Positions 1 to 48,286 of a stretch of DNA of 48,286 bases are shown here, piece after piece. Position 1 is the stretch's first letter. Every line of letters begins with the position of its first letter. Position numbers and translations under genes: made by a program. This DNA is from Reyranella sp. (GTDB taxonomy: Bacteria; Pseudomonadota; Alphaproteobacteria; Reyranellales; Reyranellaceae). Location of the stretch: the NCBI GenBank assembly GCA_021732285.1, contig JAKFVH010000223.1:1-48286 (forward strand), written 5' to 3'. Under the pieces are notes generated by a model, which was given only the letters and a program-made list of their open reading frames with translations, was not told the origin of the DNA and did no database searches.

Positions 1-391
1 TGCGCCGCGCCACGCCGCCCAGGGTCGCGCCCGCGGGCGAGGGCCGGATGAAGGCGGCGTTGCGGCGCGACAGCTCCTCCATGCGCGTCTTGTCGCCCAG
101 GATCGAGCCGCCGCCGCGCTTGGACGAAGGGTCGATGGCGAGCACGGCGAGCGAGCGGCCCTGCTCGAGCAGTGACAGTCCGAAGCGCTCGATGAAGGTC
201 GACTTGCCGACGCCCGGCACGCCGGTGATGCCGAGCCGTACCGACTTGCCCGTGTGCGAGAGCAGGGCGCCCAAGAGCGCATCGGCGCGCTCGCGATGGT
301 CGGAGCGCGTCGACTCGATGAGCGTGATGGCTTGGGCAAGGGCGCGGCGGTCGCCAGCCAGCAGCGGCTTGAGCAGCGGGTCGACTGTCAT
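1..391 (-). CDS. meaB: MeaB/ArgK-family G3E GTPase, 5' part (cut by window edge)
   Basis: This is the N-terminal 130 residues of a MeaB/ArgK-type P-loop GTPase; the rest lies beyond base 1. The translation begins [20 protein letters not shown] and contains the Walker A loop GVPGVGKST near residue 58, followed by the family segment [20 protein letters not shown] and then [13 protein letters not shown]. In known members the protein chaperones adenosylcobalamin-dependent methylmalonyl-CoA mutase, gating cofactor loading and protecting the enzyme from inactivation. A methylmalonyl-CoA mutase gene lies about 21 kb away at 21309-23465, a plausible client. The ATG at 391 is 15 nt after the MFS stop, so it is probably the last gene of the exporter-MFS-meaB run, though its ribosome binding site is weak. 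Confidence 0.9.
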
Positions 392-406
392 GCTGCGGCA
401 GGCTTA

Positions 407-1567
407 TCAGCGGCGTCGGTGGAATGCCAGCAAGGCAAAGAAGGCCGCGATCGAATAGAAGACCGCGAGCGTCCAGCCGAGCCCGGGATCGCCGACGGCA
501 TCCATCGCCGCCCCCGCGAGTGGCCGGCCGACCAGGCCGCCCAGGATGTAGAGCATGCTGTAGGCGGTGTTGGCGCGGGCGATGTCGCCGCCGGCGATGC
601 GCTGGCCGAGCAGCGCCAGGCCCACGGGATAGATGGCAAACGACAGCCCACCCCACAGCGCGATCACGGCGATGACCGCAAGCGACTGCGCCGAGACGAT
701 GGACAGCAGGATGACCAGCAGGGTGCTGGCCAGCGCACAGCCCGCCAGCACGGCGCGCCGGTCGAAATGGTCGGCCATCCAGCCGATCGGCCATTGCAGG
801 ACGACATTGCCGAGGACGAAGGTCGAGAGCCACAACGCGCCGATCTCGGCCGACACGCCGGCGCCGACGGCATAGACCGGCAGGAAGCTGAAGGCGATCT
901 GCTCGCCCAGCCCGCAGATGAGGCCCGCCAGCATGGCGAGCGGCGCCAGGAAGATGACCTGCAGGTAGCCGCTGTCCTCGGCATGCTCGATCTTCGGCGC
1001 GGTCTTCCAGTAGGGCAGCAGCGGGATGGCGACGAGCAGCGCCAGGATGGCGCTGGTGATGAAGGGCCGCGGTCCATAGACGCCGACGATCTGCAGCACG
1101 AACGGGCCCAGCGCCAGCCCGAGCGCCACCAGCATGGAATAGAGCGCCATGACGCGGCCGCGGCGCTTCTCCTCGACGACCACATTCATCCAGATCTCGC
1201 TCACCACCCAGGGAATGCCGCCGGTGACGCCGTGCAAGAGCGTCAGGAAGAACCACGCAACGACGCTGTCGGTCAGGGTGTAGGCAACGGTGATCGCCGA
1301 GCCCGCAACGACCGCGCTGACGATGAACGGCACGGCGCCCCAGCGCGCCGCGAGACGCGGAATGTGCGAGGCGGTGGCCAGCATGCCGACACCCCAGGCG
1401 GCGGCGACGATGCCGATGGTGAGCTTGTCGTGGCCCATGCGCTCGAGGGCCAGCGGCACCAGCGGCATGGCCGTGCCCGCCTGCAGGCCGATCGCGGCGC
1501 AAGCGGCGAAGACAGGCAGCAGGGTGCGCCAGGAACCGGCGGCGACGGCTTGGCTAGTCGGCGACAC
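407..1567 (-). CDS. MFS transporter
   Basis: A 386-residue major facilitator superfamily protein with about twelve hydrophobic segments, starting VSPTSQAVAAGSWRTLLPVF and ending FFALLAFHRRR. A basic cytoplasmic-loop motif GWMADHFDRRAVL, equivalent to the MFS motif A loop, follows the seventh helix. I chose the GTG at 1567 because GAGG lies just upstream and the first helix begins soon after; longer in-frame starts would run far into the upstream gene. The start overlaps the 3' end of the ABC exporter gene by 14 nt, suggesting translational coupling. The substrate cannot be told from sequence; members of this shape include putative sugar or drug exporters. Confidence 0.8.
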   Translation of the reverse strand: MSPTSQAVAAGSWRTLLPVFAACAAIGLQAGTAMPLVPLALERMGHDKLTIGIVAAAWGVGMLATASHIPRLAARWGAVPFIVSAVVAGSAITVAYTLTDSVVAWFFLTLLHGVTGGIPWVVSEIWMNVVVEEKRRGRVMALYSMLVALGLALGPFVLQIVGVYGPRPFITSAILALLVAIPLLPYWKTAPKIEHAEDSGYLQVIFLAPLAMLAGLICGLGEQIAFSFLPVYAVGAGVSAEIGALWLSTFVLGNVVLQWPIGWMADHFDRRAVLAGCALASTLLVILLSIVSAQSLAVIAVIALWGGLSFAIYPVGLALLGQRIAGGDIARANTAYSMLYILGGLVGRPLAGAAMDAVGDPGLGWTLAVFYSIAAFFALLAFHRRR

Positions 1568-3431
1568 GCAGATGCCCCTCGGCGCGGAACGAGGGTGGTT
1601 CCTCTTCCTCCACGACGTGACGCTCGGCCTCGCGGGCGGCCTCCTGCTGGCGGCGCCACATGTCGGCATAGAGGCCGTTCCTGGCCAGCAACTCGCCATG
1701 GCGGCCGCGCTCGGCGACGCGGCCGCGGTCGAGCACGACGATCTCGTCGGCGTTGATGATGGTCGACAGCCGATGGGCGATCACGACCGTGGTGCGGCCG
1801 CGACTCACCTCTTCCAGCGAACGCTGGATCTCCTGCTCAGTGCGCGTGTCGAGCGCGCTGGTCGCCTCGTCGAACAGAAGGATGCTGGGGTTCTTCAGGA
1901 TGGTGCGGGCGATCGCCACGCGCTGCTTCTCGCCGCCCGACAATTTCAGGCCGCGCTCGCCCACGGTGGAGTCATAGCCCTGCGGCAGGGCCATGATGAA
2001 GTCGTGGATGCGCGCCAGACGCGCCGCCTGCTCGACCTCCTCGCGCGTGGCGTCGGGTCGGCCGTAGCAGATGTTGTAGTAGATCGTGTCGTTGAACAGC
2101 ACGGTGTCCTGCGGCACCACGCCGATCGCCGCCCGCAGGCTCGACTGCGTCACGTCGCGGATGTCCTGGCCGTCGATCCGCACGCCGCCTGTCGCCACGT
2201 CGTAAAAGCGGAACAGGATGCGCGAGACCGTCGACTTGCCGGCGCCGCTCGAGCCCACGATCGCCACCGTGTCGCCCGGCGCTACGCGGAAGGAGACATC
2301 GTGCAGGATCGGCCGTGCCTTCTCGTAGTGGAAGTCGACATGGTCGAACACGATCTCGCCGCCGGCCACCTTCAAGGCCGGCGCCCCGGGCTTGTCGGCG
2401 ATCTCGGTCCTGACGTCCATCAGGCCGAACATGCTCTCCATGTTCACCAGGGCATTACGGATCTCGCGATAGGCGAAGCCCAGCATGTTCAAGGGCATGT
2501 AGAGCTGGATCAGGAAAGCGTTGACCGCCACGAAGTCGCCCAAGGTCATGGTGCCGGCCTTGACGCCGTAGCCCGCCATGACCATGACCGCGACCAGGCC
2601 GCAGGAGATGATGGCGCCTTGCCCGACGTTGAGCAGCGACAGGGTGCGGCTGGAGCGGATGGCGGCCTGCTCGTAGCGGCGGCGACCGACGTCGAAGCGG
2701 CGCGCCTCGTGCTCCTCGTTGCCGAAGTACTTCACCGTCTCGTAGTTGAGCAGGCTGTCGATCGCCTTGGCGTTGGCATCGGTGTCGGCGTCGTTCATGC
2801 GGCGCACGAATTTTATGCGCCATTCCGACAGGGCGACCGAGAAGACGATGTAGCCGCCGACGGCCGCCAAGGTCACCGCCGAGAAGCGCCAGTCGTAGAG
2901 GCTCCACAGCACCACGCCGACCAGCAGGATCTCGAACAGGGTCGGCAGGATGTTGAAGGTGGTGAAGCGGATCAGGAACTCCATGCCGTTGGTGCCGCGC
3001 TCGATGACGCGGCTCAACCCGCCGGTCTGGCGTTCGAGGTGGAAGCGCAGCGACAGCGCATGGAGATGGTGGAAAACTTTTAGCGCGATGTTGCGGATGG
3101 CGCGCTGCGAGACCGGCGCGAAGATGGCGTCGCGCAGCTCGCCGAAGGCCTGGGCGAGGACGCGGGCCACGCCATAGGCCAGGATCAGGGCCACCGGCAC
3201 GGCCACGGCCTGGGCCGTGGGCTCGCCCAGGGCATCGACGGCGTACTTGTAGAGCACCGGGACGTAGACGTTGGTGACCTTGGCCACGATCAGCAACACC
3301 ATCGCCACCACGACACGGCAGCGCAGGCCGGTCTCGCCCTCCGGCCACAGATAGTGACCGACCACGCGCAAAACGGCCCCGGTGCGCCTCAAACCGAGCT
3401 TGGGAACGCCATGTTTGGCGGCTAGCGACAT
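1554..3431 (-). CDS. Atm1/HMT-type ABC exporter, fused permease and ATPase
   Basis: A 625-residue half-transporter: a six-helix type IV exporter membrane domain (about residues 25-330) followed by a nucleotide-binding domain. Walker A GSSGAGKST is near residue 390, the signature LSGGEKQR and the Walker B ILLFDEATSALD follow, and the H-loop IAHRLST is present. The membrane domain has ATM1-family features (PVLYKYAVDAL, RHxxxLSLRFHLERQTGGLSR-type segment, LLNYETVKYFGNE). Atm1-like proteins work as homodimers in the inner membrane and export glutathione-linked species or metal-thiol conjugates; which one applies here is unknown. It heads a minus-strand run with an MFS gene and meaB. The C-terminal tail after the ATPase is charged (EEEEPPSF). 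Confidence 0.88.
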   Translation of the reverse strand: MSLAAKHGVPKLGLRRTGAVLRVVGHYLWPEGETGLRCRVVVAMVLLIVAKVTNVYVPVLYKYAVDALGEPTAQAVAVPVALILAYGVARVLAQAFGELRDAIFAPVSQRAIRNIALKVFHHLHALSLRFHLERQTGGLSRVIERGTNGMEFLIRFTTFNILPTLFEILLVGVVLWSLYDWRFSAVTLAAVGGYIVFSVALSEWRIKFVRRMNDADTDANAKAIDSLLNYETVKYFGNEEHEARRFDVGRRRYEQAAIRSSRTLSLLNVGQGAIISCGLVAVMVMAGYGVKAGTMTLGDFVAVNAFLIQLYMPLNMLGFAYREIRNALVNMESMFGLMDVRTEIADKPGAPALKVAGGEIVFDHVDFHYEKARPILHDVSFRVAPGDTVAIVGSSGAGKSTVSRILFRFYDVATGGVRIDGQDIRDVTQSSLRAAIGVVPQDTVLFNDTIYYNICYGRPDATREEVEQAARLARIHDFIMALPQGYDSTVGERGLKLSGGEKQRVAIARTILKNPSILLFDEATSALDTRTEQEIQRSLEEVSRGRTTVVIAHRLSTIINADEIVVLDRGRVAERGRHGELLARNGLYADMWRRQQEAAREAERHVVEEEEPPSFRAEGHLRVAD

Positions 3432-3536
3432 GAGTGCAAAATGCCTTTCGGGCGCGCGGAGTTCAGTAGCGTGGGGGGCGACGGCCTTCTATCGTGGACA
3501 TACGGCCGAAGTAAGCCCCCGATGGGAAGGGATTTC

Positions 3537-4361
3537 ATGAGATTTCGTAGGGCCTTCATAGTCTTGGCCGCGTGTCTGACGCCGCCCGCCGTGGTTGCTG
3601 CCCAGGACGCCCGCCAGGTCGACATTGCGTATGAAATCACCTTCGCGGGCATTTCCGGCTTCCGCATCGACGTCACCGCCCGCTTCAACGGCTCGAACTA
3701 CGATGTCGAGACCAGCACCTTCAAGGAAGGCATGCTGAAGGCCGTCACCATGAACTACTTCGGCCGCAACCGCGCCTGGGGCGGCTTCACCACCCGGGGC
3801 GCGGAACCGACGGCGGGGTCGCTCTCGATCAGCGTCGACGGCAAGCCGCGCACCTGGCTCGCGCAATACGGCAACGCGGGCTTCCTGCAGGAGACCCACA
3901 ATCCCGTCTGGAAGCCGACGCCGCAGCAGACGATCAGCGACGCCGACCGCAAGGACTCGCTCGATCCCCTGTCGGCGGCGCTCAGCGTCGGCTTTGCCGG
4001 CGATGCTGCCTGCGACAAGACCGTGCGCAGCAACGACGGCAAGCGCCGCATCGATGTGCTGTTCAAAAAGATCGGCATGGAGCCCGCGGCCGCCACGGGC
4101 ATCCCAGGCGCGATCGGCGACGTGCTGGTCTGCGAGATCTACACCAAGCGCGTCGCCGGCGAGTTCGACGAGGCCCCCAAGGAAGCCGAGACCGAACGCG
4201 AGCGGCCGATCAAGATCTGGCTGGCGCGTTTCGACAACACGCAGATCCGTTATCCCGGCAAGCTCGAGGCGCAGACCCTGTTCGCCACCATCCGCGGCAA
4301 GGTCCTGTCGTTCCGCGAGCGGCCGCTGACGCCGGCCGAAGCCGAGGCCATCCGGCGCTGA
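3537..4361 (+). CDS. DUF3108 family periplasmic protein
   Basis: A 274-residue protein with a cleavable-looking signal peptide (MRFRRAFIVLAACLTPPAVVAA, with an AxA-like end near residue 22), followed by a beta-rich domain beginning VDIAYEITFAGISGFRIDV and ending with a basic tail. This pattern (early YEITFAGI-type strand, central YGRNRAWGGF-like segment, C-terminal LEAQTLFATIRGKVLSF) matches the DUF3108 family of periplasmic or outer-envelope proteins of unknown role. I chose ATG 3537 because GGGAAGGG stands at the right distance and the signal peptide starts there; an upstream in-frame ATG at 3441 gives no signal peptide. It diverges from the ABC exporter gene with about 105 nt between starts. 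Confidence 0.75.
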   Translation: MRFRRAFIVLAACLTPPAVVAAQDARQVDIAYEITFAGISGFRIDVTARFNGSNYDVETSTFKEGMLKAVTMNYFGRNRAWGGFTTRGAEPTAGSLSISVDGKPRTWLAQYGNAGFLQETHNPVWKPTPQQTISDADRKDSLDPLSAALSVGFAGDAACDKTVRSNDGKRRIDVLFKKIGMEPAAATGIPGAIGDVLVCEIYTKRVAGEFDEAPKEAETERERPIKIWLARFDNTQIRYPGKLEAQTLFATIRGKVLSFRERPLTPAEAEAIRR

Positions 4362-4460
4362 AAAGGCGACGCGATCCAATTCAGGCTCGCAGCGTAGTGC
4401 AGGGCCGTCGTCCAACCTCTTGCTCCATCAATCCAATCGGCCGGTGCCAGCAGTGCCGGC

Positions 4461-4481
4461 CTGTCGCGTGGATCGCGACAG
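4461..4481. terminator. Hairpin between convergent genes (possible terminator)
   Basis: CTGTCGCG at 4461-4468 pairs with CGCGACAG at 4474-4481 around a 5-nt loop. It lies in the 221-nt gap between the convergent DUF3108 gene (ends 4361) and the minus-strand gene ending at 4583. No T-tract follows on either strand, so termination is only an inference from position. A weaker A+T-rich inverted repeat (ATAACC 4524-4529 with GGTTAT 4542-4547) is nearby; I see no gene in the gap. Confidence 0.35.
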
Positions 4482-4582
4482 TGCGACACTCGCTCTTCTT
4501 CCGGACAAGGCACGCGACCCTAAATAACCTAAGTTATTATCGGTTATGATGGCCGTCTTGTCCAGGTCTTCCTTCCAGCGCC

Positions 4583-4960
4583 TCACAAGCTTCGAGCGCG
4601 TTCCAGCAGTCCGTCGTCGGTGGGCCGGTCCATGGCGGAGATGCCCGCGAGGTGTTGGCAGAGCTCGGCGATATGGCCGTCGCGGGTCTTGTACTTCTCG
4701 AGATAGTCGACGAGGTCCTGCCTGGTGCCGTCGGGGCCCGTCAGGTACCACCGGCGCGTGCCGCGGAGCGAGTCGATGACGCGATCGAAGAAGTCGAGGT
4801 CGGCGGCGGGTCGCCCCGCGCGCATCGATCCAGCCTTGTGGCTCACCTTGAGGCAGGGATTGTCGGCGCGGAGCTGGGTCTGGGCAACCTCGTCGGCGCC
4901 GAACCTGAAGACGCTGGCTTCGCGGGAATCCATCCACACGATCGCTCGACTGCGGAGCAT
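4583..4960 (-). CDS. Translational-machinery-like small protein (eRF1-domain-like family), FixK-box promoter
   Basis: A 125-residue soluble protein starting MLRSRAIVWMDSREASVFRF, with a conserved-looking middle HKAGSMRAGR, then LTGPDGTRQDLVDYLEKY and a final ISAMDRPTDDGLLERAR. This layout (AxVWxDxREAxxFxF, HKAG, GP...K/R..L, hPSDxxLLxxAR) resembles small alphaproteobacterial proteins annotated as translational machinery or host-attachment-like proteins, whose fold recalls eRF1 domains. The function is unproven. The ATG at 4960 was preferred to longer in-frame starts because the family begins with this segment and because the longer start would include the FNR box. A perfect FNR/FixK box is centred 65 nt upstream of this ATG, so low-oxygen induction is likely. 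Confidence 0.6.
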   Translation of the reverse strand: MLRSRAIVWMDSREASVFRFGADEVAQTQLRADNPCLKVSHKAGSMRAGRPAADLDFFDRVIDSLRGTRRWYLTGPDGTRQDLVDYLEKYKTRDGHIAELCQHLAGISAMDRPTDDGLLERARSL

Positions 4961-5018
4961 TGTAGGTCCGTGATGTGTTAGTGGCGCCGCATCGTCGCGT
5001 CGTGTCGGCCAGGTTACT

Positions 5019-5032
5019 TTGATCTGGATCAA
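5019..5032. promoter_or_regulatory. Perfect FNR/FixK-type box
   Basis: TTGATCTGGATCAA is an exact TTGAT-N4-ATCAA dyad, the binding site of FNR/Anr/FixK-family regulators. It lies 59-72 nt upstream of the ATG at 4960 on the minus strand, fitting a class II activator site for that gene. A FixK-type regulator with matching recognition residues is encoded at 9869-10543. Confidence 0.8.
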
Positions 5033-5038
5033 ATGGGG

Positions 5039-5293
5039 CTACGCGACGACCAGCAGCAGCCGGCGGACCTCGCGGCCTGCAGCGCTGGGCAGATCCTCGG
5101 CCGGCCGCGGACGCGGCAGCGGCGCACCGGTCAGGACCAGGTTGCGCAGGCACTCGCGCACCTCGCGGAACAGCCGGTCGACGACTTCCTTCTCGGTGCA
5201 GCCGTCGGCCCTCACGTTGGCGAGATCGGGAACCCAGCCACGGAAGTATCCGTCATCGGACCGTTCGATGGTCGAATAGTAGCAGGCGTACAT
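5039..5293 (-). CDS. HicB-like small protein, no HicA partner visible
   Basis: An 84-residue protein starting MYACYYSTIERSDDGYFRGW and continuing VPDLANVRADGCTEKEVVDR, the RNase H-like HicB fold signature (xYxAxxEx..dGYxxxxPDLpgxxxxGxTxeEA). The C-terminal part is basic and proline-rich (GAPLPRPRPAEDLPSAAGREVR), without a clear ribbon-helix-helix or HTH DNA-binding domain. No HicA-sized toxin gene (about 60 residues with a catalytic histidine) is adjacent on either strand, so this is an orphan rather than a toxin-antitoxin pair. I chose ATG 5293; GTG 5296 is equally possible. GAGGAGAGGG lies upstream. A near-perfect FNR box at 5314-5327 is 21 nt upstream, close for activation but suitable for repression or for the divergent gene. 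Confidence 0.65.
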   Translation of the reverse strand: MYACYYSTIERSDDGYFRGWVPDLANVRADGCTEKEVVDRLFREVRECLRNLVLTGAPLPRPRPAEDLPSAAGREVRRLLLVVA

Positions 5294-5313
5294 CACACCC
5301 TCTCCTCGTCCGT

Positions 5314-5327
5314 TTGACCCAGATCAA
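5314..5327. promoter_or_regulatory. FNR/FixK-type box between divergent small genes
   Basis: TTGACCCAGATCAA (reverse TTGATCTGGGTCAA) matches the TTGAT-N4-ATCAA dyad except for one base in one half. It lies between the HicB-like gene (start 5293, minus) and the 42-residue membrane protein (start 5379, plus); its centre is about 58 nt upstream of the plus-strand ATG, a good distance for activation. Confidence 0.7.
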
Positions 5328-5378
5328 TCGCCGCCTTGCCGGGTTGCGCCACCCTGGCGTGAGCCAACGGAGACGACG

Positions 5379-5507
5379 ATGACGATCAACCAGTTCTATT
5401 TCGTCCTTTTTGTGCTTGCCTCTTTCACGGGCTTCGGGCTTTTCATGGCCGTCAGCTACGTGCGCTACCGCCGCTGGCTGGCGAAGCATCCCGCCCCGCC
5501 TCTCTGA
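5379..5507 (+). CDS. 42-residue single-pass membrane protein
   Basis: This short gene encodes MTINQFYFVLFVLASFTGFG followed by LFMAVSYVRYRRWLAKHPAPPL. It has one hydrophobic helix (about residues 6-28) and a basic C-terminal tail, giving an expected N-out or periplasmic start and cytoplasmic end. CGGAGACGACG supplies a ribosome binding site directly before the ATG, and an FNR/FixK-type box is centred about 58 nt upstream. The pattern resembles small subunits or assembly factors that accompany membrane complexes made at low oxygen, but I recognise no specific family and infer nothing firmer. Codon use (third-position G/C) is consistent with a real gene. Confidence 0.55.
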   Translation: MTINQFYFVLFVLASFTGFGLFMAVSYVRYRRWLAKHPAPPL

Positions 5508-5695
5508 TCATTCCTGTCGCGACGGCCGGTCCGCCTGCTCGATCTCGTCGTAGGCGGTCTTGATCATCCACCAGCAGAACATCGTGGCGTAGAGCGCCAG
5601 CGCCAGCAGGCCGACCACTCGCAGCCGTGCGAGGGGCTGCCTTCGGGAAAGTCGGCCGTGCGGGCGAGCTCGAGACGGATGCGCTTCAGGGTCAT
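5508..5695 (-). pseudogene. Broken small gene: N-terminal fragment joined out of frame to a membrane-anchor tail
   Basis: The ATG at 5695, behind a good GGAG site, reads MTLKRIRLELARTADFPEGS then PSHG, the start of an alphaproteobacterial protein family I recall as about 130 residues long that continues YEFVAPLD... Here the family sequence stops after about 24 residues; the frame runs on to a stop at 5564 through unrelated sequence. In another frame the same DNA reads RLRVVGLLALALYATMFCWW then MIKTAYDEIEQADRPSRQE, a good membrane helix and tail ending at 5508, with a possible GTG start at 5618. The simplest reading is a deletion or frameshift joining two gene pieces; an overlapping pair of small genes is the alternative. 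It is 22 nt downstream of the CBS-BON gene. Confidence 0.45.
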
Positions 5696-5717
5696 GGTTG
5701 CTCCTTTGGTCGATTTG

Positions 5718-6410
5718 TCAGCTGGGAGGGAAAACGTCGACCGGCAGCACGACGATCTTGTTCGTGACCCGCTTCACGCCGGCGACATTCTCAACGGCAA
5801 CCCGAACGGCTTCCTTGGCCGGCTCCGAAGAAGCGTGACCCCACAGGTGGACGACGCCGTTCTCGACCACGACGTTGCTGACGCCGGAACCCCAGGAGTG
5901 CCTGTCCAGTTCGCCGCATACCCGGGTGCGCACGTCCTCGTCCTGCGCCGCGCCTTCGGTGGGCCGCAGTTCGCGAGCGAGCAGGCCCTGCAGGAGGTTG
6001 GCCCGGCTGACGATGCCCACCACCTTGCCATCGCGCAGGACGGGTAAGCGCTTGATGTTGTGGCGCTGCATGAGGTTCGCAATCTCCTTGAGTTCGGTGC
6101 GCTCCTCGGCCGCCACGACGTGGCGGGTCATGACGTCGGCCACGTGATGGGAATGCGACCGCATGTAGTCGCGCGCCAGCACGGATTCGTCGGCCAGCAG
6201 CCGCTGCAGCCAGGAGCGGCCGGGCACGGTGCCGGTCTCAGGCCGGCTCATCAGGTCGGCCTCGCTGACGATGCCGATCATGCGGCCGTCGGCATCGACC
6301 ACCGGCGCCGCGCTGATGCGCGCCCCGAGGAGGATGTCGGCCGCCGCCCAGACCGTGGCGTCGGCCGGGACCGTCACGACCGGACGTGTCATCACCTTCA
6401 TGGCATACAT
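5718..6410 (-). CDS. CBS-CBS-BON domain protein (copy 1)
   Basis: A 230-residue protein with two CBS domains (about 1-60 and 85-145; PVVDADGRMIGIVSEADLM and LPVLRDGKVVGIVSRANLL) and a C-terminal BON domain (about 155-225; VVENGVVHLWGHASSEPAKE then VAGVKRVTNKIVVL). CBS pairs bind adenine nucleotides and act as energy sensors; BON domains are linked to membrane or phospholipid contact. It is a paralogue of 10914-11609, with the same domain order and length. The ATG at 6410 is chosen for the GGAGCGG just upstream; MKVM at 6401 is an alternative. An FNR/FixK-like half-dyad lies about 60-75 nt upstream. Proteins of this kind are often made in low-oxygen stress responses; the target here is unknown. 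Confidence 0.85.
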   Translation of the reverse strand: MYAMKVMTRPVVTVPADATVWAAADILLGARISAAPVVDADGRMIGIVSEADLMSRPETGTVPGRSWLQRLLADESVLARDYMRSHSHHVADVMTRHVVAAEERTELKEIANLMQRHNIKRLPVLRDGKVVGIVSRANLLQGLLARELRPTEGAAQDEDVRTRVCGELDRHSWGSGVSNVVVENGVVHLWGHASSEPAKEAVRVAVENVAGVKRVTNKIVVLPVDVFPPS

Positions 6411-6470
6411 GATCCGCTCCTGCGCGAATGAGGCCGGCCCATTCATCGCACAGGGGTGGCCTGGGGTGCC

Positions 6471-6484
6471 TTGCGCCAGATCAA
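6471..6484. promoter_or_regulatory. FixK-type box in the divergent CBS-BON / fixL promoter region
   Basis: TTGCGCCAGATCAA (reverse TTGATCTGGCGCAA) keeps one perfect half site and a degenerate second half. It is centred 67 nt upstream of the CBS-BON start at 6410 and about 78 nt upstream of the fixL start at 6555, so it could serve either gene. The same TTGCG-N4-ATCAA variant recurs at 8714-8727, which supports it being functional. Confidence 0.6.
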
Positions 6485-6554
6485 TCGCCCGAGACCAGAC
6501 GCCGCCCCCGACCGAGACAGCGAGTCGCGCGATGGTTTCGAGCGGCGTGCTATC

Positions 6555-8096
6555 ATGGCAGCTGGTCCACCGATGAACGAGATTGCAGCCACACATCTGA
6601 TCGGCGCATCGCAGGATGCGGAGCTTGCCTTCGCCCCCGATCTCACGATCATCGCCTGCACCGAGGCCTACGGCCGGCTCCAAGGCGTTTCCTGCGATGC
6701 CCTGGTCGGCCGGCATGTTCGGCAGGCCTTCCAGGAGGACGGTGCGCGCGAGCAGCTGATCGCTTCCCTCGAACGCGTCTGCCGTGCGCGCAGACCTGAC
6801 CGCATGGCAGGTCGGGCACCTCTTGCTGTCGGCGGCGGCGAGACCGCGCCGTCTGGCACCATGATCAACATGCCGGTGCTGGACGCCGATAGCGGCGTGA
6901 AGTGGATCCTGCACAGCCTCGATGCCCGGCCGGACGACGGTCGCGACCGCCCGGCGATGGCGCTGGCGCTGGAGGCCGCCGAGGCGCGCTTGCGTTCGAT
7001 CCTGCAGACGGTGCCGGACGCCATGATCATCATCGACGATCGCGGCCGCATCGAATCGCTCAGCACCACGGCCGAGCGGCTGTTCGGCTACTCCATGAGC
7101 GAAATCGCAGGCAAGAACATCAGCGTGCTCATGCCCTCGCCCGACCGCGAACAGCACGACGTCTACCTGAAGCGGTATCTGGCCACGGGCGAACGGCGCA
7201 TCATCGGCATCGGCCGCATCGTGGTGGGCCAGCGCAAGGACGGCACGACCTTTCCCATGCATCTCACCGTGGGCGAGCTGCGCTCGGCCGAACGGCACTA
7301 TTTCACCGGCTTCATCCGCGACCTGACCGATCAGCAGCTCACCGAGACCCGGCTGAAGGAGCTGCAATCGGAAGTGACGCACATGTCGCGCTTTACGGCG
7401 CTGGGCGAGATGGCCTCGACGCTGGCGCACGAGATCAACCAGCCGCTGACCGCCATCAGCAACTACCTGCGCGGCAGCCAGCGCCTGCTCGACCGCATCG
7501 ACAGCGAGCAGACGCCCCTGCTGCGCGACGCGCTGGGCAAGGCCGCGGACCAGGCGCTGCGTGCCGGCCATATCATCCGCCGACTGCGCGAGTTCGTGTC
7601 CCGCGGCGAAAGCGACCGGCGGATCGAGAACCTCGCCAAGCTGATCGAGGATGCCAGCACGCTCGCCCTGGTCGGCGCGCGGGAGGCCGGCATCACCGCG
7701 TCGTTCCGGCTCGACCCCAAGGCCGATCTGGTGCTGGCCGATCGCATCCAGATCCAGCAGGTGCTGGTCAACCTGATCCGCAACGCCATGGAGAGCATGA
7801 TCGAGACCGCCAAAGAGCGCAGGCTGGAGATCGCCAGCGCCGCCGGCGCCGGCGATGTCGTGGAGGTCAGCGTCGCCGATACCGGACCGGGGCTCGCGCC
7901 GGAGGTCGCCAGCCATCTGTTCCAGCCCTTCGTCACCACCAAGCGCAAGGGCATGGGGCTGGGGCTTTCGATCTGCCGCACCATCGTCGAGGCGCACGGC
8001 GGCAAGATCTGGGTCGAGGACCGGCCGGGTGGCGGTACGATCTTCCGGTTCACATTGCGCGCCGCTGAGGTAGAGGAGATCGAGCATGGCGGCTGA
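6555..8096 (+). CDS. fixL: FixL oxygen-sensing heme-PAS histidine kinase
   Basis: A 513-residue kinase: an N-terminal divergent PAS-like region (about 10-120), a heme PAS domain (about 145-260), then HisKA and HATPase_c domains. The heme pocket is recognisable: PDREQHDVY holds the proximal heme histidine (H201, matching H200 of Bradyrhizobium FixL), the following KRY arginine matches R206, and IIGIGR holds the distal arginine (R221, matching R220). The residue matching H214 is arginine. The phosphoacceptor is H292 in TLAHEINQPL; N box VNLIRNAMES and G boxes DTGPGL and GMGLGLS follow. No transmembrane segment is seen, so it should be soluble. The start is uncertain (ATG 6555 or 6573; neither has a strong site). 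It overlaps fixJ by 11 nt. In the known pathway, oxygen loss from heme switches on autophosphorylation and transfer to FixJ. Confidence 0.93.
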   Translation: MAAGPPMNEIAATHLIGASQDAELAFAPDLTIIACTEAYGRLQGVSCDALVGRHVRQAFQEDGAREQLIASLERVCRARRPDRMAGRAPLAVGGGETAPSGTMINMPVLDADSGVKWILHSLDARPDDGRDRPAMALALEAAEARLRSILQTVPDAMIIIDDRGRIESLSTTAERLFGYSMSEIAGKNISVLMPSPDREQHDVYLKRYLATGERRIIGIGRIVVGQRKDGTTFPMHLTVGELRSAERHYFTGFIRDLTDQQLTETRLKELQSEVTHMSRFTALGEMASTLAHEINQPLTAISNYLRGSQRLLDRIDSEQTPLLRDALGKAADQALRAGHIIRRLREFVSRGESDRRIENLAKLIEDASTLALVGAREAGITASFRLDPKADLVLADRIQIQQVLVNLIRNAMESMIETAKERRLEIASAAGAGDVVEVSVADTGPGLAPEVASHLFQPFVTTKRKGMGLGLSICRTIVEAHGGKIWVEDRPGGGTIFRFTLRAAEVEEIEHGG

Positions 8097-8700
8097 CGGA
8101 GTGGTTCATGTCATCGACGACGACGCCGACGTGCGTCAGTCGCTGGCCTTCCTGCTCAGCACCGCAGGCTTTGCCGTGCGCGTCCACGATTCGGCAGTCG
8201 CCTTCCTGAAGGTCCTGCCCGAGGTCAAGAATGGCTGCGTCGTCACCGACGTCCGCATGCCGGGGATCGACGGGCTGGAGCTGCAGCGCCGTCTCGGCGA
8301 GCTCGAGCTGCGCCTGCCCGTGATCGTCATGACGGGCCACGGCGACGTGCCGCTTGCCGTCGAGGCCATGAAAGCGGGCGCCGTCGATTTCATCGAGAAG
8401 CCGTTCGATGACGAGGTCATGCTGTCGGCCATCAGGGCCGCACTCGGCCGTCAGGCCGACGACCGGGAACGCAACGCGCGGACGGCGGCGATCCACGAGC
8501 GCATCGCCCGGCTATCCGACCGCGAGCGCGACGTGCTGGAACGGCTGGTGGCCGGCAAGGCCAACAAGGTGATCGCCTATGAGCTCGGCATCAGCCCCCG
8601 GACCGTCGAGGTCTATCGCGCCAACGTCATGACCAAGATGCAGGCCGACAGCCTGTCGGAGCTCGTCCGCATGGCCCTGATCGAGAGCAGCGCATCGTAA
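8086..8700 (+). CDS. fixJ: FixJ response regulator
   Basis: A 204-residue regulator with an N-terminal receiver domain (acidic DDD at 11-13, phosphoacceptor D55 in VVTDVRMPG, T/S in VMTGHGD, lysine in IEKPFDD) and a C-terminal LuxR/NarL-type helix-turn-helix (LSDRERDVLERLVAGKANK then ISPRTVEVYRANVMTKMQA). Length, domain order and the linker match FixJ/TtrR-family proteins. It is co-transcribed and translationally coupled with fixL (the ATG at 8086 precedes the fixL stop). In known systems phosphorylated FixJ dimerises and activates fixK; a candidate site lies at 9775-9795 before fixK here. The gene next downstream carries its own FixK-type box. Confidence 0.93.
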   Translation: MAADGVVHVIDDDADVRQSLAFLLSTAGFAVRVHDSAVAFLKVLPEVKNGCVVTDVRMPGIDGLELQRRLGELELRLPVIVMTGHGDVPLAVEAMKAGAVDFIEKPFDDEVMLSAIRAALGRQADDRERNARTAAIHERIARLSDRERDVLERLVAGKANKVIAYELGISPRTVEVYRANVMTKMQADSLSELVRMALIESSAS

Positions 8701-8713
8701 AGCCGTTGGCGGT

Positions 8714-8727
8714 TTGCGCTGGATCAA
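8714..8727. promoter_or_regulatory. FixK-type box upstream of receiver-protein operon
   Basis: TTGCGCTGGATCAA has the ATCAA half site and a degenerate TTGCG half, the same form as at 6471-6484. It lies between the fixJ stop (8700) and the ATG at 8762, centred 41 nt upstream of that ATG, which leaves a short leader if it acts as a class II activator site. Confidence 0.6.
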
Positions 8728-8761
8728 AGCGAACCCTGGTCCTGGTGAGGATGCTTGCCGG

Positions 8762-9139
8762 ATGTCGCCAGTGCCGGAAACCGTCCTTGTCGTCGATGAC
8801 GACGCCGCCGTCCGGGCGGCCCTGAAGTTCGCCCTGGAAGTTGAGGGCTTCCACGTCCAGCTCTATGATCGCCCGCAAGCGTTGCTGGCCGACCACAACC
8901 TGCCCGAGCGGGCCTGCCTGGTCATTGACTATCGCATGCCCGAGATCGACGGCATCGAGCTGGTCGACCAGCTGCGCAGCCGTAATGTCTCGCTTCCGGC
9001 CATCCTGATCAGTGGCCGCGTCAACAAGCATCTGAGAAGCCTGGCGCAGCGTTCGGGCGTGACGCTGGTGCTGGAAAAGCCTCTGTCGGATACCGCTCTG
9101 GTGGAAAGCATCCGTGGAGCGCTGGCCGCAGCTGCCTGA
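8762..9139 (+). CDS. Single-domain receiver protein (FixJ-receiver-like, no output domain)
   Basis: A 125-residue stand-alone receiver domain: DDD near residues 12-14, the phosphoacceptor aspartate in LVIDYRMPEIDG, a serine in ILISGRV, and the conserved lysine in VLEKPLS. It has no DNA-binding or enzymatic domain. Receiver-only proteins near FixLJ can act as phosphate sinks, as FixT-like antagonists, or as a second output; sequence alone does not decide. The start at ATG 8762 follows a GTGAGG about 12 nt upstream; an in-frame TTG at 8714 coincides with the FixK box and is unlikely. It is first in a run with the DUF883 and holin-like genes (gap 10 nt, then a 4-nt overlap). Confidence 0.85.
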   Translation: MSPVPETVLVVDDDAAVRAALKFALEVEGFHVQLYDRPQALLADHNLPERACLVIDYRMPEIDGIELVDQLRSRNVSLPAILISGRVNKHLRSLAQRSGVTLVLEKPLSDTALVESIRGALAAAA

Positions 9140-9149
9140 GGAGACGACC

Positions 9150-9479
9150 ATGAGCAAGGGCGTGAAAGACACATTCGGTTATCTCGGCACCGAACAGGTG
9201 GCGTTGCGCGAGCAGCTCGACCAACTCTCGATGACCCTGCAGGAGCTTGCGAAGGCGGAAGGCGCCGAGGCAATCAAGGCGGCAAGCGATGCCGCGCGCC
9301 GCGTCGCCGACCGCGCCGGCGAGATCGCCGACGAGCTCGCCGGCAAGGCCGACGCCGTCACGGCCGCGGCAGCCAAGGGCCGCGTCCAGGTCGAAGACGC
9401 CATTCGCGAGCAGCCTCTGATAGCGGTGTCGCTGGCGGCGGCGGCCGGCTTCCTGCTGGCCCTGCTGGTGCGGCGATGA
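9150..9479 (+). CDS. DUF883/ElaB-YqjD-type membrane-anchored protein
   Basis: A 109-residue protein: a long amphipathic, alanine-rich helix (about 20-80) and a C-terminal hydrophobic anchor after the family signature REQPLIAVSLAAAAGFLLAL, ending VRR. This layout is that of the ElaB/YqjD/DUF883 family, whose studied members bind ribosomes at the inner membrane in stationary phase. The ribosome binding site GAGGAG overlaps the stop of the preceding receiver gene. The last 4 nt overlap the next gene (ATGA), so the pair are probably translated together. Together with the translational-machinery-like protein at 4583-4960 it hints at ribosome hibernation under low oxygen, an inference. Confidence 0.75.
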   Translation: MSKGVKDTFGYLGTEQVALREQLDQLSMTLQELAKAEGAEAIKAASDAARRVADRAGEIADELAGKADAVTAAAAKGRVQVEDAIREQPLIAVSLAAAAGFLLALLVRR

Positions 9480-9766
9480 GCCCGCCGTCGCAGGACGGAT
9501 CGTCCCTGCTGACGACGCTGGTGAAGTCGCTGGCGGCCATCGGAGCCCTGTCCGTCGGCGCGGCCGCGCGGCGGGCGGCCTCGACTGCCGGCGGCTATGT
9601 CATTGTCGCCCTCCTGTTCACCGTCAGCCTGTGCTTCCTCACCTTTGCCGGCTATCGCGCCCTCGAGCAGGCGATGGGCGGCATCCAGGCCTCGCTGATC
9701 GTGGGTTGCGCCTATCTTTTCCTGGCCCTGGTCGCAGCCCTCGTGCTGCAAATCCGGCGGCGCTGA
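9476..9766 (+). CDS. Holin-superfamily-like two-helix membrane protein
   Basis: A 96-residue protein with two strong transmembrane helices (about 40-62, GGYVIVALLFTVSLCFLTFA, and 70-92, ASLIVGCAYLFLALVAALVL) and a basic C-terminus QIRRR. The arrangement resembles the phage-holin-3-6-like (PF07332) membrane proteins that often follow DUF883 genes in proteobacteria; they are not known to be lytic in that setting. It overlaps the DUF883 gene by ATGA and ends the receiver operon; the candidate FixJ site for fixK begins 9 nt after its stop. Confidence 0.65.
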   Translation: MSPPSQDGSSLLTTLVKSLAAIGALSVGAAARRAASTAGGYVIVALLFTVSLCFLTFAGYRALEQAMGGIQASLIVGCAYLFLALVAALVLQIRRR

Positions 9767-9774
9767 GCGGCGAC

Positions 9775-9795
9775 CTACGTAGAATTCCTTAGTTC
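9775..9795 (+). promoter_or_regulatory. Candidate FixJ-binding site upstream of fixK
   Basis: TACGTAGAATTCCTTAG at 9776-9792 resembles the rhizobial FixJ target as I remember it (AGTA, a short A/T run with TTCC, then TTAG). It lies 75-95 nt upstream of the fixK ATG and contains the 8-bp palindrome CTACGTAG. The FixK-type dyad is absent here, so fixK would be under FixJ rather than autoregulation. Confidence 0.35.
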
Positions 9796-9868
9796 AATAC
9801 CTGAATGGCTGGTCAGCCGCAGGAGGGCTACTCAACGCACATCGAGAGCCCTTCAGCCGGAGACAGCC

Positions 9869-10543
9869 ATGCAGGTCCAGACCGCCGCCCAAGCCAGCAA
9901 GTTTCCGGCAGCTGCTTTCGGCCGGCGGCCTCCCGCGACGGCGCGAATGCCGGCCGGCATGCAGATCGTGCTGGCCAAAGGCGAGGAGCTGTTCGCCGAA
10001 GGCGATGAAGCCGAGTTCTTCTATCAGGTCGTGTCGGGCGCCATCCGCTCGTACAAGCTGCTGAGCGACGGCCGCCGCCAGATCGACGCCTTCCATCTGC
10101 GCGGCGACATCTTCGGCCTGGAGGCCGGCAGCAACCATCGCTTCTCCGCCGAGGCGGTCGGCGCCGCCACCGTGATCGCCTATCGCCGCAGCCGGCTCAG
10201 TGCGTTGATCGAGGACGATACCGCGTTTCGCGACCGCATCATGACGGCGACGCTGCGCAGCCTGGAGCGCGCCCAGGACCACATGCTGCTGCTCGGCCGC
10301 AAGACGGCGCAGGAGAAGATGGCGACCTTCCTGCTCGACATGGCCGAACGCCTGTCCAAGGACGATGAGCATTTCGAGTTGCCGATGCAGCGCTCCGACA
10401 TCGCCGACCACCTCGGCCTCACCATCGAGACGGTGTCGCGCACGCTGACCCAGTTCGCGCGCAGCGGCCTGATCCGCCTGCTGCCGGCCGGCCGGTCGAT
10501 CGGTCTCTGCAACAAAATGGCCCTGCGCGGCCTTAACGCCTAG
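9869..10543 (+). CDS. fixK: FixK-type Crp/Fnr transcription regulator
   Basis: A 224-residue Crp/Fnr protein: cyclic-nucleotide-binding-like beta roll (about 30-120), dimer helix (about 120-155), and winged HTH (about 165-215). The recognition helix TIETVSRTL carries E187, S190 and R191, the E-x-x-S-R set that reads TTGAT half sites, matching the boxes found around this locus. There is no N-terminal cysteine cluster, so it is a FixK-like rather than an oxygen-labile FNR-like protein. The site corresponding to redox-sensitive Cys183 of Bradyrhizobium FixK2 appears to be serine (S190). GGAGACAGCC precedes the ATG. It heads a run with a phasin and the second CBS-BON gene (gaps about 25 nt). Confidence 0.9.
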   Translation: MQVQTAAQASKFPAAAFGRRPPATARMPAGMQIVLAKGEELFAEGDEAEFFYQVVSGAIRSYKLLSDGRRQIDAFHLRGDIFGLEAGSNHRFSAEAVGAATVIAYRRSRLSALIEDDTAFRDRIMTATLRSLERAQDHMLLLGRKTAQEKMATFLLDMAERLSKDDEHFELPMQRSDIADHLGLTIETVSRTLTQFARSGLIRLLPAGRSIGLCNKMALRGLNA

Positions 10544-10568
10544 CGAGGTTCACTCTCCGGAGGACGCG

Positions 10569-10889
10569 ATGAGCACCACGCCAGATCCCGTCACCATGAC
10601 GATGATGTCGGCCAGCGACGCCCTGCAGACCTGCACCGAGGCCTGCGCCGAATGGCAGCGCGAGATCGCGCGTTTCGCCGATCTCCGGCTGGACGCGAAC
10701 CGCCGCAGCTGGGAAGCGCTGATGACGGCACGCGACATCCCCGGCGTCATCAAAGGGCAGCAGGAATGGGGCCTGCAAGCCGCGACGGATTACACGCAGG
10801 AGGCCGTCAGGCTCACGCGCCTGCTGACCGCCCTTTCGTTGACGGGCACGACGCCGGCCGTCCAGGACGCCGCCAGGCTCGTTGCCTGA
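10569..10889 (+). CDS. Phasin-family-like small protein
   Basis: A 106-residue, mostly helical protein with the phasin-like core CAEWQREIARFADLRLDANR followed by ARDIPGVIKGQQEWGLQAATDYTQEAVRLT. Phasins coat PHB granules and control their size and number. CGGAGGACGCG is a strong ribosome binding site. Its place directly behind fixK (25 nt) and before a CBS-BON protein suggests that storage-granule state is tied to oxygen supply in this organism, which also carries PHB-turnover genes at 29.1-33.4 kb. The assignment rests on pattern similarity; a non-granule member of the family is possible. Confidence 0.7.
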   Translation: MSTTPDPVTMTMMSASDALQTCTEACAEWQREIARFADLRLDANRRSWEALMTARDIPGVIKGQQEWGLQAATDYTQEAVRLTRLLTALSLTGTTPAVQDAARLVA

Positions 10890-10913
10890 CGGCACCGTTG
10901 AAGGGAGCACGCC

Positions 10914-11609
10914 ATGCGCGCAAAGGATGTCATGATTGACGACGTCATCTGCATCAACGTCAAGGAGTCGGTGTTCGACGCTGCCGAGCTGCTGCTCGGC
11001 GCGGGCGTGAGCGCCGCCCCGGTCGTCGACAGCACGGGCGCCGTCGTCGGCATCGTCAGCGAGGCCGATCTCATCCGCCGGGCCGAGATCGAGACGACAG
11101 CCAAGAAGAGCTGGCTGGCGCGCCTGTTGGATAGCGAGGCCTCGGCAGCCCACGACTTCGTTGCGGCAAACACCCGACGGGTGTCCGATGTCATGACCGA
11201 GGAAGTCGTGACGGCGAGCGAAGATGCCACGCTTGGCGAGTTGGTCGGGCTGATGGAGCAGCACGGCATCAAGCGCATCCCGATCGTTCGCGGCCGCATT
11301 CCAGTGGGGGTCGTAAGCCGCTCGAATCTCCTGCGTGCGCTCCTGTCGCGCGAGCCGGACCGTCCGGTGCTGCAGCCGACCGACAAGGCGTTGCGCAAGG
11401 CCGTCGTCGAGGCGCTGGAGCACCGGCCCTGGACGTCGAAATGGCCGACCAACGTCTTCGCCAATGACGGCGTCGTCCATCTCTGGGGCTTCGTCGACGG
11501 CGAGGAGGTGCGCAAGGCCTACCGCGTCGCCGCCGAGAACGTGCCCGGCGTCCGTCGGGTGAAGAGCCACCTGCGCGCGCTGCCGCCGTCGGTCGGCATG
11601 GGCGTCTGA
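10914..11609 (+). CDS. CBS-CBS-BON domain protein (copy 2)
   Basis: A 231-residue protein with two CBS domains (DVMIDDVICINVKESVFDAA, APVVDSTGAVVGIVSEADLI; then DVMTEEVVTASEDATLGELV and VGVVSRSNLLRALL) and a C-terminal BON domain (VFANDGVVHLWGFVDGEEVR, then VPGVRRVKSHL). It is collinear with the protein at 5718-6410, including the KSWLARLLD/RSWLQRLLA linker between the CBS domains, so the two are paralogues. It is third in the fixK run, 24 nt after the phasin gene and behind AAGGGAGC. CBS pairs are likely to sense adenylate charge; the BON domain may hold the protein at a membrane or in an assembly. Confidence 0.87.
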   Translation: MRAKDVMIDDVICINVKESVFDAAELLLGAGVSAAPVVDSTGAVVGIVSEADLIRRAEIETTAKKSWLARLLDSEASAAHDFVAANTRRVSDVMTEEVVTASEDATLGELVGLMEQHGIKRIPIVRGRIPVGVVSRSNLLRALLSREPDRPVLQPTDKALRKAVVEALEHRPWTSKWPTNVFANDGVVHLWGFVDGEEVRKAYRVAAENVPGVRRVKSHLRALPPSVGMGV

Positions 11610-11625
11610 CACACGGCTTCAAGAT

Positions 11626-11648
11626 CCCGCGGCAGAAACAGCCGCGGG
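11626..11648. terminator. Hairpin between convergent genes (probable terminator)
   Basis: CCCGCGGC at 11626-11633 pairs perfectly with GCCGCGGG at 11641-11648 around the 7-nt loop AGAAACA. It stands between the stop of the CBS-BON gene (11609) and the stop of the convergent dioxygenase gene (11657), so it could end transcripts from both sides. There is no T-tract. Confidence 0.55.
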
Positions 11649-11656
11649 TGGCCCGA

Positions 11657-12520
11657 TCATCCCCTGCCCGCCATCAGCGCCGCCTGGTCCTCCGGCGCAT
11701 AAAAGAAGTCGCCGGGGCGGAAATCATGGCCGAGGTCGCCCAGCAGGCGGCGCTGGCGCGGCGTGCAGCGCTCGAACAGCGCGGCGTAGGGCGTGCCGAA
11801 ATCGTACGGCCGCATGAACATCTGGCAGTAGTTGTAGAGGATGGTCTTGCGCGCCTTGCCCGAGCGGTTGGGTGACGGCCCGTGCCAGATCGCGTGCGGG
11901 AAGACGTAGGCGTCGCCGGCCTTGCCGAGCAGCGGCACCGCGCCCGGCATGTGCGGGTTGGGGATGCGCTCGGCACGCTCCGGGAACGGCCGCAGGTGGC
12001 TGCCGGGAAAGATCGTGAAGTTGCCGCTGTCGGGCTCGGTGACGTCGGTCAGCAGGTACATCACCTTGACCGCCAGCGGCCGGCTGGTCTCGGTGACGCG
12101 GATGGCGCGCTGGGCCTCGCCGCCGTCGGTGTGGGTGTAGCCGGGGAACGTCTCGGTCGAGGCGCGCACGATCGCCTGGCTCATCGAGAACTGGATGTAG
12201 GGACCCATCAGGTCGAGGATCAGGTCGAACACGCGCGGCCGGTCGATCAGGTCGATGAACGCCTGGTGGTAGGTCAGCAGGTCGCGGCGATCCATGAAGG
12301 CTTCCGGGTTCGGATCGGCATGATCGACCCAGGCATAGTGGCCGCGCGGCAGCTTGCCCGGCGCCGGCTCGTAGCCCGGCTGCGTCCGCACGCGGTCGAT
12401 CTGCTGGGAGAAGAAATCCACTTCCGCCGGGGTGAGCGCGCCCTCGAGCTGCAGGTAGCCGTCGACCGCCCACTGCTCGCGCTGCTCTTCGGTCAAAGCC
12501 CGTGTGGTGTTGGCCAGCAT
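11657..12520 (-). CDS. Phytanoyl-CoA dioxygenase family Fe(II)/2-oxoglutarate oxygenase
   Basis: A 287-residue PhyH-superfamily protein. The metal triad is visible: H130 and D132 in GYTHTDGGEAQR and H213 in PHAIWHGPSPN; R224 in GKARKTI is placed to bind 2-oxoglutarate. Family members hydroxylate small acyl or natural-product substrates in the cytoplasm; the substrate here is unknown. AAGGAGG lies directly before the ATG at 12520, so that start is firm, and longer upstream extensions run into the deaminase gene. It is the last gene of a minus-strand series beginning with ABC permeases, but a 136-nt gap separates it from the deaminase and I see nothing specific in that gap. Confidence 0.85.
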   Translation of the reverse strand: MLANTTRALTEEQREQWAVDGYLQLEGALTPAEVDFFSQQIDRVRTQPGYEPAPGKLPRGHYAWVDHADPNPEAFMDRRDLLTYHQAFIDLIDRPRVFDLILDLMGPYIQFSMSQAIVRASTETFPGYTHTDGGEAQRAIRVTETSRPLAVKVMYLLTDVTEPDSGNFTIFPGSHLRPFPERAERIPNPHMPGAVPLLGKAGDAYVFPHAIWHGPSPNRSGKARKTILYNYCQMFMRPYDFGTPYAALFERCTPRQRRLLGDLGHDFRPGDFFYAPEDQAALMAGRG

Positions 12521-12656
12521 GCTGTCCTCCTTGCTGGCCGTATTTAACCGCTGCAGCTCACCCAGCGTCCAGCGCGCGGTCCCGCCCTGCGGTCGTGGAC
12601 GAGCGACGCTACTCTCAGCGCGACACCCATCGCGGTCCTTCCAACCCCTTGAGCAG

Positions 12657-13694
12657 TCAGGCGACTCCATGTTCTTCGCGCAGGGCAGCGAAGCTGGCAT
12701 GAAACTCTGCTGCAAACTGCGCTTTCGCTGCACTGGTCATACAAGAGGCCTCGATCGCGTTTAGCGTCAACGATGCGATCGCATCGACGCCAAGTCCATG
12801 ACTCTGCGACACCTTTCTAAATTCGTCAGTGAGAGTTGTATTGAACATCGTCGGGTCGTCGGAATTAACAGTAAGCAAGAGGCCTGCTTGCAACAAAGCG
12901 CCGATCGGATGTTGCTCAAAGGATGGCACGCCCGCCAAACAGACGTTGCTAGTAGGACAGAGTTCCAAGGGCACCCGCCGATCCCTGAGTTCCGCGACCA
13001 GAAATGGATCTTCCAGGCAGCGAATGCCATGGCCAATACGATACGCCCCGAGGGCTCGCAGGGCGCCCCAGATACTAGCGGGCCCAACTGTTTCGCCGGC
13101 ATGCGGCACGCTTGGAAGGCCAGCCGCTCGTGCCCGTTCGAACGCCAATCGGAAACGTTCGGGTGGATTGTTGGTTTCATTGCCGCCGAGACCAAATGCG
13201 ACGACGCCGTCTGCCGCTCCAGAGATAGCCCAGTTCGCCACGGTTATTCCTTCGTCCCCCGTGATGTTTCTTGGGATGTCGATGACGATGCCCGATTCGA
13301 TTCCATGCTCCTGTCGTGCCCACGTTCGAGCACGATTGAGCGCAGCGAGCTGGGCCTGAAATTCAAGGTTGGCGTGTTTGACGTGGACCCAGGCGGTATG
13401 AGTGAATTCGGTATAGCGTATGTTCTGCGCGGCTTGGCCTGCGAGGAAGTCGCGTGCAACTTCTTCGATATCTTCCTGGTCTTGGATGCAGTGCGACGCT
13501 GCGACGTAGATTTCGATGAAGTGCGCGAAGTCTCTGAAGCGGAACCAGTCACGCATCCCTTCGACAGTCGACACGGGGAGCGGTACAGCGTTCTTCCGGG
13601 CGAGGGCCAATAGCCGCTGTGGCGTTATCGCTCCGATCAAGTGCACGTGCAGCTCGACTTTCGGCATCGAGCGAATGAACCCTTCGAGCGACAC
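12657..13694 (-). CDS. Adenosine deaminase-family hydrolase
   Basis: A 345-residue amidohydrolase of the adenosine/adenine deaminase group. Zinc-site and catalytic residues are all present: H16 and H18 in ELHVHLIG, H198 and E201 in PHAGET, H222 in GHGIR, and D279-D280 in VNSDDPTMF. It should remove the 6-amino group of adenosine, adenine or a related purine; substrate choice within the family is not clear, and the motif is HVHLIGA instead of the usual HLHLDGS. GTG 13694 is preceded by GGAAGGG at a good distance. Base composition is visibly lower in G+C than its neighbours, suggesting transfer. It follows a 53-residue membrane protein and an ABC importer set on the same strand, which suggests nucleoside uptake and use. 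Confidence 0.85.
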   Translation of the reverse strand: MSLEGFIRSMPKVELHVHLIGAITPQRLLALARKNAVPLPVSTVEGMRDWFRFRDFAHFIEIYVAASHCIQDQEDIEEVARDFLAGQAAQNIRYTEFTHTAWVHVKHANLEFQAQLAALNRARTWARQEHGIESGIVIDIPRNITGDEGITVANWAISGAADGVVAFGLGGNETNNPPERFRLAFERARAAGLPSVPHAGETVGPASIWGALRALGAYRIGHGIRCLEDPFLVAELRDRRVPLELCPTSNVCLAGVPSFEQHPIGALLQAGLLLTVNSDDPTMFNTTLTDEFRKVSQSHGLGVDAIASLTLNAIEASCMTSAAKAQFAAEFHASFAALREEHGVA

Positions 13695-13718
13695 TGAGGT
13701 GCCCTTCCAGATACTCGA

Positions 13719-13880
13719 CTAGTAGTGCGTCCTGTCGAGGCGTCGACGTGCCTCCTCGACCCTACGCTCAATCGCTTCGTCTTCCGGTTTCGGCGGACGT
13801 ATCAGTTTCGTCAGCCACACAACGGCAGGCACGCCCAGCACCATGGCGAAGACCGCGATGATGACTAATGCCGTATACAT
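13719..13880 (-). CDS. 53-residue single-pass membrane protein
   Basis: The sequence MYTALVIIAVFAMVLGVPAV then VWLTKLIRPPKPEDEAIERR encodes one transmembrane helix (about 4-25), a proline-rich turn, and a charged helix ending RRLDRTHY. It lies 40 nt after the binding-protein gene stop and 24 nt before the deaminase start, on the same strand, so it sits inside the apparent importer-deaminase operon. The layout resembles small accessory proteins found next to transporters, but no function can be assigned. No strong Shine-Dalgarno sequence is visible, so the start is less certain. Confidence 0.5.
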   Translation of the reverse strand: MYTALVIIAVFAMVLGVPAVVWLTKLIRPPKPEDEAIERRVEEARRRLDRTHY

Positions 13881-13920
13881 CGGTATCTGTCGTGCGGCGT
13901 ACCCCGTCCGCGCGCGGTTG

Positions 13921-15300
13921 TCACTTCTGATACTGCTCGAACAGCTGCTTGATCCGTTTGGCCGCTTCGTCGGTGGCCTGTTCTGCGGTCATGTTGCGTT
14001 GCGTGATATTGGCTTCCGCCTGCGGCCAGATCTGCTCGGACAGCACGGCCGAATAGGCGGGGTTGTAGGACATCCACCACGGCACCGTCGGCTTGGTCAG
14101 CCCCATATCCACCGCAACCTGGCGGTGCGGGTCCTTCGGGTCGGTCCAGTACGGATCGTTCTTCACGATGGAGGCCATCACCGGCAGGTAGCGAGCGCGG
14201 GTTTCCTTCAGATAGGCGTTGAGGTTCGCCGGCTGGATGAAATCACGCAACAACGCCCTGGCGGCGTCCACGTTCTTCGACCCCTTCGGGATGATGGTGG
14301 GGGCAATCGCCAGCACGCTCGGCACCGGCTTGCCGTCATTGCCCAGGGGGACGCCTCGGGTGATGATCTCCTTGTAGTAGAGATCGGGCTTGTCCATCTG
14401 CGCCGCGGCAATGGAGATGGTGGCGTTGGGCGTCATCACGATCTGTTTGGCGAAGAAGGCGTTGTTGTTGTCGACATCGCCCCAGTTGATCGCACCCGGC
14501 GGCACATAGCCTTTCTTGAACGGCGTCGTCAGCCGCTCCAGCGTCGTGATCGCCGCCTTGCGCACGGCGGGATCGTCGATATTCAGCTTGCCATCCGGCA
14601 TGACGATGCCGACGCCGCCATAGCTGACCAGGAACTGGTGAAACAGATTGCCGGCATCCGCCTCCTTCGCCGCCATCGAATAGCCGAGGCCAAAAATACG
14701 CTTGCCCTTGGAGCGCAGCTTGTCCTGCACGGTCTGGAAGAAATCGTAGAACTTGTCCTGCGTGCCCGGCATGTCGGTCGCGCTGAAGCCGGCGTCCTCC
14801 AGCAACGGCAGCCAGACCGAATTCATCAGCGAGGAGGCTTTGGTCGGCACGCCGTAATACGAATATTTCTTCTGCTTGGCGTTATAGAGGCGCGCGGAGA
14901 TCAGCGCGGTTTCCGTGAACTCGGCCTTCTGCGATTCCACGACATCGGAGACATCCTCCAACTGATCGTTCCAGGCCGCGCGCGGCACCAGGAAGCGGTC
15001 GCCGGTGACGGTGTGCACCACATCGGGCACGTCGCCCACCTGCATGCCGGCGATCAGCTTGGTGATCACGTCCGGCCCGTTCATGATGGTCAGATTGACC
15101 TTGGTGTTGTTGCGCTTTTCCCAGTCCGCCATCCAGGCGATCACGGCATCGTTTTCGGCCTTGTAGAAACCCTGGGTCCACCAGACCGTGAGTTCGCCGG
15201 CCGCCCTGGCGCGGCGTGGCGTCAGGCCTGTGCCCGCCGTGACCGCGGCACCCGCCGCACTTGCGCCAACCAACGCCCGCCGCCGTGTAATGCGCTTCAT
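13921..15300 (-). CDS. ABC transporter extracellular binding protein, family 1 (sugar type)
   Basis: A 459-residue periplasmic binding protein with a twin-arginine-like signal (MKRITRRRALVGASAAGAAV) ending near RARAAG, then mature sequence ELTVWWTQGFYKAENDAVIA. The WW...F segment, NLTIMNGPDVITKLIAG and GVPTKASSLMNSV are typical of family 1 solute-binding proteins for sugars and polyols. It should capture a solute for the two permeases encoded upstream (15339-17098). No ATPase gene is adjacent, so a shared MsmX/UgpC-like ATPase from elsewhere is needed. The adjoining deaminase gene makes a nucleoside or aminosugar ligand worth considering; this is inference. Confidence 0.85.
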   Translation of the reverse strand: MKRITRRRALVGASAAGAAVTAGTGLTPRRARAAGELTVWWTQGFYKAENDAVIAWMADWEKRNNTKVNLTIMNGPDVITKLIAGMQVGDVPDVVHTVTGDRFLVPRAAWNDQLEDVSDVVESQKAEFTETALISARLYNAKQKKYSYYGVPTKASSLMNSVWLPLLEDAGFSATDMPGTQDKFYDFFQTVQDKLRSKGKRIFGLGYSMAAKEADAGNLFHQFLVSYGGVGIVMPDGKLNIDDPAVRKAAITTLERLTTPFKKGYVPPGAINWGDVDNNNAFFAKQIVMTPNATISIAAAQMDKPDLYYKEIITRGVPLGNDGKPVPSVLAIAPTIIPKGSKNVDAARALLRDFIQPANLNAYLKETRARYLPVMASIVKNDPYWTDPKDPHRQVAVDMGLTKPTVPWWMSYNPAYSAVLSEQIWPQAEANITQRNMTAEQATDEAAKRIKQLFEQYQK

Positions 15301-15338
15301 CTTGTTTTCCTCCCCCCAACGCCCAATGGACGCCGCGT

Positions 15339-16190
15339 TCAGCCCTTTACGCCGCCCATGGTCAGGCCGCCGTGCATCTTGCGGCGGAAACCGTAGTAGA
15401 TGAGCAAGGGCGGAATGGCGTAGACGATTGCCGCCGCCATCAGGTAATTCCAGGGCGCCTCGTCGCCGACCAGGAATTTACCGAGTGTCACCGGCACGGT
15501 GATGACCTTGCCGCCCGACAGCAGCAGGAACGCATACAGATATTCGTTCCACGACAGCAGCAGCGCATAGGTGCCGATCGCCACCAGAGCGGGGGCCATC
15601 AGTGGAAGATAGATGCGGAAGAAGACTTGCAGCGGCGAGGCACCGTCGATGCGCGCCGCCTCATCGAGCTCGAACGGGATCGAGGCGCCGTATTGCTGGA
15701 AAATGAAAATCGCATAGGGCGTGGCGAAGGTCACTTCGACCGCGATCACCGCGATCGGATTGTTGGTCAGGCCATACTTGCCCATGATGCCGTAGAACGG
15801 GATGGCCAGGAACGACATCGGGATCACATAGGTCAGTAGCGCCGCATTGGTCAGCATCCAGCCACTGCGGATGCGCATCCGGCTGATGGTGAAACTGGTC
15901 AGGGAGCCGATCGCCAGGACCAGAAACGCGACAGTGATGCCAATGAAAAAACTGTTGCCCATCTGGTTCCAGAACGTCTCCAGCAGCCAGAAGGTCTGGC
16001 GGAACACGACGCTGAACGCATGCGGGCTGGGCGCGATCGGGAAGACGGAGGTGCTGAGCACCTCCTCCTTTTCCTGGATGGACACGCGGATGATGTTGTA
16101 GATCGGCAGCAGCGTCCAAACCAGCAGCACCGCCGACAGCAACCACACGCCAATGCTGTCGATCACACGGGCCCGGCGTTGCGCGGTCAT
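15339..16190 (-). CDS. ABC transporter permease, MalG/UgpE type
   Basis: A 283-residue inner-membrane permease with six predicted helices and the EAA loop FELDEAARIDGASPLQVFFR, which contacts the ATPase. The N-terminus VIDSIGVWLLSAVLLVWTLL and the C-terminal MHGGLTMGGVKG are typical of MalG-type subunits (the second permease of sugar importers). Its start overlaps the stop of the MalF-type gene by 4 nt (ATGA), indicating coupled translation. The binding-protein gene follows 38 nt downstream. It should form a heterodimer with the 16187-17098 protein. Confidence 0.88.
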   Translation of the reverse strand: MTAQRRARVIDSIGVWLLSAVLLVWTLLPIYNIIRVSIQEKEEVLSTSVFPIAPSPHAFSVVFRQTFWLLETFWNQMGNSFFIGITVAFLVLAIGSLTSFTISRMRIRSGWMLTNAALLTYVIPMSFLAIPFYGIMGKYGLTNNPIAVIAVEVTFATPYAIFIFQQYGASIPFELDEAARIDGASPLQVFFRIYLPLMAPALVAIGTYALLLSWNEYLYAFLLLSGGKVITVPVTLGKFLVGDEAPWNYLMAAAIVYAIPPLLIYYGFRRKMHGGLTMGGVKG

Positions 16191-17098
16191 ATCGTGACCT
16201 CGCTGCGCCGCAGCTGGCGCATCAGCAGGATCACCAGCGGGATCAGCAGGGGCAGCGCCGTCAGCACCGTCGCCATGCCCAAATGGGGATCGCCCAGCTC
16301 GAAGGCGTTGCGGATGCCGAGCGTCGCGAGCACATGCGTCGACAGCGCCGGCCCGCCACCGGAGATGAAGCGCACGGCGTTGAAATCGCCCAGCGCCCAG
16401 ATGGTGGAGAGCATGGTGCAGACCAGGTACATCCCGGCCATCAGCGGCAGGGTCACGTACCTGAATTTCTGCAGCCGGCTCGCGCCATCGACTTCCGCGG
16501 CCTCATACAGCTCGAGCGAAACCGCCATGCGCCCGGCGAGGAAGATCAGGGTCCAGAAGGGCAGCCATTTCCAGATGTGGCCATAGATGACCGAACCCAA
16601 CGCGAAGCCGTGGCTGTCGAGCCAGGGCGGCCCGTCGACCTGCGCCACGTTCCAGATGATGTTGTTGATCAGCCCCCATTGCCCGTTCAGCATCCAGTTG
16701 ATCGACAGATAGCTCGGCAGCGCCGGCACCGCCCAGGGAAGCATGAAGATCAGCAGCAGGATCTTGGTCCACCAGCCCTTGCGCATGAAGAAGCCCGACA
16801 GCAGCAGCGCCAGCAGCAATTTCAGGTTCACGCCGAACAGCAGATAGATCAGCGTGTTCACCACCGTGCGCGGATAGACCGGATCGCTGAACAGCGAGCG
16901 ATAGCTGGCCGGATCGCTGCCCAGCCACAGCCCATAGCCGATCGGGTAGATCACGAAGGCCACGAATACCGCGACGTACGGAGTGACAAAGGCCAACGCC
17001 CAGAGCTTGTCGGCGGCAAATGTGCCACGTCGCCGCCGCGCCAGAGGCGTGGTGTTCGTGGTCGCGGCCGGGCTGTCGATCGAGGTCGTGACCACCAT
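16187..17098 (-). CDS. ABC transporter permease, MalF/UgpA type
   Basis: A 303-residue permease with six helices, the first beginning ALAFVTPYVAVFVAFVIYPI after a basic cytoplasmic tail, and the EAA loop VSLELYEAAEVDGASRLQKF. The C-terminus ILLMRQLRRSEVTI is cytoplasmic. It is the first gene of the apparent operon permease - permease - binding protein - 53-residue membrane protein - deaminase. The promoter should lie in 17099-17337. GGAGCCG lies just before the ATG at 17098. Substrate class (sugar-like) follows from the family; the true ligand is not known. Confidence 0.88.
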   Translation of the reverse strand: MVVTTSIDSPAATTNTTPLARRRRGTFAADKLWALAFVTPYVAVFVAFVIYPIGYGLWLGSDPASYRSLFSDPVYPRTVVNTLIYLLFGVNLKLLLALLLSGFFMRKGWWTKILLLIFMLPWAVPALPSYLSINWMLNGQWGLINNIIWNVAQVDGPPWLDSHGFALGSVIYGHIWKWLPFWTLIFLAGRMAVSLELYEAAEVDGASRLQKFRYVTLPLMAGMYLVCTMLSTIWALGDFNAVRFISGGGPALSTHVLATLGIRNAFELGDPHLGMATVLTALPLLIPLVILLMRQLRRSEVTI

Positions 17099-17337
17099 CG
17101 TACGGCTCCTTCCCAGTGGCCCCGCGTTCTGGCGCGCGGTGGCATTCCTGTCCGTTCGGCGAAGGCGGCCCCGTTCGTCGGGGCCTGCCTCTGCCGCTCA
17201 GTCTGAGTGCGAGTGTGGCAACTTGCCCAGTGCGACACAACCAATCCTGCCCGGGCGTCGCTGCATGTCCGCTTTGCCTCGAAAAAGCGGCTATCCCGGA
17301 TTGATGAGTACACGCCCTCGGTGAGCGCCGCTCGCGA
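17099..17337. other. Non-coding stretch upstream of the importer operon
   Basis: About 240 bp with no convincing gene. It should hold the promoter of the permease operon reading left. A hairpin with GGCCCCG (17167-17173) and CGGGGCC (17179-17185) around TTCGT is the only structure seen; it could be a leader structure. Plus-strand reading frames here look like chance frames. Confidence 0.4.
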
Positions 17338-17460
17338 TTACACGAGCGTTGGCAGGTCGAGCGCGATCACGTCCTCGGCCGAAAAGGCATCGCGCGCCAG
17401 CGCCACGCGGAACGGCGCATGGAACAGGCCGCGCGGCGCTTCCTGGAGGATGAGCGGCAC
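17338..17460 (-). CDS. 40-residue ORF, probable remnant of a larger gene
   Basis: Starting at a GTG 3 nt after the beta-lactamase-like stop, this frame reads MPLILQEAPRGLFHAPFRVA then LARDAFSAEDVIALDLPTLV and stops at 17338. It looks like the start of a larger protein that has been cut short, and codon use matches the neighbours. AGGACTGAGCG could serve as a ribosome binding site. I recognise no family and the frame might be chance. Confidence 0.3.
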   Translation of the reverse strand: MPLILQEAPRGLFHAPFRVALARDAFSAEDVIALDLPTLV

Positions 17461-17463
17461 CGC

Positions 17464-19080
17464 TCAGTCCTCCGCCTGTCCCTGCGCCTTCGCCCTGAAC
17501 CCGTTTGCCGACTCGATGCTGAGCTCGATGGTCTTGTCGCCAAACACGTGCGTCACTCGTGCCACGTCGTCGTTGCCGAGCGCCTGGACTTCTAGCACGA
17601 AGCTCGCGCCGTCGGCCGACCAGGCGCCGCGCGCGGCGCTCGGTCCGTAGGGCATGCGCCCGCCCACCGCGAAGCGGCCGTCGACGCCGATCGGCCCACC
17701 GAACCGGCCAACCGGAGCGTTAGGCGGACCGCCGTCGAGCTCGTACTCGTAGGACGGTTGGGGACCATCGAGCCTCAGGACGAGGGACTTGAGGCGCAGC
17801 GGATCGACGTTGGCGAACCGCCAGGTCTTGCCCGAGACGGCCTTGGCCATTGCCGGCGGGGCCCCACTGACGCTGCCGCTGGCCGGCGCCGGCTGCCCGG
17901 CGGCGGCCGCCTTCACCTGCTCGGCGAGCTCGGCCATCGCCGCGGGCTTGGCCGCGACGGCTCCGTCGGAGGTCACGGCGGCGGCGAGGTAGCTCACCAG
18001 CGTGTCGAAGCCGTAGCGCGGCGTGCTGACCACATTGCCGCTCGGGCCGACAAAGCGCTGCGAGCCGGTCACCACCGCCACGATGTCGAGCTTGGGCATC
18101 ACGACGATGAGCTGGCGGTGTTTGCCGACCGACATGAAGGTGTCGCGCCGCGTCATCAGCCAGAACTGGCGGCCGTAGCGCAGGTCGCTCGCCCAGCTCT
18201 CGCGCATGTCGATGTCGGCCTTGCGCACGCGCTCGATCCACGCCGCCGGCAGGATCTGCTTGCCCTCCCACAGGCCGCCGCGCAGCCAGAGATAGCCGAT
18301 CTTCGCCATGTCGCGCGGCTGCAGGTGGAGGCCCCAGCCGCCGGCCGTGACGCCCTGCGGGTCGGCCTGCCACAGCACGTCGTCGATGCCGAGCGGCCCG
18401 AACAGCTTCTCCCGCGCATAGTCGAGCGCGCTTTTGCCCGTGACCTTGCTCAGGATGGCCGACAGCAGATGGCTGTTGCCGCTGTTGTAGTAGAAGCGCG
18501 TGCCGGGCGCCGTCGCCATCGGTTGGTCGAGGACGAATTGCTGCCAGTCGGGGCTGCGCGCCATGGCGATGGCGGATTCGACGCCGCCGGTCAGGCCCTC
18601 CTGCCAGGCGAGCCCCGATGTCATGTCGAGCAGATGCTGGACCGTGATCGCCTTCTTGGCATCGTCGAGGTTGGCGCCGCTCCCGGTGGAGATGAGGCGG
18701 TTGGGAAAGAAATCCACGACCTTGCGGTCGGTGCTGTCGAGCAGGCCGTCGCCCAGCGCCATGCCGACCAGGGTGCTGACGACCGACTTGGTCGACGAGT
18801 AGATGTGGTGCTTCAGCCCGGCGCGGAAGGGCGCGTAGGTCGCCTCCAGCACGATCCGGCCGTGGCGCGTCACCAGCACGCTGTCCATGTCGTTGACGGC
18901 GCCGAACTCGACCAGGCGGGCGAGCCGCTCGGAGCTCATGCCCTGCTCCTCGGGCGAAGACACGGCCCAGCCGCGGGTCGGCCAGGGCTGCGTGGTTTGC
19001 TGGGCGGTCGCGAGCGGCGCTGAGAGCAGCGCCAACGTGGCCAGCAGGATCGCCAGAAGCGTGTTCGTGAGCCGATGCAT
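17464..19080 (-). CDS. Serine beta-lactamase-like hydrolase (class C / esterase type)
   Basis: A 538-residue exported protein with a signal peptide (MHRLTNTLLAILLATLALLS, cut near ATAQQ) and a beta-lactamase-superfamily domain. The nucleophile motif S-x-x-K is seen in IYSSTKSVVS, and Y-x-N in FYYNSGNSH. A third motif of the HTG/KTG type is not obvious; FVGPSGNVV stands in that region. The C-terminal 130 residues after an alanine-proline linker form a separate beta-rich domain (FANVDPLRLKSLVLRLDGPQ), as in DUF3471-like tails. Members include esterases, D-aminopeptidases and 6-aminohexanoate-dimer hydrolase (EstB/NylB-like), so antibiotic resistance should not be assumed. ATG 19080 is preferred to GTG 19089. 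Confidence 0.82.
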   Translation of the reverse strand: MHRLTNTLLAILLATLALLSAPLATAQQTTQPWPTRGWAVSSPEEQGMSSERLARLVEFGAVNDMDSVLVTRHGRIVLEATYAPFRAGLKHHIYSSTKSVVSTLVGMALGDGLLDSTDRKVVDFFPNRLISTGSGANLDDAKKAITVQHLLDMTSGLAWQEGLTGGVESAIAMARSPDWQQFVLDQPMATAPGTRFYYNSGNSHLLSAILSKVTGKSALDYAREKLFGPLGIDDVLWQADPQGVTAGGWGLHLQPRDMAKIGYLWLRGGLWEGKQILPAAWIERVRKADIDMRESWASDLRYGRQFWLMTRRDTFMSVGKHRQLIVVMPKLDIVAVVTGSQRFVGPSGNVVSTPRYGFDTLVSYLAAAVTSDGAVAAKPAAMAELAEQVKAAAAGQPAPASGSVSGAPPAMAKAVSGKTWRFANVDPLRLKSLVLRLDGPQPSYEYELDGGPPNAPVGRFGGPIGVDGRFAVGGRMPYGPSAARGAWSADGASFVLEVQALGNDDVARVTHVFGDKTIELSIESANGFRAKAQGQAED

Positions 19081-19179
19081 CGTGGCCACCGTCGTCGTGG
19101 GCCACGAGGCTACGGGCGACTGCGGATCCGTTCAACCGTCTGTTGTGGCCTCTTGTGAACGGCGCCACCCGGGAAATTC

Positions 19180-20166
19180 ATGCTATGCTCCCGACCCGTT
19201 TGGGAAGGGAAGCGCGCCCTGACATCGATCGACTTGCAGGCTGACGCTCACACGCGCCAGCAGCGGGCAAGAAGGCCAATCGGCCGCGGCAGCCTGCACA
19301 AGCTCATGCGGCGCAGATCGACCCTCGCCTTCCTGATGACCCTGCCGCTGTTCACGTTGATCCTCGGGCTGGTGGCCTATCCCACGGGCTTCGCGATCTA
19401 TCTTTCGATGCTCGACAGGAGCATGACCAGGTTCGTCGGGCTCGACAACTTCGCCTACCTGGTCAGTCGCGAGCGGTTCTGGATGGTCGTCTACCAGACC
19501 TGCGCGTTTGCCGTCATCGCCGTCGCCTTGAAGGCGTTCCTCGGCTTCGTGGCCGCCCATCTGGTGCACAACCTCCCGACCAAGGGCCAGCGCAAGTGGC
19601 GCGGCATGCTCCTGGTGCCGTGGGTGATTCCCGCGGCGATGAGCGTGCTCGGCTGGCGGTTGCTGTTCGAGCCGTCCTTCGGCGCCTTCAACTGGCTCCT
19701 CGAGCATCTCGGCATTGACCGCATCATTTGGCTCGGCGAGACCGGCTGGGCGCGCTTTTCCGTCGTCCTGGTGACCGTGTGGTTCGGCGCGCCGTTCTTC
19801 ATGGTCATGTATCTCGCGTCATTGAAGTCGGTGCCCGAGGAGCTCTACGAGGCGGCGGCGATCGACGGCGCCACCTGGTGGCAGCGCATCCGCTACGTGA
19901 CCTTCCCGATGATGCGCAACATCATCGCCCTCACCATGATCTTCTCCCTGATCGGCGGCTTCGCCGGCTTCACCATCGTGTCCGTGCTGACCAACGGTGG
20001 CCCCCTAGGAACGACCCAGGTGTTGGGCACGTCAGCGTTTCTCGTCGGCATCATGGGCGGCAATCTGCCGATGGGTGCCAGCGTATCGCTGTTCATGGTG
20101 CCGGTCCTGGCCGCGGCCGCGATCTATATCCTGCGCGGCGTCGCCAAACGGGGGAGTGAAGTCTGA
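19180..20166 (+). CDS. Orphan ABC sugar-type permease (MalF/UgpA-like)
   Basis: A permease of up to 328 residues with six helices beginning STLAFLMTLPLFTLILGLVA, and an EAA loop EELYEAAAIDGATWWQRIRY. It is complete, but no second permease, binding protein or ATPase is adjacent: the next gene is a convergent small membrane protein. It is not part of the minus-strand importer at 13921-17098, which already has its own MalF-type subunit. The start is unsure: ATG 19180 gives a 42-residue hydrophilic leader; an internal start at 19306 (MRRRSTLAF) would give the usual length. It may be a leftover of a partly deleted transporter operon or pair with distant genes. Confidence 0.8.
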   Translation: MLCSRPVWEGKRALTSIDLQADAHTRQQRARRPIGRGSLHKLMRRRSTLAFLMTLPLFTLILGLVAYPTGFAIYLSMLDRSMTRFVGLDNFAYLVSRERFWMVVYQTCAFAVIAVALKAFLGFVAAHLVHNLPTKGQRKWRGMLLVPWVIPAAMSVLGWRLLFEPSFGAFNWLLEHLGIDRIIWLGETGWARFSVVLVTVWFGAPFFMVMYLASLKSVPEELYEAAAIDGATWWQRIRYVTFPMMRNIIALTMIFSLIGGFAGFTIVSVLTNGGPLGTTQVLGTSAFLVGIMGGNLPMGASVSLFMVPVLAAAAIYILRGVAKRGSEV

Positions 20167-20176
20167 CGATACGTCG

Positions 20177-20518
20177 TCATGCGCCGGAGCTCACGGCCGG
20201 CTCGGTGTCTGGAATTTGCGCCAGCGCGCGAAGGGAGGCGAAGGCGATGCCGGAGACGGCGAACCAGATGGCGGCGCCAATCAGCCTGACGATCGATTCG
20301 GCGCGCTGGTCTGCAATCGCCGCCAGGCCGATCCACGACACACCGAGGACGAGGCCGAGCCACATCAAGGACCTGATATTCTTGCGGTAGGCGGCCAGGA
20401 ATTTGGGCCGGTCGCCGGCGAACTTCTTGTGCACCCAGCCTTTGCGGATCTTGCTCATCTCGAGCGGCATCCACACGCAAACGGCCAGTCCGGCAACCAT
20501 CGCAATCAGCTCGAGCAT
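20177..20518 (-). CDS. Small membrane protein of unknown function
   Basis: A 113-residue protein with an N-terminal hydrophobic helix (LELIAMVAGLAVCVWMPLEM), a basic loop (KIRKGWVHKKFAGDRPKFLA) and two further helices (about 50-68 and 78-98, IRLIGAAIWFAVSGIAFASL). The tail is hydrophilic. GGAGGACGCG directly before the ATG makes a strong ribosome binding site. It converges with the orphan permease, the stops being about 10 nt apart. I do not recognise a family. Confidence 0.65.
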   Translation of the reverse strand: MLELIAMVAGLAVCVWMPLEMSKIRKGWVHKKFAGDRPKFLAAYRKNIRSLMWLGLVLGVSWIGLAAIADQRAESIVRLIGAAIWFAVSGIAFASLRALAQIPDTEPAVSSGA

Positions 20519-20607
20519 CGCGTCCTCCGCGGGGAAGCCCGTCGCGATCCTGCGACACCGCCGCCCGGCACAATGTGCGGTTTGTCACCCCGGCCCGCCA
20601 ATATTTT

Positions 20608-20648
20608 CCCGGACGACCGCGCGCATCCTGCGCGCTCATGATCATGAG
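20608..20648. repeat. Partial copy of the palindromic repeat at 34081-34152
   Basis: CCGGAC at 20609-20614, then CCGCGCGCATCCTGCGCGC (20617-20635) and TCATGATCATGAG, closely match the left arm and centre of the element at 34081-34152 (CCGGACCGCGCGCATCCTGC...TCATGGATCATGAG). The right arm is missing. It is upstream of the small membrane protein gene. Confidence 0.65.
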
Positions 20649-20684
20649 GCAGGCGCCGGCTGGCACACGCCAAAGTAGTATTCC

Positions 20685-21221
20685 GTGACAAGGAGCAATC
20701 TAAAGCATTGCCATGGTTTCCACGCCTTGCAATCATGCCATCTGCCGCTGGCAGTTGTGGCGACCCGCACGTCTGTTCCGAGGTGGCTGTTGTCGAACCG
20801 CTCGTTCATCACAAGAGTTCTGAGCTGGCTGGTCGGTTTGTCAGCAATTCTTTGTGTGTTGTGGTTCCTGCTGATATGGGCGTTCGAATGGTACAGATCC
20901 GGGGTCTGCTACCGCGAAGTGCTCGCAGACATCTCCCATGTTTCCGGCTTCAACTTTGAAGTCTTCGCAGAAGACTGCTGGCATAACCCGGAGGTTGGCG
21001 TCTTCGTCTACAAGCGCGGCCAAAGCAGCAAGACACTTCTCTTCTTGTATGACACTATCGAGGCGCCCACCATTGCACCTCTCGACGATCACACAATTCA
21101 AATCAGTCTAGGTGACATCGGCGCGATCTTTTGCCGAAACGACAAGTGGCAGGGCTTCACGATCAAGTACGATATCCGCAGTGTTCAATATCCGCGGCAG
21201 GACGTCCGCCAATGCCAGTGA
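20685..21221 (+). CDS. Hypothetical membrane-anchored protein, lower G+C
   Basis: An open frame of up to 178 residues with one hydrophobic helix (VLSWLVGLSAILCVLWFLLI) followed by a roughly 110-residue soluble domain with four cysteines (SGVCYREVLADIS, EDCWHN, AIFCRND, VRQCQ). The domain should lie outside the membrane if the short N-terminus is inside. Base composition is lower in G+C than the flanks, suggesting transfer. The start is uncertain: GTG 20685 is the longest, but a TTG at about 20790, behind GAGGTGGC, places the helix near the N-terminus and is more likely. I do not recognise the family. Confidence 0.5.
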   Translation: MTRSNLKHCHGFHALQSCHLPLAVVATRTSVPRWLLSNRSFITRVLSWLVGLSAILCVLWFLLIWAFEWYRSGVCYREVLADISHVSGFNFEVFAEDCWHNPEVGVFVYKRGQSSKTLLFLYDTIEAPTIAPLDDHTIQISLGDIGAIFCRNDKWQGFTIKYDIRSVQYPRQDVRQCQ

Positions 21222-21308
21222 GGGCACCGGTGGCCTCCATCGGCAGTGCCTAGAAGGTCGCTGCTGCCGTTGCGCCGCATCGTCCATTCGCGAACCGACG
21301 AGAATGGG

Positions 21309-23465
21309 CTAAGCCGCGCGCTTCTGGCCGCGTTGGCGCAGGATCGACAGGATCTCGGCGGCGGCGGCCGGGATGTTGGTGCCGGGGCCGTAGATGGCGG
21401 CGACTCCCGCCTTCTTGAGGAAGTCGTAGTCCTGGGCAGGGATGACGCCACCCACCACGACCAGCACCTCCGAGCCGCCCTGCTTGGCGAGCTCCTCGAT
21501 GAGCTGCGGCACCAGGGTCTTGTGGCCGGCCGCCTGGCTCGACACGCCGATCACGTGGACGTCGTTTTCGATGGCCGCGCGCGCGGCTTCCTCCGGCGTC
21601 TGGAACAGCGGACCAATATCGACGTCGAAGCCCAAGTCGGCGAACGCCGTGGCGATCACCTTGGCGCCGCGGTCATGGCCGTCCTGGCCCATCTTCACGA
21701 CCATCAAACGAGGCCGTCGGCCTTCCTCCTCGGCGAACGACGCGATCTCGGTGCGGATACGCTCCAGCCCCTGATCGCCCTCCCATTCGCTGGCATAGAC
21801 GCCGGCGATGGACCGGATGGTGGCTTGATAACGTCCATAGACGCCTTCCAGCGCGGACGAGATCTCGCCCACCGTGGCGCGCGCGCGCGTGGCTTCGATG
21901 GACAGCGTCAGCAGGTTGCCCGTGACGTTGCGCGCCGCATCGCCCAGCGCTTTTAGCGCGGCAACGCACTTTGCTTCATCGCGGCTGGCGCGGATCTTGT
22001 TCAGGCGGCTGACCTGGGACTCGCGCACCATGTCGTTGTCGACATCGAGGATTTCGATGGCGGGCTCTTCCTTCAATTGGAACTTGTTGACGCCGACCAC
22101 GACCTCATCGCCGCGATCGATGCGCGCCTGCTTGCGCGCGGCCGCCTCCTCGATGCGGAGCTTGGGCATGCCGGCCTCGACCGCCTTGGTCATGCCGCCC
22201 AGCGCCTCGACCTCGGCGATGAGCTTGCGCGCCTCGGCGATCAGGCTCGAGGTCAGGGCCTCGACGTAGTAGCTGCCGGCCAGCGGGTCGACGACCTTGG
22301 TGACGCCGGTCTCGTGCTGGAGGATGAGCTGCGTGTTGCGGGCGATGCGGGCCGACGCCACGGTCGGCAGCGCAATCGCCTCGTCGAACGAGTTGGTGTG
22401 CAGCGACTGCGTGCCGCCCAGCACCGCCGCCATCGCCTCGTAGGCGGTGCGGATGATGTTGTTGTAGGGGTCCTTCTCGGTCAGCGACACGCCCGAGGTC
22501 TGGCAGTGCGTGCGCAGCGACAGCGAATCGGCCTTCTTGGGCTCGAACGGCTTTATGAGCTCGGCCCACAGGTAGCGCGCGGCGCGGAGCTTGGCCGCCT
22601 CCATGAAGAAGTTCATGCCGATGCAGAAGAAGAACGAGAGCCGCGGCGCGAAGGCGTCGATGTCGAGGCCCTTGGCCTTGGCGGCGCGCACGTATTCGAG
22701 CCCATCGGCAAGAGTGAACGCCAACTCCTGGACAAGCGTCGCTCCCGCCTCCTGCATGTGATAGCCGGAAATCGAGATCGAGTTGAACTTGGGCATGTGC
22801 TGCGCGGTGTGCTCGATGATGTCGGCCACGATGCGCATGGAGGGTCCGGGTGGATAGATGTAGGTGTTGCGGACCATGAACTCCTTGAGGATGTCGTTCT
22901 GGATCGTGCCCGAGAGCTTGTCCTGCGGCACGCCCTGCTCCTCGGCGGCGACGATGTAGCCCGCCAGCACCGGCAACACGGCGCCGTTCATGGTCATCGA
23001 CACGCTCATCTTGTCGAGCGGGATGCCGTCGAACAGGATCTTCATGTCCTCGACGGAATCGATCGCCACGCCCGCCTTGCCGACGTCGCCGACGACGCGC
23101 GGATGATCCGAATCGTAGCCGCGGTGGGTGGCGAGATCGAACGCCACCGACAGGCCCATCTGGCCGGCCGCGAGGTTGGCGCGATAGAACTTGTTGCTCT
23201 CCTCGGCGGTCGAGAAACCGGCGTACTGGCGCACCGTCCACGGGCGGCCGGCATACATGGTGGCCTTGGGGCCGCGGGTGAACGGCGGGAAGCCCGGGAT
23301 GGAACCGACTGACTCGAGGTTCTCGAGATCGGCCGCAGTGTAGAGCGGCTTCACCGGGATGCCCTCGGGGGTCATCCAGTCGAGCGACGACAGGGGCTTG
23401 TCGCGCAGCTCCTTGGCGGCGAGCTTTTCCCAGTCGGCCGGGGTCTTCTTCGGAAAGTCAGCCAT
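21309..23465 (-). CDS. scpA: Methylmalonyl-CoA mutase (adenosylcobalamin-dependent)
   Basis: A 718-residue single-chain mutase of the MutB/ScpA large-subunit type that interconverts (R)-methylmalonyl-CoA and succinyl-CoA, the last step of propionyl-CoA use. The N-terminal half is the TIM barrel ([43 protein letters not shown]). The C-terminal cobalamin domain has [20 protein letters not shown], with the D-x-H-x-x-G histidine that replaces the lower ligand, then [11 protein letters not shown] and [13 protein letters not shown]. The ATG at 23465 begins [20 protein letters not shown]; no small-subunit gene is next to it, in line with a homodimeric enzyme. Its chaperone meaB is at the window's left edge, not adjacent. 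mutB is an alternative name. No cobalamin riboswitch was seen upstream. Confidence 0.96.
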
Positions 23466-23517
23466 GATGCAAAGTATGTAACGCAAAGAGGCGGTTTTGC
23501 CACCCCCGCCTCTGTCA

Positions 23518-23553
23518 CCTCCCCCGTCATACGGGGGAGGCTGGGAGGGGGAA
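23518..23553. repeat. Dispersed repeat, copy A (inverted relative to copy B)
   Basis: CCTCCCCCGTCATACGGGGG at 23518-23537 is itself a near-palindrome, followed by AGGCTGGGAGGGGGAA. The same unit occurs in reverse orientation at 23622-23658. Located about 50 nt upstream of the mutase start. Confidence 0.75.
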
Positions 23554-23621
23554 GGCACCAGTCATGGTGTATGCCGGGAAGAGATCATGACGTCGGAATG
23601 TTCGACACCGCCTGTGAGGCT

Positions 23622-23658
23622 CTCCCCCTCCCTGCCCTCCCCCGTATGACGGGGGAGG
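23622..23658. repeat. Dispersed repeat, copy B (inverted relative to copy A)
   Basis: CTCCCCCTCCCTGCCCTCCC followed by CCGTATGACGGGGGAGG is the reverse complement of copy A with a few differences. The two copies are about 70 nt apart and could pair into one large hairpin in the 232-bp gap between the mutase start and the stop of the next minus-strand gene (23698), where a terminator function is possible. Nothing else is seen in the gap. Confidence 0.75.
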
Positions 23659-23697
23659 AAAAGAGCGGTCGCAGGCCCCTCCGGCTCTTTCCTGGCT

Positions 23698-24165
23698 TCA
23701 CCTCAGGGTGCGACGCACAAGCTCCAGGTCGGCCTGGCAGCTCAGGCTGAACTTCACGAAAGGATCGGGATCGGGACTCTTGGACAGTGACTCCCGCGCC
23801 AACTGCCGCAGCTTGATACTAGGCTTCAGCAGGACCTCGACGATGGCCTTGAGTACCTCTTCCGCCTCGCCGGCGATGTGGGCCGGCGCGAACAGCCTCA
23901 TGCGATTGATCAAGCCGATCAGATGCTGCTCATCGCCGCCCAGTTCGAGGTCGTCATGCGTGTAGGCGTTCAGCAGCAACTTCGAGGCGCTCACCAGGAA
24001 ATCGGCATAGATCGTCTCCCGCTTGGTGACCTCATTGGCGACCCGCTGCAGGCGCTCCTCGGAGCGCTGGGTGTAGACGGCGACGGCGAGCGAGGCGCCG
24101 CCGCCGATCAGGGCGCCCAGGAGGCCCGAGACCTGGCTCAGGATGGCAGCGGCATCGACAGACAT
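23698..24165 (-). CDS. Membrane-anchored helical protein of unknown function
   Basis: A 155-residue protein with one N-terminal transmembrane helix (VSGLLGALIGGGASLAVAVY) followed by a mostly helical cytoplasmic domain starting TQRSEERLQRVANEVTKRET. The pattern (short N-tail, membrane helix, then a QR..E..KRE..YADFL-type helix) is common in small proteins of unknown role. The ATG at 24165 has GGAGGCAAC before it and overlaps the RND permease gene by 28 nt, so the gene is probably translated with the efflux operon; whether it serves the pump is unknown. Confidence 0.65.
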   Translation of the reverse strand: MSVDAAAILSQVSGLLGALIGGGASLAVAVYTQRSEERLQRVANEVTKRETIYADFLVSASKLLLNAYTHDDLELGGDEQHLIGLINRMRLFAPAHIAGEAEEVLKAIVEVLLKPSIKLRQLARESLSKSPDPDPFVKFSLSCQADLELVRRTLR

Positions 24166-27100
24166 GTTGCCTCCGGCTCCGATGCGGGCAGCTCCTGGGG
24201 CCGCTTTACGCGGAACCAGATCACATAGAGCGCCGGCAGGAATACGAGGGTGAGCACGGTCGCGACCGCCAGGCCGCCCATGATGGCGTAGGCCATGGGT
24301 CCCCAGAAGATGGTCGGCGCGATCGGGATCATGCCGAGAATCGCCGCCGCGGCGGTGAGCAGGATCGGGCGGAAGCGATGCATGGTGGCCTCGATGACGG
24401 CTTCCCAGGCTTCTTTTCCATGCGCCCTCTCATGCTCGATCTGGTCGATCAGGATCACCGAATTGCGCGCGATCATGCCGACCAGGGCGAGCACACCCAG
24501 GAGCGCCACGAAACCCAAAGGCTTGTCGGCGATCAGCAGCGCGGCCACAACGCCGATGAGACCGAGCGGCGCCACGCTCAGCACCAGGAACAGGCGGCTG
24601 AAACTCTTCAGCTGGATCATCAGCACCGTGAGCATCAGGACCAGCATCAAAGGCACGACGGCTGCGACCGACACCTGGCCCTTGTCGCTTTCCTCGACCG
24701 TGCCGCCGTTATCGATGCGGTAGCCGTACGGCAGGCTGGCGTTCAGCGCCTCGATCTTCGGCGCCAGGGCCTGAAAGACGGTGGCGGCCTGAATGCCGGG
24801 CACGACGTCGGCCTGCACCGTCACGGTGGGCCTGCGGTCGCGCCGCCAGACGATGGGATACTCCTGGCCGTACTCGACGGAAGCGATCTGGCCGAGCGGC
24901 ACGGTCTTGCCGTTGGGCAGCGGCACCTGCAGCGTGCGCAGCGTGGACATCGACATGCGCTGCTCGGGCGAGGCGCGCACAACCACGTCGACGAGATGGA
25001 TGCCGCTGCGCAGCTCGGTGGCGGTGATACCGGACACGACCGTGTTCAGCGACTGGGCGAGATCCTGGGAGCTAAGGCCGAGCAGGCGCGCCTCGTCCTG
25101 GTCGACGCGGATGCGGACCGTGCGGGCCGGCTCCATCCAGTTGTAGTTGACGTTCCAGGCATCGGGATCGGCCCCGACGATCTCGGCGACCTTGAAGGCA
25201 ATGGCCCGGACCTGGTCCGGCCGCGGCCCACTCACGCGGTACTGCAGCGGCCAGCCGACCGGCGGGCCAAGCTCCAGCGGGTAGACGCGGCCGATGACGT
25301 TGGGGAAGTCGCTCGCCAGCGCCTTTTCGAGCTTGGCCTTCACGCGGTCACGCTGCTCCAGCCCCTTGGTCACGATCACGGCCTGGCTGAAGAAGTCGTT
25401 GGGCAGCTGCACGTTGAGCGGCAGATAGAAGCGCACGGCGCCGCGCCCGACGTAGGTGCTCCAGTGGTCGACGTCGGAATCGCCTTTCAGCAGCGCATCG
25501 AAGCGGGCCGAAGTCTCGCGGGTGGCGTAGATCGACGCGTTCTCCGGCAGCTGCATGTCCACCAGCAATTCGGGCCGGTCAGAGGACGGGAAGAACTGCT
25601 GTGGCACGTAGCGCATGGCGACCACGGAGAGTCCGCACACGCTCACCGTGACGAGAAGCGTGATCCAGCGCCAGCGCATCGCCAGCTCGAGGAACCGGCG
25701 AAAGGTGCGCAGGATCGGGCCGGGCTCCTCGGAGTGCGCGACCTTGGGCTTCTTGAGGATCCAGACGCCGAGCAACGGCGAAAACACCACGGCAACGATC
25801 CACGATGCCAACAGCGCGATCGCGACCACCGCGAAGATCGAGAAGGTGTACTCGCCCGCGGCACTGTGGGCGAAACCGATCGGCACAAACCCGGCGACCG
25901 TGACCAGCGTGCCGCTCAGCATGGGAAAGGCGGTCGAGGTATAGGCGAATCCCGCGGCCTGCTCCTTGTCGTCGCCGCGCTCGAGCCGCGTCACCATCGA
26001 TTCGACCGTGATCATGGCGTCGTCGACCAGGAGGCCAAGAGCGATGATGAGCGCGCCGAGCGAAATGCGCTGCAGGTCGATGCCGGTGAAGCTCATGACC
26101 GTGAAGACGACGGCCAGCACCAGCGGGATCGACAGCGCCACGACCGCGCCGGCGCGAACGCCGAGGCTGAGCAGGCTGACGCCCAACACGATGGCAATGG
26201 CCTCCCACAGGGCTTCCATGAATTCGTCGACTGCGTGCTCGACGGTCAGTGTCTGGTTGGCGACCAGCGTGGGCTCGATGCCGACCGGCAGGGTCTCGGT
26301 GATCCGCGCCATGGCTTGGGCGACGTTGTGTCCAAGGGTCATGATGTCGCCGCCCTTGCGCATGGCGATGGCGATGCCGATGCCCTGCTGGCCATTGACG
26401 CGGAACATCGGCTGCGCCGGATCGGCGGGCCCGCGCGTCACCTGGGCGATGTCGCCCAGACGGATCGTGCGGCCTCCGGCCACGAAGTTGATGTCGAAAA
26501 TATCCTTCTGCGACCGGAACGCGCCGGAGACGCGAACCAGGATCTTCTCCTTATCGGTCTGAACCACGCCTGCCGGCGTGACGGAATTCTGGCTCTTGAG
26601 CGCATCGATCAGCTTGGAGCGGTCGATGCCGAGGCCGGCCAGCTTTTCGTGCGAGAACTCGACATACACGCGCTCGTCCTGGGCACCCAGGATGTCGATC
26701 TTGGAGATGTCCGGCAGCTCGAGCAGCTGCTTGCGGACGTCGTGCACGTAGTCGAGAAGCTCGCGGTCGGAGAAGCCGTTGGCAGTGAAGCCGTAGACAA
26801 TGCCGTAGGTGTCGCCAAACTCGTCGTTGAAGCCGGGTCCGATGACGCCTTGTGGAAGCGTTCCGGCAATGTCGCCCACCTTCTTGCGCACCTGGTACCA
26901 GATGTCCGGTACGTCGGCCGGCGGCGTGGAGTCCTTCAGGTTCACGAAGATCGTGGCGCGGCCGGCGCTGGTGTAGCTCTTGACGTAGTCGAGGCTCGGC
27001 GTCTCCTGCAGCTTGCGCTCCAGCCGGTCGGTGATCTGCTCCAGGGTGTCGTGGACCGTAGCCCCGGGCCACTCTGCCGCCACCACCATGGTCTTGACGG

Positions 27101-27230
27101 TGAAGTCGGGATCCTCGCTGCGGCCGAGCTTGAAGTAGCTGCCGATGCCCGCGATCACGATCATCAGCATGAAGTAGGTCACGAGCGAGCGGTGCCGCAG
27201 TGCCCATTCGGAGAGGTTGAAGCCTTTCAT
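24138..27230 (-). CDS. RND-family efflux permease
   Basis: A 1030-residue resistance-nodulation-division transporter. It begins MKGFNLSEWALRHRSLVTYF and has the typical two halves of one plus five helices with two large periplasmic loops. The proton-relay aspartates are visible in TM4 (IIALGLLVDDAMITVESMVT), and the second half has ARNSVILIDQIEHE. This subfamily (short TM12 tail, LGRSEDPDF near residue 40) is the AcrB-like branch common in proteobacteria and often exports dyes, drugs or lipophilic compounds. It overlaps the adaptor gene by ATGA. No outer-membrane TolC-type gene is adjacent, so a shared channel is needed. The whole run follows a TetR gene on the same strand. Confidence 0.93.
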   Translation of the reverse strand: MKGFNLSEWALRHRSLVTYFMLMIVIAGIGSYFKLGRSEDPDFTVKTMVVAAEWPGATVHDTLEQITDRLERKLQETPSLDYVKSYTSAGRATIFVNLKDSTPPADVPDIWYQVRKKVGDIAGTLPQGVIGPGFNDEFGDTYGIVYGFTANGFSDRELLDYVHDVRKQLLELPDISKIDILGAQDERVYVEFSHEKLAGLGIDRSKLIDALKSQNSVTPAGVVQTDKEKILVRVSGAFRSQKDIFDINFVAGGRTIRLGDIAQVTRGPADPAQPMFRVNGQQGIGIAIAMRKGGDIMTLGHNVAQAMARITETLPVGIEPTLVANQTLTVEHAVDEFMEALWEAIAIVLGVSLLSLGVRAGAVVALSIPLVLAVVFTVMSFTGIDLQRISLGALIIALGLLVDDAMITVESMVTRLERGDDKEQAAGFAYTSTAFPMLSGTLVTVAGFVPIGFAHSAAGEYTFSIFAVVAIALLASWIVAVVFSPLLGVWILKKPKVAHSEEPGPILRTFRRFLELAMRWRWITLLVTVSVCGLSVVAMRYVPQQFFPSSDRPELLVDMQLPENASIYATRETSARFDALLKGDSDVDHWSTYVGRGAVRFYLPLNVQLPNDFFSQAVIVTKGLEQRDRVKAKLEKALASDFPNVIGRVYPLELGPPVGWPLQYRVSGPRPDQVRAIAFKVAEIVGADPDAWNVNYNWMEPARTVRIRVDQDEARLLGLSSQDLAQSLNTVVSGITATELRSGIHLVDVVVRASPEQRMSMSTLRTLQVPLPNGKTVPLGQIASVEYGQEYPIVWRRDRRPTVTVQADVVPGIQAATVFQALAPKIEALNASLPYGYRIDNGGTVEESDKGQVSVAAVVPLMLVLMLTVLMIQLKSFSRLFLVLSVAPLGLIGVVAALLIADKPLGFVALLGVLALVGMIARNSVILIDQIEHERAHGKEAWEAVIEATMHRFRPILLTAAAAILGMIPIAPTIFWGPMAYAIMGGLAVATVLTLVFLPALYVIWFRVKRPQELPASEPEATCLSMPLPS

Positions 27231-28357
27231 CAGCCGTCTCCCAGCAGGCGGACCTTCTGGCCCGGACGCAGCATCTGCACGCCGGCGGTGACCACGACGT
27301 CGCCCTTCTCGAGCCCGCGCGAGATCACAACGCCGGCCGCGTCGTAGCGCAGGACGTCGACGGGGCGCAGCGACACGGTCTCTGTCTGGCGATCGACCAC
27401 CCAAATCGCTGGATGGTTGTCGCCTTCGGTGAGCGCGCTTGCCGGGACAGCGATGCCGGCCGGCGCCGCGAGCTTGATGCGCCCGGTGACCGTCGAGCCG
27501 AGCTTCATGCCGTCTGGTGGATTGTTGATGCCGACCTTGACCTGGAAGGTGCGCGTGTTGGAATCGGCCTGGAGCGCCACCTGGCGCACATAGCCCGTGG
27601 CCTGCACCTGCGAGGCGTCGCCGAGGGCGAGCACGACGGCCGGGTCTCGCGGGCCGGTCCGGATGAGCTGCTCGGGGATGTCGAAAACGGCATCGAGCTT
27701 CGCCATTCCGGCGAGCTGCACGATCGTCTGTCCCGCCTTCACGACCTCACCTGCATCGGCACCAGTTGCCGTGACTGCGCCCGCACTGTCGGCGCGGAGC
27801 ACCGTGTAGCCCAGTCGGTCCTCGGCAATGTGGTGCTGTGCCTCGGCCGACTCGACCTGGGCTTCCGCCGTGCGCAGGCCTTCCTGGGCGTCGTCGAACT
27901 TGGCACGCGAAGTCCAGCCGCCCTTCAGCAGCTCCTGCTGACGCCCAAAAGCGAGCCTTGCCTGGGTCAATGTGGCCTGCGCCGAGGCGAGGTTGGCCCG
28001 GGCGGAGCGCAGCGAGTTTTCTTCGTTCTGGGAGTCGAGCTTGGCCACGATTTGGCCGGCCGCGATGACGTCTCCCAGACCGGCCTGGCGCTCGATGATC
28101 CGCCCGTCGAGACGGAATGCCAGGTTGACCTGGTCTTGAGCGCGAATCTGGCCGGTGAAGGAAACGGTCTCGCCGTCGGCCTGCGATTCAACCGTGATCG
28201 TGCGAACGGGACGCGGATCGGGCGTACGCGCGACTTTCTTGCTGCAGCCTGCAACAGACGCTGCGACCAGGATCAACGTTGCCGAGACCATGACGGTCCG
28301 CAATCGGCCGCTACGCCGGACCGGCAAGGCGTCCGCAGGCACAATCTTGATGCTCAT
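27230..28357 (-). CDS. RND efflux periplasmic adaptor (membrane fusion) lipoprotein
   Basis: A 375-residue adaptor with a lipoprotein signal (VMVSATLILVAASVAGC; acylated C38), a biotinyl-lipoyl-like domain (VNLAFRLDGRIIERQAGLGD), a helical hairpin (about 110-180), and a beta-barrel and membrane-proximal domain (TGYVRQVALQADSNTRTFQV). It links the RND permease to an outer-membrane channel. GAGGAGAAACTC gives a strong ribosome binding site, and its stop overlaps the permease ATG. It is 42 nt downstream of the tetR stop, so tetR, adaptor and permease probably share a transcript. Confidence 0.92.
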   Translation of the reverse strand: MSIKIVPADALPVRRSGRLRTVMVSATLILVAASVAGCSKKVARTPDPRPVRTITVESQADGETVSFTGQIRAQDQVNLAFRLDGRIIERQAGLGDVIAAGQIVAKLDSQNEENSLRSARANLASAQATLTQARLAFGRQQELLKGGWTSRAKFDDAQEGLRTAEAQVESAEAQHHIAEDRLGYTVLRADSAGAVTATGADAGEVVKAGQTIVQLAGMAKLDAVFDIPEQLIRTGPRDPAVVLALGDASQVQATGYVRQVALQADSNTRTFQVKVGINNPPDGMKLGSTVTGRIKLAAPAGIAVPASALTEGDNHPAIWVVDRQTETVSLRPVDVLRYDAAGVVISRGLEKGDVVVTAGVQMLRPGQKVRLLGDG

Positions 28358-28398
28358 GAGTTTCTCCTCAAAAAATGGCGGGCCGCCGTCGTCAGCGA

Positions 28399-29046
28399 TC
28401 AGCGCGAATGGGCAGCGGCATGGCGCGCAGCCGCCTCGGCATGCCGTGCCGCCTCACGCGGCGTGCAGCCGATAGCGCGAAGGATCGCGCTCACGATGTC
28501 GGAGAGCACGGCGTCGTCGATCCGGCGCTCGGCGAGATCCTGCGCGGCCTGCCGGCCGATGGCCGTCACGATGCGCGCGGCCAGTTCGACCGACGGCACC
28601 GCCAACAGGTCAGCAGCGTGCGCGTCCGCCAGGTCCTGGCGCAGGTGCGCCTGCATGGCGTTGGCGACGTCGGGGATCTCAGCTGCCGCCCGGGCCACCA
28701 GCCGCGCCTGTGCCGGCGAGCGAGCGAGGTCGCGCAGCAGGATGGCGAGAGCCGTGGCCACGCGCGTCAGCGGATGGTCGGCTGCAAGGCGGGCGGGCTG
28801 CAAACGCCGGTCGAGCTCCTCGGTCAGCGCCTCGCCAAGGGCCGCCTCCAGCGCGCCAAGGTCTGCGAAGTGCACATAGAACGTACCCTTCGCGAGGCCG
28901 GCGGCCTGCATGACCGCATCCACCGTCACCGGCGCCGCCTTGGGGGCGGCGTAGCAGGCGCGCGCCGCTTCCAAAATCGCGGCCCGCGTGCGGTTGCGCT
29001 TTTCCAAACCTATTTCTGCTCGTCGCTCGAGGTTCACTCGTGCCAT
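28399..29046 (-). CDS. TetR-family transcriptional regulator
   Basis: A 215-residue regulator with an N-terminal TetR HTH (RTRAAILEAARACYAAPKAA, then VDAVMQAAGLAKGTFYVHFA) and a helical ligand domain rich in alanine. ATG 29046 (MARVNLERR) is preferred to an upstream in-frame start because AAAGGAAAC precedes it. A 30-bp palindrome at 29068-29097, 22 nt upstream of the ATG, is the obvious operator, so autorepression with co-repression of the downstream efflux genes is likely. A similar operator lies upstream of the patatin-ADC-bdhA run, suggesting a wider role. The ligand is unknown. Confidence 0.88.
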   Translation of the reverse strand: MARVNLERRAEIGLEKRNRTRAAILEAARACYAAPKAAPVTVDAVMQAAGLAKGTFYVHFADLGALEAALGEALTEELDRRLQPARLAADHPLTRVATALAILLRDLARSPAQARLVARAAAEIPDVANAMQAHLRQDLADAHAADLLAVPSVELAARIVTAIGRQAAQDLAERRIDDAVLSDIVSAILRAIGCTPREAARHAEAAARHAAAHSR

Positions 29047-29067
29047 GTGAGTTTCCTTTGACTGACT

Positions 29068-29097
29068 GATCAAAATGACTGTATAGTCATTTTGATC
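29068..29097. promoter_or_regulatory. TetR operator of the efflux operon (30-bp palindrome)
   Basis: GATCAAAATGACT (29068-29080) is a perfect inverted repeat of AGTCATTTTGATC (29085-29097) around GTAT. It lies between the bdhA stop (29116) and the tetR ATG (29046). A GTCAATATGAA element at 29103-29113 follows, which recurs at 31996-32006. Confidence 0.85.
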
Positions 29098-29115
29098 TTT
29101 TGGTCAATATGAATG

Positions 29116-29892
29116 TTATTGCATATGCCAGCCGTGGCTGACCACGACCGACTGGCCGGTAAGGGCGTTGGAACCGAATGAGGCAAGGAACAAGGTCGTT
29201 TCCGCCACGTCTTCGACGGTGGTGAACTCGCCGTCGACGGTCTCCTTGAGCATGACGTTTCGGATCACTTCCTGCTCGGAAATGCCGAGTTCGCGAGCCT
29301 GCTGGGGGATCTGCTTGTCGACCAACGGAGTGCGCACGAATCCGGGGCAAACGACATTGACACGCACTCCCCGCTTGCCCGCTTCCTTGGCGACGACCTT
29401 GGCGAGCCCGATCAAGCCGTGCTTGGCCGTGACATAGGGCGCCTTCAGCACCGACGCCTCTTTCGAGTGGACGGAGCCCATGTAGATGATGCTTCCCCCT
29501 CGACCGAGCGCGTGCATGTGCCGCAAAGCCGCTCGGGTCGTCAGGAAAGCTCCGTCGAGGTGGACGGCAAGCAGTTGCCGCCATTTGCCGAAGTCGAACT
29601 CTTCGATCGGCGCGACCGACTGAATGCCGGCATTGGAAACCAGGATGTCGACCTGGCCCAGCAGCGCGACGGTCTTGGCAAAGCAGGCCTCGACCTGTGC
29701 CTCGTCGGTAACGTCGACCGCAATGCCGATGGCGCGCTCGGTGCCCAGCTCCTTGGCCACCTCATCGGCGCGCTCCTGATTGTGGTCGGCGATCACGACC
29801 CTGGCCCCTTCACGGACGAAGAGCCTGGCAATCTCCTTGCCGATGCCGCTTCCCGCACCGGTGACGACGGCAACCTTGTTCTTGAGACGCAT
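29116..29892 (-). CDS. bdhA: 3-hydroxybutyrate dehydrogenase (short-chain dehydrogenase)
   Basis: A 258-residue classical SDR: cofactor loop TGAGSGIG at 11-18, NAG motif at 87-89, and catalytic S140 (IIYMGSVHSKEAS), Y153 and K157 (APYVTAKHG). The segment MGSVHSKEASVLKAPYVTAK and the HGWHMQ C-terminus are those of D-3-hydroxybutyrate dehydrogenases, which oxidise 3-hydroxybutyrate to acetoacetate with NAD. ATG 29892 is behind CGGAGAT. It is third of the patatin-like - acetoacetate decarboxylase - bdhA run (gap 4 nt to the decarboxylase). In Legionella and others a patatin gene is paired with bdhA for PHB use, which supports the call. Confidence 0.87.
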   Translation of the reverse strand: MRLKNKVAVVTGAGSGIGKEIARLFVREGARVVIADHNQERADEVAKELGTERAIGIAVDVTDEAQVEACFAKTVALLGQVDILVSNAGIQSVAPIEEFDFGKWRQLLAVHLDGAFLTTRAALRHMHALGRGGSIIYMGSVHSKEASVLKAPYVTAKHGLIGLAKVVAKEAGKRGVRVNVVCPGFVRTPLVDKQIPQQARELGISEQEVIRNVMLKETVDGEFTTVEDVAETTLFLASFGSNALTGQSVVVSHGWHMQ

Positions 29893-29896
29893 GGCA

Positions 29897-30652
29897 CTAT
29901 CTCCGATCGATTGGTTGTTGCAGGTAGTCATGGACGACCTTGCCCAGGCCCAGGGTCAGGTCGGCGATGATGTGGGTCGCTGACAGGACCTCGAGCACCG
30001 GAAGCTCCGCGACGGGTGCCAGCGCATGGGCGTGAAGATCGAGAGCACCGGGACCGACCCAGGCACCCTTCAGCTCGATGTCTTGCAGACTGTATTCCAC
30101 CAGCTCGCAGATCCGCGGGGTTCCATCGACGTCCGGAATGATCTTGAGCAGGAAGTTCGGCGCTGCGAGCGAAGCCTTCACGGCGGCGACGTCCGCAGGC
30201 GCGTACTTGTATCCCATCGTTCCGGTGGCGACACGAACCGGGCCGTAATCCAGGGTGCCGACGAGCGTATCGACTTCAACGCGCAAGGAAGGATCGGCGA
30301 GCTTCTTGGGGAAGCCCCACAGTTCGCGACCGGCGGCGATCGGTGGCTCGTCGTTCAAGAACATGCAGTGCGCGTAGGCACCCTTGCGGCCTTCGAACGA
30401 CACCGGGATGACCTGACCGCTCTCCGTATAATCGCCGAAGCCAGTCGAATCGGGCATGCGGATGAACTCGTACTTGACCACCGCCTCTTCGACCTGCAGC
30501 GGCTCGGGCACGAGCTCACGCAGTTTCCGTGGGTCGGTCCGGTAGGCGATGACCAGGTATTCCCTCTGCCGAAAGCGGTACGGGCCCGGCGGGTAGGCGG
30601 GGCTGGTGAGCGGCATCGCGAAGGCGCGCCTTCGCACGTCACACTGCATCAT
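29897..30652 (-). CDS. adc: Acetoacetate decarboxylase
   Basis: A 251-residue acetoacetate decarboxylase-family protein. The Schiff-base lysine pair is seen in [12 protein letters not shown] (two adjacent lysines, the first acting on the pKa of its neighbour), and the pattern ending [11 protein letters not shown] is typical. It would convert acetoacetate, the product of BdhA, to acetone and CO2. ATG 30652 (or ATG 30649) follows GAGGAGATGG; the patatin stop is 13 nt upstream. The enzyme gives the run an outlet for ketone bodies from PHB. A broader ADC-family substrate is possible. Confidence 0.88.
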
Positions 30653-30664
30653 TGTCCATCTCCT

Positions 30665-31921
30665 CTATTCGCGGCCGTGCTGGGCGACATCGAAGATGAA
30701 CACGCCGTCCGGAGAAGAGGGACGCTCCAGGACCTCGGGATGGCGGAGCGTGCGCACGGTGTCATGGTACCCCGCGCGCCAACGATCCTCCGTGCTTCGG
30801 CGCGAGAACTCGTAGTCCTTGGAATCGCCTTCGTATTCCTTGGAGTGGTAGATCAGCTGGATCAGGTTTCCGACCTTGCGCTCGCAGAGACCGCGCAATC
30901 GCGTCACCTCGGGGGTGTCGGCCAGTTCCGGCGGCAGCTTGGCCAGCAGTTCCGCCACCTGGTTCTTGAAGCGCTGCAGTTGCTTGAAACGCTTGGATTC
31001 CGCCCGGGTGCGGCTGGAGTACTGGATCTCCTTCTGTCGCGTCGCCACGCGCGTCATGCTGCGCGGAAACTGGCCCCGCGCGGACCACAGATCGACCTGG
31101 AACACCAGCGTGTCCTTCGCCGGCCCGGCATCCACCATCCAGCCCAGCGGTGTGTTCGAGACGAGGCCACCATCCCAATAGTGTTCGCCGTCGATCTCGA
31201 CCGCCGGAAAGCCGGGCGGCAAGGCACCACTCGCCATGACGTGCTTGGGGCCAATGCGGTGGGTCGTGTTGTCGAAATAGACGAAGTCTCCGGTCCGCAC
31301 GTTGACGGCGCCGACACTGAGGCGCATGGGGCCATCGTTGACGCGATCGAAATCGATCAGTCGCTGGAGCGTTTGCTCCAATTGCCGCGTGTCGTAGTAG
31401 CTGGTGGCCTCCATTGACCCGTCCGGGCAGAGCCACGGCGACAGGGCGCGAGGTGCGAAAAACCCCGTCGCGCCCCACCACAGGGCCGAAGCCGCCGACC
31501 AATGGTTCAACACCGATCGCGCGAGATCACCTTTGAGCAGCGGACTCACGTCTGGCCGATTGCCCTCCGTTGCGCCGCCGTTGGGAACAAGGGCGGACTG
31601 TCCCAGCCATTGCATCTGTGGAGAGCTCACCAGCTCCCAGAACTCCCGAAGCTTGTCGACGCGAGATGCCGGCGGATTTCCGGCGATGATCGCAGCATTG
31701 ATGGCGCCGATCGAAATGCCCGCGACCCAGTCCGGGTGAAGATCCGCTTCGGCAAGGGCCTGATAGACACCGCCCTGATAGGCGCCCAACGCCCCGCCGC
31801 CCTGAAGGGCCAACGCGATGCGCTCGAAGGGTGGGCGCCGTTTGCCCTCGGGAAGAGGGAAACCGGCGTTTGGCGGCTCCACCGCAGCGTCCGCCGGAGT
31901 TGCCATCCGCGAATCGAACAT
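30665..31921 (-). CDS. Patatin-like phospholipase with DUF3734-type tail
   Basis: A 418-residue patatin-family hydrolase. Motifs are the oxyanion loop GGGALGAYQGGVYQAL, nucleophile elbow GISIGAINAA (Ser in G-x-S-x-G), and the dyad aspartate in YWDGGLVSNTPLGW. The C-terminal 120 residues (SMTRVATRQKEIQYSSRTRA onward) fit the DUF3734 extension found in PHB-linked patatins. ATG 31921 is chosen because the upstream in-frame ATG 31966 lies inside the operator. In Legionella the homologue is cotranscribed with bdhA and acts in PHB degradation or lipid turnover. It is first of the run with acetoacetate decarboxylase and bdhA. Confidence 0.87.
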   Translation of the reverse strand: MFDSRMATPADAAVEPPNAGFPLPEGKRRPPFERIALALQGGGALGAYQGGVYQALAEADLHPDWVAGISIGAINAAIIAGNPPASRVDKLREFWELVSSPQMQWLGQSALVPNGGATEGNRPDVSPLLKGDLARSVLNHWSAASALWWGATGFFAPRALSPWLCPDGSMEATSYYDTRQLEQTLQRLIDFDRVNDGPMRLSVGAVNVRTGDFVYFDNTTHRIGPKHVMASGALPPGFPAVEIDGEHYWDGGLVSNTPLGWMVDAGPAKDTLVFQVDLWSARGQFPRSMTRVATRQKEIQYSSRTRAESKRFKQLQRFKNQVAELLAKLPPELADTPEVTRLRGLCERKVGNLIQLIYHSKEYEGDSKDYEFSRRSTEDRWRAGYHDTVRTLRHPEVLERPSSPDGVFIFDVAQHGRE

Positions 31922-31961
31922 GAACGCAGCCTTTCGATGGGTAATGGTTTGTGACCTATTA

Positions 31962-32006
31962 GTCATATCGACTAAATAGTCGATATGACGATATAGTCAA
32001 TATGAA
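31962..32006. promoter_or_regulatory. Operator of the patatin-adc-bdhA run, similar to the tetR operator
   Basis: GTCATATCGACT (31962-31973) pairs perfectly with AGTCGATATGAC (31978-31989) around AAAT. A second TAGTCAATATGA (31994-32005) follows as a 17-nt-spaced direct repeat of TAGTCGATATGA (31977-31988). The core GACT-N4-AGTC and the GTCAATATGAA element are shared with the tetR operator at 29068-29113. Confidence 0.7.
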
Positions 32007-32181
32007 AGAGATTGTGAGGGTGCGACACAGCGCCTTCACATCTCTGATGCACGCGCGCGGAGGCCAGCTCCCGGGCACCCGCCGGGGGTTTCACGTGGAC
32101 AGCATCACGATTTTGGCTGCGCTCCATTGAGCGCGAGTGTTCCCGGGTCGCGCCGGCGGCCCTCGAGGCCGCGCTCCGGTT

Positions 32182-33387
32182 CTATTCGTTGGCCAGGATC
32201 GTATTCCGCACCAAGGGATAGATCTGGCTCGCCCACCGCCTGCCGCTGAACACGCCGTAATGGCCGACGCCGGCCTGCATATAGTGCTTCTTGCGATACG
32301 GACGCAGGCTCGTGCAGAGATCGTGCGCGGCAACCGTCTGGCCGATCGAGCAGATGTCGTCGCGCTCACCCTCGATGGTGAACAGCGCGGTACGGCGGAT
32401 CGCCTTGGGATGGACGCGTCGGTCCCGCCAGTCGAGCTGGCCGCGGGCCAGGCGGAAATCCTGGAACACCCACTGCACGGTCTCGAGATAGAACTCGGCC
32501 GTCATGTCGAGCACGGCGAAGTACTCGTCATAAAAGTCCTTGATGGTCTTGGCCTCGGCCTCAGCGCCCTTGGCGATCGCTTTGTAGAGATCGACCTGCG
32601 CCTTGATGTGGCGCTCGGCGTTCATGCTCATGAAGGCGGTGAGCTGAAGGAAGCCCGGATACACACGCCGCGTCGCGCCGGGATAGCGCAGCGGCACGCG
32701 CGCGATCAGGTTGCGCTCGAACCAGGAGATCGGCTGGCCTGTGGCGAGCTCGTTCACCTTGGTGGGATTGATGCGCGTGTCGATCGGCCCCGCCATCAGG
32801 GTGAGCGACAGCGGCTGGCAGGGATGGTCGTCCTCGGCCATCAGTGCCGCCGCCGCCAGCGCCTGCACACAAGGCTGGCACACGGCGACGACATGGGCAC
32901 CCGGACCCATGGCGCGCAGGAACCACATCAGGTGCTCGACATATTCATCGAAGCCGAAGCGGCCGTGCCAGATGCCGACGTCGCGCGCATTGGCCCAGTC
33001 GGTGATGTGCACGTCGTGCTCGGGCAGGAGCACGCGCACCGTGTCGCGCAGCAGGGTGGCGAAGTGGCCGCTGAGCGGCGCCACCAGCAGCACGCGAGGC
33101 TGGGCGGGCACGCCTTCCTTGGCGAAGCGCAGCAGGGTGCCGAAGGGCGTGGCGAAGACCTCCTCCTCGCGCACCGGCACCACGCGGTTGCCGACCTTCG
33201 ATTCCGTGATGCCGAAGGATGGCCGGCGATGGGTCAAGGTCGCCCGGCTCACCATCTCGCAAAGGGCGCCGGCGGCCCGCCAGCTCTCCAGGTCGCCGCC
33301 GCCCGACAGGCCCTGCCCGGCCGCCGTTGCCCAGAGCCGCATCGGCAGCATCATGTCGGCGGCGGTCTGGTACAGCGAATAGAGCAT
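32182..33387 (-). CDS. phaZ: Intracellular poly(3-hydroxybutyrate) depolymerase
   Basis: A 401-residue intracellular PHB depolymerase with family segments: MLYSLYQTAADMMLPMRLWA at the start, DWANARDVGIWHGRFGFDEY, the lipase-box-like VAVCQPCVQA with the nucleophile cysteine, AGPIDTRINPTKVNELA, TIEGERDDICSIGQT and the C-terminal QAGVGHYGVFSGRRW with the catalytic histidine. It degrades stored PHB to 3-hydroxybutyrate for BdhA. I took ATG 33387 because family members begin MLY; longer starts (33414, 33426) are possible but would overlap the promoter of the divergent glutathione transferase gene, only 38 nt away. About 175 bp separate the depolymerase stop from the operator upstream of the patatin gene; I see nothing in it. 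Confidence 0.93.
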   Translation of the reverse strand: MLYSLYQTAADMMLPMRLWATAAGQGLSGGGDLESWRAAGALCEMVSRATLTHRRPSFGITESKVGNRVVPVREEEVFATPFGTLLRFAKEGVPAQPRVLLVAPLSGHFATLLRDTVRVLLPEHDVHITDWANARDVGIWHGRFGFDEYVEHLMWFLRAMGPGAHVVAVCQPCVQALAAAALMAEDDHPCQPLSLTLMAGPIDTRINPTKVNELATGQPISWFERNLIARVPLRYPGATRRVYPGFLQLTAFMSMNAERHIKAQVDLYKAIAKGAEAEAKTIKDFYDEYFAVLDMTAEFYLETVQWVFQDFRLARGQLDWRDRRVHPKAIRRTALFTIEGERDDICSIGQTVAAHDLCTSLRPYRKKHYMQAGVGHYGVFSGRRWASQIYPLVRNTILANE

Positions 33388-33424
33388 GGGCAGCGACCGG
33401 CTCGGATTTTGCATCCCCAACCGC

Positions 33425-34081
33425 ATGGCCGAGGCTTCGCTGACCGTCAGTAGCAAGAACTATTCCTCTTGGTCGCTGCGCGGCTTTCTTTTGTGCCGCA
33501 TGGCCGGGCTGGATTTCGCAGAGAAGATCGCCCCGATCGACGATCCAGCCACCCGGGCCGAGCTTTTGCTGCTTTCCCCGTCCTTCCTGGTGCCCTGTTT
33601 GGAGCACGGCAAGGTCAAGGTCTGGGATACGCTCGCCATCGCCGAGTACCTGAACGAGATCAAACCGGAGGCAGGTCTGCTGCCCGCCGACCCGGTGGCG
33701 CGTGCCCATTGCCGGGCAGTGTGCGGCGAGATGCATTCGGGCTTCGCCAACTTGCGCTCGGCGCTGCCCATGAACCTCAAGGTGCGGCACCAGGGCTTCA
33801 AGGTGTGGGCCGGCGCCCAGGCCGACATCGAGCGCGTGACCGCGATCTGGCGCGAGTGTTTGCAGCGCTATGGCGGGCCCTATCTGTTCGGCAAGCAGCC
33901 GACCATGGCCGACGCCATGTACGCCCCGGTCTGCTCGCGCTTTGCGACATACGACGTGAAGCTCGATGCGGCGGCGGCGGGCTACCGCGACTTGATGCTG
34001 AAATTCCCGGCGATGCTGGAGTGGACGCTGGCCGCCAAGTCCGAGCCCGAGGAGGTCGAGGAGCTGGACGTCGAGTTTTAG
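33425..34081 (+). CDS. Glutathione S-transferase family protein
   Basis: A 218-residue GST: thioredoxin-fold N-terminus MAEASLTVSSKNYSSWSLRG with the catalytic Ser/Tyr region at NYSSWS, the cis-proline PCLE of FLVPCLEHG, and the glutathione-binding segment DTLAIAEYLNE; the all-alpha C-terminal domain carries GKQPTMADAMYAPV. It resembles the YfcF/maleylacetoacetate-isomerase-like bacterial GSTs. It is divergent from phaZ and ends exactly at the first base of the palindromic repeat (34081), which may act as its terminator. Substrate unknown. Confidence 0.85.
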   Translation: MAEASLTVSSKNYSSWSLRGFLLCRMAGLDFAEKIAPIDDPATRAELLLLSPSFLVPCLEHGKVKVWDTLAIAEYLNEIKPEAGLLPADPVARAHCRAVCGEMHSGFANLRSALPMNLKVRHQGFKVWAGAQADIERVTAIWRECLQRYGGPYLFGKQPTMADAMYAPVCSRFATYDVKLDAAAAGYRDLMLKFPAMLEWTLAAKSEPEEVEELDVEF

Positions 34082-34152
34082 TCTTCCGGACCGCGCGCAT
34101 CCTGCGCGCCTCATGGATCATGAGCGCGCAGGATGCGCGCGGTCCGGAAGAC
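34081..34152. repeat. 72-bp palindromic element (REP-like, possible terminator)
   Basis: Two perfect 29-nt arms, 34081-34109 (GTCTTCCGGACCGCGCGCAT...) and 34124-34152, surround a 14-nt centre (CTCATGGATCATGA) which is itself nearly palindromic. The left arm plus centre recurs at 20608-20648. It lies between the glutathione transferase stop and a binding-protein gene on the same strand and could stop read-through. Such long, very G+C-rich palindromes are typical of dispersed intergenic repeats. Confidence 0.85.
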
Positions 34153-34209
34153 CCTTGAATGCCCTCCCATCCTTGCGCAGACTTCGCGCAACGATCGGGA
34201 GGAGAAATC

Positions 34210-35187
34210 TTGAGCATCACGCGTCGCGTAGCCGTCGGCGGATTGGCGGCCCTGCCCTTTGTCCGGACAAAGGCCCAAGCCCAGCAGACCTTTCCCAGCA
34301 AGCCCTTCACCCTCGTCGTGCCGTTCCCCGCGGGCGGGCCGGCCGATATCTTCGGCCGCAATCTCGCCGAGCGCATGTCGCCGTTTCTCGGCCAGCCGGT
34401 GCTGGTCGAGAACAAGAGCGGTGCCGCGGGCGTCACCGGCGTCGACTTCGTCGCCAAGGCCGGCACCGATGCCCACGTCATGGGCCTGATGAGCGCCTCG
34501 GCCGGCGCCATCATGCAGAGCCTGATGCCCAAGATGCCGTTCGACCCGGCCAAGGACATCGCCCCGCAGATCCTGGTGGTGCGCGTGCAGGAGGCGCTGG
34601 CCATCAACAGCAAGCTCGGCATCGGCGACCTCAAGAGCTTCATCGCCCATGCCAAGGCCAATCCCGGCAAGGTGAATTGCGGCTCCGCCGGCACCGGCGG
34701 CATCACCCATCTCGCCATCGAGCTGTTCAAGCGCGAGACCGGCACCGACCTGCTGCATGTGCCCTATCGCGGCGCCGCGCCGGCGGTCAACGACCTTCTG
34801 GCCGGCACGGTCGACACCGTGCTGCTCGACATCTCCATCCTGTTGCCGCACGCCCGTTCAGGCGCCATCAAGATCCTGGGCATAACGTCGGACACGCGCG
34901 CCCCGCTGCTGCCCGACGTGCCGACCATGCGCGAGATGGGCTATCCCAAGGTCAACTCCGACAACTGGTATGCCTTGATCTCGCCCGGGGCCGCGGCGCC
35001 CGAGGCGCGCAAGAAGATCTTCGATGCGGCCACGGCGGCGCTCAAGACCAAGGAGATCGCCGACGCTTATGAGAAGGTTGGCGGCGTCGTGGGCGGCGGC
35101 ACCACGGCCGAGCTGCAGGCCTTCCTCAAGGAGGAAGCCGTCAAATGGGCCGCCGTCATCAAGGCCGCCAACGTCAAGCTGGAGTAG
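34210..35187 (+). CDS. Bug/TctC-family periplasmic binding protein
   Basis: A 325-residue tripartite-tricarboxylate-type binding protein. The TTG at 34210 is behind GGGAGGAGAAATC, a very strong site, and starts the signal ITRRVAVGGLAALPF ending near KAQAQ; upstream ATG 34159 has no such site. Mature domain begins FPSKPFTLVVPFPAGGPADI, then GQPVLVENKSGAAGVTG, and the ligand-loop NCGSAGTGGITHLAIELF with VPYRGAAPAV, all Bug signatures. Bug proteins bind carboxylates or amino acids. No TctA/TctB membrane genes are adjacent, as is common for this family. It starts a four-gene plus-strand run ending at 37984. Confidence 0.93.
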   Translation: MSITRRVAVGGLAALPFVRTKAQAQQTFPSKPFTLVVPFPAGGPADIFGRNLAERMSPFLGQPVLVENKSGAAGVTGVDFVAKAGTDAHVMGLMSASAGAIMQSLMPKMPFDPAKDIAPQILVVRVQEALAINSKLGIGDLKSFIAHAKANPGKVNCGSAGTGGITHLAIELFKRETGTDLLHVPYRGAAPAVNDLLAGTVDTVLLDISILLPHARSGAIKILGITSDTRAPLLPDVPTMREMGYPKVNSDNWYALISPGAAAPEARKKIFDAATAALKTKEIADAYEKVGGVVGGGTTAELQAFLKEEAVKWAAVIKAANVKLE

Positions 35188-35195
35188 AGTAGCGA

Positions 35196-35999
35196 GTGAC
35201 CCTGAGCATCGAGCGCGGCCTGGCGAAGACTTTCGCCGGACACATCCATTGGCGGGCCTGCGGCAGCGGTCCTGTCGTCATGGTGAGCCACATCAACCAG
35301 CAGAGCTCGGCCGTCATGGTCGAGCTTTTAGCAGCGCTGGCGCCAAACTTCCGCGCCATCGCCATCGACTATCCGAGCCACGGCCATTCCGACCATATCG
35401 ACTGGCAGCCGGCCATCGAGGACTACGCGCGCTGCGTGATCGAAGTGATGGATGCGCTGAAGGTCGAGCGCGCCTTCGCCCTGGGCGAGGCGGTGGGGGC
35501 GGCGACCTCGATCGCGCTGGGTTCACGCTGGCCGCAGCGCATCGACAAGGCGGTGCTGATCAACATCCCCTATTTCAGCGACGCCGACACCGCCAAGAAC
35601 GACATCGCCGACATCGCCAAGGTGCGGCCGAGCGACGACTCGGGCTTCCCGGCGCCGCGTTCGATAAAGTTCCTGCTGGAGAACGACCCCGAGCATGCGC
35701 CGATGCAGCCGACGCAGTCGTGGATGGACCGCATCAACACCGCCCAGCTCGAGATCGGCCGCGACCGCTGGCAGGCCATGGGCGCGCTATCGAAGTTCGA
35801 CCCACTGGCCGGCCTTTTAGCGCTGAAGCAGCCCGTGCTGATGCTCTATGGCGAGAACTTCATCTACGGCAAGCATCGCGCGCTGATGCAGTCGAAGTGC
35901 CCGCACGCCAGGCTAGAAATCGTGCCCGGCGGCCGCTTCTGCATGAGCTGGGAGCGCGCGACCGACATCGCCGCGCACGCGCGCGCCTTCCTGGCCTGA
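35196..35999 (+). CDS. Alpha/beta-hydrolase-fold protein with degenerate catalytic residues
   Basis: A 267-residue protein with an alpha/beta-hydrolase outline: GSGPVVMVSHINQQSS (oxyanion strand), AIDYPSHGHSDH (the usual D-x-x-G-x-G-x-S region), nucleophile elbow at 96-102 and a C-terminal strand. The elbow reads LGEAVGA, so the nucleophile position is A99 instead of Ser/Asp/Cys; the acid strand reads LYGENFIYG without the usual aspartate; and the histidine position reads PGGRFCM (R247). Thus all three catalytic positions look replaced. It might be a non-enzymatic binding or scaffold protein, or use unusual residues. GTG 35196 starts 8 nt after the Bug stop; a D-cysteine desulfhydrase gene follows 5 nt later, so it is in an operon. 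Confidence 0.7.
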   Translation: MTLSIERGLAKTFAGHIHWRACGSGPVVMVSHINQQSSAVMVELLAALAPNFRAIAIDYPSHGHSDHIDWQPAIEDYARCVIEVMDALKVERAFALGEAVGAATSIALGSRWPQRIDKAVLINIPYFSDADTAKNDIADIAKVRPSDDSGFPAPRSIKFLLENDPEHAPMQPTQSWMDRINTAQLEIGRDRWQAMGALSKFDPLAGLLALKQPVLMLYGENFIYGKHRALMQSKCPHARLEIVPGGRFCMSWERATDIAAHARAFLA

Positions 36000-36004
36000 G
36001 CAGC

Positions 36005-37033
36005 ATGAGCCGCGACGCGATCGCCCGCCTGAACGATTCGCTGTCGCGCTTCGGCCGCGTGGGCCTTTGCACCCTGCCGACGCCGCTCGAGCCGATGACC
36101 CGCCTCACCCAGCACCTCGGCGGCCCACGATTGTGGGTCAAGCGCGAGGACTGCACCGGCCCGGGCTTCGGCGGCAACAAGCTGCGCAAGCTCGACTACG
36201 TGCTGCACGAGGCCCTGAGCGCCGGCGTCGATACGCTGGTCTCGGGCGGGGTGGTGCAATCCAACAGCCAGCGCCAGGTCGCGGCCGCCGCGGCGAAGCT
36301 CGGGCTCGACTGCCATCTCGCCGTCTATCACGGCCGGTTGGCGCCACCCTCGGCCGAGTATGGCCGCACCGGCAATGCGCTGCTCAATCGCCTGTTCGGC
36401 GCCACCCTGCACGACGTGCCGTGGAACGGCGATCGCAACGGCGCCATCCGCGAGCTGGCGGCCAGGCTGCGGGCCGAGGGCCGCAAGACCTATGTCGTGC
36501 CCTACGGCGTCTCCAATCCGCTCGGTGCCGTGGCCTATGCCTCGACCGTGGCCGAGATCGCCGAGCAATGCGCGGCGCTGGGTTTCGTTCCCGGCGCCAT
36601 CGCCCATTGCTCGGGCAGCGCCGGCACGCAGGCCGGCCTGGTCGTCGGCGCCCGGGTCGGCCTGCCTGCGACGCGCATTGTCGGCATCGACATCGACGCC
36701 GAGCCCGAGCGCGTGCGAGGCGACGTCCTGGCCTATGGCCGCGCCGCCGCGGACCTGCTCGACCAGCCGTTCGACGAGGCCGACGTCGAGGTCGTGGCGG
36801 GCCATGCCGGGCCGGCCTACGGCGTGCCGCACACAGCCACCGTCGAGGCGATCAGGCTCGCCGCGCGGCTCGAGGCGCTGGTGCTCGATCCGGTCTACTC
36901 GGGCAAGGGCCTGGCCGGATTGATCGCCTTGATCCGCGCCGGCCGCTGGTCGAAGGATGACGACGTCGTCTTCCTGCACACCGGCGGCGCGCCCGCCCTC
37001 TTCGCCTATCGCCATCTTTTCGACCCGGAGTAA
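36005..37033 (+). CDS. D-cysteine desulfhydrase / ACC deaminase family PLP enzyme
   Basis: A 342-residue fold-type II PLP enzyme. The Schiff-base lysine is K59 in CTGPGFGGNKLRKLDY, and GGVVQSNSQRQVAAAAAKLG plus the C-terminal FLHTGGAPALFAY are family signatures. The glycine-rich phosphate cup is near HCSGSAGTQAGL. Members are D-cysteine desulfhydrases (pyruvate, sulfide and ammonia) or 1-aminocyclopropane-1-carboxylate deaminases; the key residues that separate the two are not decidable here with confidence. It follows the degenerate hydrolase gene by 5 nt and precedes an esterase gene by 3 nt, so this run may handle one nitrogen- or sulfur-containing substrate brought in with the Bug protein. 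Confidence 0.85.
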   Translation: MSRDAIARLNDSLSRFGRVGLCTLPTPLEPMTRLTQHLGGPRLWVKREDCTGPGFGGNKLRKLDYVLHEALSAGVDTLVSGGVVQSNSQRQVAAAAAKLGLDCHLAVYHGRLAPPSAEYGRTGNALLNRLFGATLHDVPWNGDRNGAIRELAARLRAEGRKTYVVPYGVSNPLGAVAYASTVAEIAEQCAALGFVPGAIAHCSGSAGTQAGLVVGARVGLPATRIVGIDIDAEPERVRGDVLAYGRAAADLLDQPFDEADVEVVAGHAGPAYGVPHTATVEAIRLAARLEALVLDPVYSGKGLAGLIALIRAGRWSKDDDVVFLHTGGAPALFAYRHLFDPE

Positions 37034-37036
37034 CCG

Positions 37037-37984
37037 ATGCTCGACGCCGAAGCCCGCATGCTGCTCGACCTGATGGAGAAGGCCGTCCAGGACGGCCGGC
37101 CCAAGCTCAGCACGCTGCCCTATGCCGTGGGGCGCCAGGCCGTCGACAAGATGTCGGAGGACAGCGAGGCCGATCCGCCGCAGGTCGGCGAGGTCGCCGA
37201 CGGCGCCTTCGCGGGACCGGGCGGGCAGATCCGCTTTCGCCGCTATCGGCCGCAGGGCGCAGCAGCCGGGCCGTTGCCGACGCTGATCTACTATCACGGC
37301 GGCGGCTTCGTGATCGGCAACATCGAGACTCACGATTCGACTTGCCGGCGACTGGCCAACAAGAGCCGCTGCCAGGTGATCTCGATCGACTACCGCCTGT
37401 CGCCCGAGCATCCCTTCCCGGCGCCGATCGACGATGGAGTCGCGGCCTTCCGGCACATCCGAGACAATGCGGCCTCGTTCGCCGCCGATGCCAAGCGCCT
37501 CGCCGTCGGCGGTGATTCGGCGGGTGGCGCCATCGCCGCGGTGGTCTGCCAGGTCATTCGCGACGCAGGCGAACAGGGTCCTGCCTTCCAGATGCTGATC
37601 TATCCCGCGACCGATTCCAGCAAGCAGAGCGCCTCGCGCGCGGCTTTCGCCGAGGGCTACTTCCTCACCAAGGAGCTGATGGACTGGTTCTGGAAGGCCT
37701 ATGTGCCCGCCGGCACCGACTTGGCCGACTTGCGCCTGTCACCGCTGCTGGCCAAGGATTTCAAGGGACTGCCGCCCGCTTTCGTGCTGACCGCGGGCTA
37801 CGATCCCTTGCGCGACGAAGGTCGCGCCTATGCCGACCGGCTGATCGAGGCCGGCATCAAGACGACCTACGTGAACTATCCGGGCACCATCCACGGCTTC
37901 TTCTCGCTGACGCGGTTCCTCAGTCAGGGGCTCAAGGCGAACGACGAGGCCGCTGCCGTGTTGGGCGCGCATTTCGGGATGTGA
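37037..37984 (+). CDS. HSL-family alpha/beta hydrolase (carboxylesterase type)
   Basis: A 315-residue esterase of the hormone-sensitive lipase family: oxyanion HGGG at 87-90 (YYHGGGFVIG), nucleophile S161 in GGDSAGG, acid D256 in TAGYDPLRDEG, and H286 in YPGTIHGFF. All of the triad is present, in contrast to the hydrolase two genes upstream. ATG 37037 comes 3 nt after the preceding stop. It is the last gene of a four-gene plus-strand run; its stop is 7 nt from the stop of the convergent cyclase gene. Substrate unknown; short-chain esters are usual. Confidence 0.92.
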   Translation: MLDAEARMLLDLMEKAVQDGRPKLSTLPYAVGRQAVDKMSEDSEADPPQVGEVADGAFAGPGGQIRFRRYRPQGAAAGPLPTLIYYHGGGFVIGNIETHDSTCRRLANKSRCQVISIDYRLSPEHPFPAPIDDGVAAFRHIRDNAASFAADAKRLAVGGDSAGGAIAAVVCQVIRDAGEQGPAFQMLIYPATDSSKQSASRAAFAEGYFLTKELMDWFWKAYVPAGTDLADLRLSPLLAKDFKGLPPAFVLTAGYDPLRDEGRAYADRLIEAGIKTTYVNYPGTIHGFFSLTRFLSQGLKANDEAAAVLGAHFGM

Positions 37985-37990
37985 CAGCGT

Positions 37991-39760
37991 TCACGAGCCC
38001 GGCGTCAAACGCACAAAGCGAATCGGGTCGCTGAACCCCTTCAGCGCCACGCTCTCCTCGCCAGCTTTCAGTCCCGCCAGCAGTGGCTGCACGGCAGGAT
38101 CGTCGGCAACGGCGCGGCTGAGCACGATATCGCCACCCGCGCTCTGGCCCTGCAGGCGGGCTGCCATGTTCACGGTCGAGCCGAAATAGTCGAGCCTGTC
38201 GTTCATGGTGACGACCACGCTGGGGCCGGCATGGACGCCGAGCTTCAGCACCAGGTCGTGGTCGACGATCCTCGCCTGCATCGCCAGCGCCGCCTTCACC
38301 GCATGCGCAGGATCGCCGAACGAGGCCATCACGGCATCGCCGATGGTCTTGACCACGGCGCCGTCGTGGTCGCGCACGATCGAGGCGAGCAGCGCGAAAT
38401 GCTCGCGCACGATGTTGAAGGCGGCGGCATCGCCCACGCGCTCGTAGAGCGCCGTCGAGCCCTGCAGGTCGGAGAACAGCAGCGCCACCTGGCTGACGCC
38501 GGCCTCGTCGCCCGGCCGCAGGGTCGCCTCGGCGAAGAGATCGCGGAAGGCCTGTAGCGAGATCACCTCGGGCGCGGTCAGCGCCTCGCGTGTCCAGGTG
38601 CGGTCCTCGATCAGGGCGGCCAGCTCGAATCCCGCGTCATCCACGAAGGCGATCGCGCCGGCCTGACCGGGCGGCAGCGCCTCGACGCCCTTGTCCGTCG
38701 CGCGCACGCCCGGGAACGCACCGCCGAGATGCTCGACATCGACGAAGCTGCCGGGATGCAGCGTGCGCAGGCGATACGAGCCGGCCGGCAGGTCGAGCGC
38801 CACGCTCCTCGTCTCGCCCGGCGCCAACAGGAGCTGCACGACGACATGCGGCGTGGCCATCGGGCCCGAGAGGCAGAAGCCGCCGACGCCCAGCGGGCGC
38901 ACCGCGGGCGCGGGCGCGAAGGAAAGCTCGACGTTCTTCTCGAAGTCGCGGTCGTAGTCGATGTTGCAGGACGGGCAGTGCGCGCCGCGCGGCAGCTCGG
39001 AGAGCGCCGAGGCCGTGAGCTTGGCGCCACGGCAGTTGGTGCACAGCAGGTCCCACTTCATGGTCAAAAGGCCCGCGCGCGTGCCGGAGAGACACGCCTC
39101 GATGGCGGCGCGCTGCGGCACGTCCAGATCGTGCGCCAGCTTCTTGGGTTTGAGATGGACGAGATCGGCCGCCATGCCGGTCAGCACGACGTCAGCGAGC
39201 TTGGCGCCGAGGCCGTTGCCGTAGGGGCTGCGATCGATCTCGGCGGCGAGCGCCGCAGCCCGTTCGCGCGCTCCCTCCGGCAGTTCGGGCGGCGCGATGT
39301 CGAACCAGGTCGTGCGCTCCCCCTTGGCGAAGGCGACGGCTTCGAGGATGCGCTTTTCGACCACGCCGCCGGCCTGCTTGGCCAGCCGCGCGCCGAACAG
39401 CCGGCCGGTCAACGTCAGCGGCTCGTACTCCAGGGCATAGCTCACCTTGCTGCCGCCCTTGCCGTCGGGCTCGAGGTCGAACACCGGCCCGAAGCGGCGG
39501 AACGGGCCCTTGGTGAACTCGCGGGCCTGGCGGAAATGCCGGCCCTCGATCCACTCGTAGGGCTTCTCCTCCCATTCCAGCGCGAAGCCCGCGGCTTTAC
39601 CCCGGCCGCGCCGCAGCACCGTGCCGTTGGGCTGCGGCGTCTCCTCCAGCACGTAGGGCGGCAGGCCCATCGCCTCGTTGAAGCGGTTGGTGTCGGCCAG
39701 CACCGGCCACAGTTCGCCAGGCGGCAGGTCGAAGGTCCATGTCCAGGTGGCGCGGGGCAT
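37991..39760 (-). CDS. Class III adenylate/guanylate cyclase with SRPBCC-like and zinc-ribbon domains
   Basis: A 589-residue protein with four parts: an N-terminal SRPBCC/START-like domain (MPRATWTWTFDLPPGELWPV, about 1-150); a helical stretch; a zinc-ribbon-like CTNC...CPSC (about 240-270) plus a beta-rich DUF5939-like domain (about 280-390); and a C-terminal class III cyclase domain (about 415-575). Cyclase motifs are LFSDLQGSTALYERVGD with a metal aspartate, KTIGDAVMASFGD, GVHAGPSVVVTMNDRLDYFG and STVNMAARLQ. There is no transmembrane helix, so it should be cytosolic. Which nucleotide it makes, and what the START-like domain binds, is unknown. ATG 39760 is the only good start. Confidence 0.85.
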   Translation of the reverse strand: MPRATWTWTFDLPPGELWPVLADTNRFNEAMGLPPYVLEETPQPNGTVLRRGRGKAAGFALEWEEKPYEWIEGRHFRQAREFTKGPFRRFGPVFDLEPDGKGGSKVSYALEYEPLTLTGRLFGARLAKQAGGVVEKRILEAVAFAKGERTTWFDIAPPELPEGARERAAALAAEIDRSPYGNGLGAKLADVVLTGMAADLVHLKPKKLAHDLDVPQRAAIEACLSGTRAGLLTMKWDLLCTNCRGAKLTASALSELPRGAHCPSCNIDYDRDFEKNVELSFAPAPAVRPLGVGGFCLSGPMATPHVVVQLLLAPGETRSVALDLPAGSYRLRTLHPGSFVDVEHLGGAFPGVRATDKGVEALPPGQAGAIAFVDDAGFELAALIEDRTWTREALTAPEVISLQAFRDLFAEATLRPGDEAGVSQVALLFSDLQGSTALYERVGDAAAFNIVREHFALLASIVRDHDGAVVKTIGDAVMASFGDPAHAVKAALAMQARIVDHDLVLKLGVHAGPSVVVTMNDRLDYFGSTVNMAARLQGQSAGGDIVLSRAVADDPAVQPLLAGLKAGEESVALKGFSDPIRFVRLTPGS

Positions 39761-39963
39761 GAGAGGGATACTGTAGCACCGGCCGGGCGGATGCTTCGCG
39801 GGGGATCACAGGGTGGTGAAGAGCCTCAAGCTCGAGGAGCGCCGAACTCTTGGCTCCAACCTGCAGCAACGTGGTTTACATATGGTCGTTTTCACATCTG
39901 GTTACTCTCGCGTAGGATGCACCATGGGCACGCGCAGCTCTGACTATTGAGAGGGAACCGACC

Positions 39964-41325
39964 ATGGTTCTCAGTAGACCGACCAAGCCGGACAAGCGTT
40001 CGATTGTAATGATCGAATGGTCTCGATACGTCACACCAACCCATCAAAAGCGCGATGAATTTCTATGGCATCAGATTGTTATGTCGCTGCTTTATGACGA
40101 GGTGCTCGCTCAGGATCAGACGATTTTATGCAGCAAGGACATGGCAGATTGGTTTGGCAATCGCAGCGACTTTGGACTGCTTGAAGAACTTTTCGAGTGT
40201 GGCGGGTTAGTCATGCTGAAAAGGCCCTCAGCAAGATATCCGGCAGAGCTGAGAGATAAGTTATCAACTCATCCCATTGCCGCGCGCATAGAGCAGCTTG
40301 AGAAATTCAGCGCACATAACGACGGGAGCGAAGTGATCTTCAGTCCGGCACAGAGGCAATTTCACAATCTCCTTGAGAACTTTATTCGGGAACCACGTCG
40401 AAACTATGCTCATCGGGAAGCCGGAGTGCTGACTAACAGGTCAAATCTGATGGGCGATTTTTCTCAGCTTCTTCAGGAAGTGCTCACCGACAAACGGTAC
40501 GAAAAGTGGTTGAAGTCAGAGTTTCAGCGTATCACCCCTGCAATCGCGCAGGACTTCGTCCGATTTGCCGAAGAACCTGAACGCGCCATAGCACGGGTCT
40601 ACAGTCATCGGCAGACCAGCCCGAGGGTCACACCATTGTCGGACAAGCCACAATTCAGTACGGCACTGGCTGTGCAGGTGGCAAGCACTTACCCTAACGA
40701 TGCTGCTACGGCGTTGCAGTCTCTTGTGGAGACCGTGTTCGCTCGACCGTTTTGCCAAGAAGAGAATGCTGACGGACGGTACGGACGATTGCTGCGAAGT
40801 CTTCCAACTGACATCGAACTGGAGAACGCAGGCGAGTCCATTAGCCTCGTGCACATAGAACCCAGTGTCCTTCGGTTGCCCACACTTCGTCCTGGCTATA
40901 GCAAGATAATCAACGCGGTTCGCGAAGGGAAAAGCGGTCGAAACCTTAGAATGGCCATGGGCCTTTTCGGCGCAGACCCAATCTTCAGTTCTGTGACGAA
41001 GGCATGGAACGACGTTGCCGACGATCTTGCCAGTTTGATGAATTCATCAGAGACAAGAACGATTGAGCTACACACCGTCGCGCTAAGGTACGGCAAGTCA
41101 ATGCTAGTAGGCGTAGCTGTAGGTGACTTGGTTGCTCGCGCCTTTCACGGCCCACATATGGCCTTTCCCGGCCTTGAGGCGACCATAGGAGGCCTTGCGG
41201 TTCCCCTATTCGAGGCCGCACTTGATCACCTTTGGAATACGACCAAGATAGGTCTGAGGCGTCAGCGTGATGCGGAAGCCTTCAAAAGCGCAGTTGCATT
41301 TTCTTGTATTCCATCAAGCAAGTAG
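39964..41325 (+). CDS. Large hypothetical protein, low G+C orphan
   Basis: A 453-residue protein beginning MVLSRPTKPDKRSIVMIEWS with no motif I recognise. It has several charged segments (RDEFLWHQIVMSLLYDEVLA, LLQEVLTDKRYEKWLKSEFQ) and near the C-terminus a mildly hydrophobic stretch (SMLVGVAVGDLVARAF ... FPGLEATIGGLAVPLFEAAL) that could be membrane-contacting or buried. GAGAGGGAACC precedes the ATG. Sampled lines are roughly half G+C, well below the flanks, and codon use is A/T-tolerant at third positions: a transferred gene. It stands alone between the cyclase and monooxygenase genes. Proteins of this sort are found in accessory or defence loci, but no partner is visible. Confidence 0.65.
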   Translation: MVLSRPTKPDKRSIVMIEWSRYVTPTHQKRDEFLWHQIVMSLLYDEVLAQDQTILCSKDMADWFGNRSDFGLLEELFECGGLVMLKRPSARYPAELRDKLSTHPIAARIEQLEKFSAHNDGSEVIFSPAQRQFHNLLENFIREPRRNYAHREAGVLTNRSNLMGDFSQLLQEVLTDKRYEKWLKSEFQRITPAIAQDFVRFAEEPERAIARVYSHRQTSPRVTPLSDKPQFSTALAVQVASTYPNDAATALQSLVETVFARPFCQEENADGRYGRLLRSLPTDIELENAGESISLVHIEPSVLRLPTLRPGYSKIINAVREGKSGRNLRMAMGLFGADPIFSSVTKAWNDVADDLASLMNSSETRTIELHTVALRYGKSMLVGVAVGDLVARAFHGPHMAFPGLEATIGGLAVPLFEAALDHLWNTTKIGLRRQRDAEAFKSAVAFSCIPSSK

Positions 41326-41461
41326 CTAGCGCGACCTTCTTCGCGATGCCGGAGTCGCCACTGGAGCCATGGAGCCGATGCCAAATTCGCATCGCGGCCC
41401 CGAGATGACAGCGTAGATCCTCCCCTGCTTGCCGACCGGTTTTCATGCCAGACTACCCGCC

Positions 41462-43120
41462 ATGAAGCAGCACCACGAAGCCATCATCGTCGGCGCGGGC
41501 GTCGCCGGCATCTACCAGATCAAGCGCCTGCTCGACCTCGGCATCGAGGCCACCGTGCTCGAGGCCGGGGGCGATCTCGGCGGCACCTGGTACTGGAACC
41601 GCTATCCCGGGGCGCGCTTCGATTCGGAGAGCTGGACCTACGGCTACTCCTTCTCGCGCGAGCTTCTGGACGAATGGCACTGGAAGGAGCACTTCTCCGG
41701 CCAGCCCGAGAACCTGCGCTATCTCAACCGCGTCGCCGACAAGTTCGGCCTGCGCAAGCACATGCAGTTCAATTGCCGGGTCGATCGCGCGCACTACGAC
41801 GAGGCCGAGAACCTGTGGCACGTCAGCGTCTCCGACGGCCGCGAGCTCACCTGCCGATTTCTGATATTGACCCTGGGGCTGCTGTCGATGCCGACCCTGC
41901 CCAAGCTCGAGGGCATGGGGAGCTTCAAGGGCCGCTCGTTCCATACCTTCCACTGGCCGCACGAGCCGGTCGACATGGCGGGCAAGCGCGTCGCCGTGAT
42001 CGGCACGGGCGCCACCGGCATCCAGGTGATCGGCGAGATCGCCGACAAGGTGGGCGAGCTCACGGTGTTCCAGCGGCGGCCGAACTGGAGCTGCCCGCTC
42101 AACAACGGGCCGATCTCCGAAGGCGAGATGGCCGCTATCCGCCGCCGCTACGACGAGATCTTCGACGCCTGCTCGCGCTCGCCGGGCGGCTTCGTGCACG
42201 AGCCCGACCGCCGCGGCTTCTACGAGGTGAGCCGCGAGGAGCGGCTGGCGCTGTGGGACAAGCTCTATGACGGGCCGGGCTTCGGCATCTGGCTGGCCAA
42301 CTTCCGCGAGATCTTCACCGACGAGAAGGCCAACGCCGAGTTCTCAGAATACATCGCCGACCGCATCCGCCGGCGCGTAAAAGACCCCAAGCTCGCCGAG
42401 AAGCTGATCCCGCGCGACCACGGCTTCGGCGTGCAGCGCGTGCCGATGGAGACCAACTACTTCGAGGCCTTCAACCGGCCCAACGTCAGCCTGGTCGACA
42501 TCAGCGAGACGCCGCTGGTGCGCGTCACCGAGAAGGGCTTGGCGACGACGGAGCGCGACTACGAGTTCGACATCATCGTCTACGCCACGGGCTTCGACGC
42601 CATCACCGGCGCCTTCGACAAGATGGACATCCAGGGCGCCGGCGGCGTGAAGCTGGCCGACAAGTGGCGCACCTCGATCTCGACCTACCTCGGCATGATG
42701 ATCCACGGCTTCCCCAACATGCTGATGCCGGCGGGCCCGCAAAGCGGCTCGGCCTCGACCAACTATCCGCGCGGCATCGAGACCGGCGTCAACTGGTGCA
42801 CCGACCTGCTCGAGTACATGCAGGCCAAGGGTTTTAGCAAGGCCGAGGCGACCGAGCCGGCCGAGCAGCGCTGGACCAAGCACGTCGTCGACATGTACGC
42901 CATGATGTTGATGCGCAAGGCCAAGTCGTGGTTCACCGGCTACAATTCCAATGTGCCGGGCCATGAGCAGGGCACCATCCGCTACCTCGTCTACAACGGC
43001 GGCGCACCCAAGTACGTGAACACGATCAACAAGGTGGCGGCCAACGGCTACGAAGGCGTCGTCCTGAGCGCCGATCGCGGGCCGGCGCCGGCCGCCGGCC
43101 AGCCAGCCGCCGTGGCCTGA
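41462..43120 (+). CDS. Baeyer-Villiger-type flavin monooxygenase
   Basis: A 552-residue flavoprotein with the FAD Rossmann motif VGAGVAGIYQ near residue 10, the Baeyer-Villiger fingerprint FKGRSFHTFHWP at about 155-166, and a second Rossmann motif GTGATGIQ for NADPH. It carries ETNYFEAFNRPNVSLVDI and VYATGFDAITGAF, as in cyclohexanone or phenylacetone monooxygenase-like enzymes. It would insert one oxygen into a ketone to form an ester, or act as an N- or S-oxygenase. ATG 41462 is close to the family start; the longer upstream start is unlikely. It is the first of a run with RidA and a BT1-family transporter. Confidence 0.92.
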   Translation: MKQHHEAIIVGAGVAGIYQIKRLLDLGIEATVLEAGGDLGGTWYWNRYPGARFDSESWTYGYSFSRELLDEWHWKEHFSGQPENLRYLNRVADKFGLRKHMQFNCRVDRAHYDEAENLWHVSVSDGRELTCRFLILTLGLLSMPTLPKLEGMGSFKGRSFHTFHWPHEPVDMAGKRVAVIGTGATGIQVIGEIADKVGELTVFQRRPNWSCPLNNGPISEGEMAAIRRRYDEIFDACSRSPGGFVHEPDRRGFYEVSREERLALWDKLYDGPGFGIWLANFREIFTDEKANAEFSEYIADRIRRRVKDPKLAEKLIPRDHGFGVQRVPMETNYFEAFNRPNVSLVDISETPLVRVTEKGLATTERDYEFDIIVYATGFDAITGAFDKMDIQGAGGVKLADKWRTSISTYLGMMIHGFPNMLMPAGPQSGSASTNYPRGIETGVNWCTDLLEYMQAKGFSKAEATEPAEQRWTKHVVDMYAMMLMRKAKSWFTGYNSNVPGHEQGTIRYLVYNGGAPKYVNTINKVAANGYEGVVLSADRGPAPAAGQPAAVA

Positions 43121-43135
43121 GAGGAGCTTTATGAC

Positions 43136-43549
43136 ATGAGCGACATTGCCTATACGCCGGTCCTGCCCCAGGGTTGGACGCGCCCGCGCGGCTTCTCGCA
43201 TGCCGTGGTCGCCAAGGGCACCAAGAGCGTGCGCATCGCGGGGCAGATCGGTCGCGAGCCCGGACAGTCGCACATCCCGCCGGGCACGGACGCCGGCGCG
43301 CAGTGGCGCGTGGCCCTTTCCAATGTCGTCACCGTGCTGAAGGCGGCGGGCGGCGAACCGCAGCACCTGGTGGCGCTGCGCGCCTACGTGACGGACATCG
43401 CGGAGTTCAACGCCGCGGGCGCCGCCATCGGCGCGGCGTGGGGCACCACGCTCGGCAAGCATTTCCCGGCCATGACCCTGGTCCAGGTTTCGGCCCTGAT
43501 CGATCCGCAGGCCAAGGTCGAGATCGAGGGCGAAGCGATACTGCCCTGA
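43136..43549 (+). CDS. RidA (YjgF/UK114) family protein
   Basis: A 137-residue RidA-superfamily protein with GFSHAVVAKGTKSVRIAGQI, the middle LSNVVTVLKAAGGEPQHLVA and the C-terminal PAMTLVQVSALIDPQAKVEI, where the family usually has P-A-R-T/x-x-V-x-V. The arginine that binds the carboxylate in deaminating RidA proteins (PxRTxV) is methionine here (PAMTLV), so it is probably not a classical 2-aminoacrylate deaminase. GAGGAGC precedes the ATG, 15 nt after the monooxygenase stop, so it is likely co-transcribed. Possible job: handling a reactive intermediate of the same pathway. Confidence 0.85.
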   Translation: MSDIAYTPVLPQGWTRPRGFSHAVVAKGTKSVRIAGQIGREPGQSHIPPGTDAGAQWRVALSNVVTVLKAAGGEPQHLVALRAYVTDIAEFNAAGAAIGAAWGTTLGKHFPAMTLVQVSALIDPQAKVEIEGEAILP

Positions 43550-44796
43550 GCCTCGACGCGCCCACGCGGACGGCGGAGGAAGACCGGCAGATCGGCCGGC
43601 TGATGCTCTTCTTCGCCATCGTCTATCTCGTCGAGGGCATCGGCCAGGCGCGCGTCGGCATCATCTACCAGCCGCTGACCCACTATCTGAAGGACACCGG
43701 CTGGACGGCGCTGCAGGTCACCGCCTACTTCGCGGTCCTCAACTTCCCGTGGGTCATAAAGCCGGTCTTCGGCCTGGTCTCCGATTTCGTCCCGCTGTTC
43801 GGCTATCGCCGCAAGAGCTACCTGATCATCGCCAGTGTCTGCGCGGTCGGCGCCTACGCCGTCATCGCCCGCCACGCCGACCCCGTCGCCTTCGCCCTGC
43901 CCCTGCTGCTCACCGCCTACGCCATGGCCACCGCCAGCACCCTGTGCGGCGCGCTGCTGGCCGAGAACGGCCAGGCCTTCCGGCTCAGCAGCAGCTTCGT
44001 CAGCCAGCAGTGGCTGTGGTTCTACATCGCCATCATGGCCTGCTCGTTCGCAGGCGGTGCGCTGGTCGAGGCCCTGCCCGCGCTGAGCGCCCTGCAGGTG
44101 GCGGCCGCCATCGCCGCCATGGCGCCCATCGCCGTGGTGCTGGCCTCGCTGTTCCTGCTCGACGAGAAGAAGGTGGGCGCGAGCGGGCTCGAGCTGCGGC
44201 GCACCTTCCAGAGCCTGGTGGCGGCGGCGACCTCGGCAAAACTCTACCTCGTCGCCCTCTTCCTCTTTCTCTACGCCTTCGCGCCGGGCTTCGGTACGCC
44301 GCTCTACTACTTCATGACCGACGAGCTAAAGTTCTCGCAGAGCTACATCGGCATTTTGGGCGCGATCGCCTCAGCCGGCTGGATCGCCGGCGCTCTGGTG
44401 CATCGCTTCCTGTTGCGCGGCATGAGCTCGAAGGCGCTGCTCTATCTCAGCATCGTGTTGGGAACCCTGTCGGCCGCCTCGTTCCTGCTGCTGGCCGATC
44501 CGGTCACCGCGGCGATCGTGAACTTCGCCAACGGCGTCGCCATGATGATCGCCACCATCGCCTCGCTGACGCTGGCCGCCGACTACTGTCCCAAGCGCGC
44601 CGAGGGCTTCGCGTTCGCAGGCCTCATGTCGATCATGAATCTCGCGGAAATCTGCTCCAACACCGTCGGCGCCTGGCTCTACGACCACGTGTTCGATGGC
44701 CGGCTGGGGCCGCTGATCATCGTCGCGGCCGCCTCGACGGCATTCGCGCTGGTCCTGGTTCCCCTGCTGCGCCTCGACAGCAGCGTCAATCGTTAG
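43546..44796 (+). CDS. BT1/folate-biopterin-type MFS transporter
   Basis: A transporter of about 416 residues with twelve hydrophobic segments. The segment WVIKPVFGLVSDFVPLFGYR then RKSYLIIASV is the hallmark of the folate-biopterin (BT1) branch of the major facilitator superfamily. The start is unusual: a CTG at 43546 overlaps the RidA stop by 3 nt (CTGA), behind GGGCGAAGCG; the first ATG at 43603 (MLFFAIVYLVEGIGQ) would trim the tail before TM1 and has a poorly placed GAGGAAG. Either way it is the third gene of the run. Substrate unknown. Its 3' end overlaps the convergent gene by 11 nt. Confidence 0.8.
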   Translation: MSLDAPTRTAEEDRQIGRLMLFFAIVYLVEGIGQARVGIIYQPLTHYLKDTGWTALQVTAYFAVLNFPWVIKPVFGLVSDFVPLFGYRRKSYLIIASVCAVGAYAVIARHADPVAFALPLLLTAYAMATASTLCGALLAENGQAFRLSSSFVSQQWLWFYIAIMACSFAGGALVEALPALSALQVAAAIAAMAPIAVVLASLFLLDEKKVGASGLELRRTFQSLVAAATSAKLYLVALFLFLYAFAPGFGTPLYYFMTDELKFSQSYIGILGAIASAGWIAGALVHRFLLRGMSSKALLYLSIVLGTLSAASFLLLADPVTAAIVNFANGVAMMIATIASLTLAADYCPKRAEGFAFAGLMSIMNLAEICSNTVGAWLYDHVFDGRLGPLIIVAAASTAFALVLVPLLRLDSSVNR

Positions 44797-45325
44797 GCTT
44801 CGACAGTTCCAGGTACTGGTTGCCCAACCTGAGCTGCAGCGTGCTGCCGATGGCGCGGCCCCGGATCGCCATCTCCGTCTTGAGGCAGGTCGAGCTGAAC
44901 ATCAGCGCCAGGCCGGTGACGTTGCCCGTCGCCGAGACCTTGAGCGTGATCGGCGCAACACCGCACTCGCGCTGGCTCTGCGTGCCCGAGCCGACGCCGT
45001 TGCTCACCTTGAGCTTGATGGTGACGACGCGGGCGTCCGCCCTCGTGGTCACCATGCCGACATAGTGACCGTCATAGGCGCCGATCGGCCCGGCGTTGTC
45101 GTGGTTCGCCGGCTCGTCGTCGACCTCATCGGTTGGCCGCCAGCCCTCCAGGGCCGCTTCGGCGCGCCGTTCAAGCTGTGCCGGGTCGACGACTTCAGCC
45201 GGCGCGTGCCAGCCGGCCGCCGCAGGCGACGGCCGTGACGTCACGACAAGATAGAGTCCGCCCAAGAGCAGCGCGATGCAGGCGATCGAGCCAGCCCGCA
45301 GCGCGCCTCGTTCGTCTCGGACCAT
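44786..45325 (-). CDS. Membrane-anchored protein of unknown function
   Basis: A 179-residue protein with an N-terminal signal-anchor helix (AGSIACIALLLGGLYLVVTS), a flexible acidic linker and a C-terminal beta-rich domain (VGMVTTRADARVVTIKLKVS then GNVTGLALMFSSTCLKTEMA). Two cysteines in the domain (ECGVAPI and SSTCLK) could form a disulfide outside the cytoplasm. GGAGGCGC-type sequence lies just before the ATG at 45325. Its stop overlaps the end of the convergent BT1-family gene. No family is recognised. Confidence 0.6.
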   Translation of the reverse strand: MVRDERGALRAGSIACIALLLGGLYLVVTSRPSPAAAGWHAPAEVVDPAQLERRAEAALEGWRPTDEVDDEPANHDNAGPIGAYDGHYVGMVTTRADARVVTIKLKVSNGVGSGTQSQRECGVAPITLKVSATGNVTGLALMFSSTCLKTEMAIRGRAIGSTLQLRLGNQYLELSKPND

Positions 45326-45369
45326 GGAGCGCCTCCTGGTCGAATCGAGGCCTCCATCTTGTGGCGCTC

Positions 45370-45414
45370 AGCCCCCGGCTCCTGTGGGATTCCCCACACT
45401 CGGGGGCTCTTTTC
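45370..45414. terminator. Strong two-part hairpin with T-tract
   Basis: AGCCCCCG (45370-45377) pairs with CGGGGGCT (45401-45408), enclosing a second stem TGTGGG / CCCACA around ATTC, and TCTTTTC follows on the plus strand. It sits between the stop of the Bug gene (45420) and the start of the gene at 45325, so it is likely to end leftward transcripts; the T-tract is on the plus side, so both directions are possible. Confidence 0.7.
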
Positions 45415-45419
45415 GGACC

Positions 45420-46385
45420 CTACTCAAGTCGGATCCCGGCGTCGGCGATGACCTTCTTCCAGACCTCGGTCTCGCGGGCGATGTGGGCCGCCGCCTCGGC
45501 CTGCGTGCTGGCGATCGTTTCCATGCCCTGCTGGCCGTAGGCCGCCTGCACCTCCGGCGCCTTGAGCGCCTTGGTCACGATCGCGTTGAGCTGGGCCACG
45601 ATCTCGGTTGGCACCTTGGACGAGACCACGATGGCGTACCAGTTGGTGGCGGCATAGCCCGGGAAGCCCTGCTCGGCGATGGTCGGGATGTCGGGATCGA
45701 ACGGCGAGCGCTTGGCGCCGGTGACGGCGAGCGCGCGGATGCGACCCTCGCGCATCAGCGGCGTGGCGGTGGGCGCACTGGCGATCAGCGACGGCACGTG
45801 CCCCGCCACCAGGTCGTTCATCGCGGGACCGCCGCCGCGGAACGGCACGTGGTTCAGCTTGACGCCACTTCTTGCCTTCAAAAGCTCGCCGGCGAGATGG
45901 CCCGCACCGCCGACGCCCGACGAGCCGTAGTCCATGCCTTCCGGCCGCTTGGCGAGCTCGAGATACTCGGCCAGCGTCTTGGCCGGCACGCTGGGATGGA
46001 CGACCAGCACGTTCGAGAAGTCGACCGCCAGGCACACCGGCGCGATATCGGTGGTTGGATCGTAGCCGACATCCTTCATGGCATAGGGATTGACCGCCAG
46101 CATGCCGACATTGGCGAACAGGATGGAATGCCCGTCGGTCGGCGCGCGCAGCGCCTCGCGGGTCGCGATGTTGCCGCCGGCGCCGGGCTTGTTGTCGACC
46201 AGGGCCGAGTAGCCGCCGCTCTTGGTCAGCTCCGCCCCCAGCACGCGGGCGACGATGTCGCCCCCGCCGCCCGCGGCGAAGCCGACGATCAGCCGCAGCT
46301 GCTTGGACGGAAATGCCTGCGCCCGGCTTACGGCCGGCAACAAGGCGGCCGACGCTGCGGCTCCGATCAACGAACGCCGATGCAT
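45420..46385 (-). CDS. Bug/TctC-family periplasmic binding protein
   Basis: A 321-residue Bug protein. ATG 46385 lies behind CGGAGGAGCG and starts the signal peptide MHRRSLIGAAASAALLPAVS ending near RAQA. The mature part begins FPSKQLRLIVGFAAGGGGDI, then ALVDNKPGAGGNIATREALR, YGSSGVGGAGHLAGELL and VPFRGGGPAMNDL, all typical ligand-loop segments. It may bind a small carboxylate. No TctA/TctB genes are next to it; a fibronectin membrane protein gene lies upstream on the same strand with 56 nt between them. Confidence 0.92.
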   Translation of the reverse strand: MHRRSLIGAAASAALLPAVSRAQAFPSKQLRLIVGFAAGGGGDIVARVLGAELTKSGGYSALVDNKPGAGGNIATREALRAPTDGHSILFANVGMLAVNPYAMKDVGYDPTTDIAPVCLAVDFSNVLVVHPSVPAKTLAEYLELAKRPEGMDYGSSGVGGAGHLAGELLKARSGVKLNHVPFRGGGPAMNDLVAGHVPSLIASAPTATPLMREGRIRALAVTGAKRSPFDPDIPTIAEQGFPGYAATNWYAIVVSSKVPTEIVAQLNAIVTKALKAPEVQAAYGQQGMETIASTQAEAAAHIARETEVWKKVIADAGIRLE

Positions 46386-46441
46386 GAACGCTCCTCCGGA
46401 CTTTTCGCCGGGGATCATGCCATCGCCGGGAGGGGCGGTCT

Positions 46442-47833
46442 CTAGTCAGGCACGAATTTCGCCGACAGATAGACGCCGTTGCTGATGCCCATCAGGAGCA
46501 TGAAGCCGTCGGGGATGTCGGGGATCATGTAGCTGTTGATCAGCTTGATCGCCACGAAGGCCACCGAAATGAGCGTGAAGAACAGCATCTGAACGCGCGT
46601 GACATCGATCTCCGCCGGATCCTGAGGCGTCACCACGAGGTCGGACCATCGGGGCTGGCGCGGTGTCGCCGGCGCGTTCTGGGTGGTGACGGTGATCGGC
46701 ACCGGCGTGCTTTCCCCCTTGTCGTTCCGGGCGACGACCTGGAAGTCATAGGCGGTATTGGGTAGCAGCCGGGAGATCCGATGGCTGCTCTCCTTGATGA
46801 GGTCGTCGCTCCGCCAGTCGGCAAAGGCCTGCCGCGAGTAACGGACGGTGTATACCGCAGGCACCGCACCGGCTGCCGGCAGGGCCCATTGCAAGGTGAC
46901 GGAGTGGTCGGTCGAGGCGACCATGACGACGCCCACCGGCGCGGCCGGCGCGGTGGCGCCGGTCGGAAGATTGCCCGATGCCGGAGGGGCGGCGGCCGCC
47001 GCCTGCGCATTGGCTCCCTGGATCTTCGCCCCGACAGTCGTCGCCCCGGCAATGCCCAGCAGGACCAGGGCGCCCGTCGGGATGTTGATCAGGCTGCCCG
47101 AAAGACTCATGACGTAGACCGCGCCGGCGCCGAACAGGAAACTCCACAGCATGATCTGCGCCTGCGACAGGCTCGCATAGCCTTCGCGCGTGCTGATCAG
47201 CCTCATCCAAGGCGACCAGCCGGGAACCTTGCGACGCCAGGCCCAGATATAGAGCAGGGCATGCGCGATCAGCACGCACACCAGCGTCATCAGGGTGGCC
47301 GTCCAGACGCTGGTGACGCCGACCTCCAGGAACGCTGTTGCCAGTGTCGAATCCGTCGAGCCGACGATCACCTTCACGTCGGCGACAGGGACCATCCCGC
47401 CGTTGTCGAACTGTGTCGGCTGACCGGCATTGGTCGGCGGCTTGCGGCGCAGCCGCTCGGACCACGTGGAATCGACCCATTTCAGATCGGGCACCGTGAC
47501 GCGGTAAACGGCCTTCGCCGCCGTGAACTCCGCAGCCTGCACGACGGCGGGCGACAGAAAGGGCCCATCCTTGTTCGACCACCGGAAGCAGACGACGACA
47601 TCGATGTCCTTCAGCTTCTGCGCGGCGCTCTCGACCACGATGCGTACCTGGCCGCCGCGCGGCTGCCATCCCGTTGCCGGATCGACCGTGACCACGATAT
47701 CGCTCGGCACGGGCTTTGCCGGCGCCGCATTGCAATCGGCCGCTGCCGCCGGGCCACCAGGCAGGAGCACGCCGGCCCACAGGCAGGCCGCCAGGCCGAG
47801 CCATGCCGGTCGCTTCGCACGTGCTGTCGTCAT
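46442..47833 (-). CDS. Multi-pass membrane protein with one fibronectin type III domain
   Basis: A 463-residue protein. ATG 47833 behind GAGGAGAGCTGC starts a signal peptide (cut near GPAAAADC). Next come a beta-rich domain (about 35-175), two or three membrane helices (TSVWTATLMTLVCVLIAHAL; QAQIMLWSFLFGAGAVYVMS; GALVLLGIAGATTVGAKI), an alanine-proline linker, one FN3 domain (about 295-385, DHSVTLQWALPAAGAVPAVY ... NTAYDFQVVARNDKGES), and two C-terminal helices (MLFFTLISVAFVAIKLINSY; GFMLLMGISNGVYLSAKFVP). FN3 domains between membrane helices are uncommon in bacteria. The topology puts FN3 on the cytoplasmic or periplasmic face depending on helix count; function unknown. Confidence 0.65.
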   Translation of the reverse strand: MTTARAKRPAWLGLAACLWAGVLLPGGPAAAADCNAAPAKPVPSDIVVTVDPATGWQPRGGQVRIVVESAAQKLKDIDVVVCFRWSNKDGPFLSPAVVQAAEFTAAKAVYRVTVPDLKWVDSTWSERLRRKPPTNAGQPTQFDNGGMVPVADVKVIVGSTDSTLATAFLEVGVTSVWTATLMTLVCVLIAHALLYIWAWRRKVPGWSPWMRLISTREGYASLSQAQIMLWSFLFGAGAVYVMSLSGSLINIPTGALVLLGIAGATTVGAKIQGANAQAAAAAPPASGNLPTGATAPAAPVGVVMVASTDHSVTLQWALPAAGAVPAVYTVRYSRQAFADWRSDDLIKESSHRISRLLPNTAYDFQVVARNDKGESTPVPITVTTQNAPATPRQPRWSDLVVTPQDPAEIDVTRVQMLFFTLISVAFVAIKLINSYMIPDIPDGFMLLMGISNGVYLSAKFVPD

Positions 47834-47906
47834 GCAGCTCTCCTCTCCCACGAGGGCGGTACGGGAAGGATTATGCCACTACACGTATCGGTTGTCTTTC
47901 GGAGAC

Positions 47907-48286
47907 TTACTCTAGCGGCTTGAAACCGGTCGAGCGGATGATCGGGCCCCAGGTCGCCGCTTCGACCTTGATCAGGGCGGCGAGCTCGGCCGGCGTGTTG
48001 GACTTGGGCACCATGCCGAGATTGGCGAAGGCCTGGGCGATCTCCTTGCTGGCCAGCGCCTTGGCGATGGCGTCGGACGCACGGCTCACGACGGCAGCCG
48101 GCGTCGCCGCCGGGGCGAACAGGCCGAACCATTCGGTGACCACGAGCTCCTTGACGCCCTGCTCGGCGAAGGTGGCGACGTCGGGATAGAACGGCGAGCG
48201 CTTCTCGCCGCTGGTCGCCAGCACGCGCGCGCGGTTGTCCTTGGTGTAGGGCAGGAACGAACCGTCGGGCAGCATCAGGGCGGCGA
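47907..48286 (-). CDS. Bug/TctC-family periplasmic binding protein, C-terminal part (cut by window edge)
   Basis: The last 125 or so residues of a third Bug protein; the N-terminal part lies beyond the right edge. Sequence includes RVLATSGEKRSPFYPDVATF, EQGVKELVVTEWFGLFAPAA and the C-terminal KVEAATWGPIIRSTGFKPLE, which fit the TctC family (SGxxRSPxxPDVPT, W..LxAPAxTP, and I+xxGxKxE). It ends about 73 nt before the fibronectin protein start. Together with the genes at 34210 and 45420 it makes three Bug proteins in this window, pointing to the large Bug expansion known in Betaproteobacteria and some Alphaproteobacteria. Confidence 0.88.
   Translation of the reverse strand, partial: AALMLPDGSFLPYTKDNRARVLATSGEKRSPFYPDVATFAEQGVKELVVTEWFGLFAPAATPAAVVSRASDAIAKALASKEIAQAFANLGMVPKSNTPAELAALIKVEAATWGPIIRSTGFKPLE

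Follow-up and report, generated by a model that had tools for sequence, protein, structure and literature searches.

What does an oxygen-sensing FixLJ–FixK circuit control when no terminal oxidase genes lie beside it? The question is raised by a 48,286-base stretch of DNA (hereafter the window) from an organism whose named relatives are Reyranella, in which fixL, fixJ and a fixK-type gene stand among four predicted FixK boxes (Table 1). Judged by its sequence, this is a real and conserved low-oxygen control island, mostly of known type. It shows a FixLJ–FixK circuit in a genus that is not one of the rhizobia studied for it, with stress-type genes and not oxidases as the nearest predicted targets.

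Table 1 Features of the fix island, in window coordinates
Feature	Position	Strand	Basis
TMP ('translational machinery protein'), one-domain Pelota-fold, 125 aa	4583..4960	-	pLDDT 91, PDB matches, family profile
FixK box of TMP	5019..5032		predicted; centre ~65 nt from TMP start; conserved in L064
HicB-like orphan gene	5039..5296	-	weak Pfam matches; homolog names; unlikely target
FixK box of p42	5314..5327		predicted; centre 55-58 nt from p42 in 4/4 loci
p42, 42-residue membrane protein	5379..5507	+	no Pfam family over cut-off
CBS-BON protein 1	5718..6410	-	Pfam CBS and BON over cut-off
FixK box of CBS-BON 1	6471..6484		predicted; assigned by comparison of relatives
fixL, haem PAS histidine kinase	6555..8096	+	PAS His201 and Arg221
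fixJ	8086..8700	+	NF006900 321 bits, cut-off 255; 5xso E 1e-67
FixK box of receiver operon	8714..8727		predicted; box before receiver in 25/28 loci
Single-domain receiver	8762..9139	+	over Pfam cut-off; homologs share start in relatives
DUF883-like protein	9150..9479	+	DUF883_C 26.9 bits, below cut-off of 27
Holin-superfamily-like membrane protein	9476..9766	+	Phage_holin_3_6 E 1.4e-4, below cut-off
Putative FixJ-type site before fixK	9774..9792	+	likeness to published motifs; conservation
fixK	9869..10543	+	B. japonicum FixK2 4i2o E 1.4e-50
Phasin-like protein	10569..10889	+	Phasin_2 E 0.007, below cut-off
CBS-BON protein 2	10914..11609	+	CBS-type matches; resembles CBS-BON 1; kept downstream of fixK in several relatives

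The fixLJ–receiver–fixK cassette

The identities given to fixL, fixJ and the fixK-type gene in a preliminary description of this DNA are borne out. FixJ exceeds its NCBIfam cut-off, and FixL and FixK are clear best matches that score below theirs (566 against 850 for FixL, and 216 against the 300 of the Caulobacter FixK model). The haem histidine and the arginine of the FixL PAS domain are conserved, as aligning it to the B. japonicum FixL chains of the PDB shows, the arginine being the residue changed in entry 1y28, and the nearest PDB neighbours of FixJ and FixK are B. japonicum FixJ and FixK2, respectively. FixK contains a single cysteine, residue 214, and therefore no Fe–S cysteine cluster. 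The putative FixJ-type site before fixK, CCTACGTAGAATTCCTTAG, resembles published FixJ-site motifs (available passages of PMC4999443) and is seen in 14 of 17 stretches; it is cut off in two and falls outside the stretch in one.

The receiver encoded after fixJ resembles Caulobacter FixT as a single receiver domain near fixLJ that is predicted to be under control of the circuit. It differs in scoring 42.3 bits against the FixT model cut-off of 150 and in having one cysteine instead of the four of the FixT motif (available part of PMC7078487). The order fixJ–receiver–fixK2 occurs in Bradyrhizobium diazoefficiens, with bll2758 as the receiver (passages of PMC9104804). By gene content and order, the circuit is a fixLJ–receiver–fixK cassette of known type.

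The likeness to B. diazoefficiens extends to FixK2-type boxes and to the genes associated with them. According to passages of PMC9104804, a TMP gene (bll4412) and CBS, Usp, hemN and holin-type genes have boxes associated with them and show lower expression when fixK2 is deleted. The list for Bradyrhizobium FixK2 already includes TMP, CBS and holin-type genes. A point against the reading favoured below is that two Bradyrhizobium genes, bll2758 for the receiver and blr2762 for a CBS protein, are microoxia-induced but not marked as direct FixK2 targets in the table of PMC6515984. The window copy differs in having no adjoining cbb3 or hemN genes and in being flanked by p42, DUF883-like and CBS-BON genes. 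At the level of gene sequence, this comparison covers FixJ, FixK2 and FixL from the PDB.

The gene identities and the presence, conservation and assignment of the boxes lead us to favour, at a probability of about 0.8, a conserved low-oxygen cascade of Reyranella whose binding, activation and oxygen response would follow known FixLJ–FixK systems. As oxygen falls, deoxy-FixL would phosphorylate FixJ, FixJ at 9774–9792 would turn on fixK, and FixK would in turn activate four nearby units: TMP, p42, CBS-BON 1 and the receiver–DUF883–holin operon. The output would be a low-oxygen stress and survival set like the Bradyrhizobium FixK2 list, not respiration alone.

Terminal oxidase genes and a second fix island

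The reported lack of a terminal oxidase holds within this stretch, where cbb3 and hemN genes do not adjoin the fix island. It does not extend to relatives, in which ccoN belongs to the corresponding island and is preceded by a box in all 15 loci that have the gene. The same assembly also contains a second fix island (C130–C69) with hemN, which overlaps a narK contig. These two findings give no support to the proposal that the lack of an oxidase sets this circuit apart. Within the window's own genome, of which the assembly is 81% complete, no ccoN or FixO match was found. A suspected inserted element at the end of C130 is not claimed, as that piece of DNA is present a single time in the assembly.

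The window island (C24) might be a decaying second copy that has shed cbb3 and hemN, with C130–C69 and its hemN and nar genes as the working circuit. The C130 FixK and FixL are 87% and 83% identical to those of the window, and usp and hemN are kept on C130 and missing from the window copy, as such a history would predict. We nevertheless consider it unlikely. The genes of this copy are all intact, as is its FixJ-type site, and none of the four boxes is missing from the URHD0017 ortholog (L064). In the FixL tree the window groups with L064 (0.96) and C130 falls outside; the window copy has therefore outlived a species split.

Two relatives' islands are among the closest known systems. The URHD0017 island shares CBS-BON 1, fixLJ, receiver, fixK and the phasin-like gene with the window and differs in having usp and hemN, with no cco within its 20.7 kb. 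The R. soli type island (L068) shares the same genes, together with boxes, and additionally has ccoNO, usp, hemN and a canonical TMP.

Boxes and the genes they precede

All four boxes previously noted are present at the positions in Table 1. Their description as TTGAT-N4-ATCAA sites is exact for 5019 and less so for the others, with one mismatch in 5314 and two each in 6471 and 8714. All four match the published FixK2 box, TTGA/C-N6-T/GCAA (passages of PMC9104804). Expressed as TTGM-N6-KCAA, this pattern occurs four times in the 48,286 bases, with no site besides the island boxes, and all four lie in the intergenic gaps of the island (eight gaps listed, 732 bp in total).

Gene-order comparison with related genomes, suggested in the preliminary description, finds boxes upstream of the same genes. 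The receiver box is kept in 25 of 28 loci, in agreement with the proposal that the receiver–DUF883–holin operon is a target; elsewhere, a separate box precedes the DUF883-like gene in 12 of 15 loci, but not in the window. TMP, likewise named among the box-carrying genes, has a box in 16 of 18 loci, although that of L113 is an unlike site, and CBS-BON 1 has one in 12 of 19. Boxes are thus missing from three receiver, two TMP and seven CBS-BON 1 loci. The phasin-like gene has no box of its own in the window, and a site precedes it in 6 of 16 loci, one of them unlike.

Two boxes required a choice between neighbouring genes. Box 6471 lies between CBS-BON 1 and fixL and tracks the former: it is present in all eight loci in which CBS-BON 1 adjoins fixL, whereas none of the 16 fixL loci without CBS-BON 1 has a like site. 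We accordingly rejected fixL as its target and retained the CBS-BON gene, as first proposed. Box 5314 lies between p42 and the HicB-like gene, each of which had been listed as a box carrier. Its spacing from p42 is steady across all four loci (Table 1), which upholds the 42-residue gene. The distance from the box centre to the HicB-like start is 24 nt in the window and 49 nt in L064, and in two loci (L078 and L121) p42 and its box occur with no HicB-like match; the HicB-like gene is therefore an unlikely target. The HicB-like call is itself weak (UPF0150, E 0.03; HicB_lk, E 0.16 in the ortholog; both below cut-off), although JGI names homologs 'predicted RNase H-like HicB family nuclease'. HicA proteins are about 60 aa, too large for a separate one to fit into the flanking gaps of 78 and 82 nt, and a HicAB toxin–antitoxin pair at 5039–5296 is unlikely.

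Another Crp/Fnr protein of the genome, perhaps of FnrN or DNR type, could use the same boxes in place of the island FixK. Additional Crp/Fnr genes lie on C36, C132 and C130, and FixK and FnrN sites are described as hard to distinguish (passages of PMC4999443). Boxes 6471 and 8714 take the TTGC variant that the FixK2 consensus allows, and all four boxes lie beside fixK, which makes this reading improbable. Chance matching has almost nothing left to recommend it: although the loose pattern yields a mean of 1.9 sites per window in 200 dinucleotide shuffles (largest 8), so that a count of four alone is not striking, every box lies in a gap, the tighter pattern TTGMNNYRGRTCAA, derived from boxes of the same genome, is seen four times against a shuffle mean of 0.085 (largest 1), and the conservation of the boxes in relatives refutes it.

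The TMP family and its box

The predicted structure of TMP (pLDDT 91) matches the middle domain of Pelota first and Balon next among PDB entries, and the family profile gives a weak but significant match to archaeal Pelota (E 2.1e-5). The four members scanned with the Pfam eRF1_2 and baeRF models remained below cut-off (best 17.7 bits against 27.1). The structural and profile matches support a fold shared by TMP with Pelota; the case for Balon, a hibernation factor, is weaker. TMP thus resembles the middle domain of Balon, Pelota and aeRF1, but comprises one domain of 125 aa, whereas Balon has three (available text of PMC10901736). Unlike aeRF1 release factors, the family has no GGQ motif in any of the 21 rows of alignment A1 or the 33 of A2, and the window copy does not have the C-terminal tail seen in the family alignment. 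We know of no ribosome binding by TMP.

Across Alphaproteobacteria, a FixK/FNR box precedes 27 of 40 TMP genes, compared with 25 of 365 control genes. The 40 are what remains of 47 rows after removal of duplicates (L130 = L156, L133 = L159) and of the distant TMP-like L181–L185, which score under 100 and have no box; with these kept in, the ratio is 27/45. The recurrence of this box before a Pelota-fold protein suggests a concrete and testable way in which Alphaproteobacteria may couple oxygen sensing to ribosome control.

The earlier proposal of a dormancy or translation-slowing response to oxygen loss is partly supported, by the oxygen-sensing type of the circuit, the conserved boxes and the fold of TMP. 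More tentatively, and at well below even odds, the TMP family may be a pared-down, one-domain member of the Pelota/Balon superfamily that makes ribosomes hibernate or rescues them, under FixK/FNR control in much of the class Alphaproteobacteria. The immediate outputs of the Reyranella island would then include TMP and a CBS-BON protein that may sense adenylates, and oxygen loss would be tied directly to ribosome parking. The TMP box parallels the hypoxia-induced Balon homologs of mycobacteria, whose DosR regulon, in the sources as excerpted, includes a low-oxygen-induced Usp; the lxa locus of Burkholderia cenocepacia is likewise described with low-oxygen-induced Usp and BON proteins. Both are cited as analogies. 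The 3.3-kb locus of the sole HPF-family gene found in the genome contains no FixK2-type box. In the literature, largely papers outside subscription, none of the matches listed for FixK2 and the Pelota/Balon factors was seen to link FixK to TMP, the passages on ribosome hibernation and FixK draw no link between the two, and the name Reyranella is absent among the matches listed.

Outside Reyranella, a survey of 108 of 109 proteins encoded near TMP, one of 897 aa being left out, revealed no low-oxygen neighbourhood that is conserved. Usp, CBS and Hsp20 are absent among the 25 commonest of its 114 Pfam families, and three of the 108 neighbours are Crp/Fnr-type proteins. One named locus does have such a neighbourhood: on a Bradyrhizobium septentrionale plasmid, a TMP homolog follows a universal stress gene and lies near CBS and alcohol dehydrogenase genes.

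The FixLJ–FixK circuit and its boxes

The FixLJ–FixK circuit encoded in the window is of known type; its local arrangement is unusual. FixL has a haem PAS domain, with a His and an Arg that align with Bradyrhizobium japonicum FixL. FixJ scores above its family cut-off; for FixL and FixK, the correct models are the best matches, with scores under those models' cut-offs. The closest PDB entry to FixK, which contains one cysteine, is B. japonicum FixK2 (4i2o, E 1.4e-50). The putative FixJ site 5' of fixK resembles both FixJ motifs quoted in PMC4999443 (GTAMGTAG and TAAGTAATTTCCCTTA) and recurs with few changes in 14 of 17 stretches, being cut off in two and lying beyond the stretch in one. Because FixK's nearest named relatives are Rhodospirillales bacterium URHD0017, Reyranella MAGs and Reyranella soli, the source organism is, judged from this protein, Reyranella or close kin.

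The four FNR/FixK boxes reported in the preliminary description are all present, each in an intergenic gap of the island. One matches the Fnr palindrome perfectly, another differs from it at a single position and the remaining two differ at two positions each; all four fit the published FixK2 box TTGA/C-N6-T/GCAA (PMC9104804), and no fifth FixK2-type site occurs anywhere in the window. Their number alone is unremarkable by a loose pattern (four, versus a mean of 1.9 and a maximum of 8 in shuffles); what is remarkable is their placement together with the tight motif (four, versus 0.085 expected). Across the whole assembly, TTGMNNNNNRTCAA gave 110 matches, each strand counted separately, versus 62 for the reversed control, clustering on the window's contig and on contigs C69 and C130.

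Coordinates of features, and loci with a site upstream of each gene (window included; a locus is counted if the gene is present with at least 150 nt upstream)
Feature	Coordinates	Window box	Loci with site	Remark
TMP (translational machinery protein)	4583..4960 (-)	5019-5032	16/18	L113: unlike site at 26 nt
p42 (42-residue membrane protein)	5379..5507 (+)	5314-5327	4/4	site at 55-58 nt
CBS-BON 1	5718..6410 (-)	6471-6484	12/19	
fixL	6555..8096 (+)			
fixJ	8086..8700 (+)			
Receiver		8714-8727	25/28	
DUF883 gene		none	12/15	
FixJ-type site CCTACGTAGAATTCCTTAG	9774-9792			5' of fixK; likeness to published FixJ motifs, conservation
fixK	9869..10543 (+)			
Phasin-like gene	10569..10889 (+)	none	6/16	
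usp			22/24	
ccoN			15/15	
p42–cytochrome-c-like pairs	L078 10714-11237; L121 7211-7746			
Second fix island	L030 (C130) 2-18226, with L028 (C69)			
Third FixL-like kinase and receiver	L028 (C69) 10100-11557			
Polyphosphate kinase 2-like gene	L031 (C36) 7341-8203			
TMP paralog	L032 (C91) 4745-5208			
Plasmid TMP-like gene cluster	L191 (NZ_CP088289.1) 1541-6378			

Probable target genes of the boxes

We compared the window with 37 other stretches (L030, L064–L079 and L105–L124). All eight loci in which CBS-BON 1 and fixL are adjacent have a box between them; among the 16 fixL loci that lack this neighbour, a site within 500 nt is absent from 15, and the remaining one, L115, has an unlike site. 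We therefore assign the box at 6471 to CBS-BON 1. The window's DUF883 and holin genes lie closely downstream of the receiver gene and probably share its box.

A box-to-start spacing of ~60 nt is common to TMP, usp and ccoN and fits activation from about -41.5 plus a short leader. The receiver box is centred 41–42 nt from the ATG in the window, L030, L064, L066–L068, L071 and L073, and 71–83 nt in other loci; if FixK acts from -41.5, receiver mRNAs with the shorter spacing would start at or near the start codon and be leaderless. In two stretches, p42, preceded by its box, lies directly 5' of a same-strand cytochrome-c-like gene; its product may be a small cytochrome partner.

Oxidase genes and a second fix island

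The same fixLJ–receiver–fixK block in R. soli and its close relatives has ccoNO, usp and hemN upstream (ccoN identified by TIGR00780, the others named by eye from translations); this half of the island is absent from the window. The window's assembly (6.36 Mb, 313 contigs, estimated completeness 81.5%) yielded no match to ccoN or FixO and two to COX1, on C8 and C119. A second fix island lies on its contig C130, with FixK and FixL 87% and 83% identical to the window copies, six tight-motif sites, and hemN, usp, NnrS-like and ADH-like genes (named by eye). FixL phylogeny groups the window copy with URHD0017 (0.96) and leaves the C130 copy outside the pair; placement of both islands in one cell is based on binning. 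C130 terminates 144 nt past the box corresponding to the ccoN-facing box of R. soli, and the start of R. soli CcoN is not encoded on this contig. Its low end and the start of C69 have 127 exact bases in common, within a narK-like gene, which places narGHJI-like genes (named by eye) beside the second island. The circuit thus probably has respiratory targets elsewhere in the genome.

C69 also carries a third FixL-like kinase (57% identity) opposite a receiver gene, with box TTGATATGAATCAA between them, and, at its far end, a hydrogenase-small-subunit-like gene (by eye) with a box 168 nt upstream. On C36, a polyphosphate kinase 2-like gene (by eye) has box TTGATATTGATCAA centred 58 nt upstream, and another Crp/Fnr gene lies nearby.

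The TMP box across Alphaproteobacteria

In two overlapping draws of alphaproteobacterial genomes, the TMP family occurs in 33 of 387 and in 33 of 389. When TTGM-N6-KCAA was sought within 200 nt upstream, with other genes of the same stretches as controls, 27 of 40 canonical TMP genes had a site versus 25 of 365 controls (Fisher P 2.5e-18, relatedness ignored), centred 58–74 nt from the start in 25 of the 27. Control matches do not inflate this contrast, since several resemble other FixK/FNR targets. With Reyranella left out, the counts are 19/32 versus 12/251, and at least one box-bearing TMP gene occurs in 13 of 20 non-Reyranella genera (hand count). For two of the 13 canonical genes without a site, a one-mismatch version lies at 62 nt. 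The window's assembly also encodes a canonical full-length paralog, preceded by a FixK box whose centre lies 61 nt upstream. Bradyrhizobium bll4412, matched to TMP by name, has a putative box and is 20.7-fold down without fixK2 (PMC9104804). Across the class, this recurring FixK/FNR box upstream of a gene for a Pelota-fold protein deserves a second look.

The observation in the preliminary description is sound. Its proposal that the circuit's output slows translation is plausible in view of proposals for one-domain baeRF-1 proteins (PMC6514570), the hypoxia-induced Balon homologs (PMC10901736) and the CBS modules that archaeal hibernation factors contain (PMC13324472). Against it, TMP has no further domains, and the HPF gene of this genome has no FixK2-type site in its 3.3-kb locus. 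Several target types of the window circuit are already on record in Bradyrhizobium; further sources used are PMC4999443, PMC6515984, PMC2908626, PMC6127331, PMC7078487 and PMC12542648. On a conjugative plasmid of Bradyrhizobium septentrionale, CBS, alcohol dehydrogenase, AAA ATPase, universal stress and TMP-like genes lie together.
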